Position numbers and translations under genes: made by a program | The notes under the pieces: generated by a model | Seen by the model: only the letters and a program-made list of their open reading frames with translations | The model's database searches: none | Told to the model about the DNA's origin: nothing | Shown here: one piece after another, positions 1 through 64,000 of the stretch | Layout of the letters: the number at the start of each line of letters is the position of its first letter | Numbering within the stretch: position 1 is the first letter of the stretch | Assembly: GCA_012515535.1 (NCBI GenBank) | Contig: JAAYYF010000077.1 | Span: forward strand, 1 to 64,000 | Length of the DNA stretch: 64,000 nucleotides | Origin: Deinococcales bacterium | GTDB taxonomy: Bacteria; Deinococcota; Deinococci; Deinococcales; Trueperaceae | Direction: 5' to 3'

Positions 1-648
1 CACGAGGACCCCGAGCGCAAGCCCTGGACGGGCGGCTGCGGCAACGCCTGGTGGTGGCACTCGAGCGCCGACGTGCGCGACAAGGCCGACGAGGCCATCC
101 TGGCGCTCGACACGCGCATCAGCATCGAGGGCGTGGCGCGCCTGGCCAACGCCCGCGTGCTGCCCATCGACCCCAGCCGCTCGGCGCAGGAGGCGGCCGG
201 CTTCGTGGCCGACTTCGCCGCCGCCACCGCCGGTCACCTCGATACCACGGCGCTACAGCAGGCGGCCGACGAGCTGCTGGCCGCCGCCACCGCGCTCGCC
301 GAACGCGCGCGCGCCGCGCAGGACGCCGAAGAGGCCGAGACCGCTGCCATCAACCGTGGCCTGATGCGCTTCAGCCGCGCGCTGATGCCCGCCGTCTACA
401 CCAAGGGCGGGCGCCACGTGCACGACCCCGCCGAGTGGTCGCCGCTCATGCGCAACGACCGCAGCTCCCTGTTCCCCTCCCTGGGCCCCGGCTTCGCGCT
501 CGCCGAGCTAGCGGGCCAGCACGAGTACGGCTTCGTCAAGGCCGGGCTGGTGCGCCAGGTCAACCGCGTGGTCGACGCCTTCCGCGAGGCCACCGAGGTC
601 TGCCGCGCGGCCACGGCCGCGTCCGAGGCCACGCCCGAGGTGGCGTGA
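1..648 (+). CDS. M28-family peptidase, C-terminal part (5' end outside window)
   Basis: The frame is open from base 1 and ends at TGA 646-648, so only the last 215 residues are visible. The first residues contain a tryptophan-rich stretch followed by a histidine and a DKAD segment. This resembles the segment of M28 aminopeptidases and glutamate-carboxypeptidase-II-like enzymes that carries the last zinc-binding histidine (WWxHxxxDxxDKxD). The rest is helical and fits a transferrin-receptor-type dimerisation domain. If so, it is a zinc exopeptidase releasing N-terminal residues or dipeptides. The peptide-import operon that follows supports a role in peptide use. The catalytic core cannot be inspected, so the family assignment rests on the C-terminal motif only. 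Confidence 0.6.
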   Translation, partial: HEDPERKPWTGGCGNAWWWHSSADVRDKADEAILALDTRISIEGVARLANARVLPIDPSRSAQEAAGFVADFAAATAGHLDTTALQQAADELLAAATALAERARAAQDAEEAETAAINRGLMRFSRALMPAVYTKGGRHVHDPAEWSPLMRNDRSSLFPSLGPGFALAELAGQHEYGFVKAGLVRQVNRVVDAFREATEVCRAATAASEATPEVA

Positions 649-699
649 AGGTGAAGGAGGTGAACGAACGGGCCGGCCAGCCAGAAATATCATGCGGCC

Positions 700-727
700 C
701 ACGCGCCGGCGCCCCCGGCTGCGCGTG
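700..727 (+). terminator. Hairpin after the M28 gene, possible terminator
   Basis: The arms pair as CACGCGCCGG with CCGG-CT-GCGCGTG, an eleven-pair stem with a two-base bulge, about 50 bases after the stop codon. No T-run follows, so it is only a candidate terminator or processing site. Confidence 0.35.
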
Positions 728-810
728 ACCCGCTAGGGTCGCGAGCCTCGATCCCCCGCCTACTCCCCGACGTTCCCCCGATCGGGTGCCTGATAAGGAA
801 GAGGAACCCT

Positions 811-2352
811 GTGAAAGCGTTGAGAACCATCTTCGTCGCCCTGCTGGTCGCCGGCGCCTCCGTCGCCCTGGCGCAAGGCGGCGTGCTGCGCGTGGGCACC
901 GTGAGCGAGCCCACCAGCCTCGACCCCATCACGACCAACAACGTGCCGTCGAGCATCATCTTCATGCAGGTCCACGACGCGCTCGTGACCTACGACCAGG
1001 ACCTCAACATCGTGCCGATGCTGGCCGAGTCGTGGGAGGTCTCCGAGGACGGTCGCACCTACACCTTCGCGCTCCGCGACGGCGTGAGGTTCCACGACGG
1101 CGAGCCGTTCACCGCCGCCGACGTGGTCTACGCCTTCACCGCCGGCGCCGACCCCGCCTACCAGAGCCAGTGGCTCGGCCGCTTCCAGCAGATCGAGGCC
1201 ATCGAGGCGCTCGACGACCTGACGGTCCGGCTCACGCTCGAGGCGCCCAACGCCGCCTTCATCGACCAGATCACCTACTTCGGCATCCCCTCCAGCAAGG
1301 CGCACCGCGAGCTGGGCGGCGACGGCTACGCCATCGCCCCGGTGGGCACCGGCCCCTTCAAGTTCGTGTCGTGGCAGCGCAACGACAAGCTCGTGCTCGA
1401 GCGCAACGACGACTATTGGCTCACGCGCCCCAACCTCGCGGGCGTCGAGTTCCGCGCCATCCCCGAGCGTAGCGTGGCCGCGGTCGAGCTCGAGGTCGGC
1501 GGCATCGACGTGGCCATGAGCCTGAACGCCGACGACGTCACGCGCCTCGAGAGCCACCCCGACATCACCGTTGGTTCCACGCCCACCCTCAGCTACTACT
1601 ACGTGGCGATGAACAACCAGCTCGGGCCGCTGGCCGACGTGCGGGTGCGCAAGGCCATCCAGTACGCCCTGCCCCTCGACCAGATCGTCGACACCATCTT
1701 CGGCGGCGTCGGCGCCATCCGCGCCTACACCTCCATGGCTCCCGGCAGCCTCGCCTACGACGAGAGCGTCGTGGCCGACATCCCCGGCTACGACCCCCAG
1801 CGCGCCCTGCAGCTGCTCGCCGAGGCCGGCTACCCCAACGGCTTCTCCACCACCATCTACACCCCCACCGACTCCAACCGCCGCCAGCTCGCCGAGCTCG
1901 TGCAGGCCGCGCTGGCGCTGGTGAACATCAAGGTCGAGGTGCGCGCCGTGGAGCTGGGCACCATGCTGCCCATCACCTACGCCGGCGAGGCGCCGATGTG
2001 GATCCTCGGCTGGACCTCGGGTACCGACCCCAACAACTACAGCTACGAGATGTTCCACTCGACCCCCGAGGCGTGGGCCGAGAACGCCACCACCTACAAC
2101 ACCTCGCGCTACCACAACCCCGAGGCCGACGAGCTCATGGCCACCGCCCGCACCCTGACCGACATGGAGGAGCGCCTCCCGCTCTACCGGCAGGCCATCC
2201 GCACCATCTTCGTCGACGACGCCGCGCAGATCGCCGCCTACCACCAGACGTTCAACATCGCCTACCGCAACCACGTCCAGGACATCTTCCTGAACCGCAA
2301 CTCGCGCATGGACCTGGTGACCATCTACAACAACGTCTCGCTGACGAACTGA
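811..2352 (+). CDS. Peptide ABC transporter substrate-binding protein (SBP family 5)
   Basis: A periplasmic or cell-surface solute receptor of the OppA/DppA class that delivers peptides to the permeases encoded just downstream. The protein has 513 residues, normal for the family. It starts with a short basic segment and a hydrophobic signal peptide ending near ALAQ at residues 19-22; no lipobox cysteine is present. The family hallmark LAESWEVSEDGRTYTF near residue 71, followed by LRDGVRFHDGEPF, is intact. The start is GTG, preceded by the purine-rich AAGGAAGAGGA. A strong hairpin separates it from the permease genes. The ligand cannot be read from the sequence; peptides are inferred from the peptidase neighbours. 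Confidence 0.93.
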   Translation: MKALRTIFVALLVAGASVALAQGGVLRVGTVSEPTSLDPITTNNVPSSIIFMQVHDALVTYDQDLNIVPMLAESWEVSEDGRTYTFALRDGVRFHDGEPFTAADVVYAFTAGADPAYQSQWLGRFQQIEAIEALDDLTVRLTLEAPNAAFIDQITYFGIPSSKAHRELGGDGYAIAPVGTGPFKFVSWQRNDKLVLERNDDYWLTRPNLAGVEFRAIPERSVAAVELEVGGIDVAMSLNADDVTRLESHPDITVGSTPTLSYYYVAMNNQLGPLADVRVRKAIQYALPLDQIVDTIFGGVGAIRAYTSMAPGSLAYDESVVADIPGYDPQRALQLLAEAGYPNGFSTTIYTPTDSNRRQLAELVQAALALVNIKVEVRAVELGTMLPITYAGEAPMWILGWTSGTDPNNYSYEMFHSTPEAWAENATTYNTSRYHNPEADELMATARTLTDMEERLPLYRQAIRTIFVDDAAQIAAYHQTFNIAYRNHVQDIFLNRNSRMDLVTIYNNVSLTN

Positions 2353-2362
2353 CCCGCCCCGC

Positions 2363-2396
2363 GGGGTCGACGACCGTGCGAGCGGTCGTCGACCCC
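2363..2396 (+). terminator. Strong intercistronic hairpin between binding protein and permease genes
   Basis: A perfect 13-bp stem (GGGGTCGACGACC with its complement) encloses an 8-base loop, starting 11 bases after the SBP stop codon. There is no T-run. Such hairpins inside transporter operons usually stabilise or partly terminate the message so that the binding protein is made in excess over the permeases. A hairpin with the same stem and loop lengths sits in the equivalent position at 12417-12450. Confidence 0.6.
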
Positions 2397-2445
2397 GACC
2401 TCCCCAGTGCAGTGATGCGCTGCTCGCCTGCCCGCTGAGGAGCGA

Positions 2446-3426
2446 ATGACCCTTTTCATCATCCGAAGGCTGATCGCGCTCGTGCCCGTGCTGCTGGGCG
2501 TGAGCACCATCGTCTTCTTCATCCTCCACCTGACGCCCGGCGACCCGGCCCAGCTGATGCTCGGCGACTTCGCTACCAAGGAGGCGGTGGCGCAGCTGCG
2601 CGAGGAGATGGGCCTCAACGAGCCGCTCTACGTGCAGTACGGCCTCTTCGTGGCCAACATCGCGCGCGGCGACCTCGGCACCTCGATCGCGCAGCGTCAG
2701 CCGGTGGTGACGCTGATCGCGCAACGCCTCCAGGCGACCGCCGAGCTGGCGCTCATGGCCATGCTGTTCGCGTTGGCCATCGGCGTGACGGGCGGGGTGC
2801 TGGCCGCGGCCAACCACAACTCCGTGACCGACTACGTCACCACGGCCCTCTCTCTCCTGGGCATCTCGGTACCGATCTTCTATCTTGGTCTGCTGCTGAT
2901 ACTCGTCTTCTCGTTGCAGCTGGGTTGGTTCCCCGTCTCGGGGCGCGGCGCGCCGCTCTTCGCCAGCATCGGCGCGCTGTTCCGCGGCGAGGCCCAGCCG
3001 TTCGTGACGTCCCTCAAGCACCTGTTCCTCCCCAGCCTGGCGCTGGGCCTCTCGTTCGCCGCCCTGATGGCGAAGATGACGCGCGCCACCATGCTCGAGG
3101 TGCTGCAGCAGGACTTCGTGCGCACCGCCCACGCCAAGGGCCTCAGGCGCTGGGGCGTGATCATGAAGCACGGCCTCAAGAACGCCGGCATCCCGCTGCT
3201 CACCATCCTCGGGCTGCAGTTCTCGGCGCTGCTGGGCGGCTCGGTGCTCACCGAGACGGTGTTCGCCTGGCCCGGCCTCGGCCGGCTGGCGGTCGACGCC
3301 ATCTTCACCCGCGACTTCCCCCTGGTGCAGGGCACCGTGCTCGCGGTGGCGCTGATCTTCGTGCTGCTCAACCTGCTGGTCGACCTGGCCTACGGGCTCC
3401 TCGACCCTCGGGTGACGTACTCGTGA
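2446..3426 (+). CDS. Peptide ABC transporter permease, DppB/OppB type
   Basis: Inner-membrane permease of an Opp-type importer, 326 residues, which is typical for DppB. An N-terminal membrane helix starts at residue 10 (IALVPVLLGVSTIVFF), followed by the usual LxPGDPA motif, and at least five more hydrophobic segments follow. The EAA-type cytoplasmic loop that docks on the ATPase is visible around residues 216-250 (EVLQQDFVRTAHAKGL then KHGLKNAGIP). The start ATG follows GAGGAGCGA. Its stop codon overlaps the GTG start of the next permease, so the two subunits are probably made in equal amounts by coupled translation. Confidence 0.93.
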   Translation: MTLFIIRRLIALVPVLLGVSTIVFFILHLTPGDPAQLMLGDFATKEAVAQLREEMGLNEPLYVQYGLFVANIARGDLGTSIAQRQPVVTLIAQRLQATAELALMAMLFALAIGVTGGVLAAANHNSVTDYVTTALSLLGISVPIFYLGLLLILVFSLQLGWFPVSGRGAPLFASIGALFRGEAQPFVTSLKHLFLPSLALGLSFAALMAKMTRATMLEVLQQDFVRTAHAKGLRRWGVIMKHGLKNAGIPLLTILGLQFSALLGGSVLTETVFAWPGLGRLAVDAIFTRDFPLVQGTVLAVALIFVLLNLLVDLAYGLLDPRVTYS

Positions 3427-4355
3427 GCGCCTTGGGCACCCCGGAGCCCGCGCCCACGGAGCCCGCGCCCGCGGGCGGCGTGGCCACCGCGGGCGCGCCG
3501 CGCGCGCGGCGCAAGCTGCCCAAGCCGGTGCTGCGCTTCACGCGCTCGGTCAACGCCATGGTGGGCCTGGCGCTCACGCTGCTGCTGACGCTGGTGGCGC
3601 TGTTCGCGCCGCTGCTGATGCGCGAGGACCCCTACCAGGTGGACTTCGGCAAGCTGAGCCAGCGCCTGGAGCCGCCCGGCGAGAGCAGCTGGCTGGGCCG
3701 CGACAACTTCGGCCGCGACATCTACTCGCGCATCATCGCCGGCACGCGCGTGAGCCTGCTGGTGGCGTTCGGCGCCGTGGCGCTGAGCATGCTGGTCGGC
3801 TCGCTGCTGGGGCTGGTGGCCGGCTACTTCGGCGGCTGGCTCGACGAGGTGATCATGCGCGTCACCGACATCCTCTACGCCTTCCCCTCCATCCTGCTGG
3901 CGCTGGCGCTGGTGGCGGCGCTGGGCCCCAGCCTCGCCAACCTGGTCTTCGCCATCTCGTTCGTGTCGGTGCCGGGCTTCGCGCGCGTGATGCGCAGCTC
4001 CGTCATCCAGATCCGCGGCAAGGAGATGCTCGAGTCGGCGCGCTCGCTGGGCGCCGGCGACCTGCGGATGATCTTCCGCCACGTGCTGCCCAACTCGCTG
4101 GCTCCCACCGTGGTGCTGGCCTCGATGTCGATGGCCACCGCGCTCCTCACCGAGGCGGGGCTGTCGTTCCTGGGGCTCGGCGTGCAGCCACCCACCCCGT
4201 CGTGGGGCGGCATCCTGGCCGACGGCCGCGAGTACCTGCGCACCGCCCCGTTCATGACCAACTTCGCCGGCCTGGCCATCCTGTTGGCCGTGATGGCCTT
4301 CAACCTGCTGGGCGACGGCATCCGCGACGCCTTCGACCCACGCAGCAAGCTCTAG
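3423..4355 (+). CDS. Peptide ABC transporter permease, DppC/OppC type
   Basis: Second membrane subunit of the same importer. I place the start at GTG 3423, which overlaps the previous stop as GTGA and gives 310 residues. The frame is open further upstream, but that part is shadow sequence inside dppB. After a proline/alanine-rich N-terminus come a membrane helix near residues 40-60 and the DppC hallmark WLGRDNFGRDIYSRIIAGTR. An EAA loop follows near residues 200-225 (EMLESARSLGAGDLRMIFRH). No OppD or OppF ATPase gene follows, so the transporter must borrow ATPases encoded elsewhere. Confidence 0.93.
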   Translation: MSALGTPEPAPTEPAPAGGVATAGAPRARRKLPKPVLRFTRSVNAMVGLALTLLLTLVALFAPLLMREDPYQVDFGKLSQRLEPPGESSWLGRDNFGRDIYSRIIAGTRVSLLVAFGAVALSMLVGSLLGLVAGYFGGWLDEVIMRVTDILYAFPSILLALALVAALGPSLANLVFAISFVSVPGFARVMRSSVIQIRGKEMLESARSLGAGDLRMIFRHVLPNSLAPTVVLASMSMATALLTEAGLSFLGLGVQPPTPSWGGILADGREYLRTAPFMTNFAGLAILLAVMAFNLLGDGIRDAFDPRSKL

Positions 4356-4387
4356 TCCCGTCGCTTCACCCGCCTAGGAGGCACCCC

Positions 4388-5236
4388 ATGCAGACGCGCA
4401 TCAAGATCAACGACGCCGAACTGTTGGTGAACGTGGAAGGGAGCGGCGTGCCGATCATCGCGCACCACGGCGCTCCCGGCCTCAGCACCCACGAGGAGCC
4501 CAAACGCGCCTTCGGCCCGCTCGCCGACAAGCACCAGATCGTCACCTTCGACGCCCGCGGCAGCGGCGCCTCGGAGGCCAAGCCGCCCTACACGCACGAG
4601 CAGTGGGTGGCCGACATCGACGCCATCCGCGAGCACTTCGGCTTCGAGAGGTTCATCATGGCCGGCGGCTCCTACGGCGGCTTCCTGTCGCTGGAGTACG
4701 CCATCCGCCACCCCGAGCGCGTGACCCACGTGATCCTGCGCGACACGGCCGCGCGCGACTACGGCGAGCAGGCGAAGGCCAACGCGCTCGCGCGCGCCAA
4801 GGAGTTCCCGCAGATCACCGAGGAGGTCCTGGACCACGTCTTCGACGGCACCATGCGCGACAACGAGCACTACCGCGAGTGCTGGGAGATCATCGCGCCG
4901 CTCTACAACGTCAACTACGACCCCGTGGCCATGGCCGAGCGCATCAAGAGCATCCCGTTCAACTACGAGACCAAGAACTTCGCGTTCGCTCACAACCTGC
5001 CGAACTACGACGTGCGCGACCAGCTCTCCAAGATCACCGTGCCGGTGCTGATCACGGTGGGGCGCCACGACTGGATCACGCCGGTGGAGGCCAGCGAGGA
5101 GCTCCACGCGCTGCTGCCCAACAGCGAGCTGGCGATCTTCGAGAACTCGGGCCACTCGCCGCAGCAGGAGGAGGCCGAGCTCTGGATCGCCACCATCCGA
5201 GACTTCCTGGAGCGGCACGGGGCCTACCAGGGCTGA
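4388..5236 (+). CDS. Alpha/beta hydrolase, proline-iminopeptidase-like
   Basis: A cytoplasmic serine hydrolase of 282 residues. The nucleophile elbow GGSYGG puts the catalytic Ser at residue 95; the likely acid is Asp228 (GRHDW) and the base His256 (SGHSP). An HGAPG oxyanion motif and DARGSGAS complete the S33 proline-iminopeptidase pattern. It starts at ATG 4388 after a perfect AGGAGG, 32 bases beyond the permease stop, so it probably belongs to the same operon. A role in trimming imported peptides, especially those with N-terminal proline, is an inference. A close paralogue lies at 8466-9335 in another peptide operon, with the acid and base at identical positions. Confidence 0.85.
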   Translation: MQTRIKINDAELLVNVEGSGVPIIAHHGAPGLSTHEEPKRAFGPLADKHQIVTFDARGSGASEAKPPYTHEQWVADIDAIREHFGFERFIMAGGSYGGFLSLEYAIRHPERVTHVILRDTAARDYGEQAKANALARAKEFPQITEEVLDHVFDGTMRDNEHYRECWEIIAPLYNVNYDPVAMAERIKSIPFNYETKNFAFAHNLPNYDVRDQLSKITVPVLITVGRHDWITPVEASEELHALLPNSELAIFENSGHSPQQEEAELWIATIRDFLERHGAYQG

Positions 5237-5248
5237 GGTCCTTCGGGG

Positions 5249-5278
5249 GCCGGCCGCGCGCCTGCGTGCCGGGCCGGC
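5249..5278. terminator. GC hairpin in the convergent gap between hydrolase and cysQ
   Basis: Arms GCCGGCC and GGCCGGC (7 bp) enclose a 16-base loop 12 bases after the hydrolase stop. The gap lies between two converging genes, so it could serve either strand. No T-run is present. Confidence 0.3.
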
Positions 5279-5422
5279 ACCAGCGCCAACGGTTCGGCGT
5301 CGCTGAAGCGTCCTAGCTGCTTCCCATACACCCGAACCGCGTGGAACGGCAGGAGGTCGGCCGCCCACGGGGGGCGTGGACCTACACGGGCCCGGCGGCC
5401 GGACGGGAAGCCGGAGGCGTGC

Positions 5423-6253
5423 TCACCCCGGTAGCCATGCCTCCCGCGAGAACACCGCCACGAACCCGGGGTTCCCCAGGCTCTCGCCGCCGTACCTGAG
5501 CACCCCGCTGCCGTCCTCGGCGATCATCTCGCCGCCCGCCGCGATCAGCACCGCCTGCGCGGCGGCGGTGTCCCACCACATGGTGGGCCCCAGGCGCGGG
5601 TAGTAGTGCGCCGTGCCGTCGGCCACCAGGCAGCTCTTGATGGCGCTGCCCCTAGCGATGGTCTCGACCGCGCCGTAGCGCCCTCTAAGCGCCTCGATGA
5701 ACGCCAGCGTGGCGGGGTTGGCGTGCGAGCGGCTCACCATCACGCGCACCGCGTCCTCCGACGGCGGCGCCACGTGGATGGGGTGGGCGTTCCCTTCGGC
5801 GTCGAAGCGCCAGGCGCTGGCCGGGCCGTGGGCGCTCCTGGGCGAGCCCAGGTAGGTCAGGCCGGTCACGGGCGCGTGCACCACCCCGAGGATGGGCAGG
5901 CCGTTCTCGACCAGCGCGATGTTCACGCTGAACTCGCCGTTGCGCTTCACGAACTCCTTGGTGCCGTCGAGCGGGTCCACCAGCCAGAAGCGCCGCCACG
6001 CCCGGCGCTCCTCGAAGGGGGGCGCGGCCTCCTCCTCGCCGATCACCGGAACGAAGGGCGTGAGCTCGGCCAAGCCCTGCACGATGTGGCGCTGCGACGC
6101 CAGGTCGGCGGCGGTCACGGGGGAGGTGTCGGCTTTGCGGGTCACTTCGAACTCGGTGGCGTAGACCTCGAGGATCTTCTCGCCCGCTTCCTGCGCCAGC
6201 CGCATGACGCCCTCGCGGAGCGCATGCAGGTCGAGAGGGCCGTCCTTCGTCAC
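5423..6253 (-). CDS. cysQ: CysQ-like 3'(2'),5'-bisphosphate nucleotidase (inositol monophosphatase fold)
   Basis: A magnesium-dependent phosphatase that in this family hydrolyses adenosine 3',5'-bisphosphate, recycling the by-product of sulfate activation. The 276-residue protein has the metal-site motifs GEEE at 72-75 and DPLDGTKEF at 93-101. It also has APVTGLTYLG and, near the C-terminus, GPTMWWDTAAAQAV. The DGTKEF wording favours CysQ over plain inositol monophosphatases, although WWDTA replaces the common EWDTA. The start is GTG 6253. There is no Shine-Dalgarno, but a TACGCT box ends six bases upstream, so the message is probably leaderless. Histidinol phosphatase or inositol monophosphatase activity cannot be excluded. 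Confidence 0.85.
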   Translation of the reverse strand: MTKDGPLDLHALREGVMRLAQEAGEKILEVYATEFEVTRKADTSPVTAADLASQRHIVQGLAELTPFVPVIGEEEAAPPFEERRAWRRFWLVDPLDGTKEFVKRNGEFSVNIALVENGLPILGVVHAPVTGLTYLGSPRSAHGPASAWRFDAEGNAHPIHVAPPSEDAVRVMVSRSHANPATLAFIEALRGRYGAVETIARGSAIKSCLVADGTAHYYPRLGPTMWWDTAAAQAVLIAAGGEMIAEDGSGVLRYGGESLGNPGFVAVFSREAWLPG

Positions 6254-6259
6254 GCCCCA

Positions 6260-6265
6260 AGCGTA
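6260..6265 (-). promoter_or_regulatory. -10 box TACGCT of cysQ, leaderless arrangement
   Basis: On the minus strand TACGCT is followed by six bases and then the GTG start of cysQ, placing the expected transcription start at or next to the start codon. No clear -35 box is visible. Confidence 0.5.
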
Positions 6266-6297
6266 GCCCGTGCGGGTGGAGCGGCGTGTCGGGCCGC

Positions 6298-6328
6298 TTG
6301 ACCCTCACGTAACGTGAGGCTCTACGCT
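6298..6328 (+). promoter_or_regulatory. MerR-type promoter with operator in an extended spacer
   Basis: TTGACC at 6298-6303 and TACGCT at 6323-6328 are separated by 19 bases instead of 17. The spacer carries the perfect dyad CCTCACGTAACGTGAGG (6303-6319). An over-long spacer with a central dyad is the classic architecture of MerR-family targets, where the regulator untwists the DNA to align the two boxes. It lies 22 bases before the start of the MerR gene, so autoregulation is likely. Confidence 0.85.
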
Positions 6329-6349
6329 ACCCAGCGAAGGAGGTGCGCC

Positions 6350-7144
6350 ATGCACCGAGGCACGACCGCGACCCGCGAGCGAGCGCTGACCGTCGGCGAG
6401 GTCGCCAGCCTGGCCGGGGTGAGCGTCCGGACGCTCCACCACTACGACGCCATCGGCCTGCTGTCGCCGGCGGCCCGCAGCGACGCCGGCTACCGGCTGT
6501 ACGGCGAGGACGACCTGGCGAGGCTCCACCAGATCCTCGCCTACCGCGAGCTCGGCTTCGAGCTCGACGCCATCGCGCAGCTCCTAACCGAACCCGCGGA
6601 CGAGGTGGAGCACCTCAGGCGCCAGGAGGCGCTGCTGAACGCGCGCCTCGAGCGGCTGCTGGCCATGCGCCGCGACGTCCGCAAGCAGATGGAGGCACGG
6701 AAGATGGGTATCGAACTGGACCCCAAGGAGATGCTCGAGGTGTTCGGCGACCACGACCCCACGCAGCACGCCGAGGAGGCCAAGGAGCGCTGGGGCGACA
6801 CCGACGCCTACCGGCAGAGCCAGGCCCGCACCAAGCGCTACACGAAGGACGACTGGCTGCGCATCCAGCAGGAGGGCGAGGAGGTCGAGTCGCGCCTCGC
6901 GGAGCTCATGCGCCAGGGCGTGCCGGCCACCGACGCCCGCGCCCTGGAGGCCGCCGAGGCCCACCGTCAGCTGATCAGCCGCAACTTCTACGACTGCGGC
7001 TACGACATCCACCGCGGCCTGGCCCAGATGTACCTGGCCGACCCGCGCTTCACGAGGTACTACGAGCAGCGCGCGGAGGGGCTGGCGCGCTACGTGAGCG
7101 AGGCGATCATCGCCAACGCCGACGAGCGCGCGCCGCAGGGCTGA
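6350..7144 (+). CDS. MerR-family regulator with TipAS ligand-binding domain
   Basis: A TipAL-type transcription activator of 264 residues. The winged helix-turn-helix lies at about residues 13-80 (TVGEVASLAGVSVRTLHHYD, then DAGYRLYGEDDL), a coiled dimerisation helix follows, and the C-terminal half is a TipAS antibiotic-binding domain (NFYDCGYDIHRGLAQMYLADPRF). In Streptomyces, TipAS captures thiopeptides covalently through a cysteine. A cysteine is present here in FYDCGYD, but whether it is the reactive one I cannot tell. The start is ATG 6350 after AAGGAGG; an upstream GTG in frame lies inside the operator and is rejected. The gene is divergent from cysQ. Confidence 0.9.
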   Translation: MHRGTTATRERALTVGEVASLAGVSVRTLHHYDAIGLLSPAARSDAGYRLYGEDDLARLHQILAYRELGFELDAIAQLLTEPADEVEHLRRQEALLNARLERLLAMRRDVRKQMEARKMGIELDPKEMLEVFGDHDPTQHAEEAKERWGDTDAYRQSQARTKRYTKDDWLRIQQEGEEVESRLAELMRQGVPATDARALEAAEAHRQLISRNFYDCGYDIHRGLAQMYLADPRFTRYYEQRAEGLARYVSEAIIANADERAPQG

Positions 7145-7166
7145 CGCGCAACCGAGCGACACGCAA

Positions 7167-7199
7167 GCAGGGGCGCCCCGCGCGAAGAGGCGCCCCTGC
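7167..7199. terminator. Bidirectional terminator hairpin between convergent genes
   Basis: A perfect 11-bp stem, GCAGGGGCGCC with its complement, encloses an 11-base loop in the 104-base gap between the converging MerR and M24 genes. A second small hairpin (ACCGG/CCGGT) follows near 7208-7229. Neither has a T-run, as is common at this GC content. Confidence 0.6.
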
Positions 7200-7248
7200 G
7201 GCTGTCGACCGGCTGATCGCTCGGCCGGTCGCTCGGCTCACCTTCCTG

Positions 7249-8469
7249 CTAGTCGACCGGGATGATCAGCGCCTCCAGCCCGCGCGGGTAGTAGGTCATC
7301 AGCTCGATGCCGCTGTCCGTCACCATCACCGTGTCGGAGTGCCGGAAGCCGCCCAGTCCCGGCACGTAGATGCCGGGCTCGATCGAGAACACCATGCCGG
7401 GCTGCAGCAGCGTCTCGTCGCCGATGTCGAGGAACGGGCTCTCGTGGATGCGCTGCCCCAGGCTGTGGCCCACGTGATGACGCCAGCCGTCCCACAGGCC
7501 CTCGCGCTCGTAGTAGGCGCGCACCGCGCGGTCCACCTCGGCGCACGGCACGCCCGGCGCCATGGCCTCGAAGGCGATCTCCTGCAGGTTCAGCATGTGG
7601 TCGAAGTAGCGCCGCTGCTCGGGCGAAGGCTCGCCGATGAACATGGTGCGCTCGAGCTCGCTCAGGTAGCCGAACACGTCGGCGCCGGCGCCCGTCACGA
7701 GCGTGTGGCCCACCTCGAACACGGCGTCGTTGGTGAGCGCGTGGGGCAGGGCGCTGTGGGGCCCGATCTGGCCGCGGTAGATGGCCAGGGCGCCGCTGAT
7801 CCAGCGGTTCACCTGGCGGTACTGCCCGCCGCGCGCGGCGCGCATCAGCTCGGTGGCCTCGCGGCAGGCGCGGCCGACGACCTCGCTCTCGCTGAGGCCC
7901 GGGCGGGTGTAGCGCTGCAGCAGCTCGTGCGCCACGTCGCCCCAGTAGATGCTCTCGCGGATCAGCGCCAGCTCATGCTCGCTCTTCAGCGCCAGCTGCA
8001 GGTCGATCTGCGGCGACACCAGCTCCACCGGCAGCTCGCGGCTGAGGGGGAAGGGCTGGTAGCCGGCCACCACCGGGTAGCCGTCGTGGTCGACGCCCAC
8101 GCGCTTCACGCCCAGCGCGCGCAGGTGGTCGGCCAGCAGCAGCATGGGGTGGCGCTCGCCCGGGTACTCGGGGTAGCTCAGCACCGCGTCGGCCACCGAG
8201 GCCTGCTCGGCGTGCTCGAGCTCGAGGCGCGGCACGAACAGGGTGCGCTCGCCGCCGCGCAGGATCACCAGCCCGATGGGGCGCTCGGTGGAGGAGTAGA
8301 CGAAGCCCGTGTAGTACTGCACGTACTGCTCGTCGAACAGCACCAGGGCGTCGACGCCGCCCGGCACGAAGTCGAAGGCGCGCGCCGCGCGCACTGCGCG
8401 CTCCTCGGCGGTGATCGGCGCGGCCGGCGCGAGGCTCTCCCGAGCCGGCCGCCAGCTGGCGTGGCTCAC
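7249..8469 (-). CDS. M24-family (creatinase/Xaa-Pro peptidase fold) hydrolase
   Basis: A two-domain pita-bread-fold protein of 406 residues: a creatinase-type N-terminal domain (to about residue 160) and an M24 domain. The catalytic histidine region HHVGHSLGQRIHESP and SIEPGIYVPG are intact. Three positions that bind metal in true aminopeptidases are changed: the usual DxGA is TGAGAD, the SDxTRT motif is SELERT, and the final RxED is FRHSD. It may therefore be a metal-independent creatinase- or ectoine-hydrolase-like C-N hydrolase rather than a prolidase. The GTG start overlaps the stop of the upstream hydrolase as GTGA, making it the last gene of the IclR-headed peptide operon. Confidence 0.8.
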   Translation of the reverse strand: MSHASWRPARESLAPAAPITAEERAVRAARAFDFVPGGVDALVLFDEQYVQYYTGFVYSSTERPIGLVILRGGERTLFVPRLELEHAEQASVADAVLSYPEYPGERHPMLLLADHLRALGVKRVGVDHDGYPVVAGYQPFPLSRELPVELVSPQIDLQLALKSEHELALIRESIYWGDVAHELLQRYTRPGLSESEVVGRACREATELMRAARGGQYRQVNRWISGALAIYRGQIGPHSALPHALTNDAVFEVGHTLVTGAGADVFGYLSELERTMFIGEPSPEQRRYFDHMLNLQEIAFEAMAPGVPCAEVDRAVRAYYEREGLWDGWRHHVGHSLGQRIHESPFLDIGDETLLQPGMVFSIEPGIYVPGLGGFRHSDTVMVTDSGIELMTYYPRGLEALIIPVD

Positions 8470-9335
8470 GCCGTCGCCGTCTCGCCGGCAGCGGCCGCGG
8501 GCACGTGACGCTCGAGGAACGCCGCCACCGTGGCGAGCCACAGCTCGCGCTCCTCGTTCTGGGGGCCGTGGCCGCTGTGCTCGAAGATCGCCAGCTCGGC
8601 GCGCGGGATGCCGCGCGCGATCTCCTCGGAGGCCTCGAGCGGCGTGATCCAGTCGTGGCGCCCCACCGTCACCAGCACCGGGATGGTGATCTCGCCCAGC
8701 CGCGCGCTGATGTCGTAGCTCGGCTGGTTCTGGCTGAAGGCGAAGTTGTGGGTGGCGTGGTGCAGCTGCATGGCGGCCACCTTGGCGGCGTCGCCCTCCG
8801 GGTCGGGCGTCACCGTGTAGAGGGGCATGATCATCCGGATCAGCTCGCGGAAGTCGTCGTCGCTCTCGGTGCGGCCCTCGAAGAGGCGCTTGAGTCCCTC
8901 CTCGTCCATGGGGTAGCCGCTGGCCATGGCGCGGCCCAGGGAGTCGCCGCGGAAGCGGTTGCTGGCGCTGGTGTCGCGCAGCACCAGCGCGTGCACGTGC
9001 TCCTGATGGCGCAGCACGTACTCCTGCGCGATCATGCCGCCGTAGGAGCCGCCCGTGAGGACGATCTTGCCCAGGCCCAGCTCCTGGCGGATGGCCTCCA
9101 GGTCGGCGCAGAACTGCTCGTGGGTGAAGGGCGGCGTGTCGGAGCTGGCGCCGCTGCCGCGCTGGTCGTACGACACGATGCGGTAGCGGTCCTTCAGGTT
9201 GGTCCACACCGCCCAGTCGTTGGCGCGGCTGCCCATGCCGGGGGCGCCGTGCAGCGTCACGACCGCCACCTTGCTCGCGTCGCCGGTGTCGTCGTAGGCC
9301 AGGCGCGCGCCGTTGATCTCGAGGAAGCCGCTCAC
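8466..9335 (-). CDS. Alpha/beta hydrolase, proline-iminopeptidase-like
   Basis: A serine hydrolase of 289 residues, paralogous to the one at 4388-5236. It has HGAPG near residue 29, DQRGSGAS near 57, the nucleophile elbow GGSYGG with Ser97, and GRHDW with Asp228. SGHGP with His256 is at the same position as in the paralogue. The start GTG 9335 has GAGGAGG seven bases upstream and overlaps the preceding dipeptidase stop. Its place between an M19 dipeptidase and an M24 protein in a transporter operon suggests it cleaves small imported peptides or amides. The true substrate is not evident. Confidence 0.85.
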   Translation of the reverse strand: MSGFLEINGARLAYDDTGDASKVAVVTLHGAPGMGSRANDWAVWTNLKDRYRIVSYDQRGSGASSDTPPFTHEQFCADLEAIRQELGLGKIVLTGGSYGGMIAQEYVLRHQEHVHALVLRDTSASNRFRGDSLGRAMASGYPMDEEGLKRLFEGRTESDDDFRELIRMIMPLYTVTPDPEGDAAKVAAMQLHHATHNFAFSQNQPSYDISARLGEITIPVLVTVGRHDWITPLEASEEIARGIPRAELAIFEHSGHGPQNEERELWLATVAAFLERHVPAAAAGETATA

Positions 9336-10531
9336 GCCCACACCTCCTCGAGCACGCGCATGGTGTTGCCGCCGATGACCTTGACGATCTCGTCGTCGCT
9401 GTAGCCGTGCTTCACGAGCCACCTGACGATGTTGGGGAACGCCTCGGTGGGGTTCTCGATGCCGTCCACCCACTCCACCTTCGGGTAGGGCGTGGTGCCC
9501 TTGGAGGCCGACAGGGAGAGCGCCTCGCGCAGCGCGTCGTGCAGGCCCACGTGGTCGCCGTAGAGGGTGTCGGGACCGAACGACACGTGGTCGATGCCCA
9601 CCAGGTCCACGCAGTACTCGAAGTGCTCCATGAAGGAGTCGATGTCGTGCCGCAGGCGCTGCTTGGTGATGGTGGTGTGCGGCGCGGCCTCGATGCCGAT
9701 GACGCCGCCGCGCTCGGCGCACGCCTTGATGATCTCGTCGGGCTTGAGGCGGGGCGTGTCCCACAGGGCGCGGGCGCCGGCGTGGGTGATGAACACCGGG
9801 TGCTTGCTGGCCTCGATGGTGTCCATGGAGGTCTGGTCGCCCGAGTGCGAGATGTCGATGGCCATGCCGAGCTTGTTCATGCGCTCCACGGCCTTGCGGC
9901 CGAAGACGGTGAGGCCGCCGTCGCGCGGCTCCTTGAGGCCCGCGCCCAGCGCGTTGCCCTCGCTGTAGGCGATGCCGAGGCAGCGCACGCCCAGGCCGTA
10001 GAGCACGTCGATGCGGTCGAGCTCGTTCTCGATCATGGCCGCGCCCTCGATGGAGACCACGAAGGCGATCTGGCCGTTCTTCTTGGCGTCGCGGATGTGC
10101 TGGGTGCGGGTGGCGAGCACCACCATGTCCTGGTGCGCGATGTCCGACAGGCGCATGCCCAGGTCGAAGATCACGTCGTCCCACTTCCAGCCGGCGCGCG
10201 AGGTGATCATGGCGGTGCCGTCCATCATGTTGTCGAACACGCAGTCCATGCCGCTCTGCGCCAGGCCCTCGTAGCCGGTGAAGTCGCGCCCCCAGCGGCG
10301 GAACTCCAGGAACTGCGAAAGGTCCTTGGGCGCCACGAAGCAGTGGTCGTGGAGCGAGATGACGAGGTTCTCGGTCATGAGCCTAGCGGCGCGCTGCTCC
10401 TGCTCGGCGCTGACCTCGACCTTGCGGCTCGGCACGCGGTCCAGCTGCTCGACGAGCTCGTACTCCTTGTAGTCGACGCCCGCCTCCAGGTACTGGTAGG
10501 CCTTGTAGCCGTCGTAGCGTTTCGGGTTCAC
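9332..10531 (-). CDS. M19-family (renal-type) dipeptidase
   Basis: A 399-residue amidohydrolase-fold protein of the membrane dipeptidase family. Visible motifs are SLHDHC at 59-64 in place of the usual DxHxD, and SIEGA for the bridging glutamate. DISHSGDQTSMD and ITHAGARALWDTPRL carry the other metal histidines, and VGIDHVSFGPD replaces the usual VGIGSDFDG. The first motif has His where the family usually has Asp, so metal binding may differ, although related ABC-operon dipeptidases seem to share this wording. GTG 10531 is chosen because GAAGGAG stands just upstream; the frame is open further, but into the permease gene. It probably hydrolyses imported dipeptides, including D-amino-acid-containing ones. 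Confidence 0.85.
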   Translation of the reverse strand: MNPKRYDGYKAYQYLEAGVDYKEYELVEQLDRVPSRKVEVSAEQEQRAARLMTENLVISLHDHCFVAPKDLSQFLEFRRWGRDFTGYEGLAQSGMDCVFDNMMDGTAMITSRAGWKWDDVIFDLGMRLSDIAHQDMVVLATRTQHIRDAKKNGQIAFVVSIEGAAMIENELDRIDVLYGLGVRCLGIAYSEGNALGAGLKEPRDGGLTVFGRKAVERMNKLGMAIDISHSGDQTSMDTIEASKHPVFITHAGARALWDTPRLKPDEIIKACAERGGVIGIEAAPHTTITKQRLRHDIDSFMEHFEYCVDLVGIDHVSFGPDTLYGDHVGLHDALREALSLSASKGTTPYPKVEWVDGIENPTEAFPNIVRWLVKHGYSDDEIVKVIGGNTMRVLEEVWA

Positions 10532-10548
10532 TTGGTCTCCTTCGGGGG

Positions 10549-11427
10549 TCAGCCGCGCGGGTCCAGCACGTCGCGCAGCGAGTTGCCTAGTAGGTTGAAG
10601 AGCAGCACGGTCACGGCGATGAACACGCCGGGGTAGATCGCGAGCATGGGGTTGAGCCACAGGTAGGCCTGGGCGTTCTGGAGCATGTTGCCCCACGACG
10701 CGAGGGGCGGCTGGATGCCCAGCCCCAGGTAGCTGAGGCCGGCCTCGGAGAGGATGGCCCAGCCCACGCCCAGCGTGGCCAGCACGATGGCCTGCGGCAG
10801 CACCTGCGGGAAGATGTGCTTGAGCATCACGCGCAGGTGGCCGCCGCCCAGAGCCTGCGACGCCTCCACGAACTCGCTCTGCCGGAACTTCTTGAACTCC
10901 GCGTACACCGGCCGCGCCATCTGCGGCCAGAACGAGAAGCCCACGGTGAGGATCACCATGAGGGGGTGGTTGCCGAAGCTGGTGACGATCACCAGGATGA
11001 GGAAGAACGCTGGGATGGCCATGAACACGTCCACCAGCCGCATGATCACGCTCTCGGTGAGGCCGCCGAAGTAGCCGGCAGCGGCGCCCGCCAGGCTGCC
11101 GATCAGCAGCCCCACCAGCATCGACACGAGGCCCACCGCCAACGACACGCGGCCGCCGGCCAGGATGCGCGCGAACACGTCGCGGCCCAGCTCGTCGGTG
11201 CCCAGCCAGTGCTCGGTGGTGGGCGGCTTCAGCGTGTGCAGGGGCGCGGTGCGCGACGGCGAGTGCGGGTAGAGCTCGGGGCCTACGGTCACCATCAGCG
11301 CCAGCAGCACGATGCCCACCAGCGCGGCGATGCCTAGCGGCTGGCGGCGCACCTTGCGCCAGAAGCGCGAGCGGCGCCGGCGCGCCACGGGGGCGGTGAC
11401 GGGCGGCGTGGCGGCGAGGTCAGCCAT
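10549..11427 (-). CDS. Peptide ABC transporter permease, DppC/OppC type
   Basis: Inner-membrane subunit of 292 residues. After a basic arginine-rich N-terminus there is a membrane helix, the hallmark HWLGTDELGRDVFARILAGGRVS, further helices, and an EAA loop (EFVEASQALGGGHLRVMLKHIFPQ). The motif SYLGLGIQPPLASWGNML near the end is typical of DppC. Its ATG lies within the last codons of the DppB gene (8-base overlap), so translation is coupled. It forms an importer with the DppB and SBP genes just upstream. Confidence 0.93.
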   Translation of the reverse strand: MADLAATPPVTAPVARRRRSRFWRKVRRQPLGIAALVGIVLLALMVTVGPELYPHSPSRTAPLHTLKPPTTEHWLGTDELGRDVFARILAGGRVSLAVGLVSMLVGLLIGSLAGAAAGYFGGLTESVIMRLVDVFMAIPAFFLILVIVTSFGNHPLMVILTVGFSFWPQMARPVYAEFKKFRQSEFVEASQALGGGHLRVMLKHIFPQVLPQAIVLATLGVGWAILSEAGLSYLGLGIQPPLASWGNMLQNAQAYLWLNPMLAIYPGVFIAVTVLLFNLLGNSLRDVLDPRG

Positions 11428-12367
11428 AGCGGATCCTCGGGTCTGCCACGGCGTAGAGCAGGTCCACCAGCAGGTTGACGAGCACGGTGAGGGCGCCCAC
11501 CAGCACGGTCACGCCCAGGATGACGGGGTAGTCGCGGCCGCTAGCGGCGTCGATGGCCAGGCGGCCCAGGCCGGCCCAGCCGAACACGCTCTCGATGACC
11601 ACCGAGCCCGACAGCAGCACGGTGGTGACGAGGCCCAGGATGGAGATCACGGGTACCAGCGCGTTCTTGAAGGTGTGCTTCCAGACGATGCCGCGCTGCC
11701 TCAGGCCCTTGGCACGCGCGGTGCGCACGAAGTCGGACGCCAGCACCTCGAGGAGCGCCGAGCGTGTGACGCGGACCACGTTGGGCATGAGACTGAACGC
11801 CAGCACACCGGCGGGCAGCACCGCGTGGCGCAGTCGGTCGAGCAGGTCGAAGCCGCGCCCTACCGTCCCGCTGCCCGCCGCCGGCAGCCAGCCGAGGGTG
11901 ACGGCGAAGAGGATGATGGCCACGATGCCCAGCCAGAAGTTGGGCACCGACATGCCGATGGTGGAGAGGATGCTGACGGCGTGATCGGGCCAGCGGTTGT
12001 GGTGCATGGCCGCCACCACCCCCAGCACCACCCCGAACAGGGTGGTGAGGAGCAGGGCGTAGGTGGCCAGCTGCAGCGTCACGCCCATGCGTTGCGCCAG
12101 CAGGCGCGCCACCGGCAGGCCCTGGTTGATGGAGGTGCCCAGGTCGCCGCGCACGGCGCCCAGCAGCCAGCTCACGTACCGCACCGGCGCCGGTCGGTCG
12201 AGGCCGTACTGCTTGAGGCGCGCCTCGCGCTCGGCGGCGGTGCTCTCCATGTTGACGAGCGACGAGGGGCCGCCCGGGGCGAGGTCGATGAGGAAGAAGG
12301 TGACGAGCGAGATGAGGAAGAGGACCAGCACCCCCTGCAGCAAGCGGTTGACGGTGTAGGAGGCCAT
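11420..12367 (-). CDS. Peptide ABC transporter permease, DppB/OppB type
   Basis: Membrane subunit of 315 residues, with an N-terminal helix (RLLQGVLVLFLISLVTFF), the DppB motif DLAPGGPSSLV and six predicted membrane segments. The EAA loop is LEVLASDFVRTARAKGLRQR followed by HTFKNALVPV. It lies 127 bases downstream of its SBP gene, with a strong hairpin in the gap, and overlaps the DppC gene. The ending GLGRLAIDAASGRDYPVILG is characteristic of the family. Confidence 0.93.
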   Translation of the reverse strand: MASYTVNRLLQGVLVLFLISLVTFFLIDLAPGGPSSLVNMESTAAEREARLKQYGLDRPAPVRYVSWLLGAVRGDLGTSINQGLPVARLLAQRMGVTLQLATYALLLTTLFGVVLGVVAAMHHNRWPDHAVSILSTIGMSVPNFWLGIVAIILFAVTLGWLPAAGSGTVGRGFDLLDRLRHAVLPAGVLAFSLMPNVVRVTRSALLEVLASDFVRTARAKGLRQRGIVWKHTFKNALVPVISILGLVTTVLLSGSVVIESVFGWAGLGRLAIDAASGRDYPVILGVTVLVGALTVLVNLLVDLLYAVADPRIRYG

Positions 12368-12416
12368 CTACCGGTCGTCCGTTAGGTAGTTCATCGTTCA
12401 GCCTGTGTCTCCGGGG

Positions 12417-12450
12417 CCGGGCGCCACGCGGGGTGCGGCGTGGCGCCCGG
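12417..12450 (-). terminator. Strong intercistronic hairpin between binding protein and permease genes
   Basis: A perfect 13-bp stem (CCGGGCGCCACGC with its complement) encloses an 8-base loop, 45 bases after the SBP stop codon. It mirrors the hairpin at 2363-2396 in the first operon and probably sets the binding-protein to permease ratio by message stability or partial termination. Confidence 0.55.
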
Positions 12451-12494
12451 GAAGGAACCCGAGGCGGTGAGCGTCGCTCAGCGGGCGAGCCCGC

Positions 12495-14090
12495 TCAACG
12501 CGCTACGTACCACTCCTCGGAGTGCTGGAACGCCGTGGCGGCGTTGATCTCGGGCATGCCCTGCAGCGTGTTGCGCTTCACGCTGATGATGTCGGGGTGC
12601 CACAGGTAGAGGTAGGGCAGCTCGACGGCCAGGAGCTCCTGCAGCGCGTAGTAGGCGTCCTGCTGCTCCTCGGCGGTGAGGGCGCGGCGGCCGGCGGCGA
12701 GCAGCTCGTCGAGCTCCTCGTTGCAGTAGTTGGGGATGTTGTTGCCGGTGTGCGCGGCGCTGCACGACACGTACGGGGTCACGTCGGGGGTGGGCGGCAT
12801 GCTCCACCAGGCCACCGAGGCCTCGTAGTCGCGCTCCAGGATCACCTGCTGGATGTAAGCGTTCCACTCGATGGTGGTCAGCTCGGCCTTCACGCCCACG
12901 TCGGCCCAGAACTGCTGGATGAGCAGCGAGGCGGGGGTCAGCTCGGCGTAGGAGGCGGTGGGCATGTCGATCACGAACGGCTGGCCGTCCTTCTGCAGCA
13001 CGCCGTCCGCGCCCGGCGTCCAGCCCGCCTCGGCGAGCAGCGCCTTGGCCCGCTCGGGGTCGTAGGCGTGCTGCTCGACGTCGGGGTTGTGCAGCGCAGC
13101 CAGCAGCGGCGCGATGGGGCCGGTGGCCACCTGGCCGTAGCCCTGCACGAGGGCGTCGATCAGCGCCTGCCGGTCGATGGCCGTGAGGAGCGCCTGGCGC
13201 ACGCGCACGTCCTGGAAGCGCTCGTCGTCCATGTTGAGCGCCACGAAGTAGAAGATGTTCTGGCTCTGGCGCATGACGTCGAGAGCGGGGTTGCGCTCCA
13301 CGCCAGCGAGGGCGGTGGGGTTGAGGCGCCCCACCAGGTCGAGCTGGCCAGCCAGCAGCTGCGCCACCTGCGTGTTGGTGTCGGGGATGATGCGGAACAC
13401 GATGCCGGCGAGCTTGGGCGCGCTACCGTAGTAGTTCTCGTTGGGCACCATGCGCACGTGCGAGCCCGACACGTACTCGGCGACCTTGTAGGGGCCGGTG
13501 GAGACGGGCTGCTGCTTGTTGAACGACGCCACCGTCAGCGGGTTCTCGGCGTCGCTCAGCACGTGCGCGGGCAGGATGCCGGCGTACGACGCCAGGTAGT
13601 ACGGCAGGGCCGAGAAGGGCGTGTTCAGCACGAAGCGCACCGTGTACTGGTCGACGACCTCCACGCGCTCCACGGCCGCGAACTGGTTGGCGCTCTGCGC
13701 CCCCAGCTCCGGGTTCTTCACCACGTCGTTGAAGGTGAAGGCCACGTCGTCGGCGTCGAACGGGTCGCCGTCCGACCACAGCACGTCGTCGCGCAGGTAG
13801 AAGGTCCACGCCAGCGCGTCCTCCGACGCCTCCCAGCGCTCGGCCAGGGCCGGAGAGGGGGAGAGGTCGGTGGGGGAGTAGCGCGTGAGTTGCTCGAAGA
13901 GGATGGTGTTGATGAGGTTGGACTCGATCACCGCGCCCGGCGCCCACGGGTTCATGGTGGGGTCGGCGTTGGTGGCTAGGTTGATGACGGCGTTGGGGTC
14001 GTGGTCCTGCGCGGAGGCGGCGGCGAAGAGCGCCAGTGCCGCTGCCAGGAGCAGGGTGAGGAACGGCCGGGGGAACCTGTGCTTGCTCAC
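12495..14090 (-). CDS. Peptide ABC transporter substrate-binding protein (SBP family 5)
   Basis: Extracytoplasmic peptide receptor of 531 residues. A basic start and a hydrophobic signal peptide (LTLLLAAALALFAAASAQ) are followed by INLATNADPTMNPW and the family hallmark ALAERWEASEDALAWTFYLRDD. I choose GTG 14090 because GGAGGT stands five bases before it; the frame stays open upstream into the IclR gene. The gap to IclR is only 20 bases, so the regulator and transporter are one transcription unit. The family-typical RQALLTAIDRQALIDALVQG is present. The ligand is unknown. Confidence 0.92.
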   Translation of the reverse strand: MSKHRFPRPFLTLLLAAALALFAAASAQDHDPNAVINLATNADPTMNPWAPGAVIESNLINTILFEQLTRYSPTDLSPSPALAERWEASEDALAWTFYLRDDVLWSDGDPFDADDVAFTFNDVVKNPELGAQSANQFAAVERVEVVDQYTVRFVLNTPFSALPYYLASYAGILPAHVLSDAENPLTVASFNKQQPVSTGPYKVAEYVSGSHVRMVPNENYYGSAPKLAGIVFRIIPDTNTQVAQLLAGQLDLVGRLNPTALAGVERNPALDVMRQSQNIFYFVALNMDDERFQDVRVRQALLTAIDRQALIDALVQGYGQVATGPIAPLLAALHNPDVEQHAYDPERAKALLAEAGWTPGADGVLQKDGQPFVIDMPTASYAELTPASLLIQQFWADVGVKAELTTIEWNAYIQQVILERDYEASVAWWSMPPTPDVTPYVSCSAAHTGNNIPNYCNEELDELLAAGRRALTAEEQQDAYYALQELLAVELPYLYLWHPDIISVKRNTLQGMPEINAATAFQHSEEWYVAR

Positions 14091-14110
14091 TTCTACCTCC
14101 AGGATGTGTG

Positions 14111-14926
14111 TCATCCCGCCTGCGCGAAGCGCCGCGTGATGGCGGCTGCCTTCTCGACGACGAGTGCGCCCAGGGCGCTCAAGGTCTCCCGTCCCACTCG
14201 GAAGGAAGGACCTCCGACACTGATGCCAGCGACGACCACCCCTCGGTCGTCGAAGATCGGCGCCCCCACGCCGCGCGCCGAGGCGTCGTAGTCCTCGTCG
14301 CTGATGGAGTACCCGCGCGCGCGGGTCTCGGCCAGTTCCCGCCTCAGGGCGGCGGCGTCGAGCACCGTGCGCTCCGTGTAGGCGGGCAGGCGGTCGAGGT
14401 CGGCCAGGATGCGCTCCTGGTCGGCCTCGGGAAGGAAAGCGAGCATGGCTTTGGGCACGGCGCCGGCGTGCAGCGGCACCGTCACGCCCAGGACCGAGGC
14501 GAGCCGCACGAGCTGCGGCGAGTCGCGTCGGTCGACGCACACGGCGTGATCGCCGGCGCGCACGAAGAGGTTGACCGACTCCCCCGACTGCGCTGCCAGC
14601 TCGTCGAGGAACGGGCCGGCGAGCTCGGGCAGCGAGCGCTGCTTGGGCTGGGCGCTGGCGCTGCTGAGCTGATGCAGCAGCGGCGTGAGCTCGAAGCGAC
14701 CGTCGTCGGCCAACACCAGGTAACCGGCTGCCTCGAGGGTCTTGACCGAGCGGTAGAGCTGGTTCTTCTCGAGGCCCGTGACGTCCGCCAGCTCCGCCAG
14801 CGAGAAACGGAACGGCCGCTGCGCGAACGCCTTCAGGAGCTCGAGCGTTCGCAGGGCGGAACCTATGACGTACCTACCCCGCCCGGTGGCGTCGGGGTGG
14901 TCCGGCGGGATATCGAGGAAGACGAT
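14111..14926 (-). CDS. IclR-family transcriptional regulator (apparent non-canonical start)
   Basis: A regulator heading the peptide-uptake operon. The winged helix-turn-helix is complete: GSALRTLELLKAF, then FSLAELADVTGLEKNQLYRSVKTLEAAGYLVL. It is followed by an IclR effector-binding domain (FVRAGDHAVCVDRRDSPQLVRLA ends that core), with SISDEDYDASARGVGAPIFD near the C-terminus. No ATG, GTG or TTG exists in frame upstream of the DNA-binding helix. The first GTG (14716) lies after it and would delete the domain. The best site is ATC 14926, six bases after AAGGAG and about 25 bases after the predicted transcription start, giving 271 residues, a normal length. A sequence error turning ATG into ATC is the main alternative. 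Confidence 0.8.
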   Translation of the reverse strand: MVFLDIPPDHPDATGRGRYVIGSALRTLELLKAFAQRPFRFSLAELADVTGLEKNQLYRSVKTLEAAGYLVLADDGRFELTPLLHQLSSASAQPKQRSLPELAGPFLDELAAQSGESVNLFVRAGDHAVCVDRRDSPQLVRLASVLGVTVPLHAGAVPKAMLAFLPEADQERILADLDRLPAYTERTVLDAAALRRELAETRARGYSISDEDYDASARGVGAPIFDDRGVVVAGISVGGPSFRVGRETLSALGALVVEKAAAITRRFAQAG

Positions 14927-14958
14927 CGCGCTCTCCTTACCTGGTGATATGAGTGTGC

Positions 14959-14987
14959 AATGTAAACCGGTTATCGGTGGATGTCAA
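14959..14987 (-). promoter_or_regulatory. Near-consensus promoter of the IclR/peptide operon with internal dyad
   Basis: On the minus strand TTGACA (14987-14982), a 17-base spacer and TACATT (14964-14959) form a near-perfect sigma-70-type promoter. The region 14962-14975 is an imperfect palindrome centred on AACCGGTT that overlaps the spacer and -10 box, a plausible operator for the adjacent IclR protein. Confidence 0.75.
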
Positions 14988-15154
14988 TGGTGTGGCATGG
15001 ACTAGCCGGGCGGCGGTCGGCACGGGCTGCGGCCCGCCTGGCGGCGCGCGCCCTGCTGGGCATCGCGAGACAAGCGCCGTCGCCCTGAGTTCGTACGGGG
15101 CGACGGCGGAGACGGCGGTGTCGGATGGGGGACGGGGCGCTGGCGCCCCGCCGG

Positions 15155-16084
15155 TCACCTACCCACCATGCGCGGGTCGAGCAGGTCGCGCACCCGGTCG
15201 CCCAGCAGGTTCAGCGCCAGCACCACCAGGAAGATCATCGCGCCCGGCACCAGCGACACCCAGGGGGCTACGCGCAGGTACTGCCGGCCGTTGGAGAGCA
15301 TCACGCCCCACTCGGCCAGGGGCGGCTGCGCGCCCAGCCCCAGGAAGCTCATGCCGGCCGCGGCCATGATCATGAAGCCCACGTCGAGGGTGGCGGCCAC
15401 CAGGATGGGGCTCAGCGAGTTGCTCAGCACGTGCTTCACCAGGATCCAGCCGGTGGAGGCGCCGGCCGCCTCGGCGGCCTCGACGAACTCCCGCTCGCGC
15501 AGCGCCAGCGCGCTGGCGCGCGCGATCCTCACGTAGTAGGGGATGCCGGCGATGGCGATGGCCAGCATGGTGTTGAGCAGGCCCGGCCCCAGGATGGCCA
15601 CGACCATCAGGGCCAGCAGGATGTAGGGGAAGGCCAGCAGCAGGTCGATGAAGCGTTGCGCCCAGAAGTCGAAGCGCCCGCCGAGGTAGCCGCTCACGAG
15701 GCCCAGGGCCACGCCCGCGGCGGCCGCGATGGCCACCGCCAGGAAGCCCACGCCGAGCGACACGCGCGCGCCCCACACCACCCGCGACAGCAGGTCGCGG
15801 CCGAACTCGTCGGTGCCCAGCGGGTAGCCGGGCGTGAGCGGCGGCTTGAGGCGGTCGACGAGCGAACCGCGCGTGGGGTCGGGCAGCCCCAGCCAGGGCG
15901 CCAGCAGGGCGGCCAGCACGATGAGCGCCAGCACGCCGAAGGCCACGGCCGCTACCGGCTCGCGCAGGAACACGCGCCAGAACGAGCGCCGCTTGCCGGC
16001 GGGCGTCTCCGCCGGCGACCCGGGTGGCGCGCTGGCCGGCTGCGTGGCGCCCGGCGCGGCGCGGGGGATGCCGCGCGTCGTCAC
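15155..16084 (-). CDS. Peptide ABC transporter permease, DppC/OppC type
   Basis: Membrane subunit of the third Opp-type importer, 309 residues from GTG 16084, which overlaps the upstream permease stop (GTGA). The proline-rich N-terminus is followed by a helix and by PLGTDEFGRDLLSRVVWGAR. The EAA loop is EFVEAAEAAGASTGWILVKH and the closing motif is SFLGLGAQPPLAEWGVMLS. It is the last gene of the operon; about 230 bases then separate it from the IclR operon, which has its own promoter. I saw no clear terminator there. Confidence 0.93.
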   Translation of the reverse strand: MTTRGIPRAAPGATQPASAPPGSPAETPAGKRRSFWRVFLREPVAAVAFGVLALIVLAALLAPWLGLPDPTRGSLVDRLKPPLTPGYPLGTDEFGRDLLSRVVWGARVSLGVGFLAVAIAAAAGVALGLVSGYLGGRFDFWAQRFIDLLLAFPYILLALMVVAILGPGLLNTMLAIAIAGIPYYVRIARASALALREREFVEAAEAAGASTGWILVKHVLSNSLSPILVAATLDVGFMIMAAAGMSFLGLGAQPPLAEWGVMLSNGRQYLRVAPWVSLVPGAMIFLVVLALNLLGDRVRDLLDPRMVGR

Positions 16085-17028
16085 CGGTACGTGATCCTGG
16101 GGTCGGAGAGGCTGTAGGCCACGTCGGTGAGCAGGTTCGTGAACACGTAGGTCACGGCCACCAGCAGCGTCACCCCCTGCACCAGCGGGAAGTCGCGCGC
16201 CAGGATGGCGTTGACCGCCAGGGTGCCGATGCCGGGCCAGGCGAACACCTGCTCGACCAGCACGGCGCCGCCCAGCACGTAGCCCATCTGCAGGCCGATG
16301 ATGGTGAGGATGGGGATGAGGGCGTTGCGGAAGGCGTGGCGCAGCGTCACCGCGCCGGGCCTGACGCCCTTGGCGCGCGCCGTGCGCACGTAGTCCTGCG
16401 AGAGCACCTCGAGCATGGTGGAGCGCGTCATGCGCGCCAGCAGCGCGCCGATGCCCGCCGCCAGCGTCACGGCCGGCAGCACCAGGTGGAGCAGCAGGTC
16501 GGGCAGGTCGCTGCCGCCGGGCCGGTACATGCCGGTGACCGGGAACCAGCCGAGGCGCAGGCCGAACACCACCTGCAGCACGATGCCGAGGAAGAAGGGC
16601 GGCAGCGAGTAGCCCACCAGGCTGGTGGCGATGGCCGAGCGGTCGGTGAGGCCGCCGGCCCGCACCGCCGACACGATGCCGAGCGCCACGCCGGTGCCCA
16701 CCGCGATCAGCATGGCCGCCGCCGCCAGGATCAGGGTGGCCTTGAGCCGCTCCCACACCAGCGGCAGCACGCCGGCCTTGAGCTGGATGCTGCGGCCCCA
16801 GTCGCCCGACGCCACGCCCGCCATCCAGCGGGCGTACTGCACGTGGATGGGCTGGTCGAGGCCGAGCTCGCTGCGCAGCGCGGCGAGCGAGGTGGCGGTG
16901 GCCTTGGGGCCGAGGATCACCTGGGCCGGGTCGCCGGGGGTGAGGTGCAGGCTCAGGAACACCAGCACGCTCACCCCCAGCAACGTCGGCAGCGTCCCGA
17001 GGAGTCTACGGAGCAGGTAGGACGCCAT
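16081..17028 (-). CDS. Peptide ABC transporter permease, DppB/OppB type
   Basis: Membrane subunit of 315 residues with an N-terminal helix (LLGTLPTLLGVSVLVFLSL) and HLTPGDPAQVILGP. Several further helices follow, and the EAA loop is LEVLSQDYVRTARAKGVRPG followed by HAFRNALIPI. It begins six bases after the SBP stop codon and overlaps the DppC gene, so all three transporter genes are tightly coupled. It has the same length as the DppB at 11420-12367, but the sequence is clearly distinct. Confidence 0.93.
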   Translation of the reverse strand: MASYLLRRLLGTLPTLLGVSVLVFLSLHLTPGDPAQVILGPKATATSLAALRSELGLDQPIHVQYARWMAGVASGDWGRSIQLKAGVLPLVWERLKATLILAAAAMLIAVGTGVALGIVSAVRAGGLTDRSAIATSLVGYSLPPFFLGIVLQVVFGLRLGWFPVTGMYRPGGSDLPDLLLHLVLPAVTLAAGIGALLARMTRSTMLEVLSQDYVRTARAKGVRPGAVTLRHAFRNALIPILTIIGLQMGYVLGGAVLVEQVFAWPGIGTLAVNAILARDFPLVQGVTLLVAVTYVFTNLLTDVAYSLSDPRITYR

Positions 17029-17034
17029 GCGGGG

Positions 17035-18606
17035 TTAGGGGTTCGTCACCTCGACCTTCTCGAAGCGGAACACGCCGGTGGGGTGCGGCACGAAGCCCTG
17101 GATGCTGCTGCGCATCACCACCGTCTGGGTCTCGTGGTCCACGGGCATCACGGGCAGGTCGGCCATGATGAGCCGCTGCGCCTCCTCGTAGAGCGCCAGG
17201 CGCTCGGCCTCGTCGAGGCTGGTGCGCGCCCTCCGTAGCAGCTCGTCGACCTCGTCGTCGTCGTAGTAGCCGAGGTTGAAGCCGTTGTTCGGGAACTGGT
17301 CGCCCGACAGCAGGATGTAGAGGAAGTTGTCGGGGTCGCCGTTGTCGCCGATCCACGACATCTCGAACATGGCCGGCACCGAGGCGGCGTTCTCCACCGG
17401 CACGATCACGCGGTCGAGGTAGGTGCCCCACTCGAACTGCTGGATGGTGACGCGGATGCCCACGCGGCTCAGGAAGTCCTGGATCACGGTGCCCATCGCC
17501 ACCGGCTGCTGCATGCCGGAGCCCGACTCGGGCACCCAGAACTCCACCTCGAAGCCGTTCGGGTAGCCGGCCTCGGCCAGCAGCTCGCGAGCGCGCTCGG
17601 GGTCGTAGGGGTACTCGGTGACGTCCTCGGTGTAGCCCCACACCACGGGCGGCAGGAAGTTCTTGGCCAGCACGCCGGTGCCGCCCAGGATGGCCTGCAC
17701 GATGGCGTCGCGGTCCACCGCGTGGGCCACGGCCTGGCGCACGCGCGCGTCGTCGAACGGCTCCTTGGTGACGTTGAAGACCACGTACCAGGTGTGCATG
17801 CCGGCCTGCTCGGCGAAGGTGAAGCGGGCGTCGTCACGCAGGCGCGGCAGGTCGTCGGGCGGGAGGTTGACGGCCAGGTCGATCTCGCCGGCCTCCAGCG
17901 CCGCCAGGCGCGCCTGGTCCTCGATGATGGGGCGGAAGATGAGCCGCTCGACCTGCGGCGCGCCGCGCCAGTAGTCGGGGTTGCGCTCCAGCACCACCTC
18001 CACGCCGCGGCGCCACGACACGAAGCGGTACGGGCCGGCGCCCACGGGGTTCTCGGAGAAGTCGCGGCCGTGCTCCATGACGGCGGTGGGGCTCACGATG
18101 GCGGCGGCGTGCATGGCCAGGTTGGCCAGGAACGGCGCGAACGTCTCGCCGAGCGTGATGCGCACCGTCATGTCGTCGACCACCTCGATGGTCTCGATGT
18201 TGCCGAGGGTGAACTCGGCGTAGGGGAACTCGCCGGTGTCGTGGTAGGGGTGCTCGGGGTCGATCTGGCGCAGGAACGAGAACTCCACCGCCTCGGCGTT
18301 CACGGGCGTGCCGTCGTGGAACGTGACGCCCTCGCGCAGGTGGAAGGTGTAGGTCAGGCCGTCGTCCGACACCTCCCACGACTCGGCCAGGCCGGGCTCG
18401 ATGTCGGTGGAGCCGTCGGCGAAGCGCACCAGCCCCTCGTACATGCCCATGGCCGTGCGCGACGAGTTGTAGTCGGACAGCTGCGCCACGTCGAGCGTGG
18501 TGGGCTCGGCCTGCAGGCCGATGACGATCTGCGAGCCCGGCTGGGCCAGCGCCCAACCGAGGGCCAGCAGCCCGAGCGTCGCGATTCCCTTGGTGAAGCC
18601 TCTCAT
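17035..18606 (-). CDS. Peptide ABC transporter substrate-binding protein (SBP family 5)
   Basis: Extracytoplasmic receptor of 523 residues. The signal peptide is GIATLGLLALGWALAQ. The family hallmark GLAESWEVSDDGLTYTFHLR lies at about residues 73-92, followed by EGVTFHDGTPVNAEAVEFS. The family-typical DDARVRQAVAHAVDRDAIVQ is present. The start ATG is one base after the DUF1028 stop, so it is co-transcribed and probably co-translated with that gene. In the family, members bind di- to oligopeptides, glutathione, or other amide compounds. Confidence 0.93.
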   Translation of the reverse strand: MRGFTKGIATLGLLALGWALAQPGSQIVIGLQAEPTTLDVAQLSDYNSSRTAMGMYEGLVRFADGSTDIEPGLAESWEVSDDGLTYTFHLREGVTFHDGTPVNAEAVEFSFLRQIDPEHPYHDTGEFPYAEFTLGNIETIEVVDDMTVRITLGETFAPFLANLAMHAAAIVSPTAVMEHGRDFSENPVGAGPYRFVSWRRGVEVVLERNPDYWRGAPQVERLIFRPIIEDQARLAALEAGEIDLAVNLPPDDLPRLRDDARFTFAEQAGMHTWYVVFNVTKEPFDDARVRQAVAHAVDRDAIVQAILGGTGVLAKNFLPPVVWGYTEDVTEYPYDPERARELLAEAGYPNGFEVEFWVPESGSGMQQPVAMGTVIQDFLSRVGIRVTIQQFEWGTYLDRVIVPVENAASVPAMFEMSWIGDNGDPDNFLYILLSGDQFPNNGFNLGYYDDDEVDELLRRARTSLDEAERLALYEEAQRLIMADLPVMPVDHETQTVVMRSSIQGFVPHPTGVFRFEKVEVTNP

Positions 18607-18607
18607 G

Positions 18608-19504
18608 CTAGTCGCCTCCTAGGTTCTTCTGGATGTGCTCCCAGGCCACCGGGTCGATGCGGGGGCCGCGGTGCCAACGCTCCTCGAGGTTCTCCACCCC
18701 GAAGAGCGCCTCCAGGGCGTTCTGGGTCGCGTCGTCCCAGGCGCCGGTGGGCGCCCGGTCGAGGTAGCCGTGGCGCTGCAGGATGGCCTGCAGGCTCAGG
18801 ACGTCGTCATCGGACAGCTCCCGCGGAGGTCGCGAGGGCTTGTCGAGGAACAGCCGGTGGAGCGCCAGTATGCGCTTCAGCTCCTCCACCGGGGCGTGAT
18901 GGTCGTCGACCCGCAGGTCGATCCAGCGGTCGGTGAGGCCGGCGTAGCCCTTGGCCTCACCCACCACCAGCAAGGACGCCGACTGCCGGCCGCGCCGGTC
19001 GCCGCCCGCCTCCTCGGCGGCGGCCAGGGCGGCTACCAGGCGCTCGGGGAAGGGAAGGGTGTCGTCGGCCATGACGCTCACCAGGGCGTCGACCACCTCG
19101 GGGCCCGTCAGGATGTTGCCCTGCGCGGCGAAGTTCGGGCCCGTGACGCCGCCCGCCCAGGCGTGGCAGGCGCTGCCGGTGTGGCTGGCGCTGGCGCCGT
19201 TGGCGGCCACGATGCCGACCTGGCGCACGTCGAAGCTCTCGTCGCCTTCGCGGAAGGCGGCCACGCAATCGTCGGGCGTGGCGCCGCGCTCCATCAGCTC
19301 GAGCGCCCGCTGCCCGTAGGTGGTGTTCACGTGGGCCTGGGTCGCCACCGCGCCCACCCCGGCCCTGGCCGCGGGCACGTAGGCGCCGACCGCCAGGAAC
19401 TTGCTGGCCACGGCCACGCCCAGGTCGTTGGTGGCGGGGTCGCGCGCCACGATCGAGTAGGTGGCCACGAGGGGTCCTAGGTGAGCGGATGGGTGTGGCG
19501 CCAT
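18608..19504 (-). CDS. DUF1028 protein with C-terminal peptidoglycan-binding-like domain
   Basis: A 298-residue protein of the DUF1028 family (Ntn-hydrolase-like fold). The family begins with TYSIVARDPATNDLGVAVAS, seen here near residue 14, where an internal Thr or Ser may become the nucleophile. GNILTGPEVVDAL and LLVVGEAKGY are also typical. The last 70 residues (LSDDDVLSLQAILQRHGYLD, then TGAWDDATQNALEAL) look like the PG_binding_2 domain often fused to DUF1028. It heads an operon with a peptide binding protein and permeases, which suggests an amidohydrolase role in peptide use. I choose ATG 19504, with GGAAGGA upstream, over an in-frame start 54 bases earlier. Confidence 0.8.
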   Translation of the reverse strand: MAPHPSAHLGPLVATYSIVARDPATNDLGVAVASKFLAVGAYVPAARAGVGAVATQAHVNTTYGQRALELMERGATPDDCVAAFREGDESFDVRQVGIVAANGASASHTGSACHAWAGGVTGPNFAAQGNILTGPEVVDALVSVMADDTLPFPERLVAALAAAEEAGGDRRGRQSASLLVVGEAKGYAGLTDRWIDLRVDDHHAPVEELKRILALHRLFLDKPSRPPRELSDDDVLSLQAILQRHGYLDRAPTGAWDDATQNALEALFGVENLEERWHRGPRIDPVAWEHIQKNLGGD

Positions 19505-19640
19505 GCCTTGGTCCTTCCTGCCGGCTAGCGGTCTAGGGGTAGCGTGCGGCCCGCCCACGCAGCGGGGGGCTGCGGCGCGTGCGGCTCGGGGGAGCGACTG
19601 TGGCCTACGGAGGTGCGTTTCCGACGATGTTGCCGAGGAG

Positions 19641-19668
19641 TCTATACCGGCGGCTCGCGCGGTGGCAA
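19641..19668 (-). promoter_or_regulatory. Promoter of the DUF1028/peptide transporter operon
   Basis: On the minus strand TTGCCA (19668-19663), a 16-base spacer and TATAGA (19646-19641) match sigma-70 boxes well. The leader to the DUF1028 start would be about 130 bases. Confidence 0.6.
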
Positions 19669-19830
19669 GACGCCCATCGGCGTGGTCCTAGCGTGCTGGC
19701 GGCTGGCGTGGCGGCCGGCTAGGCGCCTTCCCCACGCGCGCGGAGGCGGTACTAAGCGCGCCCTAAGGGAGGGTTGCCACCCGTTATCGGAGGAACAACG
19801 GATGTAACCGTCTGGTTATGGCGTTCGTCC

Positions 19831-19858
19831 TTGTTCTCACGGAAATGTAATGTACCAT
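19831..19858 (+). promoter_or_regulatory. Possible promoter of the aminotransferase/CMP-sugar synthetase pair
   Basis: TTGTTC (19831-19836), 16 bases, then TACCAT (19853-19858), about 90 bases before the aminotransferase start. The -10 box is only a moderate match. Confidence 0.35.
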
Positions 19859-19950
19859 GGCCCCCGAGCTTGTAGTCAGGTGAAGAGGCGTGCAGTGCGA
19901 GCCGATGGTTCGTGGAGGCGGCGCCCATAGAACGGCGGCCCGGAGGCGTT

Positions 19951-21147
19951 ATGGAACGTACCGCAACGCGCAACCTTGTCGAGTCTTGGGCGGCGTGGCC
20001 CCGATACTCGGACGCAGAGGTCGAGGCGGCTACGCGTGTCCTGCGCTCGGGGCGCGTGAACCAATGGACCGGTTCCGAGATCCGTGAGTTCGAGCGCGAG
20101 TACGCCGCCAGCCTCGGCCGGCGGCACGCGGTGGCGCTGATGAACGGCACCGTCGCGCTCGAGCTGGCGCTCGCGGCGCTCCAGGTCGGCCCCGGCGACG
20201 AGGTCGTGACCAGCCCGCGCACCTTCATCGCCTCGGCGAGCGCCGCCGTCATGCGCGGCGCCACCCCGGTGCTGGCCGACGTCGACCGCGACAGCGGGAA
20301 CATCGGCGCCGCCCAGGTCGAGCGCGTCCTCACCCCGCGCACCAAGGCGATCATCGTCGTCCACCTCGGCGGCTGGCCCGCCGACATGACGTCGATCATG
20401 GAGCTCGCCAGCAGCCGCGGCGTCGCGGTGATCGAGGACTGCGCCCAAGCCCACGGTGCGAGGCACCGCGGGGAGCAGGTCGGCACGTTCGGCGACGTCG
20501 CGGCCTTCTCCTTCTGCCAGGACAAGATCATCACCACCGGCGGCGAGGGTGGCCTCATCGCCCTCGACGACGAGGCCACCTTCAAGGCGGCCTGGAGCTA
20601 CAAGGACCACGGCAAGGGGTACGACAGCGTCCACTCCAAGGCCCATCCGCCCGGCTTCCGCTGGCTGCACGAGACGTTCGGCACCAACTGGCGCATGACC
20701 GAGTTCCAGGCCGCCATCGGCCGCGTGCAGCTGGCGCGGCTGGAGCACGACCTCGCGCTACGTCAGCGCAACGCCGCGCTCTGGACCGAGCGCCTGAACG
20801 GCCTCCCGGCGTTGCGCACGCCGCAGCCCGACGAGGCCGACCGCCACGCCTACTACCGCTTCTACACCTACGTGCGTCCCGAGGCGCTCGCCAGCGGCTG
20901 GAGCCGTGACCGCATCCGCGAGGAGCTCCGCGACGCCGGCCTGAACGTCACCTCCGGCAGCTGCGGCGAGATCTACCGCGAGGAGGCGTTCGTGACCGCC
21001 GGCCTCGGCCCGCGCGAGCCGCTGCCGGTCGCGCGCGAGCTCGCCGAGACCTCGCTCGCCTTCCTGACGCACCCCACGCTCACCCCCGAGGCGATCGAGG
21101 AGGCGGCCGACATGGTGGCCGCCGTCATCCGCGTGGCCACGCGGTAA
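19951..21147 (+). CDS. DegT/DnrJ/EryC1 sugar aminotransferase
   Basis: A PLP-dependent enzyme that transfers an amino group to a keto-sugar nucleotide. The 398-residue protein has the PLP-phosphate contact region MNGTVALELAL near 64-74, the cofactor aspartate in IEDCAQAHGA (161-170), and the Schiff-base lysine K192 in SFCQDKIITTGGEGG. The start ATG follows GGAGG. The synthetase gene begins three bases after its stop. In nonulosonic acid pathways a DegT enzyme (LegC or PseC type) aminates C4 of a dehydrated hexose. The neighbours here favour that role, but DegT enzymes are widespread in deoxysugar routes. Confidence 0.88.
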   Translation: MERTATRNLVESWAAWPRYSDAEVEAATRVLRSGRVNQWTGSEIREFEREYAASLGRRHAVALMNGTVALELALAALQVGPGDEVVTSPRTFIASASAAVMRGATPVLADVDRDSGNIGAAQVERVLTPRTKAIIVVHLGGWPADMTSIMELASSRGVAVIEDCAQAHGARHRGEQVGTFGDVAAFSFCQDKIITTGGEGGLIALDDEATFKAAWSYKDHGKGYDSVHSKAHPPGFRWLHETFGTNWRMTEFQAAIGRVQLARLEHDLALRQRNAALWTERLNGLPALRTPQPDEADRHAYYRFYTYVRPEALASGWSRDRIREELRDAGLNVTSGSCGEIYREEAFVTAGLGPREPLPVARELAETSLAFLTHPTLTPEAIEEAADMVAAVIRVATR

Positions 21148-21150
21148 CGG

Positions 21151-21867
21151 ATGGCCAACCTCGCCGTCATCCCCGCCCGGGGTGGCTCCAAGCGCCTGCC
21201 GGGGAAGAACGTCAGGCTCCTGGCCGGCGAGCCGCTGATCGCCTACTCCATCCGCGCCGCCCTCGAGAGCGGCGTCTTCGACCTGGTGGTCGTCAGCACC
21301 GACGACCCCGCCATCGCGGCCGTGGCGGTGGAGCACGGCGCCTCGGTGCCGTTCCTGCGCGACGCCTCCCTGGCCGACGACCACACCCCCGTCTCGGCCG
21401 CCACCCTGGACGCCGTGCGGCGGCTCGCGGCCGACGGCCTGCGGTTCGAGGCCGTGGCGCAGCTGATGGCCAACTGCCCGCTGCGCGACGCCGTCGCCGT
21501 GATCGAGAGCCTGCACGCCTTCGAGGCCTCCCCGTTCGCCGCCCAGGTGTCGGTGACCAGCTACGGCTGGCTCAACCCGTGGTGGGCGCTGAAGCGCGCG
21601 CCCGACGGGGCGGCCGAGCCGCTCTTCGAGGCGGAGCTCGCGCAGCGCAGCCAGGACCTGCCGCCCCTGTACTGCCCCACCGGCGCCGTCTGGTGGGCCG
21701 AGGTCGCGGCGCTCGAGCGCGAGGGCACGTTCCACATGCCGCGGCGGGCGCTCTTCGAGCTGCCGTGGTCCAAGGCCGTCGACATCGACGACGAGGCCGA
21801 CTTCGAGCTGGCGGAGTTCCTGATGGCCTACCAGCGGGCGCGCGCCGCCGGAGCGAGCGTGAACTGA
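21151..21867 (+). CDS. CMP-nonulosonic acid synthetase (NeuA/LegF/PseF family)
   Basis: A cytidylyltransferase of 238 residues that activates a nine-carbon acid sugar with CTP. The nucleotide-binding signature IPARGGSKRLPGKN lies at residues 7-20, and VVVSTDDPAIAAVA, MANCPLRDA and VDIDDEADFELAE are all family-typical. It starts at ATG, three bases after the aminotransferase stop, so the two are co-translated. Which acid it activates (sialic, legionaminic or pseudaminic) cannot be read directly. The PtmE-type gene at 21937 argues for a legionaminic-type product. Confidence 0.88.
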   Translation: MANLAVIPARGGSKRLPGKNVRLLAGEPLIAYSIRAALESGVFDLVVVSTDDPAIAAVAVEHGASVPFLRDASLADDHTPVSAATLDAVRRLAADGLRFEAVAQLMANCPLRDAVAVIESLHAFEASPFAAQVSVTSYGWLNPWWALKRAPDGAAEPLFEAELAQRSQDLPPLYCPTGAVWWAEVAALEREGTFHMPRRALFELPWSKAVDIDDEADFELAEFLMAYQRARAAGASVN

Positions 21868-21889
21868 GCCGAGGCCGCGCGGCCTCGGC
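21868..21889. terminator. Perfect palindrome abutting the synthetase stop, bidirectional terminator
   Basis: Directly after the TGA of the synthetase the 11-base arm GCCGAGGCCGC is followed at once by its complement, making a 22-base perfect palindrome between two converging genes. It can form a GC hairpin on either strand; no T-run follows. Confidence 0.5.
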
Positions 21890-21936
21890 GCGCCCCGACC
21901 CGGGCGCCCGACGCGCCCGCCCGCTACCCCGCGCCG

Positions 21937-22998
21937 CTACCGCTGCTCGAACACGCTCGCGTACTCGCGGTTCGCCCGCTCGTAGTCGGCCTTGCGCCCC
22001 ACGTCCTGCCAGTACTCGTGGATCGGGTACGACGAGACCGGGCGGCCGTCGGCCAGCAGGCGCTCGAGCAGCGTGGTCATGTCGAAGTACTCCCCGTCGG
22101 GGAGGTAGTCGAGGCAGGCGCGGTTCAGCACGTAGATGCCCGCGTTGACGAAGTAGCGGTACACCGGCTTCTCGACGATGGCGTTCACGCGGTTGTCGGT
22201 GAGCGTCACCACGCCGTAGGGGATCTGGACGTCGTGGTACGTGACGCCCATGGTGGCGGTGCAGGCGTTGTCCTGGTGGAAGCTCAGGAGGCGGCGGAAG
22301 TCGATGGTGGTGAGCACGTCGCCGTTCACCACGATCAGGGGGTCGGCGACGTCGGGCGGGAGCAGCTGGAGCGCCCCCGCCGTGCCGAGGCGCTTGTCCT
22401 CGTGCAGGTAGCTGATGCGCGCGCCGAAGCGGGCGCCGTCGCCGAAGTGGGCCATGATCATGTCGGCCCGGTAGTTGACGGCGATGGCGATGCGCGCGAA
22501 CCCCTGGCTCACGAAGCGCTCCACGATGGTCTCGAGCATCGGCTTCGCGCCCACCGGCAGGAGCGGCTTGGGGCAGTCCTTGGTCAGCTCCTCCAGGCGC
22601 GTGCCCAGCCCGCCCGCCATGATCACCACCAGGTTCGAGGCGGCCGCGGGGCCGAGCTCGGAGCGCGGCACGGCCAGGCCCACCAGCACGCGCTCGGCGT
22701 CGGTCACGGGGATGCGCCGCAGCCCGCTGCGCGCCATCAGCGCCTCGAGCGCGACCTCCGAGGCGTCGGTGCCGGCCACCACCGGCTGCGGGTTCATGAC
22801 GGTGAGCGCGGCGTCGTCGAGCTGCATGCCGCGCAGCAGGGCGCGCCGCACGTCGCCGTCGGTGATGGTGCCCAGCAGGTGGCGACCCTCGTCCACCACC
22901 AGCGCCACCTGCAGCTCGGCGCGGTCGATCACCTCGATGACCTCGCGCATGCTCTGCTCCGGTCTCACGACCAGGCGGTCTATGCCGTCGATGAACAC
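21937..22998 (-). CDS. CBS-domain sugar-1-phosphate nucleotidyltransferase (PtmE type)
   Basis: A 353-residue protein with two CBS motifs (about residues 8-60 and 66-115) followed by a nucleotidyltransferase domain. AGGLGTRLEELTKDCPKPLLP lies from residue 128, VVNGDVLT carries the metal aspartate, and YFVNAGIYVLN is family-typical. The CBS-plus-transferase layout matches Campylobacter PtmE, which makes GDP-glucosamine for legionaminic acid synthesis. The GTG start has AGGGGGAG upstream. It lies downstream of the NeuB gene on the same strand, about 130 bases away. The nucleotide and sugar specificity is inferred from architecture and context. Confidence 0.82.
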   Translation of the reverse strand: MFIDGIDRLVVRPEQSMREVIEVIDRAELQVALVVDEGRHLLGTITDGDVRRALLRGMQLDDAALTVMNPQPVVAGTDASEVALEALMARSGLRRIPVTDAERVLVGLAVPRSELGPAAASNLVVIMAGGLGTRLEELTKDCPKPLLPVGAKPMLETIVERFVSQGFARIAIAVNYRADMIMAHFGDGARFGARISYLHEDKRLGTAGALQLLPPDVADPLIVVNGDVLTTIDFRRLLSFHQDNACTATMGVTYHDVQIPYGVVTLTDNRVNAIVEKPVYRYFVNAGIYVLNRACLDYLPDGEYFDMTTLLERLLADGRPVSSYPIHEYWQDVGRKADYERANREYASVFEQR

Positions 22999-23129
22999 GG
23001 GCTCCCCCTCGCCGAGGTAACGCCTGCCTGTCTAGGTGCCCATGATTGAAGCACGGCGTCACCAGGGGCACGCCGGCACGCGTCACGCCGCGGCGCGGCG
23101 CGGCCCGCGTCAGGGCGGACGGGTCGGGG

Positions 23130-24182
23130 TCAGCCCAGGTCGCTCCACTCGAGCTCGTGGTCGGCCTCGAGGTCCGTCAGCAGGCGCCGACCGACCACGG
23201 CGGGGTAGCGGTCGGGGTCGATGCCGTTGCCGGGGCGCTTGAAGTCGAGGTCGTCGAGGCGCAGCACGTGGCCCGCGGGCAGGTCGTGGCGCAGCACGAT
23301 GCGGCGCCGGAACTTGGCGCGCTTGCCCAGCTCGGCCTCGCTGACGCGCCGCACGGGGCTGCCCAGGCCGCGGAAGACGAGCTCGGCCTCGCGCACCAGC
23401 GCCGCCAGCTCGGCGGGGTCGGCGGAGATGGCGTGGTCCCACCCCTCCATGTCCTTGTCCAGGGTGAAGTGCTTCTCGATGATGCAGGCGCCCAGCGCCA
23501 CGGAGGCGAGCGGCACGGCCACGCCGATGGTGTGGTCCGAGAAGCCCACCGGCACGTCGAAGGCGCGCTCCAGCGTGGGGATGTTCAGCAGGTTCACGTC
23601 GTCGGGGTCGGGCGGGTAGATGGAGACGCAGTGCAGCAGCGCCACGGGGCCGCTGCCGGCGCCGCGCAGCACCTCGAGCGCGGCCTCCACCTCACCCAAG
23701 GTGGCCATCCCCGTGGAGAGGATCACCGGCTTGCCGGTCCGGGCCACCGCCTCCAGCAGCACGGGGTGGTTGATGTCCATGGACGCCACCTTGTACGCCT
23801 CGACGCCCAGGCTCTCCAGCAGCTCCACCTCCTCCGGCGAGAAGGGGCTCGACATGAACGCCACGCCCCGCTCGGCGCAGCGCGCCGCGGCCAGGCGGTG
23901 CATCTCCGGGGTGAACTGGTAGGCCGCCACCATCTCCTGCAGCGAGCCGAAGTGCTTCTTGGTGTCGCTGTAGCTCGTGTTGCGCGCGTACTCGGCCTTG
24001 GACACCAGGGAGGTGGTCGACCACGACTGGAACTTGACGGCGTCGGCGCCGCAACGCGCCGCCTCGTCGATGAGCCGGTAGCAGAGGTCGAGGTCGCCGT
24101 TGTGGTTGGACCCGATCTCGGCGATGACGAACGGGCGCCGCCCGCGCCCCACCTCACGCCCAGCGATGGTGAACGAACTCAT
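23130..24182 (-). CDS. neuB: N-acetylneuraminate/legionaminate synthase (NeuB family)
   Basis: Condenses phosphoenolpyruvate with a six-carbon amino sugar to form a nonulosonic acid. The 350-residue protein shows the NeuB barrel with VIAEIGSNHNGDLDLC near residue 18 and AVKFQSWSTTSLV. It also has VKASMDI-like YKVASMDINHP, STGMATLGE, GFSDHTIGV and EKHFTLDKDMEGWDHAISA. A C-terminal SAF (antifreeze-like) domain covers about residues 285-350 (RRIVLRHDLPAGHVLRLDDL). I prefer ATG 24182, with GGTGGAG just upstream, to the GTG four codons earlier. It sits between the glycosyltransferase and the nucleotidyltransferase in one operon. Confidence 0.92.
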   Translation of the reverse strand: MSSFTIAGREVGRGRRPFVIAEIGSNHNGDLDLCYRLIDEAARCGADAVKFQSWSTTSLVSKAEYARNTSYSDTKKHFGSLQEMVAAYQFTPEMHRLAAARCAERGVAFMSSPFSPEEVELLESLGVEAYKVASMDINHPVLLEAVARTGKPVILSTGMATLGEVEAALEVLRGAGSGPVALLHCVSIYPPDPDDVNLLNIPTLERAFDVPVGFSDHTIGVAVPLASVALGACIIEKHFTLDKDMEGWDHAISADPAELAALVREAELVFRGLGSPVRRVSEAELGKRAKFRRRIVLRHDLPAGHVLRLDDLDFKRPGNGIDPDRYPAVVGRRLLTDLEADHELEWSDLG

Positions 24183-24259
24183 CCGGTGCTCCACCCTTCC
24201 CGGGCTCGCCCGTCGTGACGGGGAGCCGCGACACCTACGGCTGTGCTGACAGCGTCAGT

Positions 24260-25255
24260 CTAGCGGTAGTGCGGGGGCGAGAAGCCGCCGTCGTCGCACG
24301 GCTCGGCCGCCACGTGCTCCCACCAGAGCCAGACCGGGCGCGCCACGCTCGCGAGCCGGGCGGCGTACTCGGCGGCGCGCTCGCCCTCGGCACCACCCTC
24401 CAGCCACTCGCGGAAGCCCTCGGACAGGCGGCGGGCGCGCACGAACGGCGCCACGTCGCGCACCGTGGCGTGGGGGTGGTCGAGCAGCAGGGCGTGGTGG
24501 CGGGCCACGCGCCGGGCGTCGCGCGCCACGCGCGCCGCGCTGAACGGGGGGAGCACGGCGGCGGTGTTGTCGGGGTACTGGCGGTAGAGCATGCGTGGCT
24601 CGCGGTCGAAGGCGAAGCTCGCGCCGGCGAGGTAGGCGCGGCTGGCCACCAGCCAGTCGACCAGCACCGCCTCGGCCGGCACGGGCAGGCAGGCGGCCAG
24701 CACCGCCGAGCGGTAGGCGCTGTTGCCGAACCCGAAGGCGTTGACGCGCGCGAGCCACGCCGCGTCGGCTAGGTCAGGGGCGGCGGCGCCCGGCAGCGCC
24801 GCCGCCTGCTCCGGGGCGAGGGTGAAGACGGCCCCCGGCAGCGGCTGGCCGCTGAAGTCGGTGATGTGGAGCGCGCAGGCGTGCACGTCGGCCGTCTCCA
24901 GGCCCCTGGCGGCGGCGGCCAGGTGGCCCGGCAGCGGCAGGTCGTCGGCGTCGATCAGCACCACGCCGGCGTAGGCGCGCGTGAGGCGCGCCAGGGCGTC
25001 CGAGCGCAGCGAGGCCGGCGTGGCGCCCGGCGCCGCCGGCAGGTAGCGCACCCGCGGGTGGTCGCCCACCACGGCGCGCACCTGCGCCTCGCACACGTCG
25101 TCGAGGCTGAAGTACGCCTCGAAGCCCGGCCCTAGCTGGGTGCGGAGGCTGTCCCAGTACTCCGGCAGGTGCTGGAGCGCGTCGGGGTAGAGGACGGTGT
25201 AGACGGCCAGCGCGGCGTCCTCGCCGGCGCGCACCGGGTCGGCGGCGCCGCTCAC
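24260..25255 (-). CDS. Glycosyltransferase family 2-like protein
   Basis: A predicted cytoplasmic glycosyltransferase of 331 residues. The start of a GT-A fold is visible (LAVYTVLYPDALQHLPEYWD), with the metal-binding motif VLIDADDLPLPGH near residue 100 and a helical C-terminal half. It begins at GTG 25255, overlapping the stop of the NeuD-like gene (GTGA); the longer open frame upstream is a shadow of that gene. Its place between NeuD and NeuB suggests it handles the nonulosonic acid or a linked sugar. The similarity is general, so donor and acceptor are unknown. Confidence 0.65.
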   Translation of the reverse strand: MSGAADPVRAGEDAALAVYTVLYPDALQHLPEYWDSLRTQLGPGFEAYFSLDDVCEAQVRAVVGDHPRVRYLPAAPGATPASLRSDALARLTRAYAGVVLIDADDLPLPGHLAAAARGLETADVHACALHITDFSGQPLPGAVFTLAPEQAAALPGAAAPDLADAAWLARVNAFGFGNSAYRSAVLAACLPVPAEAVLVDWLVASRAYLAGASFAFDREPRMLYRQYPDNTAAVLPPFSAARVARDARRVARHHALLLDHPHATVRDVAPFVRARRLSEGFREWLEGGAEGERAAEYAARLASVARPVWLWWEHVAAEPCDDGGFSPPHYR

Positions 25256-25869
25256 GCCTCGCGGGCCGGCACGCCCACCACGGTGGCGCCGTCGGGCACG
25301 TCCTTCGTCACCACGGCGCCCGCGCCCACCCTGCACCAGCGGCCCACGCGCCGCCCCGGCAGGACGGTGGCGCCGGAGCCGATCAGGCTGCCCTCGCCCA
25401 CGGTCACGCCGCCCGCCAGCACCGCCCCGGGCGCCACGTGCGCGAACGCCCCCACCCGGCAGTCGTGGTCCACCACGCAGGAGCTGTTGAGGATGGCGTG
25501 CGCGCCGATCGACGCGCCCGGCTGCACGTTGGCGAGCGCGAACACCACCGCGCCCTCGCCCACCTCGACCCCCTCGGCCACCGACGCCCGCGGGTGCACC
25601 ACGGAGGTCCACGCCGCGGCGGTCAGCTGGCCCGCCACCTGGTGGCGGACGGCGTTGTCGCCGATGGCGACCACCGCCCGCGCGCCTTCCCGGAGCGCGG
25701 CGACGGTGCCGACGACCGGCGCGCCCAGCACGTGGCTGCCGTGGCGCTCGGGGCGCTCGTCGAACAGGCCGGCGACCAGCAGCCCGGCCGCGCGCGCCGT
25801 GGCGACGATCACCTTGGCGTGCCCGCCCGAGCCCACGACCCACAGCTCCGCGGGCGTGGCTTCGCTCAT
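25252..25869 (-). CDS. NeuD/PglD-family sugar O- or N-acetyltransferase
   Basis: A left-handed beta-helix acetyltransferase of 205 residues. The N-terminal Rossmann part (ELWVVGSGGHAKVIVATARA) binds the sugar nucleotide. From about residue 85 hexapeptide repeats follow (HPRASVAEGVEVGEGAVVFA, then CVVDHDCRVGAFAHVAPGA), with the probable catalytic histidine in VVDHDC. In PglD the same fold N-acetylates UDP-4-amino sugars; in NeuD it O-acetylates sialic acid. Here either could supply the acyl group of the nonulosonate. It overlaps the DUF4910 stop (ATGA) and the glycosyltransferase start. Confidence 0.85.
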   Translation of the reverse strand: MSEATPAELWVVGSGGHAKVIVATARAAGLLVAGLFDERPERHGSHVLGAPVVGTVAALREGARAVVAIGDNAVRHQVAGQLTAAAWTSVVHPRASVAEGVEVGEGAVVFALANVQPGASIGAHAILNSSCVVDHDCRVGAFAHVAPGAVLAGGVTVGEGSLIGSGATVLPGRRVGRWCRVGAGAVVTKDVPDGATVVGVPAREA

Positions 25870-27176
25870 CGGCCGTCCCGCGCTTCCAGCAGGCCCGCGG
25901 CGCTCAGGGCGCGGGCGGCGTCCTGGACCGCCTCGAACGGCAGGCGGCTGCGCGCGGCGATCGCCAGCAGGTCGTGGTGCCCGTCCGCCAGGTTCAGCGT
26001 CCAGAAGAGCGCGTCGGCGGCGCCGACGTTGCGCGCGGCCACCGTCGCGGTCGGGTAGAGGCCGCGCCGGCCCAGTTGAGGTTCTCCGTACGGCACCCGG
26101 CTACTGTAGACGACGTTGCCGTCGAGCACGCGGCAGATGCGGTAGTAGGCGTCGAGGGTGCGCTGCACCGCCGCCAGGTCCACGAACGCCTTGTCGTCGC
26201 GCGAGGTGTGGTACTCGGGGTAGGTGCCGTACATCGTGCGCACGAGGCTGCCGACGGGCAGCCGGAAGCCGGGTGAGTTGTACTGCCGCTCGTCGCTCCC
26301 GGTGGGCGCGAAGTCGATCACGCGCGGCGGGCAGGGCTCGCCTTCGAGGTGGGCCAGCACGTGCTCCGCGGCGCGGTCGGCCAGCGAGTCGCCGGCGAAG
26401 GAGCGCTTGTAGGTCAGGCCCGCCGGCCCGCCGGTGCAGGTCACGACGTAGCCGGCCACCACCCGGTCGCGCAGCGCGGCGCCGCGCAGGTGCAGGTAGG
26501 CGATGGCGCCGATGGTCTCGGGCGCGAAGACGAAACGGTAGCTCAGCCGGCGCTCGGGGAGGCGCGCCAGGCGGGCGTAGAGGAACGCGGCCACCAACGG
26601 GCCCGACAGCTCGTTGTTCGCCATCGACGGGTGGCAGGTGTAGGTCGAGACCAGCACCTCCTGCTCGCTGGCGCCGGGCAGGAGGCACTCCGAGAGCGTG
26701 AGCGAGCCCGGCTCCAGGCGGCTGTCGATCACCACCTCGTACTCGCCGTCGGGCAGGGCCAGGCGCTGCTCGTGCGTCAGGCAGAAGCCCCAGCGCGGGC
26801 TGTAGTAGCTGGTCACGTAGGGGATGGCGTCGGGCTGCTCCGGCAGGCTGTACAGGTGCGGCTCGAGCTCGGCGCGCGAGAGGCGGCCACGGAACGGCAC
26901 GGAGTAGCCCACCAGGTGCAGCGGCTCGGCGGCGTAGTCGAGCAGACGCCGGCCGTCGGGCGCCACCAGGTAGGCCTGGTCGACGTTCCACTCCAGCGGC
27001 ACCTCCCAGTCGAACACCTGGGTGCCCGAGGGGACCTCGAGGCGCTCGAGCGGGAGCAGCTCCGCCAGCACGTCGTGGGTGCGGCGCACGCCGTCGCCGG
27101 TGATGCTCCGCGGCAGCGGCTGGAGGCGGTCGAACAGCCGTTCCAGCGCCGCGAGCTCTGCAGCCCTGTCTGGCAT
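25866..27176 (-). CDS. DUF4910/DUF2172 aminopeptidase-like protein with C-terminal winged helix
   Basis: A 436-residue protein of the DUF4910 family (zinc-peptidase-like fold with an inserted DUF2172 domain). Recognisable segments are LPRSITGDGVRRT at 22-34, FDWEVPLEWNVDQAYL, and STYTCHPSMANNELSGPLV with candidate metal ligands. FAPETIGAIAYL and FAPTGSDERQYNSPGFRLP are also present. The last 70 residues form a winged-helix segment (DLLAIAARSRLPFEAVQDAA). Such proteins are common in nonulosonate and flagellin-glycosylation loci, but I know of no assigned reaction. It starts at ATG with a TAAGAT box six bases upstream and no Shine-Dalgarno, so it is probably leaderless and the first gene of its operon. 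Confidence 0.8.
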   Translation of the reverse strand: MPDRAAELAALERLFDRLQPLPRSITGDGVRRTHDVLAELLPLERLEVPSGTQVFDWEVPLEWNVDQAYLVAPDGRRLLDYAAEPLHLVGYSVPFRGRLSRAELEPHLYSLPEQPDAIPYVTSYYSPRWGFCLTHEQRLALPDGEYEVVIDSRLEPGSLTLSECLLPGASEQEVLVSTYTCHPSMANNELSGPLVAAFLYARLARLPERRLSYRFVFAPETIGAIAYLHLRGAALRDRVVAGYVVTCTGGPAGLTYKRSFAGDSLADRAAEHVLAHLEGEPCPPRVIDFAPTGSDERQYNSPGFRLPVGSLVRTMYGTYPEYHTSRDDKAFVDLAAVQRTLDAYYRICRVLDGNVVYSSRVPYGEPQLGRRGLYPTATVAARNVGAADALFWTLNLADGHHDLLAIAARSRLPFEAVQDAARALSAAGLLEARDGR

Positions 27177-27182
27177 GGCGCC

Positions 27183-27188
27183 ATCTTA
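27183..27188 (-). promoter_or_regulatory. -10 box TAAGAT of the nonulosonate operon, leaderless arrangement
   Basis: On the minus strand TAAGAT is followed by GGCGCC and the ATG of the DUF4910 gene. The box sits inside the inverted repeat GCGCCA...TGGCGC. On the plus strand TATGAT at 27187-27192 could serve the divergent NodB-like gene. Confidence 0.5.
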
Positions 27189-27277
27189 TGATGTGGCGCA
27201 CAGCGCCCTGAGGTGGAGGTTCCCGTGACGGCCCGTCGGCGGCCGTCGTGGCGGGCGCGGCTCCGGGAGGCGGCTGC

Positions 27278-28612
27278 ATGGCCAACGAACTGCACGTGGT
27301 GCACTGCATCGACACCGAGGGGCCGCTCCACGAGTCGCTCGAGGCCACCTTCGAGCGCGTGGAGGCCATCGCCGGCGTGCGCCTCGCGCCCAGCCGCGCG
27401 ACCCTCGCCAAGCTGCAGCGCGCCGAGCTCGACCTGGGCGGCAAGGAAGAGGTGGTGCGCACCGTCGTCGCCGAGCGGCTGCTGGCCTACAACGACACCT
27501 GGGACAAGGTGGACGCCATGCTCGACGACATGATGAGCCCGGCGTACCGCCAGCGCTACGCCGACCCCGAGGGCCGCCCCTGGACCTACAACTGGTTCTG
27601 CGTGGACCACGTGGGGTACGACGTGAACCCGCGGCGCCGCGACATCGGCTACCACAACGTCTTCGACCGTTACGCCGCGCGCCTGCGCGACGGCCACGCG
27701 CCCGACGAGCTCCACTGGCACGCGCACCCCATGCCCACCTACCGCGAGGCGCACCGCAACGCCACCTCCTACCTGCGCTCGCCGCACGTGCTGGAGACCC
27801 TGGCCCGGCGCGTCATCGACCGGCGCTGGTTCCCGGTGGCGTTCCGCCCCGGCTTCCACGTGGAGCGCCCCGACAGCCACTGGCTCCTCGAGCAGTTCGT
27901 GCCGTTCGACTTCGGCAACCAGGCCATGCCGGGCGACGCCGCCGTCGAGGCGCAGGACGACGTGGCCAACGGCCGCTTCGGCGACTGGCGGCGCGCCGTC
28001 GACGACTGGTCGCACTACCACCCGCACCACGACGACTACCAGGCGCCCGGCGCGTGCCGCCGCGTGATCTTCCGCTGCCTCAACGTCGGCACGCGCTTCC
28101 GGCTCCTCGACGAGCACGAGGTGCGGCGCGCGTTCCGGCGCGCGGCGGCGGGCCACACCACGGTCCTCGCCTTCACGGACCACGACTTCCGCGACATGCG
28201 CCCCGACGTGCACGAGGTGCACACGCTCGTGACGCAGGTCGCCCGCGAGTTCCCGGAGGTGCGCTGGCGCAACTCGGGGGCGCTGGTGGCGGCGCGGGCG
28301 GCGCTCGGGCGCGAGCCCGGCGCGCCGCTCGAGCTGCGCGTCCGCGCCGAGCGCCGCGCCGGCTCGCTGCGCATCGAGGTCAGCGCCGACCGCGACATCT
28401 TCGGCCCGCAGCCGTTCCTGGCGGTCAAGAGCCACGACCAGCGCTACCTGCACGACAACCTCGACATCCAGGAGCCGTTCAGGCGCTGGAGCTACGTGTT
28501 CGACGAGCAGTCGTTCCGCCCCGAGGCCATCGAGGCGTTCGGCCTGGCGGCGGCGGACGCAGCCGGCCAGGTGGCGGTGAGGCTGTTCGGGCCCGACGGC
28601 GCCCCGCTGTGA
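27278..28612 (+). CDS. Divergent NodB/polysaccharide-deacetylase-like protein
   Basis: A 444-residue protein with a barrel-like N-terminal two-thirds. Features that recall NodB/CE4 enzymes are an early DTEG (VVHCIDTEGPLHES near residue 8), a histidine pair LHWHAHPMPTY near residue 150, and FRPGFHVERPDSHWLLEQ near 190. These resemble CE4 motifs 1 to 3 but deviate at key positions. The last quarter looks like a beta domain (LELRVRAERRAGSLRIEVSA). The start ATG has GGGAGG upstream. It is transcribed away from the nonulosonate operon and probably acts on the same glycan. The assignment is tentative. Confidence 0.5.
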   Translation: MANELHVVHCIDTEGPLHESLEATFERVEAIAGVRLAPSRATLAKLQRAELDLGGKEEVVRTVVAERLLAYNDTWDKVDAMLDDMMSPAYRQRYADPEGRPWTYNWFCVDHVGYDVNPRRRDIGYHNVFDRYAARLRDGHAPDELHWHAHPMPTYREAHRNATSYLRSPHVLETLARRVIDRRWFPVAFRPGFHVERPDSHWLLEQFVPFDFGNQAMPGDAAVEAQDDVANGRFGDWRRAVDDWSHYHPHHDDYQAPGACRRVIFRCLNVGTRFRLLDEHEVRRAFRRAAAGHTTVLAFTDHDFRDMRPDVHEVHTLVTQVAREFPEVRWRNSGALVAARAALGREPGAPLELRVRAERRAGSLRIEVSADRDIFGPQPFLAVKSHDQRYLHDNLDIQEPFRRWSYVFDEQSFRPEAIEAFGLAAADAAGQVAVRLFGPDGAPL

Positions 28613-28613
28613 G

Positions 28614-28670
28614 GCCGGGCGCGACGTGGCGGCGCGCTCGGTAGCGGGGCCCCCTGTAGCGGCGCCCGGC
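28614..28670. terminator. Hairpin between converging genes
   Basis: Arms GCCGGGCGC and GCGCCCGGC (9 bp) enclose 39 bases that include the inner palindrome GGGGCCCC, filling the gap between the NodB-like gene and the sugar transferase gene. It may terminate transcription from both sides. Confidence 0.4.
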
Positions 28671-28672
28671 GG

Positions 28673-29302
28673 CTAGCCCTCGCGCGACTCGGGCGCCGAG
28701 GTGCCCAGGAACTCGGGCATCGTCAGGTCGGCGGTGGCGTTCACGTCGGCGGCCCGCAGCACCTTCCAGGCGGTCGCCGCCAGGATCTTGGCGTCCAGCG
28801 CGAACGACAGCCGGTCGACGTAGTCGAGGTCGTAGGCGAACTTCTCGTCCCAGGAGATGGCGTTGCGGCCGTTGACCTGCGCCAGCCCCGTGATGCCCGG
28901 GCGCACGTCGTGCCGGCGCGCCTGCTCCCGCGAGTAGCGGGGCAGGTACTCCATCATCAACGGCCGCGGCCCCACCAGGCTCATCTCGCCCTTGAGGACG
29001 TTGAGCAGCTCGGGCAGCTCGTCGAGGCTGCTCCGCCGCAGGAAGGCGCCCACCCGCGTGGTGCGCAGGTGGTCGTCGAGCGGCTCGCCGCGCTCGTCGA
29101 ACGCCTCGCGCATGGTGCGGAACTTGAGCAGGGTGAAGGGCGCGCCCTTCAGCCCGGGGCGCTGCTGCCGGAACAGCACCGGCGAGCCGTGCGCCAGGTA
29201 GGTGGCCAGCGCCACCGCCAGCAGCAGGGGCGCGAGCACCACCAGCAGCAGGGCGGAGACGCAGACGTCCAGAACCCTCTTGCCCCAACGCCTGTAGAAC
29301 AC
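28673..29302 (-). CDS. Initiating sugar-phosphate transferase (PglC/WecX-type polyprenyl-phosphate glycosyl-1-phosphate transferase)
   Basis: Starts glycan assembly by moving a sugar phosphate from a UDP-sugar to undecaprenyl phosphate. The 209-residue protein has a single reentrant hydrophobic helix ([20 protein letters not shown] at 13-32). The family motifs follow: [36 protein letters not shown] with the catalytic D-E pair, LVGPRPL and [14 protein letters not shown]. The size fits the minimal PglC class rather than the longer WbaP class. The GTG start has GGGAGGGG upstream, and that region can pair with a complementary sequence directly after the preceding stop codon. It is the last gene of the ligase/glycosyltransferase operon. 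Confidence 0.93.
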
Positions 29303-29398
29303 GGTGATGCCCCTCCCGGCGAGCCGCGCTCGGGTCGCCCCTACCCAGGAGCGCCCGGACCGGCGCCGCTTCCTTCGCTTAGGACCGTCAGGGGCATC
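29303..29398 (-). promoter_or_regulatory. Leader that can fold over the ribosome-binding site of the sugar transferase
   Basis: In the minus-strand RNA, GAUGCCCCU (29398-29390) begins immediately after the stop codon of the upstream glycosyltransferase. It is perfectly complementary to AGGGGCAUC (29314-29306), which contains the Shine-Dalgarno of the transferase. Pairing would hide the start site unless disrupted, for example by ribosomes finishing the upstream gene. The 75 bases between the arms are GC-rich and may fold further. Confidence 0.4.
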
Positions 29399-30580
29399 TT
29401 AATGCCGCTCCGCCGCCGCGGCCGGTGTAGCGCTCTCAGGCGCCGGCGCGGGGGCGAGGAGCAGGCCGAGGTAGCGCTGCGCCACGGCGTCGACCTCGTG
29501 GCGCCCGAGCGCCGCCTCGAGGTCCGCGGCGGGCGGCCGGTCGCCGGCCAGCACCGCCAGGATGGCGCCGGCCATGGCGGCGTCGTCGCCGACGGGCACG
29601 AGCTTGCCGAGCCGGCCGTGGTCGAGCAGCTCGCGCGGGCTGCCCGGGCAGTCGGTGGCCACCACCGGCGTGCCGAGCGCCATCGCCTCCAGCAGCACGT
29701 TGGGCATCCCCTCGGAGCGCGAGGACAACGCCACCACGTCGGCGCGGGCGAGCCACGGGTACGGGTTCGGCCGGAAGCCGGCGAACAGCACGCGCTCCGT
29801 GATGCCCAGCGCGGTCGCCAGCGCCTCGAGCTCGGCGCGCTCCGGGCCGTCGCCCAGCACCGCCAGGCGCACCGGCGCGCGCTCGGCGGCCCGGGCCACC
29901 GCACGCAGCAGCGTGGGGTAGTCCTTCACCGGGTGGAGGCGCCCTGCCGCCACCACCAGCGGCCCGGAGCCCGCGGCCAGCCAGGGGTCGTCCAGCGGCT
30001 CGGCGGCGAGCCGCGCGACGCGCGCGTGCGGCACGGGGTTGGCCACCACGCTGACGCGCTCCGGGGCCAGGCGCCGACGCGCGATCATGTTGCCCCTTAC
30101 GTACTCCGACATGACGACCACGTGATCGGCGCGCCGGTAGCTCGCGCCCAGCAGCCGCCGGATCGCGAAGCCGGCCAGCGAGGGGCGCTCGGCGCGGTCG
30201 GGGTCCGACGCCTGCCTGACGACCAGGCGCGTGGGCGCCCGCGCCAGGGCGCGGCTCCAGGCCGCCACCAGGTTGGCGTGGTCCAGGGTCGAGAGCAGCG
30301 CGGCCGGCCGCCGGCGCCGCAGGTACGCGACCAGCGCGGGCAGCGCGGCCAGCACGCCGCGGCCGCCGAGCTCGCGCACCGGCACCGCCGGGTCGAGCTC
30401 GGCCAGCCGTGGCCCGAACGCGCGCGCCAGCAGCACCTCGACCCGGAGGCCGCGCGCGTGGAAGGCGTTGGCCAGCTGGACCATCACGTTCTCGGCGCCG
30501 CCCCCCTCGAGCGCCGGCAGGAACAAGGCGACGTGCGGCGCACCCTCGGCGCCGGCGCCCGTCTCGCCCTCAGGCCGCAT
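29399..30580 (-). CDS. Glycosyltransferase family 4
   Basis: A GT-B glycosyltransferase of 393 residues. The N-terminal part has a glycine-rich donor/acceptor loop (FLPALEGGGAENVMVQLANA, near residue 20). The C-terminal Rossmann domain shows VVAAGRLHPVKDYPTLLRA, LGDGPERAELEALA, FAGFRPNPYPWLARADVVA and the EX7E-like region SSRSEGMPNVLLEAMALGTPVV. It overlaps the ligase gene by 11 bases and ends directly before the leader of the sugar transferase. The sugar donor is unknown. Confidence 0.92.
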   Translation of the reverse strand: MRPEGETGAGAEGAPHVALFLPALEGGGAENVMVQLANAFHARGLRVEVLLARAFGPRLAELDPAVPVRELGGRGVLAALPALVAYLRRRRPAALLSTLDHANLVAAWSRALARAPTRLVVRQASDPDRAERPSLAGFAIRRLLGASYRRADHVVVMSEYVRGNMIARRRLAPERVSVVANPVPHARVARLAAEPLDDPWLAAGSGPLVVAAGRLHPVKDYPTLLRAVARAAERAPVRLAVLGDGPERAELEALATALGITERVLFAGFRPNPYPWLARADVVALSSRSEGMPNVLLEAMALGTPVVATDCPGSPRELLDHGRLGKLVPVGDDAAMAGAILAVLAGDRPPAADLEAALGRHEVDAVAQRYLGLLLAPAPAPESATPAAAAERH

Positions 30581-31781
30581 CGGCAGCGCTCCGCGCGCGG
30601 ACGGGCCGCGTGAGCCGCAGGTAGACCGCGTGGTCGAGGGTGGCGGCCACCAGCACGAACCAGGTGACGCGCTGGTAGTGCCAGGTGGCGGGCAGCTGCG
30701 CCAGCAGCAGCATCAGCAGCAGCACGGTGTGCAGGGCGGCGTAGCGGCGCGCCTCCGGGGGCGCCCGGCCGCTGAGCAGCGTGGCGTACGGCCAGAAGGC
30801 CACGACGAAGAGCAGCAGGAACAGCGCCGGCCCGAGCGGCCCCAGCTCGACCAGCAGCGCGAGGAACGAGTTGTGCGCCGACCGCGCGCTGCCCAGGGTG
30901 GGCACCACGGCCCGGTTGAAGTTGCCCGCGCCGGCGCCGAGGGCGGGGTCCAGCAGCCACGCCTCGACGCCCGCCCCCCAGATCCAGCCGCGGCCGCTGA
31001 AGTCGCCCCCCTCGACCTCCGTGAGCGTGCCCGCCAGGCGCCGCAGCGTGCGTTCGGGCAGCGTGGTGGCGAACGCCGCCACCACGGCCACCAGCACGGT
31101 CAGGATCACGACCTTCACGACCGGCTTGGCGCGCACGATCAGCACGATGCAGCCGATCACCACGAGCACGGTGCTGAGGGCGGCGCTACGGGAGGCGGTC
31201 AGCGAGATGGCGTAGAGGCTCGCCGGGACCAGCAGGAGCGCCGGCAGCCGCGCCCAGCCGCGGGCGTGCACCGCGGCGTCGAAGGCCATGGGGATGGCCA
31301 GCACCATGTTCAGCGCGGTGTAGTTGGCGTTGGTGTCGAACGCCGTGAAGCGCGACGGGTCCACGGTGGGGTTCTGGTTGAGGTAGTTCCACACCACCGT
31401 GCCGATCGTGAACCAGGTGCCCAGCATGTACGCCCAGCGCAGGCCGCCCGCGCGGGCGGACGTGTCGACGAAGCTCCAGATCAGCCATGCCAGCACCAGC
31501 AGCTGGACGAAGGTGAACGCCTGCATCGCGCTGGCGACGCGGTCGATCCCCCACAGCACGCTCATCGCGCTCCAGGCCACGAACAGCGTGGCGCAGAGCA
31601 GGAACAGGCTGGGCCGCCGCAGGCGGACGGTGTCGCCCGACAGGACGGTGAGCACCCCGAAGGCCGCCACCGCCAGGCCCACCGCCCGGCTCAGGCTCCC
31701 GACGCCCGGCAGCGTGAAGGCCTGGTCGAAGGGGATCGTGAACACGAACAGCCCGAGCAGCCACCGCGTGAGCCGTGGCAT
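30570..31781 (-). CDS. O-antigen ligase/polymerase-like membrane protein
   Basis: A 403-residue protein with about eleven hydrophobic segments and a central extracytoplasmic loop, the layout of Wzy/WaaL ligases. The loop region contains SGRGWIWGAGVEAWLLDP and GAGAGNFNRA, then SAHNSFLALLVELGPLGPALF, which matches the WaaL core motif (histidine followed by N-S-x-L). It would polymerise or transfer lipid-linked glycan outside the cytoplasmic membrane. The start ATG 31781 shares its A with the preceding TGA. A much longer open frame in this phase is a shadow of the neighbouring gene. Confidence 0.88.
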   Translation of the reverse strand: MPRLTRWLLGLFVFTIPFDQAFTLPGVGSLSRAVGLAVAAFGVLTVLSGDTVRLRRPSLFLLCATLFVAWSAMSVLWGIDRVASAMQAFTFVQLLVLAWLIWSFVDTSARAGGLRWAYMLGTWFTIGTVVWNYLNQNPTVDPSRFTAFDTNANYTALNMVLAIPMAFDAAVHARGWARLPALLLVPASLYAISLTASRSAALSTVLVVIGCIVLIVRAKPVVKVVILTVLVAVVAAFATTLPERTLRRLAGTLTEVEGGDFSGRGWIWGAGVEAWLLDPALGAGAGNFNRAVVPTLGSARSAHNSFLALLVELGPLGPALFLLLFVVAFWPYATLLSGRAPPEARRYAALHTVLLLMLLLAQLPATWHYQRVTWFVLVAATLDHAVYLRLTRPVRARSAADAA

Positions 31782-34135
31782 CACGTGCGCGCCCCCGCCC
31801 CCAGGCGCCTGACGCCGCTCGCCGCCAGCCGCGACAGCGCCCCGACCGCCGCGCCGGGGCGGTCGCGCACCATCTGCACGAGGATCAGGGAGGCGTCCGC
31901 GAAGCGGCGGTTGGCGAGGCTGTCGGCGAGGGCGCGGTGCCCCAGCCGCGCCGCCATGCGGCGCCGCCAGGCGCGCAGCCGCTCGGGCTCGATGGCGCCG
32001 CAGCGCGCCGCGTGCTGCGCCGGCAGGTCGGCGGCCAGGAAGTTGGCGCGCCGCGTCGCCGGGTCGCTGATCCAGGTGGCGTTGCTGCCGTGGCTGCGCC
32101 ACGCGCCCACCACCCGGTCGATGAAGCCGACGCGGCGCCCGGGCAGCAGGAGCAGCAGCGAGACCGCGTCGGAGCTGAGCACGTCGTGCTCGTAGAACCC
32201 CAGCTCCACCGCCAGGTCGCGGCGGTAGAGCGCCGTGAGGTGCGGGATCTGCACGTCGCCGTCGGGGTAGCGCAGGAACAGGTCGGTGCCGTCGCACACC
32301 GGCGGCAGCCCGACGTTGGCGTCCTTGTCGACCAGCGTGTCGCTCTCCTGGAAGTAGGTCGAGGAGCGCGCGAAGACCAGCGCCAGGTCCGGGTGCTGCG
32401 CCACCAGCGCCATGGCGTCCGCGACGTAGCTCCCGTCGCGCAGCCAGTCGTCGCCGTCGAGGTTGAGCACGAAGTCGCCGCGCGCCTCCTCGACCAGCGT
32501 GGCGCGGTAGTTGCCGGTGCGGCCCAGGTTGCGCTCGCGGCGCACGTAGCGCAGGCGCGGGTCGTGGGCGTAGCGCGCCACCGTGTCGGGGGTGGCGTCG
32601 GGCGAGGCGTCGTCGGCCACCACCACCTCGAGGTGCGGGTAGCTCTGGGCCAGGGCGCTCTCGATGGCGCGGGGCAGGAGGTGCGCCTGCCCGTAGGTGG
32701 GGATCATGATCGTGACGAGCGGCGGGCGGCCAGCCGGGGCGCCCGCGCCCGTGGCCGGCGCCCAGCCCCCCTCCCGCTCCACCGCGTCGGCCGCGCGGGC
32801 CGCCGCGCCGGCCACCACCCCGAAGACGGCCTCGGCCAGGGGCGTGGCGCGCTCCACCGCCGCCCGCGCCGCCTGCGGGTCGGTGGCGAGCCGGCTCACC
32901 AGGGCCACGAGCTCCGCCTCGCTGGAGGCCGCCGCCAGCCCGCGTTCGGCCCACCCGAGCTCGAAGAGCTCCGGCAGCAGCTGGACCGCGGGCACGCCCA
33001 GGGCGACGGCCTCGACCAGGAGCGTGCTCTGGGTGCCCACGACCACGTCGGCGGCGCGCACCGCCGCGTACGGGTCGGGCCCGCGCTCGAGCTGGTGCGG
33101 CTGCAGGAGGCCGCGCTCGATCAGCGCGCGGTAGCGCGCCGCGGGCTCGGCGGGGTGGGGGCGGAACGCCACCTCGAAGGCGCCCGCGCCGCTCAGCGCG
33201 CGCGCCGCCAGCTCCAGGGCCCGCTCCTCGCGGGCGGGGTCGCCGTGCGTGCCGAGCACCAGCACGCGCCGCCCGGCGCCGCGGTCGGCGTGGGGCGGGG
33301 GCTGGGAGGCGCGGAGCCGCTCGAGCTTGGGGTTGCCGGTGACGAGCGTGCGCGGCAGGGGCCCCGGGAAGCGCTCGAGCTCGGCGGCCGCGTCGTCGGC
33401 CCACAGCAGCACCAGGTCGGCGCCGTGGAAGTCGTGGCTGGGCATCGTGCGGCTGATGGCACCGTGCTGCACGAGGACGGTGCGGACGGGGGCGCCCGCC
33501 TCGCGGCGCGCGCGGATCGCCCCGCGGGCGCCGCCGTCGAGCATGAAGTGCAGGCCGAACACGACCCGCGCGCCCGTGAGCGTAAGCGCGGTGGCGAACA
33601 GCTCGCGCTGCCAGCAGTACGCCTGCAGGACGATGCTGGCGTAGGCGCGCTGGTCGTCGCTCAGCCGGTGGCGCGCGGCGAACCCCAGCAAGGGCTCACG
33701 CAGCTGCGCGTACGCCGCCCGCGCGCGCGCGTACGCCGCGGGGTCGGCGAGGTCCTGCAGCGCGAAGGCGGGCGTCGGGCCGTACTCCACCCGCGCGGCC
33801 GCCTGCGCGCTCGGCAGCGCCACCGCCACGGAGCGCCCCCGCGCCCGCAGCTCGGCGGCCACCGGCGCCAGGAAGGGGGCGTAGTCGGGGCGCCCCGGGA
33901 GGTGCGTCACCAGCACCTCCGCGCGGGGCACCGCGGGGCGCCTGAGCTGCCCGCGCAGCGCCAGCTTCTCCAGCGCCAGCGGGGCGAGTCGCAGGCTCGA
34001 GCCGCGCGAGAGGCCGAGGGGGGCCTTGCCGTCGAGGACGCGCTTGAGCGGGTAGGCGCAGTCAGCGAAGGCGTCGGGGAACCCGCTGTGGAGCTCCGCG
34101 AGCAGCTCGTGGAATGGGTGACCGCTCGTTCTCAT
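31781..34135 (-). CDS. Two-domain glycosyltransferase (GT-B-like N-half fused to GT2)
   Basis: A 784-residue protein carrying two transferase domains. Residues 1 to about 455 form a GT-B-like unit resembling capsule/CDP-glycerol transferases: TVLVQHGAISRTMPSHDFHG, TGNPKLERL, FEVAFRPHPAEPAARY and ADVVVGTQSTLLVEAVALG. After an alanine/proline linker, residues from about 480 form a GT2 domain with VTIMIPTYGQAHLLPRAIES, VVVADDASPD and the DxD-like LNLDGDDWLRDGSY. A helical tail follows. ATG 34135 is chosen, with GAGGT upstream; the longer open frame runs into the promoter region. It is the first gene of the operon that ends with the PglC-type transferase. Confidence 0.88.
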   Translation of the reverse strand: MRTSGHPFHELLAELHSGFPDAFADCAYPLKRVLDGKAPLGLSRGSSLRLAPLALEKLALRGQLRRPAVPRAEVLVTHLPGRPDYAPFLAPVAAELRARGRSVAVALPSAQAAARVEYGPTPAFALQDLADPAAYARARAAYAQLREPLLGFAARHRLSDDQRAYASIVLQAYCWQRELFATALTLTGARVVFGLHFMLDGGARGAIRARREAGAPVRTVLVQHGAISRTMPSHDFHGADLVLLWADDAAAELERFPGPLPRTLVTGNPKLERLRASQPPPHADRGAGRRVLVLGTHGDPAREERALELAARALSGAGAFEVAFRPHPAEPAARYRALIERGLLQPHQLERGPDPYAAVRAADVVVGTQSTLLVEAVALGVPAVQLLPELFELGWAERGLAAASSEAELVALVSRLATDPQAARAAVERATPLAEAVFGVVAGAAARAADAVEREGGWAPATGAGAPAGRPPLVTIMIPTYGQAHLLPRAIESALAQSYPHLEVVVADDASPDATPDTVARYAHDPRLRYVRRERNLGRTGNYRATLVEEARGDFVLNLDGDDWLRDGSYVADAMALVAQHPDLALVFARSSTYFQESDTLVDKDANVGLPPVCDGTDLFLRYPDGDVQIPHLTALYRRDLAVELGFYEHDVLSSDAVSLLLLLPGRRVGFIDRVVGAWRSHGSNATWISDPATRRANFLAADLPAQHAARCGAIEPERLRAWRRRMAARLGHRALADSLANRRFADASLILVQMVRDRPGAAVGALSRLAASGVRRLGAGART

Positions 34136-34237
34136 GCGAGTACCTCGTTCGGACGTCAGGTAGCGGGCTTCGCAGAGAGTGTACAAGGCCACTTCCCTTA
34201 CCGTGCCGGTTACCGACCTGATTCGGGGCGGGGTGCC

Positions 34238-34243
34238 TATACT
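34238..34243 (+). promoter_or_regulatory. -10 box TATACT upstream of the first FemAB-like gene
   Basis: TGCCTATACTGT lies about 170 bases before the FemAB-like start in the 278-base divergent region. No convincing -35 box is present. Nearly the same string (CTATACTGT) recurs in front of the glycosyltransferase at 38011. Confidence 0.35.
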
Positions 34244-34413
34244 GTCTGGACATATCACGCAACGCGCGAGGCAGCCGGCTGAGGCGCGCTCGGGCCCGTC
34301 CGGTTCCCTGCGGCTCTGTCCCATGGGCGGTGCGTTACCTCCGCGGGCCGCCTGCCGGGTCCGTGACCCGCGTGACGGCGCACGCTGTGAGGACCTCTAA
34401 GGGGGAGACGCCG

Positions 34414-35487
34414 GTGAGTCAATCGCTGATGACGAGGATGGAGTTCTTGGAGCTCGAGCCGTCGGACGCTAGGTGGTCGGAGGTGCTGGCGAGCACTCCG
34501 CACGACATCTATCATCATCCAGCCTACGTCGCGCTCGAAGCCAAGCGTACCGGCTCCCGCCCGATGGCCGGCTACGTCCGCTGGGACTCCGGGGCGCTGC
34601 TGGTGCCCCTCCTCGCCCGCGGCCCCGAGGACGGCTCCGGGGTCCTCGACGCCGTCTCGCCCTACGGCTACGCCGGCGCCTTGTTCGCCGGCGAGTCGGA
34701 CGGCGCCACGCGACGCGCCGCGGTCCAGGAGCTCTGGCAGGCGCTGCGGCAGCTCGGCTACTGCAGCGTCTTCCTGAGGCTGCATCCGATACTGGACGGT
34801 GCCAACGACGCCTTCGAGTCGACGTTGCATCACACCGGCGACACCGTGGTGGTAGACCTCCAGCAGGACGAAGTGGCGCTCTGGATGGGGATGGAGAAGA
34901 ACACCAGAAGCGTGGTCCGACGATCGCACAGGCTAGGGCTGGTCGTGGAACGGCTGGAGCCGTTGGGCGAGCACCTGGAAGAGCTGGCTTCGATCTACAC
35001 CGAGACGATGGAGCGGGTGGGCGCTGCGCCCGCCTACTTCACCTTCGACCTCGCCTACTTCAGGGAGCTGCACGCCGGCCTCGACCGGCTCCTGAGCCTC
35101 GTGGGCGTCAAGGCGGAAGGCGACACGGTCTGCGTCTCGCTGAACAGCACGTCGCACGGCATCGTGCAGAGCATGCTGGGCGGGTCGCGTACGGCCGCCC
35201 GGCCACTGCAGCCCACCGTGCTCGAGACCTACGAGTCCATGCTGCTCTACCGCGAAGCGGGCGCACGCTACCTCCACCTGGGCGGCGGCGTAGGGGGCCA
35301 GCGCGACTCCCTGTTCCGGTTCAAGCGCTCGTTCTCGAACGACATCCGCCCGTACTACTCGGTGCGGGCCGTGCTCGACGAACCACGTTACTCGCAGCTC
35401 GTGAGCGAGCGCGCTCGCTCGCTCGGCGTGAGCGTAGCTCAGCTGCTGGGCAGCGGGTTCTTCCCCGCGTACCGCGCGCCGCTCTGA
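34414..35487 (+). CDS. FemAB/GNAT-fold aminoacyl- or acyltransferase-like protein (first copy)
   Basis: A 357-residue protein of the FemAB-like GNAT superfamily (the group found in exopolysaccharide loci and in peptidoglycan bridge formation). Typical features are HDIYHHPAYVALEAKRTG near residue 25, SPYGYAG, and the basic helix MEKNTRSVVRRSHRLGLVVE near 160. A conserved C-terminal stretch reads YESMLLYREAGARYLHLGGG, then DSLFRFKRSFSND. It probably attaches an amino-acid or acyl group to a glycan precursor, or modifies peptidoglycan. The start GTG 34414 follows AGGGGGAG. Its last 49 bases overlap the end of the converging glycosyltransferase gene. A second protein of the same length lies at 46040-47113. 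Confidence 0.75.
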   Translation: MSQSLMTRMEFLELEPSDARWSEVLASTPHDIYHHPAYVALEAKRTGSRPMAGYVRWDSGALLVPLLARGPEDGSGVLDAVSPYGYAGALFAGESDGATRRAAVQELWQALRQLGYCSVFLRLHPILDGANDAFESTLHHTGDTVVVDLQQDEVALWMGMEKNTRSVVRRSHRLGLVVERLEPLGEHLEELASIYTETMERVGAAPAYFTFDLAYFRELHAGLDRLLSLVGVKAEGDTVCVSLNSTSHGIVQSMLGGSRTAARPLQPTVLETYESMLLYREAGARYLHLGGGVGGQRDSLFRFKRSFSNDIRPYYSVRAVLDEPRYSQLVSERARSLGVSVAQLLGSGFFPAYRAPL

Positions 35488-36692
35488 ACCAGCACCTCCT
35501 CGAACCTGGCTGCCAGGGCGTCGCGGGCGAACTCGGCCTCCGCGAGCCGGCGAGCGTTGCTGCCAGCCGTCTCGGCCCACCCGGGGGTGCGTAGCGCCGT
35601 CACGATGTCCGCCGCCGCCGCTGCCGTGTCCCTCGCGTCGAGCACGAGACCCGCCTGCCACTCGCGCAGCAGGTCGGCCTGCCACCCCTCGTGGTTGACC
35701 GCGAACGCGGTGCCCGACGCCAGGCCGTCGAAGAACTTGTTCGCCGAGTTGTTCCAAAGGGCCGGGACGTCGACCACCACCGAGGTGGCGAGGTCCGCCG
35801 CTGCCAGCACCTTGGCGACCTCCGTCTTGGGCTTCGGGCCCATCACGAAGACGGAACGGTCGAGGAGGCCCAGCTGGGCGGCGCGCGACCTCACCGCCTC
35901 GAACTCCCGCCCCTCGCCCATCAGCAGGAACCGCACCTCGGGGTCGAGCTCCGCGACGCGCGCCGCCACCTCGACCAGGTAGCCCACGCCGTTCACGGCA
36001 CCGAAGGTGCCGACGTAGACGACCAACGGCCGGTCGCCGAGCCAGGCGAGCTCAGAGCGCACCGCCGCCGCGGCCGCCGGGTCGGGGCCGAAGAGGTCCA
36101 GGTCGCAGCCGTTGGGGATCACGTGGACGTGCTCGGCCGGCACGCCGGCGCGCACCACCCCGTCGGCCATGCCCCGCGACAGGGCGATCACCTGCGCGGC
36201 GTTGCGGTACGCGAACCGCTCCAGCCACCGCGCCGCCCCGATCGCGAGCGGGTGGCGCAGCACCCCCATGGCGATCGGGGCGTCGGGCCACAGGTCGCGC
36301 ACCTCGAAGACCATGGGCGCGCGCGTGCGCCACGCCGCGTAGACGGCGGGCAGGCAGATGGTGAGGGGCGTGCTGGTGGCGAACACGACGTCGCCGCCGA
36401 GCTCCGCGGCCTTGCGGGCGCTGCCCAGCGCGAACGCCGCGAAGGAGCGCAGGCGCCGGGCGTAGCTCATGTCGTTGTCGTAGGGCACGGGCAGCCAATG
36501 GACGCGGACGCCGTCGTCGTCGGTGACGCGCCAGCCGCGCCGCCACGACGCCTCGGGCCGGTTGTCGGAGGTGATCAGGTCGACGGTGTGGCCGTTCGCT
36601 ACGAGCCGCCTTGCGAACTCGTAGGAGCGCGTGCCCCCCACGGTGTTGTCGCTCGGGGTGCGGTAGTACTGGTGCAGGTAGACGACGTGCAT
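35439..36692 (-). CDS. Glycosyltransferase family 4 (WbuB-like)
   Basis: A 417-residue GT-B enzyme. The N-terminal HVVYLHQYYRTPSDNTVGGTRSYEFARRL is cut here to its key part, YRTPSDNTVGGTRSYEF, which matches WbuB-type fucosyl or N-acetyl-fucosaminyl transferases. It is followed by FEVRDLWPDAPIAMG, VIPNGCDLDLFGPD and VYVGTFGAVNGVGYLV. The acceptor-loop region FFDGLASGTAFAVNHEGWQADLL closes the motif set. It starts at ATG 36692. Its 3' end overlaps the FemAB-like gene on the opposite strand by 49 bases. It follows another GT4 gene after 26 bases, so the two are probably co-transcribed. Confidence 0.9.
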   Translation of the reverse strand: MHVVYLHQYYRTPSDNTVGGTRSYEFARRLVANGHTVDLITSDNRPEASWRRGWRVTDDDGVRVHWLPVPYDNDMSYARRLRSFAAFALGSARKAAELGGDVVFATSTPLTICLPAVYAAWRTRAPMVFEVRDLWPDAPIAMGVLRHPLAIGAARWLERFAYRNAAQVIALSRGMADGVVRAGVPAEHVHVIPNGCDLDLFGPDPAAAAAVRSELAWLGDRPLVVYVGTFGAVNGVGYLVEVAARVAELDPEVRFLLMGEGREFEAVRSRAAQLGLLDRSVFVMGPKPKTEVAKVLAAADLATSVVVDVPALWNNSANKFFDGLASGTAFAVNHEGWQADLLREWQAGLVLDARDTAAAAADIVTALRTPGWAETAGSNARRLAEAEFARDALAARFEEVLVQSGARYAGKNPLPSS

Positions 36693-36718
36693 GCTGCTCC
36701 CCCCCGCTGGCCGCCCGT

Positions 36719-38011
36719 TCAGGTCGTGGGCGCCGCCGGGCGCTCGACCACGACGGCTTCGGTTCCCGTGCTCCGGCGAGCTGCGGCGGCGCGCCAGCGC
36801 TCGAGGTAGGCGTCGGTGGTGCGACGCACGTCGAAGTGTTCGGTGACGTACCTTCGCGCGTTCTGCCTCAGCGTCCGGGCACGGTCCGGGTCCCGTAGGA
36901 GGTCCACGACGGCGCGAGCGGCGGCGTCGACGTCGCCCTGGGCCACCACCACCCCGTGGTCCGGGCCCGGGATGAGCTCGTCGAGGCCCACGCTCTCGGC
37001 CGAGACGCATACCGCCCCGCACGCCATGGCCTCCTTCACCACGTTCGGTAGCCGCTCGCTCGGGCTCCGGCTCATGAACAGGAACACCTCGGCGCGCGCC
37101 AGCGCGGCGAACAGCTCGCGCTGGCCCTGGTGGCCGCGGAAGGTGACGCTATCGGTCATGCCGAGGCCGTGCACCAGCTTCTCGAGGTGCCCGCGCTCCG
37201 GCCCGTCACCGAAGACCTCGAGGGTGGCGTGCGGCACCTGGGCGCGGACCTCCCCGAAGGCGCGCAGCACGTCGTCGACAGCCTTCTTGGCGACCAGCCG
37301 GCCCGCGGTGACGACGCGGCCCGGTACGCGCGGGCCCGGCTCGAGCGTGGCCGGCGCCAGGTCGAGGTCGATGCCGTTGAACACGACCGCGACCCGCTCT
37401 TCGGCGACCCCGACACGCTCGACCAGCTCGGCCACGTTGGCGTGCCCATGGGTGCGCACGAACTCGGCGCGCTGGGCCACGACCGTCGAGAGGGGGTACT
37501 CGGCCACGAGGTCGTAGGCGCCCAACGAGATGCTCACCACGGTGCTCGGCAGGTGCTCCTGGACGAGCGCGCCTACGAGCGACGGGTAATGGCCCCAGTA
37601 CACGTGCACGACGTCGGGTCGGTCGCGGCGCAGGCGCTGCAGGACCTCGAAGGCGCGTGGCAGCAGCACCAACGACTTGAGGAGCTCGCGGGGCCGGGCG
37701 GCCATCAGCCGCACGAGCCGCCACAGGTAGCGCGCGCTCAGGCCGGGCTCGGCGAGCATCGACCCGAGCCCGCGGGCGCTAGCCGCCCAACCGTTGTAGG
37801 TGCGCTCGACGCCCTCGAGGCCGCGCTCGCGCGCCAGCCGCTCGACGTCGCCGTTGGGCGGTCGCAACGAGTGGACCGCCACCTCGAGCCCCTTGCGCCC
37901 CAGCTCGCGCACGTCGAGGCACGCGAAGGTCTCGCTGCCGGCCGGGAAGAGCATGGTGACGTAGGCCACGCGGAGGGGAGCGGCTCGATGCTCGCCGTTA
38001 CGCTCGCTCAC
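36719..38011 (-). CDS. Glycosyltransferase family 4
   Basis: A 430-residue GT-B enzyme with AYVTMLFPAGSETFACLDVREL near the N-terminus (the ETF motif is common in colanic-acid-type WcaL transferases). VHVYWGHYPSLVGAL, VVFNGIDLDLAPATL and VVTAGRLVAKKAVDDVLRAF follow. GDGPERGHLEKLVHGLGM and FLFMSRSPSERLPNVVKEAMA complete the pattern. I choose GTG 38011, about ten bases after GGAGGG. An in-frame start 66 bases upstream (38077) is the alternative and would add a proline/arginine-rich segment. It stands first in a two-gene unit. Confidence 0.9.
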   Translation of the reverse strand: MSERNGEHRAAPLRVAYVTMLFPAGSETFACLDVRELGRKGLEVAVHSLRPPNGDVERLARERGLEGVERTYNGWAASARGLGSMLAEPGLSARYLWRLVRLMAARPRELLKSLVLLPRAFEVLQRLRRDRPDVVHVYWGHYPSLVGALVQEHLPSTVVSISLGAYDLVAEYPLSTVVAQRAEFVRTHGHANVAELVERVGVAEERVAVVFNGIDLDLAPATLEPGPRVPGRVVTAGRLVAKKAVDDVLRAFGEVRAQVPHATLEVFGDGPERGHLEKLVHGLGMTDSVTFRGHQGQRELFAALARAEVFLFMSRSPSERLPNVVKEAMACGAVCVSAESVGLDELIPGPDHGVVVAQGDVDAAARAVVDLLRDPDRARTLRQNARRYVTEHFDVRRTTDAYLERWRAAAARRSTGTEAVVVERPAAPTT

Positions 38012-38155
38012 GGGGCTCGCCCTCCGCTCGCCTGCGTCCGCCTTGGGCCGCACCCTGGGCGGCGCCCAAGGCGGCACCCTGGGACGGCGCGCCGACGGAA
38101 CGTACCAGCGCCATGGAGCTGATCCGAGACCTGGTTGTGTGGTTCACCGGGTCAC

Positions 38156-38161
38156 AGTATA
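38156..38161 (-). promoter_or_regulatory. -10 box TATACT upstream of the two-gene glycosyltransferase unit
   Basis: On the minus strand CACCTATACTGTGACC lies about 145 bases before the GT4 start at 38011. It shares CTATACTGT with the site at 34238. No clear -35 box is visible. Confidence 0.35.
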
Positions 38162-38215
38162 GGTGCCGAAGCACGCGGTACCGGGTACGGAGCACGCGCC
38201 GCACGCGCGCGTCCC

Positions 38216-39550
38216 TCACATCCGGCCGATCAGGTCCTTGATGACCATGGCGGCGGGGATGGCGATGCGGTCCGGGCGCTCGGGGTCGCGGCGCTCGATG
38301 CGCTGGTAGACCTGCTCGTTGACCTCGGCGATGGTGTCGCTACGGTTGAAGCTCGCTAGCTCGCCGATGGGAGAGATCGCCCAGTTGGCGTCGGGGGTGC
38401 GCGGCGTGTCGTCCGGTACGTCGAGGCCGGCCAGCGCTTCGCTGCCCCCCAGCGTGGGAGCGAAGTCGGTGCTGCCGTTGTCGATGACCTTGGTGGCGAT
38501 GGTGTTGGCTAGCGGCACGAGCGTGGTCTCGGGGGTGAACGGTGGGAACGGCTCCAGCGAGAGGTCGAAGAGGATCTGCGTGCTGTAGGCGGCGTACGAC
38601 AGCGGCGGCAGGTAATCGACGCTCGGGTTCTCGCGGGTGATGCCGTGGGCGAAGACGAGCCCAGGGCCGTAGGGCGTGTCGAAGCTCCTGAACTCGTGGT
38701 CGTTGAGGGCCTCGGCGAGGCGCGTGGCTTCCCGTAGGTAGGCCTCGTCGTCCGTGAGGCGGTAGCTGTACCAGAGGTAGCGGACGAGGCTCAGGTAGGG
38801 GTGCGTGAGGTTCTTGTAGATGAACGGGAAGCCCGTGGGCGTGCGGTTGCGCTCGCGCCACTTGGCCTCCCACTCCTGGAGGTAGTCGCTCCAGAAGTCG
38901 GCGCGTTCCTCGTAGTCGACGCCGCTCGGGCTCGTCTGGTCCTGGTTCTGGCGGAAGGTCCAGGCGACCTGCGCGACCATGCCGTGCGTCATGATCTCGT
39001 CCATGACGTGCTGGTCGTCGCCGTACCAGGTCCGGTCGCGGCGGTCGTGGAGCCAGCGCCAGTTGAGGTAGCCGTCGCCGTTGGTGTCGCGCAGCTCCTG
39101 GCGGGCGACCTGCATGGTCTCGTCGACCTTGTCGAGCAGGCGCAGGTCGCCGGTGAGGCGGAAGACGGTGAGGATGGTGGTGACGTCGGTGGCGACGGTG
39201 CGGCCGAGCTGGTAGAGGTCGCCGCGGCTGGCGGCGCGGCGCACGTTGGGGTAGCGCTCGGAGCTATCCAGGGCGTAGAGGAAGCGGCGGTACCACACCT
39301 GCGTCTCGGCCGGCAGCGAGCTCATGTCGAAGGCGGAGTCGCCCACCAGCGGGTAGGTCTCCGCGGTCGCGGAGGAGCGCGCGCACGAGACCAGCAGGCT
39401 GAGCAGCGCGACGAAGGCGAGCAGCCCGGACCGTGAACCGGTCCGAAGCTGCTCGCCTCGCCGCTCGCGGGCAGACGCGCTGCGCCGCGGGGCTCTCGAA
39501 GGTCTCCGCCGTTCGCCTGCGAGCAGGCGGCCGAGCGTTGGAGGGAACAT
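38216..39550 (-). CDS. Predicted lipoprotein with large conserved domain of unknown function (short paralogue)
   Basis: I do not recognise this family. The 444-residue protein has a long arginine-rich N-terminus and a hydrophobic stretch ending in LLVSC (Cys56), a plausible lipobox. A domain of about 375 residues follows. Conserved strings shared with the next gene include DTNGDGYLNWRWLH, WYGDD, HVMDEIMTHG, VDYxERADFWSDYL and LVPLANTIATKVIDNGS. The many evenly spaced aromatic/acidic helical segments suggest an alpha/alpha toroid like those of polysaccharide lyases and glycosidases, but that is inference. A TAGAAT box ends five bases before the ATG and there is no Shine-Dalgarno, so the mRNA is probably leaderless. 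Confidence 0.75.
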   Translation of the reverse strand: MFPPTLGRLLAGERRRPSRAPRRSASARERRGEQLRTGSRSGLLAFVALLSLLVSCARSSATAETYPLVGDSAFDMSSLPAETQVWYRRFLYALDSSERYPNVRRAASRGDLYQLGRTVATDVTTILTVFRLTGDLRLLDKVDETMQVARQELRDTNGDGYLNWRWLHDRRDRTWYGDDQHVMDEIMTHGMVAQVAWTFRQNQDQTSPSGVDYEERADFWSDYLQEWEAKWRERNRTPTGFPFIYKNLTHPYLSLVRYLWYSYRLTDDEAYLREATRLAEALNDHEFRSFDTPYGPGLVFAHGITRENPSVDYLPPLSYAAYSTQILFDLSLEPFPPFTPETTLVPLANTIATKVIDNGSTDFAPTLGGSEALAGLDVPDDTPRTPDANWAISPIGELASFNRSDTIAEVNEQVYQRIERRDPERPDRIAIPAAMVIKDLIGRM

Positions 39551-39555
39551 GGTGC

Positions 39556-39561
39556 ATTCTA
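39556..39561 (-). promoter_or_regulatory. -10 box TAGAAT of the short lipoprotein gene, leaderless arrangement
   Basis: TAGAAT (five of six consensus bases) on the minus strand is followed by GCACC and the ATG start. No ribosome-binding site lies between. Confidence 0.55.
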
Positions 39562-39627
39562 GAGGAACTCGCGCCTCGAGTGCAGTGTTTCGCCTCCAGG
39601 AGTGACTTTCTTGGCCTTACCGTCTCC

Positions 39628-41961
39628 TCAGTTGCCCAGGAGGCCGGCGATCACCATCGCGGCGGGGATGCCCGCGCGGGTGGGGCGTTCGGACGAACGT
39701 TCGAGCTTGTCGTAGACCTGCTGGTTGATGGAGCGGATCGTGCCGCTCTCGTCGAAGGCCGCGTACTCGCCGATCGGCCAGATCGCCCACTGCTCGACGG
39801 TGGCGCGGCTGCCGCTCGAGAGCCCGTAGCCGCCGATGGCCTTGCTGCCGCCGATGGTGGGGGCGAAGTCGCGGCTACCGTTGTCGATCACCTTGGTGGC
39901 GATGGTGTTGGCCAGCGGCACCAGGGTCGCTTCGCGGCTGAACTCCTCGAACGGCTCGAAGGCCAGGTCCATCAGCACCTGGGTGCTGTAGCCGGCGTAG
40001 TTCAGGGGGGCCAGGTAGTCGTGGGAGGAGTACTTCACGACGCCGTGGGGGAAGACGTAGCCCGTGCCGTTGGGGGTGGAGATGGCGCTGAACTGGCTGT
40101 CGTTCATCTCGGCGGCCATGCGGCGGGCTTCCTTGAGGTAGCCGTCGTTGCCGGTGAGGCGGTAGCTGTACCAGTGGAAGCGGAGCAGGTTGAGGTGGGG
40201 GTGGGTCAGGTGCTTGCTGATGAACGGGAAGCCGCTGGACTTGCGGTTACGGGCGCGCCACTTGGACTCCCAGTCGCGCAGGTAGTCGCTCCAGAAGTCG
40301 GCGCGCTCGCGGTAGTCGACGCCGTTGGGGCTCTTCAGGTCCCGGTTCTGCTCGAACGCCCACGCCACCTGCGCGACCAGACCGTGGGTCATGATCTCGT
40401 CCATGACGTGCTTGTCGTCGCCGTACCAGGCCGTCTCGCTGCTGCTGTGCAGCCAGCGCCAGTTGAGGTAGCCGTCGCCGTTGGTGTCGCGCAGCTCGGC
40501 GCGGGCCGCCTGCATCACCTCGTCGACGTGGTCGAGAAGCTGCAGGTCACCGGTGAGGCGGAACACGTTCAGGGTGGTGGTGACGTCGACGTTGACGGTG
40601 CGGCCGATCTTGTAGATGTCGCCACTGCGGGCCGCGCTCATGACGTTGGGGTACTGGCTGCTGTTGTTCAGGGCGGCCAGGAAGCGGTCGTACCAGACAC
40701 GGGTCTCCGACGGCAGCGAGCTCGCCTTGAAGGAGGGGTCGCCGACCATCTCGAGGTCGCCGCGGACCGGCGGGACGGGGTCGGTCGGCTCGGGGTCGGT
40801 GGGTTCCGGGTCGCTGGGCTTGGGGTCGGTGGGCTTGGGATCGGTCGGTTCCGGGTCGGTCGGTTCCGGCTCGGTGGGCTCGGGGTCGCTCGGTTCGGGG
40901 TCGGTGGGGGTGCCGGGCTCGACGGGCTCGGGCTCCACGACGACCGTGAGGGCGTCGGTGCTGGTGAGGTCACCGTCGGTGGCGCTGAGCTCCAGGACGT
41001 AGGTGCCGCTGGTCGAGAAGTCGGCGGTGGTGGTGCCCTCGTTGGCGTCGGCGAACGTGACGCTGCCGGGGCCGCTCACGACGGACCAGGTGAGGTCCAG
41101 GCGGCCGGTGGGCAGGCCGTCGTCGGAGGCCACGCCGCTCAGCTTCGCGCTGTTCGGGAGCGTGACCAGCAGGTCGCGGCCCGCGTCCACGGTCGGGGCG
41201 GCGTTCTGTGCCGGCGGCGCGGTGACGGTCACGCGCACGGTGTCGGACGCGGACTTCTGACCGTCGCTGGCGGTGAGGCGCAGGACGTAGCGGCCGGCGA
41301 CCGGGAAGCTGACGAGGGTCTGCGCCTGGTCGGCGTCGCGGAACGACGCTTCGGCCGGGCCGCGCTCGGTGGTCCAGCGGACCTCCAGGCGGCCGTCCCT
41401 CGGGCGGCCGTCGTCGGAGACCGAGCCCCTGATCTTCAGGTCGGTGCCGACGGTGGTGCTCTGGTTGGGGCCGGCCCGGACGCGCGGCGCCTTGTTGGCG
41501 GTGCGGTCGCCGTTGCGGACCTTGAAGCCCACCTTGACGAGCTGGGTCTCGGTGCCGCGCTTGCCGCGGAAGGTCACCTTGAAGACGACGGTGTGCGAGC
41601 CGTCCTCGAGGGTGGTGGTGTCGATCGACCAGCGGAACGGGGAGACGCTGGCCTGCGTGAGGGGCTCGGCGCCCTCCGCGGTCGGCAGGTCGTCGACGTA
41701 GATCTCCACGTCGATCACGTCGTCGCGTTCCGGCATCTGGATCTCGACGACGCCGGACACGGTCTGCGCCTGGAGCGCGACCTGGTCGCCGCTCTCGGAG
41801 AGCAGCCGCACTTCCGTGGGGTCGATGCGCGCCACGTCCTGGGGGGCCTGTACCGCTTGGTTACAGGCGGTGAGGACGAGCGCGATCAGGGCCGCGGCCG
41901 CGAGGTACACGTGCCGCCCGATGCGCCCGCGCAGGTTGGGGGATCGCCCATCGTGGTTCAA
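39628..41961 (-). CDS. Predicted lipoprotein: Ig/PKD-like domains, DPEPT linker and the same unknown domain (long paralogue)
   Basis: A 777-residue surface lipoprotein. The signal peptide ends in a perfect lipobox LTAC (Cys33). Residues of about 35-150 form an Ig-like beta domain. Two PKD-like domains follow (about 155-248 and 252-343; the second repeats TASDGQKSASDTVRV as SATDGDLTSTDALTV). Then comes a tandem Asp-Pro-Glu-Pro-Thr linker (344-398) and the unknown domain (about 400-777) shared with the preceding entry. No ATG or GTG precedes the signal peptide at a sensible distance. I choose TTG 41961, nine bases after AAGGAGG. The layout, with binding modules on a stalk before a helical domain, suggests an enzyme acting on the polysaccharide made by this locus. 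Confidence 0.8.
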   Translation of the reverse strand: MNHDGRSPNLRGRIGRHVYLAAAALIALVLTACNQAVQAPQDVARIDPTEVRLLSESGDQVALQAQTVSGVVEIQMPERDDVIDVEIYVDDLPTAEGAEPLTQASVSPFRWSIDTTTLEDGSHTVVFKVTFRGKRGTETQLVKVGFKVRNGDRTANKAPRVRAGPNQSTTVGTDLKIRGSVSDDGRPRDGRLEVRWTTERGPAEASFRDADQAQTLVSFPVAGRYVLRLTASDGQKSASDTVRVTVTAPPAQNAAPTVDAGRDLLVTLPNSAKLSGVASDDGLPTGRLDLTWSVVSGPGSVTFADANEGTTTADFSTSGTYVLELSATDGDLTSTDALTVVVEPEPVEPGTPTDPEPSDPEPTEPEPTDPEPTDPKPTDPKPSDPEPTDPEPTDPVPPVRGDLEMVGDPSFKASSLPSETRVWYDRFLAALNNSSQYPNVMSAARSGDIYKIGRTVNVDVTTTLNVFRLTGDLQLLDHVDEVMQAARAELRDTNGDGYLNWRWLHSSSETAWYGDDKHVMDEIMTHGLVAQVAWAFEQNRDLKSPNGVDYRERADFWSDYLRDWESKWRARNRKSSGFPFISKHLTHPHLNLLRFHWYSYRLTGNDGYLKEARRMAAEMNDSQFSAISTPNGTGYVFPHGVVKYSSHDYLAPLNYAGYSTQVLMDLAFEPFEEFSREATLVPLANTIATKVIDNGSRDFAPTIGGSKAIGGYGLSSGSRATVEQWAIWPIGEYAAFDESGTIRSINQQVYDKLERSSERPTRAGIPAAMVIAGLLGN
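40757..40932 (-). repeat. Coding tandem repeat for the DPEPT linker
   Basis: About ten imperfect 15-18-base units in the lipoprotein gene encode repeated DPEPT, DPKPT or DPEPS blocks. Codon choice varies between units, so it is an old repeat rather than a fresh slippage product, though unit number may vary between strains. Confidence 0.8.
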
Positions 41962-42283
41962 CTTCCCTATCCTCCTTGGCGTGCCGCCGTTGTCGCGACA
42001 CGCGTGGCCGCGATGTTCGGCGTTGTCCAAGGAAGACGAGGGGAAGGCGAGGAGAAACAACGCTCCGTCGGCCGGTTGCGCTACTGGCTCCGAACACCCC
42101 AAGCGCCCAAATACAGGGTGAACCTCAACGCCTCTGAACGGTGCGTGGATCTTGGTCCGTACCGGGAAGCTGTCTCGCCTCCCTGCACCGACAACAACCG
42201 TACGGCCTAGAGGGTGCACATGGCATTAAGACGCCATGAGTAAGATGAGCATCAGGTGTAAGTTGGGTGTGTGGCTTAGGAAC
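41962..42283. other. 322-base gap upstream of the long lipoprotein gene
   Basis: It separates the Wzz/kinase-like gene from the lipoprotein, both on the minus strand. It contains the AAGGAGG at 41971-41977 used by the TTG start, a small CATGGC/GCCATG hairpin near 42218-42237, and a weak minus-strand promoter candidate (TTCAGA, 17 bases, TGTATT, around 42112-42140). The frame of the lipoprotein remains open here, but the translation lacks family-like content. I see no riboswitch. Confidence 0.4.
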
Positions 42284-43852
42284 TCAGTGAGGGCGCACGC
42301 GCGACCGGGAGCTTACCGGTACCACCTCGGGCGGGACCTCCACGCGGTACTCCTGCGCCGGCGCGGGCCGGCCCCTGAGGCCCGTGGTCACGGCGGCCAC
42401 CAGCGGTACCCGCAACTGCCGTAGGCGCGCCAGGGCGGCGTCGAGGCGTCTGCGGCTGGCGCCGAGCGGGTCGATCGCCAGGATCACGGCGTCGGAGCCC
42501 TCGCTGAGCAGCAGGCCGTCGCCGGCGCTCGCCAGCGGCGCGGCACGCACCACGATCGTGTGGTACTCCGCCTTCCAGCGCTCGAGGCAGGCGGGAAGGC
42601 CGTTGAGCAGCGCGACGACGTCCTCGGCCGACCCCCGTTCGTCGTGCAGCAGCGCCAGGCGCGTGCGGCGGTCGAGGTGGACCCACAGCGGCCGCCGCCC
42701 GCCCTGGTGGCCGAGGGCGCAGGCGGTCAGCGGCAGGTGGTTCTGGGCCGGCACGCGGTAGCGACGCGCGATGGCGGGGCGCCGGATGTCGGCGTCCACG
42801 AGCAGCGTGCTGTGGCCCAGGCGCGCGAAGCTCTCCGCCACGGCCATGGCCGCGGCCGCCGTGTCGTCGCGCGCGCTCACGCCGGAGACCAGGATGGTCG
42901 AGGGGAGCGCCGCGTCGGTGACGCGGCGCAGGTTCGCCTGCAGCACCACCGCCACCTCGGGGCCGATGGCACCGCCGCGCACGCCGCGGGGCAGCTCGGC
43001 GACGACCGGCAGGCCGGTGGCGCGCTCCACGCCCTCCGAGGTGTACGGGCGTCCCTGGAACAGCTCGAGCACGAACATCAGCCCGTAGACGAGCAGCGCG
43101 CCGAGGAGCAGGCCCAGCAGCGCGAACATCGTGGGTGGCCTGCCCAGGCTCGTGGTGGGCGGCGTGGCGGCGCGCAGCACCTTGAGGCTGCTGGTGGCGT
43201 TGCTGGACAGCGCCAGGAGGCTGTCGAGCTGGTCGCGATGCCCGGTGAGCGTCTGCTGGATCGCTGCCACCTGAGCCGAGGCCGGTTGCTGCTCCTCGAG
43301 GTCCTGGAGGAGCAGCTGCTGCACCGCGATGCGTTGGGTGAGGAGCTGCGTCATCCGCTGCAGCTCGGACGTCAGGCGCCCCTGGTCCCAGGCCTGCAGC
43401 TGGGCTGCCACGGCGTTGGCCAGGTCGGCGGCGCGCTCGGGCGTGGTCTCGGTGACGTAGATGTAGAGGAGCTGTGGCACGGGCAGCACGTCGACCCTGA
43501 TGCCCCCGGCACGCAGGGCGTTGACGGCGGAGTCGGTCGCCGGCAGCCCGACGCTCTCGAGCGCGGCCGCCAGGACCGAGGAGTTCATCACCGCCACGCT
43601 GTAGGCGTCGACGTGCAGCGGCGAGAAGCTGACCTCCGGCAGGTCGAGGGTCCTGAGGTCCACTTGGGGGCTCTGCGCCACGAGGGCCACCTGAGCCTGG
43701 TAGACGGGCTCGGCCCCGCTCGCCCAACGGTAGAGGGCGCCCGCCAGCAGCAGGGAGGCGATCAACGCGAAGGGGAGCCCCCGACGTAGGAAGCCGAGCA
43801 GCTGACCGTGCGTCAGCTCGATGTCGTACGACGAACCTACCGTATCGCGCAT
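42284..43852 (-). CDS. Wzz-type chain-length protein fused to a degenerate tyrosine-kinase-like domain
   Basis: A 522-residue protein built like BY-kinases of capsule systems. It has a cytoplasmic N-terminus, TM1 (about 25-43), a periplasmic Wzz domain with coiled coil (160-215), a PPTTSLGRPP segment and TM2 (242-262), then a cytoplasmic P-loop-type domain. The Walker A' strand LLVDADIRRP (350-359) is intact. The expected GEGKST P-loop reads GVSARDDTA (324-332) with no lysine, and no C-terminal tyrosine cluster is present. ATP binding and kinase activity are therefore doubtful, and it may be a structural regulator only. The start ATG follows GAGGGG. A separate Wzz protein lies at 50674-52047. 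Confidence 0.85.
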   Translation of the reverse strand: MRDTVGSSYDIELTHGQLLGFLRRGLPFALIASLLLAGALYRWASGAEPVYQAQVALVAQSPQVDLRTLDLPEVSFSPLHVDAYSVAVMNSSVLAAALESVGLPATDSAVNALRAGGIRVDVLPVPQLLYIYVTETTPERAADLANAVAAQLQAWDQGRLTSELQRMTQLLTQRIAVQQLLLQDLEEQQPASAQVAAIQQTLTGHRDQLDSLLALSSNATSSLKVLRAATPPTTSLGRPPTMFALLGLLLGALLVYGLMFVLELFQGRPYTSEGVERATGLPVVAELPRGVRGGAIGPEVAVVLQANLRRVTDAALPSTILVSGVSARDDTAAAAMAVAESFARLGHSTLLVDADIRRPAIARRYRVPAQNHLPLTACALGHQGGRRPLWVHLDRRTRLALLHDERGSAEDVVALLNGLPACLERWKAEYHTIVVRAAPLASAGDGLLLSEGSDAVILAIDPLGASRRRLDAALARLRQLRVPLVAAVTTGLRGRPAPAQEYRVEVPPEVVPVSSRSRVRPH

Positions 43853-44113
43853 GTTCCCCTCAGGTAGTCGGTAGGGGTAGTGACCTCCGCTCGTGGCGCC
43901 GCAGGTCCGAGGACGTCATCGCGTTGCCGGCATCACGAGTCAGGCTCGAGTTCGTTGACTACTCGCCGAAGCATGACACATCCGCGCCCGGTTCGGCGCG
44001 CAGATACCGTGTTTCGCCCGCGGCCGGATGCTTTAAGCTTCGAGGAGTGATACCGCAGTCAAGGACGTGGGGGGCGCCGCCGGAGGCCCTGCCGCGACGG
44101 AACGGGGCGCAGC

Positions 44114-45907
44114 GTGCTCGGTAGGCTCTACGGCCTGCTCACGCGCGAGGAGCGCATCGCCCTCCTGCGGTTGCTGCCGTGGGTGGTCGGCGCCGCGCTC
44201 TTCGAGGTGGTGGGGGTCGCGGCCGTGATCCCGTTCCTGTCGCTGCTGGCCGACCCGGAGTCGCTCGGTCGGGTCCCGTTGATCGGGCCATGGTTGGCGG
44301 GGCTGGAGGTCGAACCGCTGACGCTGCTTCGGTGGCTGGGCCTGGGCGTGGCGGTGGCCGTAGCGCTGGTGAACCTGATGATGATCCTGACCAACTGGCG
44401 CCTGCTGCGCTTCTCCTGGCGCCTGCATCACGCCATCTCCACCCGGCTGCTGCGGCACTACCTGGCTCAGCGGTACGACTTCCTGCTGCACCGCAACTCT
44501 GCCGACCTCGCCAACAAGGTCACCCAGGAGGTCACCCGCATCACGCAGGACGGCTTCGGTGCCGGGGTGGAGCTGATCGCCAAGTCGGTGGTAGCGCTCA
44601 CGATCGTTACCTTCCTGGTGGCGCTCGACCCGGTGCTGGCTTTCTACGCCCTGGTGTCGCTGGTGGGAGCGTTCGCGCTGATCTACCTGGTGTCGAAGGG
44701 CTACCTCAGGCGCATCGGCCGCGAGGCCACCGAGCTGAACGCCAGGCGCCTCCGCATCATCAACGAGGCCATCGGCGGCTTCAAGGAGCTGAAGGTGACG
44801 GGGCGCGAGTCGGCGGTCATGGACCGCTACGAGCCGCCGTCGGTGCGCTACGCCGACATCCGCGCCATCAGCAACGCCGTGTCGTTGCTGCCGCGCTTCG
44901 GGCTGGAGGCCATCGCGGTCGGCGGCATGGTCTTCATCGCCTCGCTCATGGCGGGCCGCTCCGGCACCTTCTCCAGCACCCTGCCGCTGCTCGGGGCCTA
45001 CGCCTTCGCGGGGCTGCGGCTGATGCCGGCGCTGCAGAGCATCTTCGCCTCGCTCTCCCGCTTCCGCTTCGCCCTCGGCGCCATCGAGGCGGTGGAGGAG
45101 GACTTCGCCAACGCCGCGGAGCTCCGGGCGGAGCTCGGCGTCGCCGACGGACCGCGCCTGAGCTTCACGCGCAGCATCGAGCTGCGCTCGGTGAGCTACC
45201 GCTACCCGGGCGCCACGCGGCCAGCGCTCCAGGACGTGAGCCTGAGCATCCCCAAGCGCGGCAACGTGGCGCTGGTGGGGCGCACCGGCTCGGGCAAGAC
45301 CACGCTGGCCGACGTGATCCTCGGGCTGCTGCCGCTCGACGACGGGCGCATCGAGGTCGACGGCGTGAGCATCGGCCCCGAGAACCTCCTCGCCTACCGG
45401 CGGCTGTTCGGCTACGTGCCGCAGAGCATCTTCCTGACCGACGGCAGCGTGAAGCAGAACGTGGCGTTCGGGGTGGCCGACGACGCGATCGACGACGACG
45501 CCGTGCGGCGCGCCTGCGAGGCCGCGCAGCTCGACGCGTTCATCCGGGAGGAGCTGCCCGAGGGGTACGACACCGTGGTGGGCGAGCGCGGCATCCGGCT
45601 GTCGGGCGGGCAGCGGCAACGCATCGGCATCGCCCGCGCCCTGTACTACGACCCGCCCGTGCTGATCTTCGACGAGGCCACCAGCGCCCTCGACGTCCAC
45701 ACCGAGAAGGCCGTCTACGAGGCCCTGGGCGCCATCGCCGAGACCCGCACCGTGATCACCATCGCTCACCGGCTCGAGACGCTGGCCGACGCCCATCAGG
45801 TGGTCGTGATGGAGAACGGCCGGGTGCAGGACCTGGGCCCGGCCGCGGAGGTGCTGGCGCGCTACCGCCAACGAGGCGCCGGCCGCACCATAGACGCGAC
45901 CAGCTGA
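44114..45907 (+). CDS. Flippase-type ABC exporter (MsbA/PglK class)
   Basis: A half-transporter of 597 residues: six membrane helices in the first 320 residues and an ATPase domain. Walker A is GRTGSGKTT from residue 389, the Q-loop is in FGYVPQSIFLTDGS, and the signature LSGGQRQR lies near 496. Walker B is VLIFDEATSALD and the switch is IAHRLETL. The size, the VGAALFEVVGVAAVIPFLSL N-terminus and the RRLFGYVPQ motif fit PglK-like flippases, which move undecaprenyl-linked glycans across the membrane. With the PglC-type transferase it could form a Pgl-like export route, working as a homodimer. The GTG start has only a weak ribosome-binding site. Confidence 0.9.
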   Translation: MLGRLYGLLTREERIALLRLLPWVVGAALFEVVGVAAVIPFLSLLADPESLGRVPLIGPWLAGLEVEPLTLLRWLGLGVAVAVALVNLMMILTNWRLLRFSWRLHHAISTRLLRHYLAQRYDFLLHRNSADLANKVTQEVTRITQDGFGAGVELIAKSVVALTIVTFLVALDPVLAFYALVSLVGAFALIYLVSKGYLRRIGREATELNARRLRIINEAIGGFKELKVTGRESAVMDRYEPPSVRYADIRAISNAVSLLPRFGLEAIAVGGMVFIASLMAGRSGTFSSTLPLLGAYAFAGLRLMPALQSIFASLSRFRFALGAIEAVEEDFANAAELRAELGVADGPRLSFTRSIELRSVSYRYPGATRPALQDVSLSIPKRGNVALVGRTGSGKTTLADVILGLLPLDDGRIEVDGVSIGPENLLAYRRLFGYVPQSIFLTDGSVKQNVAFGVADDAIDDDAVRRACEAAQLDAFIREELPEGYDTVVGERGIRLSGGQRQRIGIARALYYDPPVLIFDEATSALDVHTEKAVYEALGAIAETRTVITIAHRLETLADAHQVVVMENGRVQDLGPAAEVLARYRQRGAGRTIDATS

Positions 45908-45933
45908 CCGCCGTACCTTTCACGGTACAGCGG
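45908..45933 (+). terminator. Hairpin right after the ABC exporter gene
   Basis: CCGC-C-GTACC pairs with GGTAC-A-GCGG across a six-base loop, starting at the base after the stop codon. No T-run follows. A second dyad, CGGTGG...CCACCG, overlaps its end. Confidence 0.4.
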
Positions 45934-46039
45934 TGGTGGTACCATCCACCGCAACCAACCAGACTACCGATTTCGTTGCCCTTAGCGAATCGTTGCCGTG
46001 CAGTGCGTGTCGGGGGGCCCGAAGCGGAACGGAGACCTG

Positions 46040-47113
46040 ATGAACTTCCGTAGGGTGGACGCAAGCCAGTTCGATTGGGAGGGGATGTGGAGGCTACGCG
46101 GCTGGGCGTTCGCGCATACGCGCGGCTGGCTCGAGTTCGCGAGCGGCGCCAGCAACGGCGAGCCGGTGTACGCGGTGCTCGAAGCGGAGGGCAGGGTGCT
46201 GGGCTACTTCATCGGCTCGATCGTCCGGCGCTTCGGCCTTCGGCTCCTGGCCAGCCCCGGCCTCGGCTGGACCACGCCCTACGTGGGGTTGGTGCTGGCC
46301 CCCGGCTGCTCGCGGGTGCAGGCGCTGAACGCTCTCGTGGACTTCGCCTTCGGCACGTGCGACTGCGTCCACATCGAGGTCGTCGACCCGGCCTTCACCG
46401 CCGAGGACGGCGCGCGCTCGGGCTTCGAGGTGTCGCCCGAGCTCCACCACGTGACCGACCTCTCCGGGACGCCGCAGGACCTGGAACGGCGCCTCTCCAA
46501 GAGCGTGCGGCGTTACGGGCGCCACGCGCTCCGCTACGGGCTCTGGGTCGAGGAGGGACGCCCCGAAGGGTTCCCAGAGGAGTTCAGCCAGCAGGCGGAA
46601 GAGGTGTTCACGCGACAAGGGCTGCGCCCGCCGCCCACCTACTCGCGCGACAACGTGCGACGGCTCATCGACACCTGCTACGCCAGCGGCGACCTGCTGC
46701 TCCTGCGCGTCAGGGGGCCGGACGGCGCCTGCCTGGCGACCGCCGCCTCCATCGGCGCGAACCACCTCGCGTACGGCTGGGGCACCGCCAGCCGCACCGA
46801 CGCGTGGCACCTGCGCCCGAACGAGCTGCTGTTCACCCACGAGCTCAAGGCGTGGCAGGCGCGTGGCGCCAAGGAGTTCGACTGGGGGCCGGTGTGGAGC
46901 TACAAGGTCAAGTACGGCGCGGAAGAGGTGCCCCGCTGGCGGTTGCATCGCTCACGGGCCCACTGGTTGCGGATCGGGCGTGAGCTGGCGCGCACGGCCC
47001 GCGACATGCGCCTAGAGCGCCTGTTCGGGGTCGGGGCCCAGGGCCCCGCGGCGCCATGGCGGCCGCCCTCCGGTGGCGAGGGCCGCGGCCCAGAGCGCGA
47101 GGCGGGAGCCTAA
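46040..47113 (+). CDS. FemAB/GNAT-fold aminoacyl- or acyltransferase-like protein (second copy)
   Basis: A 357-residue FemAB-like protein. Motifs include [20 protein letters not shown] near residue 30, [20 protein letters not shown], the basic [20 protein letters not shown] near 155, and [39 protein letters not shown] closes the set and matches the C-terminal GNAT signature in exopolysaccharide-linked FemAB proteins. The ATG has GGAGACC upstream. It equals the first copy in length but is clearly diverged, so it is an old duplication or separate acquisition. Its TAA overlaps the stop of rmlA on the other strand. Confidence 0.78.
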
Positions 47114-48060
47114 CCGGCGCCCGGGCGCGAGCTCGGCTGCCCCTCCGTCTGCAGCAGCTCCAGCAGGTAGCGGCCGTAATCGTTCGACCTCAGCGGGGCG
47201 GCCAGCCGTTCGAGCGCGGCGGCGTCGATCCAGCCCTGGCGGTAGGCGATCTCCTCCGGGCAGGCGATCTTCAGCCCCTGCCGCGCCTCGAGCGTCTCCA
47301 CGAAGTTGGACGCCTGCAGCAGGCTCTCGTGCGTGCCGGTGTCGAGCCAGGCCATGCCGCGGCCCAGCAGCTCGACGTTCAGGCGACCCTCGCGGAGGTA
47401 GGCGAGGTTCAGGTCGGTGATCTCGAGCTCGCCGCGCGCCGACGGCACCAGCTGCTTGGCCTGCTCGCTGACGTCGGCCGGGTAGAAGTAGAGGCCGGTG
47501 ACGGCGTAGCGGCTCTTGGGCCTGGCCGGCTTCTCCTCGATGCCGGTGACGCTGCCGTCGGCGTCGAAGCTGACCACGCCGTAGCGCTCGGGGTCCTTGA
47601 CCTGGAAGCCGAACACGGTGGCGGTGCCGCGGCGCGCGTTGGCGCGCTGCAGCTGGGCCGTGAGGCCGTAGCCGTGGAAGATGTTGTCGCCGAGCACCAG
47701 GGCGGCCTCGGCGCCGTCCAAGAAGCGCTCGCCGATCAGGAACGCCTGGGCGATGCCCTCGGGCTCGGGCTGCTCGGCGTACTCGAAGCGCATGCCCCAG
47801 CGCGCGCCGTCGCCGAGGAGCTCCTCGAACGCGGGCAGGTCGCGGGGGGTGGAGACGACGAGCGCCTCGCGGATGCCGGCCAGCATCAGCACCGAGAGCG
47901 GGTAGTAGACCATCGGCTTGTCGTAGATCGGCAGGAGCTGCTTGCTGATCGCCAGCGTGGCGGGGTAGAGGCGCGTGCCGCGGCCGCCGGCGAGCACGAT
48001 GCCGCGGCGGCTCGGCACCGCGCCGCCCGCCCCGGGCGCGCCCGTGCCTGGCGTGCTCAC
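47110..48060 (-). CDS. rmlA: Glucose-1-phosphate thymidylyltransferase
   Basis: Makes dTDP-glucose from dTTP and glucose-1-phosphate, the first step to dTDP-rhamnose. The 316-residue protein has the signature [16 protein letters not shown] near residue 21, [33 protein letters not shown] and [36 protein letters not shown] is also intact. It starts at GTG 48060, overlapping the rmlB stop (GTGA). About 20 residues precede the usual start, so a start closer to the signature is possible. Its end meets the FemAB-like gene with shared stop-codon bases. Confidence 0.95.
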
Positions 48061-49154
48061 GGCCGCGCCTCGCCGCCGCCGACCGTGCCTAGCCGGCCCA
48101 GGTCGTAGCGCGCGTCCTTGATCGCCGCCACCCAGCCCTGGTTGGCCAGGTACCACTCCACCGTGCTGCGCAGCCCCTCCTCGATCGGCACCTGGCGGCG
48201 CCAGCCCAGCTCGCGCTCGGCCGCGCTCGAGTCGACGGCGTAGCGGTGGTCGTGCCCCGGGCGGTCGGGCACGTAGGTGATCAGCTCGCGGTAGTCGTAG
48301 CCGGCGGGCGCCAGCTCGTTGAGCAGCCCCAGGAGCGCCTCCAGCACCGCGCGGTTGGTGAGCTCGGTGGCGCCGCCCATCAGGTACGTCCGGCCGGGCG
48401 TGCCCCGCCGCATGGCCAGCTCCAGCCCGCGGGCGTGGTCGTCGACGTGCAGCCAGTCGCGCACGTTGCTGCCGTCGCCGTACAGCGGCACGCTCTCGCC
48501 GGCGAGCGCCCGGGCCAGCGCCAGCGGCAGCAGCTTCTCGGGGAACTGGTAGGGGCCGTAGTTGTTCGTCGAGTGGGTCGTGATCGTCGGCAGCCCGTAG
48601 GTGTGGAAGTAGGCGTTCGCGAAGTGGTCGGCGCCGGCCTTGCTGGCGCTGTAGGGGGAGCGGGGCGCGTAGGGGGTGGCCTCGGTGAAGACGCCGCTGG
48701 CGCCGAGGCTGCCGTAGACCTCGTCGGTGCTGACGTTGACCAGGCGGAAGGCGGCGCGCTCCGCCTCGTCCAGCCCGCTCCAGTAGCGGCGCGTGGCCTC
48801 CAGCAGCCGGAGCGTGCCCAGGGTGTTGCTGAGCGCGAACGCCTCGGGCCCGTCGATGGAGCGGTCGACGTGCGTCTCGGCCGCGAGGTGGAAGACGCCG
48901 TCGGGGCGCTCCTCGTGCAGCAGTGCCTCGATGGCCGCCTGGTCGTTCACGTCCAGGCGTTCGAAGCGGTGGCGCGGGTCGTCGGCGACCCGCTCGAGGC
49001 GCGCGACGTCGCCGGCGTACGTCAGGCTGTCGACCGTGACGACGCGCGCGTCCACCTGCGTGACCAGGTAGCGCACGAGGGCGGAGCCGATGAAGCCGGC
49101 GCCGCCGGTGACCACGTACCTCAGCTGTCTATCCCCTTCGGCACCACGAAGCAT
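48057..49154 (-). CDS. rmlB: dTDP-glucose 4,6-dehydratase
   Basis: An NAD-dependent short-chain dehydrogenase-type dehydratase, second step of dTDP-rhamnose synthesis. The Rossmann motif [18 protein letters not shown] and [13 protein letters not shown] are present. The catalytic region reads [12 protein letters not shown] followed by YSASKAGAD with the YxxxK pair, and [16 protein letters not shown] is diagnostic. The length is 365 residues from ATG 49154; a shorter start at CTG near 49121 with AAGGGGA upstream is possible, because the signature begins only 14 residues in. A hairpin and a TATGAT box separate it from rmlC, so rmlBA may be transcribed on its own. Confidence 0.95.
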
Positions 49155-49233
49155 GCGTTCGAGGCCTCCCTCCGTGCCACTGGCTCGGGCCGCGCCCGAG
49201 GGCTCCCGCCGACTGTTGGAACGTTGCGACCGA

Positions 49234-49239
49234 ATCATA
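49234..49239 (-). promoter_or_regulatory. Possible -10 box TATGAT in front of rmlBA
   Basis: TATGAT (minus strand) lies 80 bases before the rmlB start and just after a GC hairpin that follows rmlC. No -35 match is seen. Confidence 0.35.
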
Positions 49240-49259
49240 GACGACGCCCGCGCGCCTCC

Positions 49260-49275
49260 GGGGCCCACAGGCCCC
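49260..49275 (-). terminator. GC hairpin between rmlC and rmlB
   Basis: GGGGCC and GGCCCC arms enclose a four-base loop eight bases after the rmlC stop. Together with the downstream -10 box it suggests a break between rmlDC and rmlBA. Confidence 0.45.
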
Positions 49276-49282
49276 CTGGGGC

Positions 49283-49849
49283 CTAGGCGTACCCGAAGTC
49301 GAACTCGGCCGCCTCCAGGCGCGGCAGCGCGGCGTCCTTGGGCGAGAGCGTGGGCTCGAGGCCCGGCGCCGCGTCCAGCCCCCAGTCGATGGCCAACGTC
49401 GGGTCGTCCCACCGCACCCCGCGCTCGGCGGCCGGCGCGTACGGCTGGTCGACCTTGTAGAGCACGTCGGCCACGTCGGAGAGCACCAGGAAGCCGTGCG
49501 CGAAGCCGGGCGGTACCCAGAGCTGGTGCAGGTTCTCGTCGTCGAGCACGGCCTTGACGTGCTGCCCGAAGGTGGGCGAGCCGCGGCGCAGGTCGACGGC
49601 CACGTCGAGCACGCGCCCGCGCGTCACGCCGACCAGCTTCCCCTGGGCGTGCGCCGCCAGCTGGTAGTGCAGGCCGCGCAGGGTGCCGCGCCCGGAGCGC
49701 GAGTGGTTGTCCTGCGCCCAGCGCGAGGGCAGCCCGGCGACCGCCGAGGCGTCGGCGCGCCAACGTTCCAGGAAGAAGCCCCGCGCGTCGCGGTGCACCT
49801 TCGGCACCAGCAGCTTGACGTCGGGGATGCTCTGCGGCACGAGCTCCAT
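49283..49849 (-). CDS. rmlC: dTDP-4-dehydrorhamnose 3,5-epimerase
   Basis: A cupin epimerase, third step of dTDP-rhamnose synthesis. The 188-residue protein shows DVKLLVPKVHRDARGFFLER at the N-terminus, and QDNHSRSGRGTLRGLHYQ with the catalytic histidine. LRRGSPTFGQH and LWVPPGFAHGFLVLSDVADV follow, then the tyrosine-containing YKVDQPYAP. All core residues expected for RmlC are present. It begins at ATG, one base from the rmlD stop codon. Confidence 0.95.
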   Translation of the reverse strand: MELVPQSIPDVKLLVPKVHRDARGFFLERWRADASAVAGLPSRWAQDNHSRSGRGTLRGLHYQLAAHAQGKLVGVTRGRVLDVAVDLRRGSPTFGQHVKAVLDDENLHQLWVPPGFAHGFLVLSDVADVLYKVDQPYAPAAERGVRWDDPTLAIDWGLDAAPGLEPTLSPKDAALPRLEAAEFDFGYA

Positions 49850-50677
49850 CTAGCTACCTCGCTCCCCCGGGGCGGGCGGGCGGTCGTCGGCCGCTACCCC
49901 GTCGTCCTCGTGCGCGGCTGCGGCGCCCCCGCTCCACGCCTCGCGCAGCCGCCGCCAGCGGCTCACGTCGAGCGACACGTCGTCCGGCAGCGCCACCCCC
50001 GCCTCGCGCTTGCTGGCGCGCTGCACGTCGGGCGCGCGGCGCCGCGCCAGCTCGAGGACGCTCTTGCGCTCGGTGGCCACGTGCAGGGTGTCGTAGGGGA
50101 CCGCGCCGGCCGCGAAGCGCTCGATCACCTCGGCGAGCAGCGGCGCGATCACGTCCACGTAGTCCTGCGACGTGAACAGGTCGTCGAACGCCTTCGGGTA
50201 CGGCCACTCGCGGGGCCGGAAGCTGGTGCGCACGACCAGCGCACGGTCGTAGCCCCGCGCCGCCTCCTCGGCCACGAGCTTCGTGAGGGCGTAGTAGTTG
50301 CGCGTCGGGCCGGGGGTGTCGTCCTCGCGGTAGCCGCCGCGGTCGCCGTAGAACACGTAGTCGGTCGAGACGTGCAGGAAGCGCGCGCCCGCCACGCGCG
50401 CGGCCGCCACCAGCCGGCGCGTGCCCTCCACGTTGACGCGCCAGCAGGCCTCGCGCTCGCGCTCGGCGCCGGCCACGTCGGTGTAGGCCGCGCAGTGCAC
50501 CACCAGCCGCGGCCGCAGGCGGGCGAAGCCGCGCGCGACGCTCGCGTCGTCGGTGACGTCCAGCTCGGCGCGGGTGGGGGCGACCAGGTGGGGGAGGAGC
50601 AGGCGCAGCTCGCGCCCGAGGCGGCCGCCGCCGCCCGTGAGGAGCGCCGCCCCGGGCGCCGGCCCGCTCTGGCTCAA
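49850..50677 (-). CDS. rmlD: dTDP-4-dehydrorhamnose reductase-like protein
   Basis: An SDR-fold reductase, last step of dTDP-rhamnose synthesis. The 275-residue protein has LLTGGGGRLGRELRLLLP, LVVHCAAYTDVAGAERE, HVSTDYVFYGDRGGY and the active-site YYALTK. The C-terminal third is shorter and more arginine-rich than in classic RmlD, so activity on another dTDP-keto sugar is possible. The start is TTG 50677, overlapping the TGA of the Wzz gene as TTGA. It sits directly before rmlC. Confidence 0.85.
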   Translation of the reverse strand: MSQSGPAPGAALLTGGGGRLGRELRLLLPHLVAPTRAELDVTDDASVARGFARLRPRLVVHCAAYTDVAGAEREREACWRVNVEGTRRLVAAARVAGARFLHVSTDYVFYGDRGGYREDDTPGPTRNYYALTKLVAEEAARGYDRALVVRTSFRPREWPYPKAFDDLFTSQDYVDVIAPLLAEVIERFAAGAVPYDTLHVATERKSVLELARRRAPDVQRASKREAGVALPDDVSLDVSRWRRLREAWSGGAAAAHEDDGVAADDRPPAPGERGS

Positions 50678-52047
50678 CGCTCGTCCGCCAGGCGCCCGTC
50701 GATGCGGTCGCTGGTGCGGCGCGGGTTGCCGCTCACCTGGTCGATCTCCAGCTCGCGCCCGTGCGGCCCGGGCCCCAGGTCGGGGTCGGGCGCGCGCACC
50801 GCGGCGCGCAGGAACACCACCAGCGTGGCCAGCAGGCCCGCCACCAGGGCCGCGGCCAGGGTGAGCGTGAGGCGGCTGCGCGCCTCGGGCTGGATGGGTG
50901 GCGTGGCGGGCACCACCACCTTGGCGGCGGTGCCGATCATCCCCTGCTGCAGGCGGATCAGGGGCGTCAGCGCGGACACGCTCTCGTAGGCGCGCAGCGC
51001 CGTGCGCCGCGCCAGCTCGAGCTGCTCGAAGCGCTGGTTCATCTCGGTGAGCTGCGTGCGCAGCGCGGCGTACTCGCCGTTGGAGCCGTTGAGGGTCACC
51101 CGCAGCTGCTCGCGCTCGGCCAGGTAGCCGGCCAGCTGGCTGGTGAGGGTCTCGACCTGGGTACGCGTCACGAGGGTGAGCAGGTCCTGCCCACCGGTGG
51201 TGGCGCCCGGCGGCAGCTGCGCCAGGGCGCGCTCGAGCTGCGCGGCGGTGCCCTCGTCGAGCGCCCCCGAGCCGACCATGGCGCGCAGCTGCGCCTCCAG
51301 GGAGCCGCTGCCCGTGCCCGACCGCGCCTCGAGGGCGGACTGGAGCAGGTCGCGCTGGGCCCGGCTCGAGGCGATCAGGTTGTCGAGCTCTGCCAGGCGC
51401 ATCATGGCGTCGCGCTGCAGCTGCAGGTGCACCGCGATCTGGGCGCCGACGGCGTTGCGGTCGTCCTGCTCGGCGAACTCGGTGAGCTGCTGGCGCACCG
51501 CGTTCAGCTCGGCCTCGCGCTGGGCGAGCTCGCGCGCCGAGGCGTCGGCGTTGGCGTTGACCGACTGCGACAGCGCGGCGGTGGTGGCCTCCACGGTGGC
51601 TTGCGCCCAGGCGTTGGCGCGCTGGGCGGCCTCCTGGGGGTCGGGGGCCGTGACCAGGTGCGCGACCGCGAGCTGGCCGCGCGCCTGCTGCGAGGTGTCG
51701 ATGGGGTTGAGCTCGAGCGAGCCGGCCAGCTCGCGCAGCCGCGCCACGTCGCTCTGGTTCACGCCGAAGGCGGCCGCCAGCACGTCGGAGCGGTGGGCGA
51801 TGGCCGCGTAGCTGCTGAAGCCGATGCCGGCGGGCGGCAGCAGCCAGGCGGCCTCCTCGCTGGTGGTGCTGGGGGCCGGCACGTTGACCTGCACGGTGGC
51901 GCCGGCCACGTAGCGGTCGGGGCGCGACCCCAGGTAGAGGTAGGCGGCGGCGCCCGCCACCAGCGCGGCCAGCACGATGGCCAGGAGGCCGGAGCGGAAG
52001 ATCAGGTAGAGCTCGCGCAGCGAGATCTCGTCACGAGGTTCGTACAC
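50674..52047 (-). CDS. Wzz-family polysaccharide chain-length determinant
   Basis: A 457-residue inner-membrane protein with TM1 (FRSGLLAIVLAALVAGAAAYL, about 17-37 in its core), a Wzz domain, long coiled-coil segments (about 150-360) and TM2 (LAAALVAGLLATLVVFLRA, about 402-420). A proline-rich segment IQPEARSRLTL precedes TM2, as in family members. It controls glycan length together with the polymerase. It has no kinase domain, unlike the protein at 42284. The GTG start has GGAGG upstream. It is the first gene of the unit continuing through rmlD and rmlC. Confidence 0.88.
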   Translation of the reverse strand: MYEPRDEISLRELYLIFRSGLLAIVLAALVAGAAAYLYLGSRPDRYVAGATVQVNVPAPSTTSEEAAWLLPPAGIGFSSYAAIAHRSDVLAAAFGVNQSDVARLRELAGSLELNPIDTSQQARGQLAVAHLVTAPDPQEAAQRANAWAQATVEATTAALSQSVNANADASARELAQREAELNAVRQQLTEFAEQDDRNAVGAQIAVHLQLQRDAMMRLAELDNLIASSRAQRDLLQSALEARSGTGSGSLEAQLRAMVGSGALDEGTAAQLERALAQLPPGATTGGQDLLTLVTRTQVETLTSQLAGYLAEREQLRVTLNGSNGEYAALRTQLTEMNQRFEQLELARRTALRAYESVSALTPLIRLQQGMIGTAAKVVVPATPPIQPEARSRLTLTLAAALVAGLLATLVVFLRAAVRAPDPDLGPGPHGRELEIDQVSGNPRRTSDRIDGRLADER

Positions 52048-52175
52048 TAGGTGCCTCCACGACTGCCACAGGATACGTCACGGCGGCGGTGGGGCTTCGG
52101 CCCTGCGGTGGGCGGGTCAGGCGTGACCGAGGCCCGCCCGGCCGGCGGACGCGGCACGCGGACCGGCCCCGCGCC

Positions 52176-53234
52176 TCATCGCCGGACGCGGCGTAGCATC
52201 CCCTCGGCTTGGAAGAGCTCGAGCCACGGCTTCAGCTGGCCGAGCTCGAGCCCGAGGCGCGTGGCGCAGCGCTGCAGCGTGTCGCCGCTGCCCAGCGCCT
52301 CCAGGACGCGCTGGCCGTCGCGGCCGTGCTCGGCGCGCAGGCTCATGCTCAGCTCGGTCATGGGGTCGAGGGCGTCGCGGCCGCGCAGCGTGAGCTGGAA
52401 GCGTTGGTCCTCCCAGCCCGGCGGCTCGCTGGGCAGCGCGATCTCGGGCGCCCTGGCGACGCTCTCCTCGGCCAGCGCGTAGCGCCGCTGCGGGCCGCTC
52501 GTCTCGCCGGGCACCAGCAGGAACGGCTGGCCGGCCTTCCAGTAGCGGTAGCCCGCCGGCGTGACCTCCAGTCCCGAGAAGGCCGGGGCGTCGGGGGGCA
52601 CGGTGCGCTCGAGCGCCAGCGCGGTGACGGGCGTCATCAGCGCCGGGTCGAGGGGCTCGAGCTCCAGCGTGCCGCCGGCCTGCGGCTGGCCGGCGCGCTG
52701 CAGCGCCCGCAGCGCCTCGGCGTGGCTGTGGAGGTCGCCGTCGGTCTCGTGTACCGCGGCGCGGATGCTGCCCTTGAGCAGCAGCGCCAGCGCGGCGCCG
52801 TCGCGCTCGCGGTAGGCGATGGCGCCGTCGAACTCCGACGCCGCCAGGCCGTCTAGGAGCCGGGGTAGCTCGACGGCGCCCGGGCGCAGGCGCTCGGGCG
52901 GCGCCAGGCGCGGCAGGGCGCGCGGCAGGACCGAGGCGCTCAGCGGGTCGCGGGCGGGCAGGCGCGGCAGGTCGGTGGGCTCGTGCGGGTTGAGGTGGAA
53001 GCGCTGGCCGGGCTCGCCGAGGCCGTCGTAGCCGCCGAGGCGGAAGCTGGCCTCGACCTGGCCCTTGGCCAGCAGCAGGATCAGCGCCCCGGTGGGGTCC
53101 GAGAGGGCCAGCGTGCCGGTGAAGCGCAGGCCGCGCAGGCTCTCGAGCAGCGCTTCGGCCGGCAGGTCGCCGGTGTCGCCGAGCAGGGCGTGGCCGGCGC
53201 TGGTGGCGCGGCGTGCGGCGGGCTCGACGGTCAC
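52176..53234 (-). CDS. DUF4388-type protein (PATAN-like), function unknown
   Basis: A 352-residue soluble protein. Residues of about 15-60 (LGDTGDLPAEALLESLRGLR, then FTGTLALSDPTGALILLLAK) match the DUF4388 start, in which a small domain senses or binds partners in gliding, pilus and signalling proteins. A second similar unit appears near 125-175 (LPRLLDGLAASEFDGAIAYRE). The C-terminus (DTLQRCATRLGLELGQLKPW) looks like a winged helix. No enzyme motif is visible. It is translationally coupled to the NUDIX gene (GTGA overlap). A second DUF4388 protein is at 62878. Confidence 0.65.
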   Translation of the reverse strand: MTVEPAARRATSAGHALLGDTGDLPAEALLESLRGLRFTGTLALSDPTGALILLLAKGQVEASFRLGGYDGLGEPGQRFHLNPHEPTDLPRLPARDPLSASVLPRALPRLAPPERLRPGAVELPRLLDGLAASEFDGAIAYRERDGAALALLLKGSIRAAVHETDGDLHSHAEALRALQRAGQPQAGGTLELEPLDPALMTPVTALALERTVPPDAPAFSGLEVTPAGYRYWKAGQPFLLVPGETSGPQRRYALAEESVARAPEIALPSEPPGWEDQRFQLTLRGRDALDPMTELSMSLRAEHGRDGQRVLEALGSGDTLQRCATRLGLELGQLKPWLELFQAEGMLRRVRR

Positions 53235-53764
53235 CCGTCGTCCTCGGGGTACGGCTCGCCGCTCTCGCGGACGGGCGTGGTGCCGTCGGGCTGCTGGGGG
53301 TCGCGTACCGCCCCCGCCTCGCCGGCCGCGGCCAGGACCTGGCTGAGCAGCGCGCGGTCGTTCTCGTGGGTCAGGCGCCGGAGCGCCTCGGCGGGCGGCA
53401 GGAAGGCGCCGTCGGGGAAGGTGGCCTCGGTGAGGGTGGGCGCCTCGGCGTCGGTGAGGCAGGCGAACCAGGTGATCTCGCGCTCCTCGCCGCGCGGGTT
53501 GCGGTAGCTGGTGGTCCAGGAGCGCTCGGGCTCGGGGCAGGTGGCGCGCACGCCGGCCTCCTCCTCGACCTCGCGCAGGGCGGCCTCGAGGAGCGTCTCG
53601 CCCGGCTCGGGGTGGCCCTTGGGGAAGACCCAGGCGCCGTCCTGGTGGTGCAGCACCAGCACGCGCCCGTGGCGGTCGAACACCACCCCGCCGGCGCCGG
53701 GCACGCGCTCGGCGCCGCCCCGCGGCGGCTCGTTCGCTCCCAGGCGGTCGTCGGCAGGCGTCAT
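53231..53764 (-). CDS. NUDIX hydrolase
   Basis: A 177-residue hydrolase of nucleoside diphosphates linked to another moiety. The complete NUDIX box spans residues 50-72 (G50, E56, R64-E65, E68, E69, G71), flanked by AGGVVFDRHGRVLVLHHQDG. The motif and the HHQDGAWVFPKGHPEPGE wording resemble diadenosine-polyphosphate or 8-oxo-type enzymes, but the substrate cannot be fixed. Deinococci encode many NUDIX proteins. A TAGCAT box lies nine bases before the ATG, so any leader is very short. Confidence 0.9.
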   Translation of the reverse strand: MTPADDRLGANEPPRGGAERVPGAGGVVFDRHGRVLVLHHQDGAWVFPKGHPEPGETLLEAALREVEEEAGVRATCPEPERSWTTSYRNPRGEEREITWFACLTDAEAPTLTEATFPDGAFLPPAEALRRLTHENDRALLSQVLAAAGEAGAVRDPQQPDGTTPVRESGEPYPEDDG

Positions 53765-53899
53765 CGTGGCGCAATGCTACCACTGGCGCCGGGCGGCCCG
53801 GAGGCGCGCTGCGTCACGCGGGCGCGGGCGGCCGCGGTGGCGGGCCGGGCTGGGGTCGGGGAGGGCGGTCGCGGGCGGGCGCTGCTCGTCGCGCGGGGG

Positions 53900-55471
53900 T
53901 CAGCGCTGCGCGGTGATGCCGCCGTTGCGCAGGAACTCCAGCACCCCATCGGCGAGCGCCCGCGCCAGCGTCTGCTGGTACGCCTCGGTGGCGAGCTTGC
54001 GGCCCTCTTCGGGGTTGCTCACGAAGCCCAGCTCCACCAGGATGGCCGGGATGCGCGCGTTGCGGATCACGTAGAAGAGGTTGGAGCGCACGCCGCGGTC
54101 GGCGGCGCCGGTGGCCGACACCAGGTGGCGCTGCACCGACTCGGCCAGGCTGCGCGAGAAGTTGAGCTGCGCCTCGCGCAGGATGTCGCCGGCCAGGTCG
54201 GTGGCGACGCGGCGCGCCTCGGCGGTGAGGGCCTCGCCCTCGGCGCCGCCGCCGTTCTCGCGGATGGCGCGCTCGATCATGCCGGGCTCGAGCGGCTCGC
54301 CGAACACGAAGGTCTCGATGCCGTGGGCGCTGGCGCTGTGCGCGGCGTTGGCGTGGATCGACACGAACACGTTGCGGTCGGAGCTCGAGAACAGCGAGCG
54401 CTGCTGCAGCGTCAGGAAGGTGTCGTCGCCGCGCGTGAGGATGACCTCGATGCCCTCGCGCTCCAGCAGCGCCTTGAGCTTCAGCGCCACCGACAGCACC
54501 ACCCACTTCTCGGTGGCGTAGCGCGAGGAGGCGCCCGGGTCGTGGCCGCCGTGGCCGGCGTCGATCACGACCACCTGGCGCTGCTCGGGCACGGTGGTGA
54601 GGGCCACGGGGGCCTCGACGACCGGGGCGGCGGGCGCGTCGCCGGTGGCCAGCGCCATGACGGCGGCGCCCACCAGGCCGGGCGCGAAGTCGACGTACAC
54701 GGTGCGCACGTCGCCCTTGTCGACCTCGCCCACGCGGAAGCCGCGCCCCGCGGGGTCGAGCTCGTGGCGGGTGCGCACCGCCAGGCTCACGGTGCCGTTG
54801 CCGTTGCCCACGCTGAGGGTTGTGAGGTTGGCGTCGTCGATGGTGAGGCTCACGTCCTCGGAGCGCGCCCCGGGGAAGACCAGCAGCAGCGTGGAGCCGT
54901 CGGCGGCCACCTGGTAGCCGGCGCTGGCGGGGATGTCGACCGCCACGCGCGACACGCCGTCGGTGATGCCGGTGCGCGGGCGGGGGATGGCGTAGCCGAA
55001 GCGCGTGGCCGTGTCGACGGTGACCAGGCGCCGGTCGCCGACCCAGCCGCTCTCGCCCTCGAACGCCCGAGCCAGCGGGGCGATGGGCACGTACGACACG
55101 CCGTCGACGAGGATGGCCATGGGGCTCGCGAGCGTGGACTCGCCCTCCACGGGCGGGTCGACGCTGACCACGCCGGGCGCCTTGACGAGGCCGGCCGCGA
55201 CGTCGGAGGTGGCGCGGAAGCGCGCGGTGCGGAAGCCGTCGGTGAAGCGCAGGACGCGCTGGTCGGCCAGGTACTCGACCTTCAGGCCCATCGCCTCGGC
55301 CAGCGGCGCGGCGCGGGCGAAGGCGTTGGCGCTGTCGCCGTGCTCGATGAAGTAGTAGGGGCCGGCCGCGTCGACGAGGTCGCCGTCCACCGCCAGGTAG
55401 TTGTGGCGCTGCTGCGCGCTCGCGCAGGCCAGGGTCAGGAGCAGGATCAGAGCCAGGAAGATGCGCGCCAC
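53900..55471 (-). CDS. N-acetylmuramoyl-L-alanine amidase (amidase_3)
   Basis: A secreted zinc amidase that cuts the bond between muramic acid and the stem peptide. The 523-residue protein begins with a signal peptide (FLALILLLTLACASAQ). Two copper-amine-oxidase-like/AMIN-type stretches follow, probably for wall binding. From about residue 300 comes the catalytic domain: VVVIDAGHGGHDPGAS (zinc His), the zinc-ligand Glu in the following helix region, FVSIHANAAHS (zinc His), and ILVELGFVSNPEEG with the catalytic glutamate. An insertion of about 40 residues follows SIHAN. The GTG start lies ten bases after a TACACT box without a Shine-Dalgarno. Confidence 0.93.
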   Translation of the reverse strand: MARIFLALILLLTLACASAQQRHNYLAVDGDLVDAAGPYYFIEHGDSANAFARAAPLAEAMGLKVEYLADQRVLRFTDGFRTARFRATSDVAAGLVKAPGVVSVDPPVEGESTLASPMAILVDGVSYVPIAPLARAFEGESGWVGDRRLVTVDTATRFGYAIPRPRTGITDGVSRVAVDIPASAGYQVAADGSTLLLVFPGARSEDVSLTIDDANLTTLSVGNGNGTVSLAVRTRHELDPAGRGFRVGEVDKGDVRTVYVDFAPGLVGAAVMALATGDAPAAPVVEAPVALTTVPEQRQVVVIDAGHGGHDPGASSRYATEKWVVLSVALKLKALLEREGIEVILTRGDDTFLTLQQRSLFSSSDRNVFVSIHANAAHSASAHGIETFVFGEPLEPGMIERAIRENGGGAEGEALTAEARRVATDLAGDILREAQLNFSRSLAESVQRHLVSATGAADRGVRSNLFYVIRNARIPAILVELGFVSNPEEGRKLATEAYQQTLARALADGVLEFLRNGGITAQR

Positions 55472-55481
55472 GTCAGGGCGA

Positions 55482-55487
55482 AGTGTA
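55482..55487 (-). promoter_or_regulatory. -10 box TACACT of the amidase gene, very short leader
   Basis: TACACT on the minus strand ends ten bases before the GTG start, predicting a leader of only three or four bases. No ribosome-binding site is present. Confidence 0.45.
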
Positions 55488-55557
55488 ACATCGCCCCCCG
55501 CGCCCTTTGCATGAGGGAGTTCGCTTCAGGAGCGGTTCATCGCGTGGTGAACGGGCC

Positions 55558-55881
55558 TCAGCGCGAGCCGGTGGTCCGACCAGTGTCGTCGCCGTCCTCG
55601 AGCTGCCGCAGCCGCCGCTGCACCGCCTCCTCGGTGGTGAGCGCGGCCGCCCCCTGCTCGAGGTGCTGGTAGAGCTGCTCGACGTCGTTGCGCAGGCGCG
55701 TGATCAGCTCGGCCGACTCCTGGAAGTGGTGGGCCACCTCGCCCTGGAAGCGGTCGAGCGCCGCCTGCATGCGTCGCAGGCGCACCTCGTTGGGGCGCCG
55801 CCGCCCGAGCCACCACACCACGCCGGCGCCCAGCAGCGCGCCGGCCACGAAAGCGATGGAGAGCCAAGCCCAGAGGGTCAT
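55558..55881 (-). CDS. YhcB/ZapG-like membrane protein (DUF1043)
   Basis: A 107-residue protein with one N-terminal membrane helix (LWAWLSIAFVAGALLGAGVV, residues 3-22), a short basic segment and a coiled coil. The segment VAHHFQESAELITRLRNDVEQLYQHLEQGA, of which HFQESAELITRLRND and LYQHL are the key parts, matches the conserved core of DUF1043 (E. coli YhcB/ZapG: HF..SAEL......D...LYQH). In E. coli that protein links cell division and envelope growth. Here it lies beside a cell-wall amidase. The ATG has no Shine-Dalgarno; a TAGACT box ends eight bases upstream. Confidence 0.7.
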   Translation of the reverse strand: MTLWAWLSIAFVAGALLGAGVVWWLGRRRPNEVRLRRMQAALDRFQGEVAHHFQESAELITRLRNDVEQLYQHLEQGAAALTTEEAVQRRLRQLEDGDDTGRTTGSR

Positions 55882-55889
55882 CTGGCAGG

Positions 55890-55895
55890 AGTCTA
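55890..55895 (-). promoter_or_regulatory. -10 box TAGACT of the YhcB-like gene
   Basis: TAGACT on the minus strand is followed by eight bases and the ATG. It lies back to back with the plus-strand box at 55912-55917, so a 42-base region serves two divergent genes. Confidence 0.5.
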
Positions 55896-55911
55896 GCCCG
55901 TGGCGGTGCCC

Positions 55912-55917
55912 TACACT
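55912..55917 (+). promoter_or_regulatory. -10 box TACACT of the HExxH gene, leaderless arrangement
   Basis: TACACT is followed by CGTGGC and GTG 55924. No ribosome-binding site is present. Confidence 0.5.
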
Positions 55918-55923
55918 CGTGGC

Positions 55924-56748
55924 GTGTCCCACCAGCACGGTCGTCCCAGCCACGGTCTCACCGGCGTCTACCTGCGGCCGCTGCCCGACGAGCTGGTGCC
56001 GGCGCGCCACTCCGCGGGCGCGCGCATGCGGGCGCGGCAGCTCCAGGCGTTCCTGCGGCCGCTGCACGCCGTGGCGGCGCCGGTGCTGGAGCCCAGCGGC
56101 GAGCTGACGCTGGTGGTGGCCGGGCAGGGCGACTGGCGCCGCCTGTGCAGCTACGCCTACGGCCTGCCGTTCACCCGCAACGGCCCCGGCGAGCGCGCCG
56201 CCATCATGGCCGCCGCCGACTACCAGCCCCGCTTCCTGCGGCGCTTCGACGAGCTGATGCTGGAGGCGGGCCGCGCGGGGGTGCGGGCGCCGGCGCAGGT
56301 GGAGGAGTTCGTCGACCTGATGGTGGGCCACGAGTGGGGCCACGCGATCGGCAACCTCTCGGGCCTCCGCACGCGCGTCAAGTGGCTCGACGAGCTGATC
56401 GCCAGCTACCTGTTCGTGGCCGCGCTGCACGCCGCCGGCCAGGAGGCGCTGCTGGCGCGGCTCGGTGCGTGGGTGGAGCTGCAGCTGGCCGGCGGCGCGC
56501 CGGCGGCGGGCGACCTGGCCGACTTCGAGTACCCGCGCACCCGGGCGGGCTGGACGAAGCTGCTGTGGTACCAGGGGGTGTTCACGGAGCGCGCGCTGGA
56601 GCTGGCGCCGCGGCGGGGGTGGTCGTTCCCCCTGGAGCTGCGGGAGGCGTTGCCCGCGGCCGACCGCGGCGAGCTGGCCCGCGCCCTGGTGGCGGTGGAG
56701 CCGAGCTTCAAGCCGTGGTTCGCGGTGTTCGGGCGCCCGAAGGGGTGA
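55924..56748 (+). CDS. Predicted HExxH zinc metallopeptidase-like protein, function unknown
   Basis: I do not recognise a named family. The 274-residue protein has the zincin motif H136-E-W-G-H140 within DLMVGHEWGHAIGNLSG. Twenty or so residues later KWLDELIASYLF places a glutamate where gluzincins have their third ligand. The N-terminal half (SGELTLVVAGQGDWRRLCSY) is mixed alpha/beta; the C-terminal part is helical. There is no signal peptide, so it should be cytoplasmic. I choose GTG 55924, because the TACACT box six bases upstream predicts a leaderless message; GTG 55900 lies upstream of that box. It is divergent from the YhcB-like gene. Confidence 0.65.
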   Translation: MSHQHGRPSHGLTGVYLRPLPDELVPARHSAGARMRARQLQAFLRPLHAVAAPVLEPSGELTLVVAGQGDWRRLCSYAYGLPFTRNGPGERAAIMAAADYQPRFLRRFDELMLEAGRAGVRAPAQVEEFVDLMVGHEWGHAIGNLSGLRTRVKWLDELIASYLFVAALHAAGQEALLARLGAWVELQLAGGAPAAGDLADFEYPRTRAGWTKLLWYQGVFTERALELAPRRGWSFPLELREALPAADRGELARALVAVEPSFKPWFAVFGRPKG

Positions 56749-56805
56749 CGGGCGCGAAGCGTGCGCGCCGCGAGGCCGGCGTCCGCTCGGCGGGCGGCGT
56801 ACGTA

Positions 56806-57121
56806 GGGTCGCTCCACGGCAGGGTTCCGAACCGCGACATCCTAGCCTCGGGCGTGGCGCGTTCCGTAACGCGACATCGTAGGTACGAGCCTCGTGCCCG
56901 ACGCGAAACGGGTCGGCGGCGACGTGGGCGCGCTAGGCAGCCACCTCGACGGCTGGGCGCGCGAAGGATCGTGGCCCCGGACGGCTCGTAGCCGATGAAC
57001 GCGTCCTGGACGGCACCGGCGTGCGTTCGCCCGCGGGCGCCGCGCTAGCGTCGAGCGTTACGTAACGCTCGACGCTAGGCCTTCCAGTTGCGCGGGCCGG
57101 AACCCTGCCGTGGAGCGACCC
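56806..57121. mobile_element. 316-bp non-coding element with perfect 24-bp terminal inverted repeats (MITE-like)
   Basis: The left end 56806-56829 starts GGGTCGCTCCACGG and is repeated, perfectly inverted, at 57098-57121. Five further matching bases (CCGCG) follow after a two-base mismatch. Inside are the duplicated string CGCGACATC (56832 and 56871 area), an imperfect palindrome CGCGTT-CCGT-AACGCG, and a perfect 34-bp palindrome at 57045-57078. No transposase frame exists inside, and I see no clear target-site duplication. A miniature transposable element is the simplest reading; a large regulatory or structural element is possible. Confidence 0.55.
57045..57078. repeat. Perfect 34-bp palindrome
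   Basis: Two 17-base arms meet without a spacer at TTACGTAA; the outer bases are CTAGCG...CGCTAG. It lies near the right end of the inverted-repeat element. It can extrude as a cruciform or serve as a two-fold binding site. Confidence 0.85.
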
Positions 57122-57228
57122 GACCCCCTCGGCCCCGCCTGCCCGCGAGCGGGACACCCCTGACCGTCCGCGAACGCCGTCGCCCGCACGGACCGCGCTC
57201 GCGCCGCGCGCCCGCGCCCCACCACGGG

Positions 57229-59331
57229 TCAGACCAGCGCCACGACCTCCTCGCGCAGCTGCGCGAGGACCTGCTGCAGGGTGGCGGCCACCTCCTCGGC
57301 GCACGCCGCCACCAGCCGATCGGCTTGCGCCAGCGCCGCGTGCGCCTCGTCCATCTGCTCCATGCTGAGCGCCGCCTGCGCGTAGGCCAGCGCCCCCTCG
57401 GCCAGCGTCTCGGGCGGCAGCGCCAGGTCGAGCAGCTTGCGGTAGAGGCGCATGGCGGCCTGCGGCTCGGCGCGCGCCGCGGCCAGGTCGGCGGCCGCCA
57501 GGTAGTGCGCGTAGGCGGCGTCGGGGGAGCCGCCCAGCTCGAACTGCGTGGCCGTGAGCTCGGAGAACGCCAGCGGCGCGTGCTGCTCCAGCCAGGTGGC
57601 GATGCGCAGGTGCAGGAGCGGGCGGTCGGCGTACGGCACCATGGTGAGGATCGCCTGGCGCACGAGCTCGCTCTGGAAGCGGTACTCCACCTCGTCGGGG
57701 ATGGCCGACGACGCCTGCGCCACCAGCAGGTTCTCGCGCGTCAGCACCCGGATGTCCTCGCTCACGCTGGGGCCGCCGAGCTCGCGAAGCAGGCCCTCCC
57801 AGGTGACCTCGCCCACCAGCGCGGCGTGCGCCAGCAGCCGCCGCGGCGCCGCCCCCAGCAGGTCGATGCGCGCCTGCAGCAGCGAGGCGAGCGAGCCCGA
57901 GAAGGCGTCCTCCTGCGTGACCGACAGCGCGCGCCCCAGCTCCAGCACGTGCGCCGGCACGCCGCCCACCTGCTCGACCAGCGGGGCGGCCATGGCGCGC
58001 ACCTGCGGGCTGGTGAGCGCCTCGAGCAGCTGCAGGCTGTCGTCGCGGCCCAGCGGCGGCAGCTCGAGGGCGTTCGGCGGCTGCCCCTCCAAGCGGCCGC
58101 GGCTCGTGCGCAGCACCAGCACCGGCGCCTCCGCCTGCAGCAGCAGCGAGAGGAACTCGAGCAGGGTGGCGTCGCGCGGCTCGTTCTCCACCAGCAGCAC
58201 CAGCGCCTCCGGGCCGCCGGGGCGACCGGGGATGGCGGTCAGCAGGTCGCGCCACGCCAGCGCCGTGCGGTCGACGCTGCGGCGCTCGAGACGCGTCCAG
58301 GTCTTGATGGGCGCCAGCTCCAGGCTGCCGAGCACCAGGCGGTGCCAGCGGGGCTGGTCGGGCAGCAGCTCGTCGAGCACGCGCTGCACGCGCGCCACCG
58401 CGCTGCGCTCCTCCTCGCCCAGGCGCAGGCCGAACAGCTGCCGCGCCAGCGGGTCCCAGGTGAACTCCTCGTTCGGTCGCTCCCGGAACCAGAAGGTGGC
58501 GCCGCGGCGCCCCAGGCGCCGGGTGAACTCGCGCAGCAGCCGCGTCTTGCCGCAGCCCGCCTCGCCCACCAGCCACAGCTCGCGGGCGGTGCGGCCATGG
58601 GCTACCTCGGCGAACGCCTGCTCCAGCGTCGCCAGCTCCTGGTCGCGACCCACGAACGGCAGGTGCCCGTAGGGGTCGGAGTGGCGCCGCAGCGGCGCGC
58701 GCACCAGCCGGTGGACGGAGGTGACGTTCGGGAAGCCGCGCAGCTCGATGGGGCCGGTGCTCTCGTACAGCAGCCGGTAGCGGGTGGCGGCGTACGTCTC
58801 GGGGCCCACCCACACCTCGCCCGGCTCGGCGGCCTCCTCGAGGCGCGAGGCCAGGTTCACGGCGCTGCCCATGACGGTGTAGCTGCGCACCCGCCCGGAG
58901 CCGACGGCGCCCGCGATCACCACCCCCGTGTTCACGCCGGCGCGGCCCTTGAGCGGCAGCCCGCGGGCGGCGCCCACCTCCTCGATGGCGTTGAGGCTGG
59001 CGGCGGCGGCGAGCACGGCGCGCTGCGGGTCGTCGGGGTGCGAGTGCGGGGCGCCGAACAGGGCGATGAGGCCGTCGCCGCGCAGCGAGTCGACGTAGCC
59101 GTCGTACGACTCGATGACGCCCGCCACCACGGTGAGCACCTCGTCGGCCAGGTCGCGCATCTCCTCGGGGTCGAGGTCGCGCGTGAGGGTGCTGAAGCCC
59201 GCCATGTCGATGAACACGCTGGTGACGCGACGGCGCTCGCGCGCCGAGACGTCGCGCGTAAGCTCGGTGCCGCACATGCCGCAGAAGCGCATGCCGGCCG
59301 GGTTGGCGGTGCCGCAGGCGGAGCAGATCAC
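57229..59331 (-). CDS. Zinc-ribbon, class III cyclase-like and AAA/STAND-type ATPase protein
   Basis: A 700-residue signalling protein. C3, C6, C17 and C20 form a zinc ribbon. A class III nucleotidyl cyclase domain follows (about 34-215), with the metal aspartates D42 (VFIDMAGFS) and D86 (RGDGLIALFG) and the transition-state pair in VNLASRLE. The residue that usually selects adenine, the Lys of KxxGD, is Ser82 here, and the partner position before YTVMG is also Ser. An NTPase domain starts near 235 (PFVGRDQELATLEQAF, Walker A GEAGCGKT), and the C-terminal third is helical TPR-like. It may make cAMP, use another nucleotide, or be a non-catalytic sensor. Confidence 0.88.
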   Translation of the reverse strand: MICSACGTANPAGMRFCGMCGTELTRDVSARERRRVTSVFIDMAGFSTLTRDLDPEEMRDLADEVLTVVAGVIESYDGYVDSLRGDGLIALFGAPHSHPDDPQRAVLAAAASLNAIEEVGAARGLPLKGRAGVNTGVVIAGAVGSGRVRSYTVMGSAVNLASRLEEAAEPGEVWVGPETYAATRYRLLYESTGPIELRGFPNVTSVHRLVRAPLRRHSDPYGHLPFVGRDQELATLEQAFAEVAHGRTARELWLVGEAGCGKTRLLREFTRRLGRRGATFWFRERPNEEFTWDPLARQLFGLRLGEEERSAVARVQRVLDELLPDQPRWHRLVLGSLELAPIKTWTRLERRSVDRTALAWRDLLTAIPGRPGGPEALVLLVENEPRDATLLEFLSLLLQAEAPVLVLRTSRGRLEGQPPNALELPPLGRDDSLQLLEALTSPQVRAMAAPLVEQVGGVPAHVLELGRALSVTQEDAFSGSLASLLQARIDLLGAAPRRLLAHAALVGEVTWEGLLRELGGPSVSEDIRVLTRENLLVAQASSAIPDEVEYRFQSELVRQAILTMVPYADRPLLHLRIATWLEQHAPLAFSELTATQFELGGSPDAAYAHYLAAADLAAARAEPQAAMRLYRKLLDLALPPETLAEGALAYAQAALSMEQMDEAHAALAQADRLVAACAEEVAATLQQVLAQLREEVVALV

Positions 59332-59344
59332 GGACGCACCCCCC

Positions 59345-60628
59345 TCACCAGCCCAGCAGCGGGGCCGGGTCGATGAACGGGCTGTTGCCGCTCAGGCCGC
59401 GGCGCGCGTAGAACTGCAGGACGTCGTTGCGCGTCAAGGTTCCCCCTCCGAGGTAGCCGAGCACCGTGCCCTGCGGCACGGCCTGCAGCGGCTCGACGAC
59501 CGGCTCACGGAGGTTGATGTAGACGGTGACGAGGTCGTCGTCGTGCTGTAGCGCCAACATGTAACCCAGGTTGGCGCCCATGTAGGTAACCGCGGCCACG
59601 CGGCCGTTCTGCACGGCGCGCACGGCGGCGTTGGGCACCGGTGCGCGGATGGCGATGTACGAGTTGTTCCCCTCGCCGAAGCGGGTCAGCAGCTCGGCGT
59701 TCTCGAAGGGGCGGATGAAGCCGCCGGGGTTGGCGACCAGCGGCGTGGCGAGCGCGTCGGCGCGGGCGCGCGCCAGGTCGGCCTGGCGCTGCAGCTCCTG
59801 CTGGCGGGCGCGGTCGGCGGCGAAGCGCGCGGCCTCCTCGCGGGCGCGGCGCTCCTCCTCGCGCAGGCGCGCGATCTCGGCCTCGAGCGCGTTGGTGACG
59901 TCGCCCAGGCTGCGCTCCAGGCGCGTCTGCTCCTCGAGCAGCGCCTCCTGCTGGATCATCTGCCCGGCCTGGGTGGCGTTGAGCTCCTCGATGATCTCCG
60001 CCAGGCGCGCCTGCGAGCTCCGCAGCTCGGCCTCGGCCTGGGCCAGCTCGGCCTCGGCCTGCTCCAGCTGGGCGATCTGCTGCGCCAGCCGCTCGCGCTC
60101 GGCGTCGAGCTCGGTGAGCACCCCGTCCATCTCGCGGATCACGGCGGCGTCCTGCTCGGCGAGCAGCCCCAGGTAGTGGTTGCGCACGCGCAGGTCGTGG
60201 AACGACCGGCTCTGGGCCAGGCCGGCGGCGGTGCGGCGTCCGCGCTGCTTGTAGAGGCTGACCAGCAGGTCCTGCACGCGCACCTCCAGTTCGCTCATGC
60301 GTGCGTTCAGCTCGGCGATCCGCGCCTCGGTGTCGGTGCGCTCGGCCGTGAGCGCCTCGATCTGGGCCAGTACCTCGTCGCGCTCGCGGCGCTTCTGGGC
60401 CAGCTGCGCGCTGACCTCGTCGCGCTCCGTCAGGCGCCGGCGGAGCTGCGCCGCCGTCTCGCCGAGCGCCGCCTCGATGCCGCGCAGCTGAGCGGCGCGC
60501 TCCTCGAGGAGCTGCTGGTAGCGCCGTTGGTCCTGCTCGAGGGCCTGACGCTCGGGGCTGCTCAGCTCGACCTGGGCCAACGCCAGGCCCGACGTCAGCA
60601 CCGAGATGAGCAGCAAGACGCGCAGCAC
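59345..60628 (-). CDS. EnvC-like coiled-coil protein with degenerate LytM (M23) domain
   Basis: A secreted murein-hydrolase activator of 427 residues. A signal peptide (LLLISVLTSGLALAQ) is followed by about 270 residues of almost continuous coiled coil and a C-terminal LytM-like domain (about 310-427; ITRFGE-like LLTRFGE, VQNGRVAAVTYMGANLGYML, VPQGTVLGYLGG). All zinc ligands are missing: the first HxxxD is absent and the HxH is replaced by QFYAR. It therefore resembles EnvC, which activates amidases without being an enzyme, and its neighbour is ftsX, as in PcsB/EnvC systems. The amidase at 53900 is a possible client. The GTG start is six bases after a TAGACT box. Confidence 0.88.
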   Translation of the reverse strand: MLRVLLLISVLTSGLALAQVELSSPERQALEQDQRRYQQLLEERAAQLRGIEAALGETAAQLRRRLTERDEVSAQLAQKRRERDEVLAQIEALTAERTDTEARIAELNARMSELEVRVQDLLVSLYKQRGRRTAAGLAQSRSFHDLRVRNHYLGLLAEQDAAVIREMDGVLTELDAERERLAQQIAQLEQAEAELAQAEAELRSSQARLAEIIEELNATQAGQMIQQEALLEEQTRLERSLGDVTNALEAEIARLREEERRAREEAARFAADRARQQELQRQADLARARADALATPLVANPGGFIRPFENAELLTRFGEGNNSYIAIRAPVPNAAVRAVQNGRVAAVTYMGANLGYMLALQHDDDLVTVYINLREPVVEPLQAVPQGTVLGYLGGGTLTRNDVLQFYARRGLSGNSPFIDPAPLLGW

Positions 60629-60634
60629 GCGGTC

Positions 60635-60640
60635 AGTCTA
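60635..60640 (-). promoter_or_regulatory. -10 box TAGACT of the EnvC-like gene, leaderless arrangement
   Basis: TAGACT (minus strand) is followed by six bases and the GTG start. The gene thus has its own promoter, separate from ftsX upstream. Confidence 0.5.
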
Positions 60641-60735
60641 GCAACGGCAGGAGAGCGCTTGATGGGAGCCAGGTAAGACGCGCTGTGAGTGGCGTCACGC
60701 CGACCGGCGTCGGCGCCGGGTCGACGGAGGCGCGT

Positions 60736-61596
60736 TCAGTCCTCTTCGCGCAGGTGCTGCGCCACCGCGATGGCGCTGCCGCCCAGCCCCACCAGCAGCG
60801 CCAGCAGCGTGAGCAGCAGCGTGATCTGCGCCAGCAGCACGTTGTCGCGCACGAACGGCACGAACGAGAACTGCTCGGAGAGGCGCATGACGGCGAACTG
60901 GTAGCCGGGGATCGAGAGGCCCAGCGTCAGCACGGCGCTGATGAGGCCGAGCAGGAACCCCTCGATGAGGAACGGCGCGCGGATGAACGAGTGCGAGGCG
61001 CCCACCAGGCGCATCACGTCGATCTCCTCGCGGCGCGCGGTGATGGCAGCGCGGATCGAGTTGACGATGGCGAACAGCGCCGCGCCCAGCAGGATCACCA
61101 CCAGGATGGAGCCGCCCACGCGGAGCACGTCGTTGATGGCGAGGAACGTCTCGACGGCCTCGCTGGAGTCGTCGACCTCGGTGACGCCCGGCAGCTGCTC
61201 GAGGCGCAGCCGCACCACGCTGGTGTGCGCCGGGTCGTGCAGGTGCACGTGGAAGGTGTCGGGCAGCGGGTTCTCGACCAGCCCCGCCGCCCGGCCCAGC
61301 GAGGGCAGGTCGGCGATCATGCCGGCCAGCGCCTCGCTCTTGGAGACGAACTGCACCCGCTCCACCTCGGGCCAGGCGCGGATGGTGCTGGTGAGCTGCG
61401 CCACGTCGGAGCCGTCGGCCAGGTAGGCGGCCATCTCGAGCTCGCCCTGCAGCGTCTGGAGCGCCTGGTTGAGGTTCACGCTCAGCAGGCTGAAGCCCAC
61501 CAGGATGGTGAGCGACAGCGTCATGGTGGTGAGCGTCGAGACGCTCGCCACCCAGTTCGAGCGGATGGCACGCATGGCCTGCGCTAGGGCGTACAT
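60736..61596 (-). CDS. ftsX: Cell-division protein FtsX
   Basis: The membrane subunit of the FtsEX complex, which transmits ATP hydrolysis to cell-wall hydrolase activators. The 286-residue protein has an N-terminal helix ([19 protein letters not shown]), an extracytoplasmic loop (about 45-165) and three C-terminal helices. The conserved segment [31 protein letters not shown] precedes helix 3, of which [14 protein letters not shown] is the FtsX signature. GGAGGG precedes the ATG. The gene order FtsX then EnvC-like fits a functional pair. The usual ftsE neighbour is absent; an unrelated dehydrogenase gene lies upstream. Confidence 0.93.
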
Positions 61597-61660
61597 CAGC
61601 CCTCCCGCCTACAGGTGAACGTCTCGCGATGCGCCCGCGGGGTCACGCGCTGAATCTACC

Positions 61661-62650
61661 TCACAGAGCCGCGATGACCGCGTCGGTGAACGTCTCCGTG
61701 GTGGCCTCGCCGCCCAGGTCGGGGGTGAGCGGACCGCGCTCGAGCACGGCGTCCACGGCCGCTTCGACGCGCCGGGCGGTCTCCTGCTCGTCGAGGTGGT
61801 CGAGCAGCATCGCCACGGTGAGGAAGGTGGCGGTGGGGTTGGCGACGCCGCGCCCGGCGATGTCGGGGGCGCTGCCGTGCACCGGCTCGAAGATGGCGTA
61901 CTTCTCGCCGACGTTGGCGCTCGGGGCGATGCCGAGACCGCCGGTGAGGCCGGCCATCAGGTCGGAGAGGATGTCGCCGAACAGGTTGGTGGCCACCAGC
62001 ACGTCGAACGCCTCGGGGTCGCGCACCAGCTTCATGGCGGCGGCGTCGACGATGATGTCGTAGGTCTCGACGTCGGGGTACTCCTTGGCCACCTCCAGCA
62101 CCGTCTCGAGGAACAGGCCCGAGGTGAGGGGCAGCACGTTGGCCTTGTGCACCACCGCCAGGCGCTTGCGGCGGCGGCGCGCCTGCTCCAGCGCCACGCG
62201 CGCGATGCGCTCGGAGGCCCGCTTGGTGACGACGGCGTCGGCGATGGCGATGTCGCCGTAGCGGCGCTCCTGCTCGACGTAGAGGCCCTCGGTGTTCTCG
62301 CGCACCATGAGCATGTCGAGGCCCGGCACGGTGCCCGGCACGGGGTGCGACACCGAGGGGCGCAGGTTCGCGTAGAGGTCGAGCTTCTTGCGCATGAAGC
62401 GGATGGCGCCGTTGTGGCCCGGCACCTTGCGCGACGGGCTGGTGAAGGCGCCCGCCAGGGTGGCGTCGGCGGCCTTTACGGCCTCCAGGGTGGCGTCGGG
62501 AACGCTGGTGCCGTGGCGTTCGAAGGTGGCCCAGCCGGCCTCCGCCTCCGTGAAGGCGAGGTCCAGGCCGGTGGCTTCGAGCAGTCGACGGGCGGCGGGG
62601 ATGACCTCCCGGCCGATGCCGTCGCCCGGGATCAGGCAGATGGTACGCAT
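61661..62650 (-). CDS. Homoisocitrate dehydrogenase (isocitrate/isopropylmalate dehydrogenase family)
   Basis: Oxidatively decarboxylates homoisocitrate to 2-oxoadipate in the alpha-aminoadipate route to lysine. The 329-residue protein has the family motifs [36 protein letters not shown] and [16 protein letters not shown], then [20 protein letters not shown] and [12 protein letters not shown]. The segment [26 protein letters not shown], of which [18 protein letters not shown] is the specificity region, reads like the Thermus thermophilus homoisocitrate enzyme as I remember it. I choose ATG 62650 after GAGGAGAAG; the frame is open for 31 more codons without family content. No other lysine gene is nearby. 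Confidence 0.88.
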
Positions 62651-62877
62651 GGTCTTCTCCTCGTCGTGCCGGGGCCCCGTCGGCGGTCGGGGGCCGAGGC
62701 GCCGGGCGGAGCGGCCGGGCGCGCTCCGGCGAAGCGGGTCCAAGGTACCACGGGGTCACGGCTCGGTCGCACCTGAAGGAGCGCGCGGGACGGCAACTGG
62801 TAGGATGCGGCACGAGCAACGTGAAACGGGCGCGGGGGAGGGTCGCCGATGGTGAGCTTCGTACCGGGAGGAGCCGT

Positions 62878-63720
62878 GTGACGGCGCTGCAGGGCCGCAT
62901 CGAGCCAGGGACCGTGGCCAACGTGCTGCAGTACCTGGCGCTGGGGCGCGCCAGCGGGCGCCTAACGCTGGTGCACGAGGCGGCGCTGCAGGGCCACGTC
63001 TGGTTCGACGCCGGCCGCGTGGTGTGCGTGGAGGCGCGGCCGTTCCGCGACGCCTCCGCCCTGGGGGCGCTGCTGGCCTGGGACGAGGGGCGCTTCGCCT
63101 TCCGCGACGGCGAGGCGCCGCCGCTGCGGAGCATGGACGACGAGGTCGAGGTGCTCCTCCTGAAGGCCGCCAGGCGCCCCGAGCGGCTGCGGCCCGCGCT
63201 CGCCGCGGCGCAGCTGGGCCCCGACGCCGTGCTGGCCGCCGCCCGCAGCGACGGCAACGTCACCGTCGTCGAAGCGTCCACCCACGCCCCGCCGGGCGAG
63301 GTGCTGCTGTCGCTGGCGGCCCTCCACCTGTGGCGCCGCCTCGACGGCGCCAGCAGCCTGCGCCAGCTGGCGGAGGCGGGCGGCCGCGGCGTGGACGAGC
63401 TGGTGGCCGCCGCCGGCGAGCTCATGGACCACGGCCTGGCGGAGTTCGCCTGGCTGGTGGTGGCCGACCCGCGCTTCGCCGAGGAGCTGGCGCGCGAGGC
63501 CGTCGACCTCGTGGGCCCGGTGGGGGCGGTGATCGTCGAGGACGCCTTCCACGCCCTGGGCTTGCAGCCGCACGCCCTGCCGGTCGAGGCGGTAGACGAG
63601 CTGCTGGCCGAGCTCGGGCGCTCGTTCCCGGGCGTGGCGGTCTCGGAGTTCATGTGGCGCGCCGAGGCGCTGCGCGACCTCTTCGCCCTAGAGCCCGCGC
63701 CGCTGGAGCGCGCGAGGTGA
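62878..63720 (+). CDS. DUF4388 protein, probable signalling or adaptor protein
   Basis: A 280-residue soluble protein. The DUF4388 domain covers about residues 4-85: LQGRIEPGTVANVLQYLALG, GRLTLVHEAALQGHVWFDAG and ALGALLAWDEGRFAFRDGEA. A winged-helix-like segment (LWRRLDGASSLRQLAEAGGR) and a C-terminal domain follow (about 205-275; DLVGPVGAVIVEDAFHALG), resembling the helper domains found after DUF4388 in gliding and pilus regulators. The start GTG 62878 lies after GGGAGGAG; an earlier in-frame GTG has no such signal. It is coupled by GTGA overlap to the next, incomplete gene. Confidence 0.7.
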   Translation: MTALQGRIEPGTVANVLQYLALGRASGRLTLVHEAALQGHVWFDAGRVVCVEARPFRDASALGALLAWDEGRFAFRDGEAPPLRSMDDEVEVLLLKAARRPERLRPALAAAQLGPDAVLAAARSDGNVTVVEASTHAPPGEVLLSLAALHLWRRLDGASSLRQLAEAGGRGVDELVAAAGELMDHGLAEFAWLVVADPRFAEELAREAVDLVGPVGAVIVEDAFHALGLQPHALPVEAVDELLAELGRSFPGVAVSEFMWRAEALRDLFALEPAPLERAR

Positions 63721-64000
63721 ACGTGCGTTACGTGGTGATCGTCCGCGAGCCCCTCCCCGACGACCTGACGGGCGCCGCCCGCCGCCTGGCGCAGCGCTTC
63801 GGCCTGCCGCTGGAGCGTGCTGAGCGCCTGCTGGGAAGGGCGCCGGGCCCGCTCACGCGGCCGGTGCCCGAGCGCGAGGCGCGCCACGTGGCGGCGGTGC
63901 TGCGCAGCGCCGGGCTGAACGTGGAGGTGCGCGAGGGCGACGCGAACGGCCGCGTGATGGAGTGGTTGCTGCCCGAGCTGGACGGCCCGGGGGCGGCGGG
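63717..64000 (+). CDS. Incomplete gene at the right edge, N-terminal ClpS/L7-L12-like segment
   Basis: An open frame starts at GTG 63717, overlapping the stop of the DUF4388 gene, and runs off the window. The 94 visible residues begin VNVRYVVIVREPLPDDLTGA. They continue with alternating helices (RLAQRFGLPLERAERLLGRA, then EREARHVAAVLRSAGLNVEV). The pattern of a strand, two helices and a final AGxxVEV strand recalls the ClpS/ribosomal L7-L12 C-terminal fold used as a docking module. The rest of the protein is outside the window, so the function is unknown. Confidence 0.6.
   Translation, partial: MNVRYVVIVREPLPDDLTGAARRLAQRFGLPLERAERLLGRAPGPLTRPVPEREARHVAAVLRSAGLNVEVREGDANGRVMEWLLPELDGPGAA

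What the first reader, a model, noticed from the sequence alone, without database searches (positions are those of the whole stretch)
38216..41961. Tandem pair of paralogous lipoproteins with a large unrecognised domain in the polysaccharide locus
Two adjacent genes encode the same domain of about 375 residues, one right after a lipobox, the other on a stalk of Ig-like and PKD-like domains and a DPEPT linker. Long identical strings (NGDGYLNWRWLH, HVMDEIMTHG, LVPLANTIATKVIDNG) show strong constraint, which suggests an active site. Placed between chain-length and glycosyltransferase genes, they may be a surface lyase, hydrolase or epimerase for the local glycan. I could not match them to a known family.
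Basis: partly seen in the sequence, partly recalled or inferred. Interest (0 to 1): 0.6.

Follow-up and report, generated by a model that had tools for sequence, protein, structure and literature searches.

The report
Surface sugar-enzyme pair with c-di-GMP switch
Two neighbouring genes encode cell-surface proteins with a previously unnamed ring-shaped (alpha/alpha-toroid) domain that looks like a sugar-cutting enzyme, and a c-di-GMP-sensing RNA switch sits directly in front of the pair, suggesting that the bacterium ties remodelling of its own slime coat to its biofilm signal.

Summary
Two adjacent lipoprotein genes share a ~375-residue domain (64% identical). No Pfam, NCBIfam or PDB-sequence family matches it.

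The family has 1-7 copies in 11 of 111 Deinococcota genomes, all in one family (Trueperaceae; Truepera radiovictrix has 6), and 2 copies in each of two Chloroflexi MAGs. An AlphaFold2 model from 8 homologues (pLDDT 80, pTM 0.87) is all-helical. Its structural neighbours are almost all (alpha/alpha)-toroid carbohydrate enzymes (GH76, GH127, GH88/105, AGE, a polysaccharide lyase), but distant ones (best E 0.008, TM <0.5). Invariant polar residues lie mostly at one face.

A riboswitch precedes 8 family genes in 6 genomes (0.04 expected). Other c-di-GMP-II riboswitches in these genomes precede GH26, GH114 or beta-helix lipoproteins.

Best explanation: a new (alpha/alpha)-toroid family of surface glycan-cleaving enzymes in a c-di-GMP-II-controlled regulon. 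Substrate, reaction type and switch direction are unproven.

The parts
42062..42144 (-). c-di-GMP-II riboswitch aptamer (RF01786) between the Wzz-like gene and the lipoprotein pair
   Evidence: 70.2 bits against gathering score 53.5, full model 1-84
41958..42050 (-). Leader hairpin that pairs the Shine-Dalgarno (AAGGAGG, 41977-41971) with a CU-rich stretch 3' of the aptamer (TCTTCCTTGG, 42036-42027)
   Evidence: SD pairing probability 1.00 against 0.61 mean in shuffles, 0 of 200 reach it (fold)
39628..41961 (-). Large lipoprotein: signal peptide with lipobox LTAC, Ig-like and PKD stalk, DPEPT linker, C-terminal toroid domain; TTG start
40936..41763 (-). Ig-like domain plus two PKD domains of the stalk
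   Evidence: PF17957 (below cut-off), PF18911, PF22352
40753..40935 (-). Repetitive DPEPT/DPKPT linker
   Evidence: sequence
39631..40752 (-). Toroid domain of the large lipoprotein (modelled)
   Evidence: AlphaFold2 pLDDT 80.1, pTM 0.87 from 8 sequences; fold search
38216..39550 (-). Small lipoprotein: long n-region, lipobox LVSC, then the same toroid domain (38219-39349)
   Evidence: 77 bases after the large gene, same strand, so probably one transcript (inference)
42284..43852 (-). Wzz/tyrosine-autokinase-like chain-length gene just upstream of the riboswitch
   Evidence: weak NCBIfam matches to eps_fam and EpsF

Best explanation
The two genes encode surface lipoproteins whose shared domain is a new family of (alpha/alpha)-toroid carbohydrate-active enzyme, most likely a glycoside hydrolase (less likely a lyase or epimerase) that trims or releases the exopolysaccharide made or displayed by the cell. 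One copy sits close to the membrane, the other on a long stalk reaching into the coat. A c-di-GMP-II riboswitch in the leader senses c-di-GMP and controls translation through a hairpin that holds the ribosome-binding site. The pair is one arm of a wider c-di-GMP-II regulon of surface glycan-acting lipoproteins. Shown by computation: domain family, fold class, lipoprotein signals, riboswitch aptamer, predicted sequestered ribosome-binding site, repeated linkage of riboswitch and domain. Inferred: catalysis, reaction type, substrate, co-transcription of the second gene, response to c-di-GMP and its direction.
For: Fold: model pLDDT 80, pTM 0.87; the 50 best PDB matches listed are, by their names, (alpha/alpha)-toroid proteins, all carbohydrate-active except a few linalool dehydratase-isomerase entries, top hit GH76 endo-mannanase with probability 1.00. 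Weak profile hit to an MGH1-like/amylo-alpha-1,6-glucosidase domain over the TGD...DGDGYL stretch (E 6.5e-5; hhalign probability 80.5; target identified). Invariant polar residues R51, D93, D113, E162, K164, W165, R168 and H184 (model numbering) fall toward one face by helix order. A Chloroflexi homologue is fused to LamG and PA14 domains. Context: NeuB, cytidylyltransferase, PglD-type acetyltransferase, rhamnose genes, sugar transferase and glycosyltransferases in the window; NeuB, UDP-sugar dehydrogenase, DegT, Bac_transf or polysaccharide-synthesis genes beside homologues in G004, G009, G015 and a Chloroflexi MAG. Regulation: riboswitch 0.6-1.6 kb upstream of the domain on the same strand for 8 family genes in 6 genomes; 0.037 expected, P about 8e-17; T. 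radiovictrix's only listed c-di-GMP-II site and both of G025's are at this family. Regulon: other sites precede GH26, GH114 and beta-helix lipoproteins; in eight genomes searched the only strong GH114 genes (2) both follow a riboswitch. The GH114 enzyme Ega3 disrupts Pel- and GAG-dependent biofilms (PMC10485009). The genome has 15 GGDEF domains.
Against: Fold matches are weak (best E 0.0076, TM at most 0.47). No sequence match to any catalogued enzyme family, no recognised catalytic motif, no coordinates to inspect the cleft. Truepera and G025 copies mostly lie outside polysaccharide loci. Linalool dehydratase-isomerase shows that the fold alone does not prove a sugar substrate. Many family copies have no riboswitch.
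Confidence: 0.6

Rival explanations
1. The domain is a polysaccharide lyase or uronate epimerase: an alpha/alpha toroid that works by proton abstraction with conserved Asn, His, Tyr and Arg on an acidic glycan.
For: Invariant or near-invariant N, H, Y and R residues; toroid lyase Smlt1473 and AGE/YihS isomerases among fold matches; acidic-sugar genes (NeuB in window and G004, UDP-sugar dehydrogenase in G009).
Against: Better fold matches to hydrolases (GH76, GH127, GH88/105); four invariant Asp/Glu are as conserved as the lyase-type residues; no lyase family matched by profile.
Confidence: 0.2
2. A non-catalytic toroid: a surface glycan-binding or coat-organising protein that anchors the polysaccharide to the cell.
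For: Lipoprotein anchor, stalk, recurrent FG-GAP_2 partner gene; the third paralogue in this genome is truncated and has lost several conserved residues yet keeps its riboswitch.
Against: Strongly conserved polar residues toward one face in most members; co-regulated genes are enzyme families.
Confidence: 0.12
3. The domain acts on something other than carbohydrate (terpenoid, lipid or peptide), as linalool dehydratase-isomerase does with the same fold.
For: Linalool dehydratase-isomerase among fold matches.
Against: Polysaccharide loci, fusion to LamG and PA14, glycosidase co-regulon.
Confidence: 0.04

Closest known systems
GH76 endo-alpha-1,6-mannanase (PF03663; PDB 6shm, 5agd)
   Same: alpha/alpha toroid of similar size; best fold match (E 0.0076, probability 1.00); one family member touches PF03663 at E 0.63
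   Different: 10-13% identity; the adjacent Asp-Asp whose mutants are called inactive in GH76 entries is not kept: only the second Asp is invariant here
Unsaturated glucuronyl hydrolases GH88/GH105 (PDB 4q88, 4ce7)
   Same: alpha/alpha toroid, among the highest TM-scores of the list (up to 0.47)
   Different: no sequence or profile match
MGH1-like / amylo-alpha-1,6-glucosidase toroids (PF22422, PF06202)
   Same: weak profile similarity over TGD...DGDGYL
   Different: covers about 80 of 374 positions only
c-di-GMP-II riboswitch (RF01786)
   Same: complete aptamer, 70.2 bits
   Different: tandem c-di-GMP-II systems are reported mostly before surface anchor protein genes in Paraclostridium and relatives (PMC9481103); here the class fronts glycan-enzyme-like lipoproteins with a sequestered ribosome-binding site
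PelA/Ega3-type exopolysaccharide hydrolases (GH114 and relatives)
   Same: works-like comparison only: matrix-cleaving enzymes encoded with polysaccharide genes; true GH114 lipoproteins lie in the same riboswitch regulon
   Different: different fold: (beta/alpha)8 barrel for Ega3 (PMC10485009)

Membership tests
c-di-GMP-II riboswitch (RF01786) | covariance-model score above gathering threshold over the whole aptamer | tested here: met
   70.2 bits, model 1-84, cutoff 53.5
c-di-GMP-II riboswitch (RF01786) | ligand-dependent change of gene expression | not testable with these tools
   equilibrium folding keeps the SD closed with P1 formed or blocked, so direction is undetermined
(alpha/alpha)-toroid carbohydrate-active enzyme | alpha/alpha toroid fold | tested here: inconclusive
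   confident all-helical model and only alpha/alpha-toroid names among the 50 listed PDB matches, but no match with E below 0.001 or TM above 0.5; strong support, short of proof
(alpha/alpha)-toroid carbohydrate-active enzyme | catalytic residues clustered in the cleft | tested here: inconclusive
   most invariant polar residues toward one face by helix order, no coordinates available
(alpha/alpha)-toroid carbohydrate-active enzyme | activity on a carbohydrate | not testable with these tools
   needs a biochemical assay
GH76 | match to PF03663 | tested here: not met
   one of 26 members at E 0.63
GH76 | adjacent catalytic Asp-Asp | tested here: not met
   position before the invariant Asp varies across the family
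Polysaccharide lyase (toroid families) | profile match to a lyase family | tested here: not met
   no Pfam lyase family at E<=1
Bacterial lipoprotein | signal peptide with lipobox cysteine | tested here: met
   read from the sequence of both proteins; no signal-peptide program was run

The most novel reading that the evidence does not exclude
A previously undescribed family of exopolysaccharide-cleaving toroid enzymes, placed by a c-di-GMP-II riboswitch in a surface-glycosidase regulon (toroid, GH26, GH114, beta-helix) by which Trueperaceae link an RNA-sensed biofilm signal directly to translation of coat-remodelling enzymes.
Probability: 0.45. Interest if true: 0.7.

Novelty: new variant of a known kind. 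Interest (0 to 1): 0.52.

Why it matters
In well-studied bacteria, c-di-GMP usually reaches coat-cleaving enzymes through protein effectors (general knowledge). Here a c-di-GMP-binding RNA appears to sit directly on a whole set of surface glycan-acting lipoproteins, one of them in an enzyme-like family with no entry in the libraries searched. If confirmed it would give a new candidate biofilm-active enzyme family with testable genes in a sequenced, cultivated species (T. radiovictrix), and a simple readout for c-di-GMP control in a phylum where I found little written on riboswitch targets.

Tried and rejected
Single-sequence AlphaFold2 model: useless (pLDDT 40). Alignment A1 was too diverse for the collection scan; a narrower one worked. 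PDB sequence search with the single protein and the profile: nothing. Viral contigs and plasmids: no relatives; viral fold library uninformative. Rejected: a transcription terminator as expression platform (one terminator-like match, at chance level); the sigma-70 promoter scan was empty. A switch in which the 3' strand of P1 competes for the anti-SD was suspected from reading the leaders, but constrained folding changed SD pairing in none of the eight family leaders (one GH114 leader, L136, did change), so the direction of control is left open. The quoted string LVPLANTIATKVIDNG as an active-site sign: rejected, it is specific to this duplicate pair. GH76 membership: rejected (see test). Relatives fetched by the genome search were not handed to the structure predictor because its rule lists other sources.

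Full report
OBSERVATION. The two ORFs exist as described. The larger gene starts at TTG 41961, behind a strong AAGGAGG; both proteins have lipobox signals. The shared domain is 63.8% identical. The stalk carries an Ig-like region (below cut-off) and two PKD domains. The pair are sisters on the family tree (100/99), so a tandem duplication in this lineage; long identical strings are partly recency, and the family-wide signal is the 19 invariant columns among 26 sequences.

FAMILY. Pfam, NCBIfam and PDB sequences do not contain the domain. Homologues occur in 11 of 111 Deinococcota genomes, all in the window's own family. One of them, G017, has exactly the 3,260,398 bases of Truepera radiovictrix RQ-24 (PMC3072082) and six copies; the family is therefore taken as Trueperaceae (inference from that size match and from the 'uncultured Truepera' record titles). 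Two Chloroflexi MAGs carry two copies each; their long copies are 1448 aa and at least 1737 aa, and the one scanned has LamG and PA14 domains. A scan of 350 Chloroflexota genomes found only the known one plus a weak hit to a glycogen-debranching-type toroid.

FOLD. The 50 listed PDB matches are, by name, alpha/alpha-toroid proteins, nearly all carbohydrate enzymes, led by GH76. None has E below 0.001 and TM stays below 0.5: fold class supported, family new. By helix order, invariant R51, D93, D113, E162, K164, W165, R168 and H184 lie toward one face, while R65, D69 and Y205 (around the TGD turns) lie at the other. This is a coarse test.

RIBOSWITCH. Rfam finds a complete c-di-GMP-II aptamer at 42062-42144 on the coding strand. 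Between it and the start codon a hairpin pairs the Shine-Dalgarno completely. Among the eight riboswitch-linked family genes the SD is predicted mostly paired (0.71-1.00) in seven and 0.57 in the eighth; against dinucleotide shuffles the effect is clear for the window (0 of 200) and G009 (5 of 200), modest for G025_C36 and G010 (15 and 18), weak or absent for the rest. Forcing or blocking P1 does not change SD pairing in the family leaders, so the leader looks default-closed and the direction of control is not predicted.

LINKAGE. The riboswitch lies upstream on the same strand of a family gene in G000 (twice), G004, G009, G010, G017 and G025 (twice); about 0.037 such coincidences are expected. 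For G017 it is the only listed site in the genome, for G025 both sites. Riboswitch-linked copies are scattered over the family tree (at least 6 changes forced), so the linkage is either old with losses or repeatedly gained.

REGULON. In the window's own genome the other resolvable sites precede a truncated third paralogue plus an FG-GAP_2 lipoprotein (C189), a beta-helix/DUF1349 protein (C114, tandem aptamers) and a lipoprotein cut by the contig end whose remaining part is weakly GH26-like (E 0.006) (C92). In relatives, sites precede GH26, GH114 and beta-helix lipoproteins. Counting listed sites by locus in G000, G004, G005, G009, G017 and G025, 17 of 19 resolvable loci front one of the four classes (my count; the G005 GH26-like protein was placed by visible similarity only; one G005 site is not listed). 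Literature searches of the held library found no paper joining a c-di-GMP riboswitch with glycoside hydrolases and biofilm, or with GH26. Absence from that library is not proof of novelty.

CONTEXT. The window is a polysaccharide locus with nonulosonic-acid-type genes (NeuB, cytidylyltransferase, PglD-like acetyltransferase), rhamnose genes, sugar transferase and glycosyltransferases. G004 has a matching NeuB beside its pair; G009, G015 and the Chloroflexi MAG G111 have other polysaccharide genes. Truepera copies sit among unrelated genes, so the context is common but not universal.

MECHANISM. Most likely (0.6): membrane-near and stalked copies of a glycan-cleaving toroid enzyme, translated according to c-di-GMP level. 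Low-signal expression would favour release from a biofilm, high-signal expression would favour coat maturation; the data do not choose.

VERDICT. Observation confirmed; interpretation partly supported and extended. Activity, substrate and switching direction remain to be shown.

Noticed in passing
L121 (G000:C189) 3247-4881: Third paralogue in this genome: toroid domain truncated (~270 of 374 positions) with several conserved residues changed, still behind a c-di-GMP-II riboswitch and beside the genome's only FG-GAP_2 gene; possibly a degenerating enzyme.
   Followed up: partly
L116 12171-13511, L118 10895-12118, L121 4992-6338: An FG-GAP_2 repeat gene (PF14312) lies next to or between toroid genes in three loci; of four genomes of the window's genus that were tested, those with the toroid (G000, G004) have it and those without (G001, G005) do not.
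   Followed up: partly
G000:C92 748-1008 and G000:C114 4610-4830 (L122, L123): Tandem c-di-GMP-II aptamers in front of a weakly GH26-like lipoprotein and a beta-helix protein; tandem arrangements recur in G004, G005 and G001.
   Followed up: partly
L138 and L142, leaders of beta-helix genes: Leader hairpins pair the start codon in the stem, a different way of masking initiation from the window's leader.
   Followed up: partly
window 19912-29302 and 47110-52047: Nonulosonic-acid-type and rhamnose polysaccharide genes (NeuB, cytidylyltransferase, PglD-like, RmlC, RmlD, Bac_transf) suggest an acidic surface glycan.
   Followed up: partly
L137 5893-6708, L141 362-1186: Unrecognised ~272-residue lipoprotein behind c-di-GMP-II riboswitches in G004 and G005; no Pfam match for the G004 one.
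   Followed up: no
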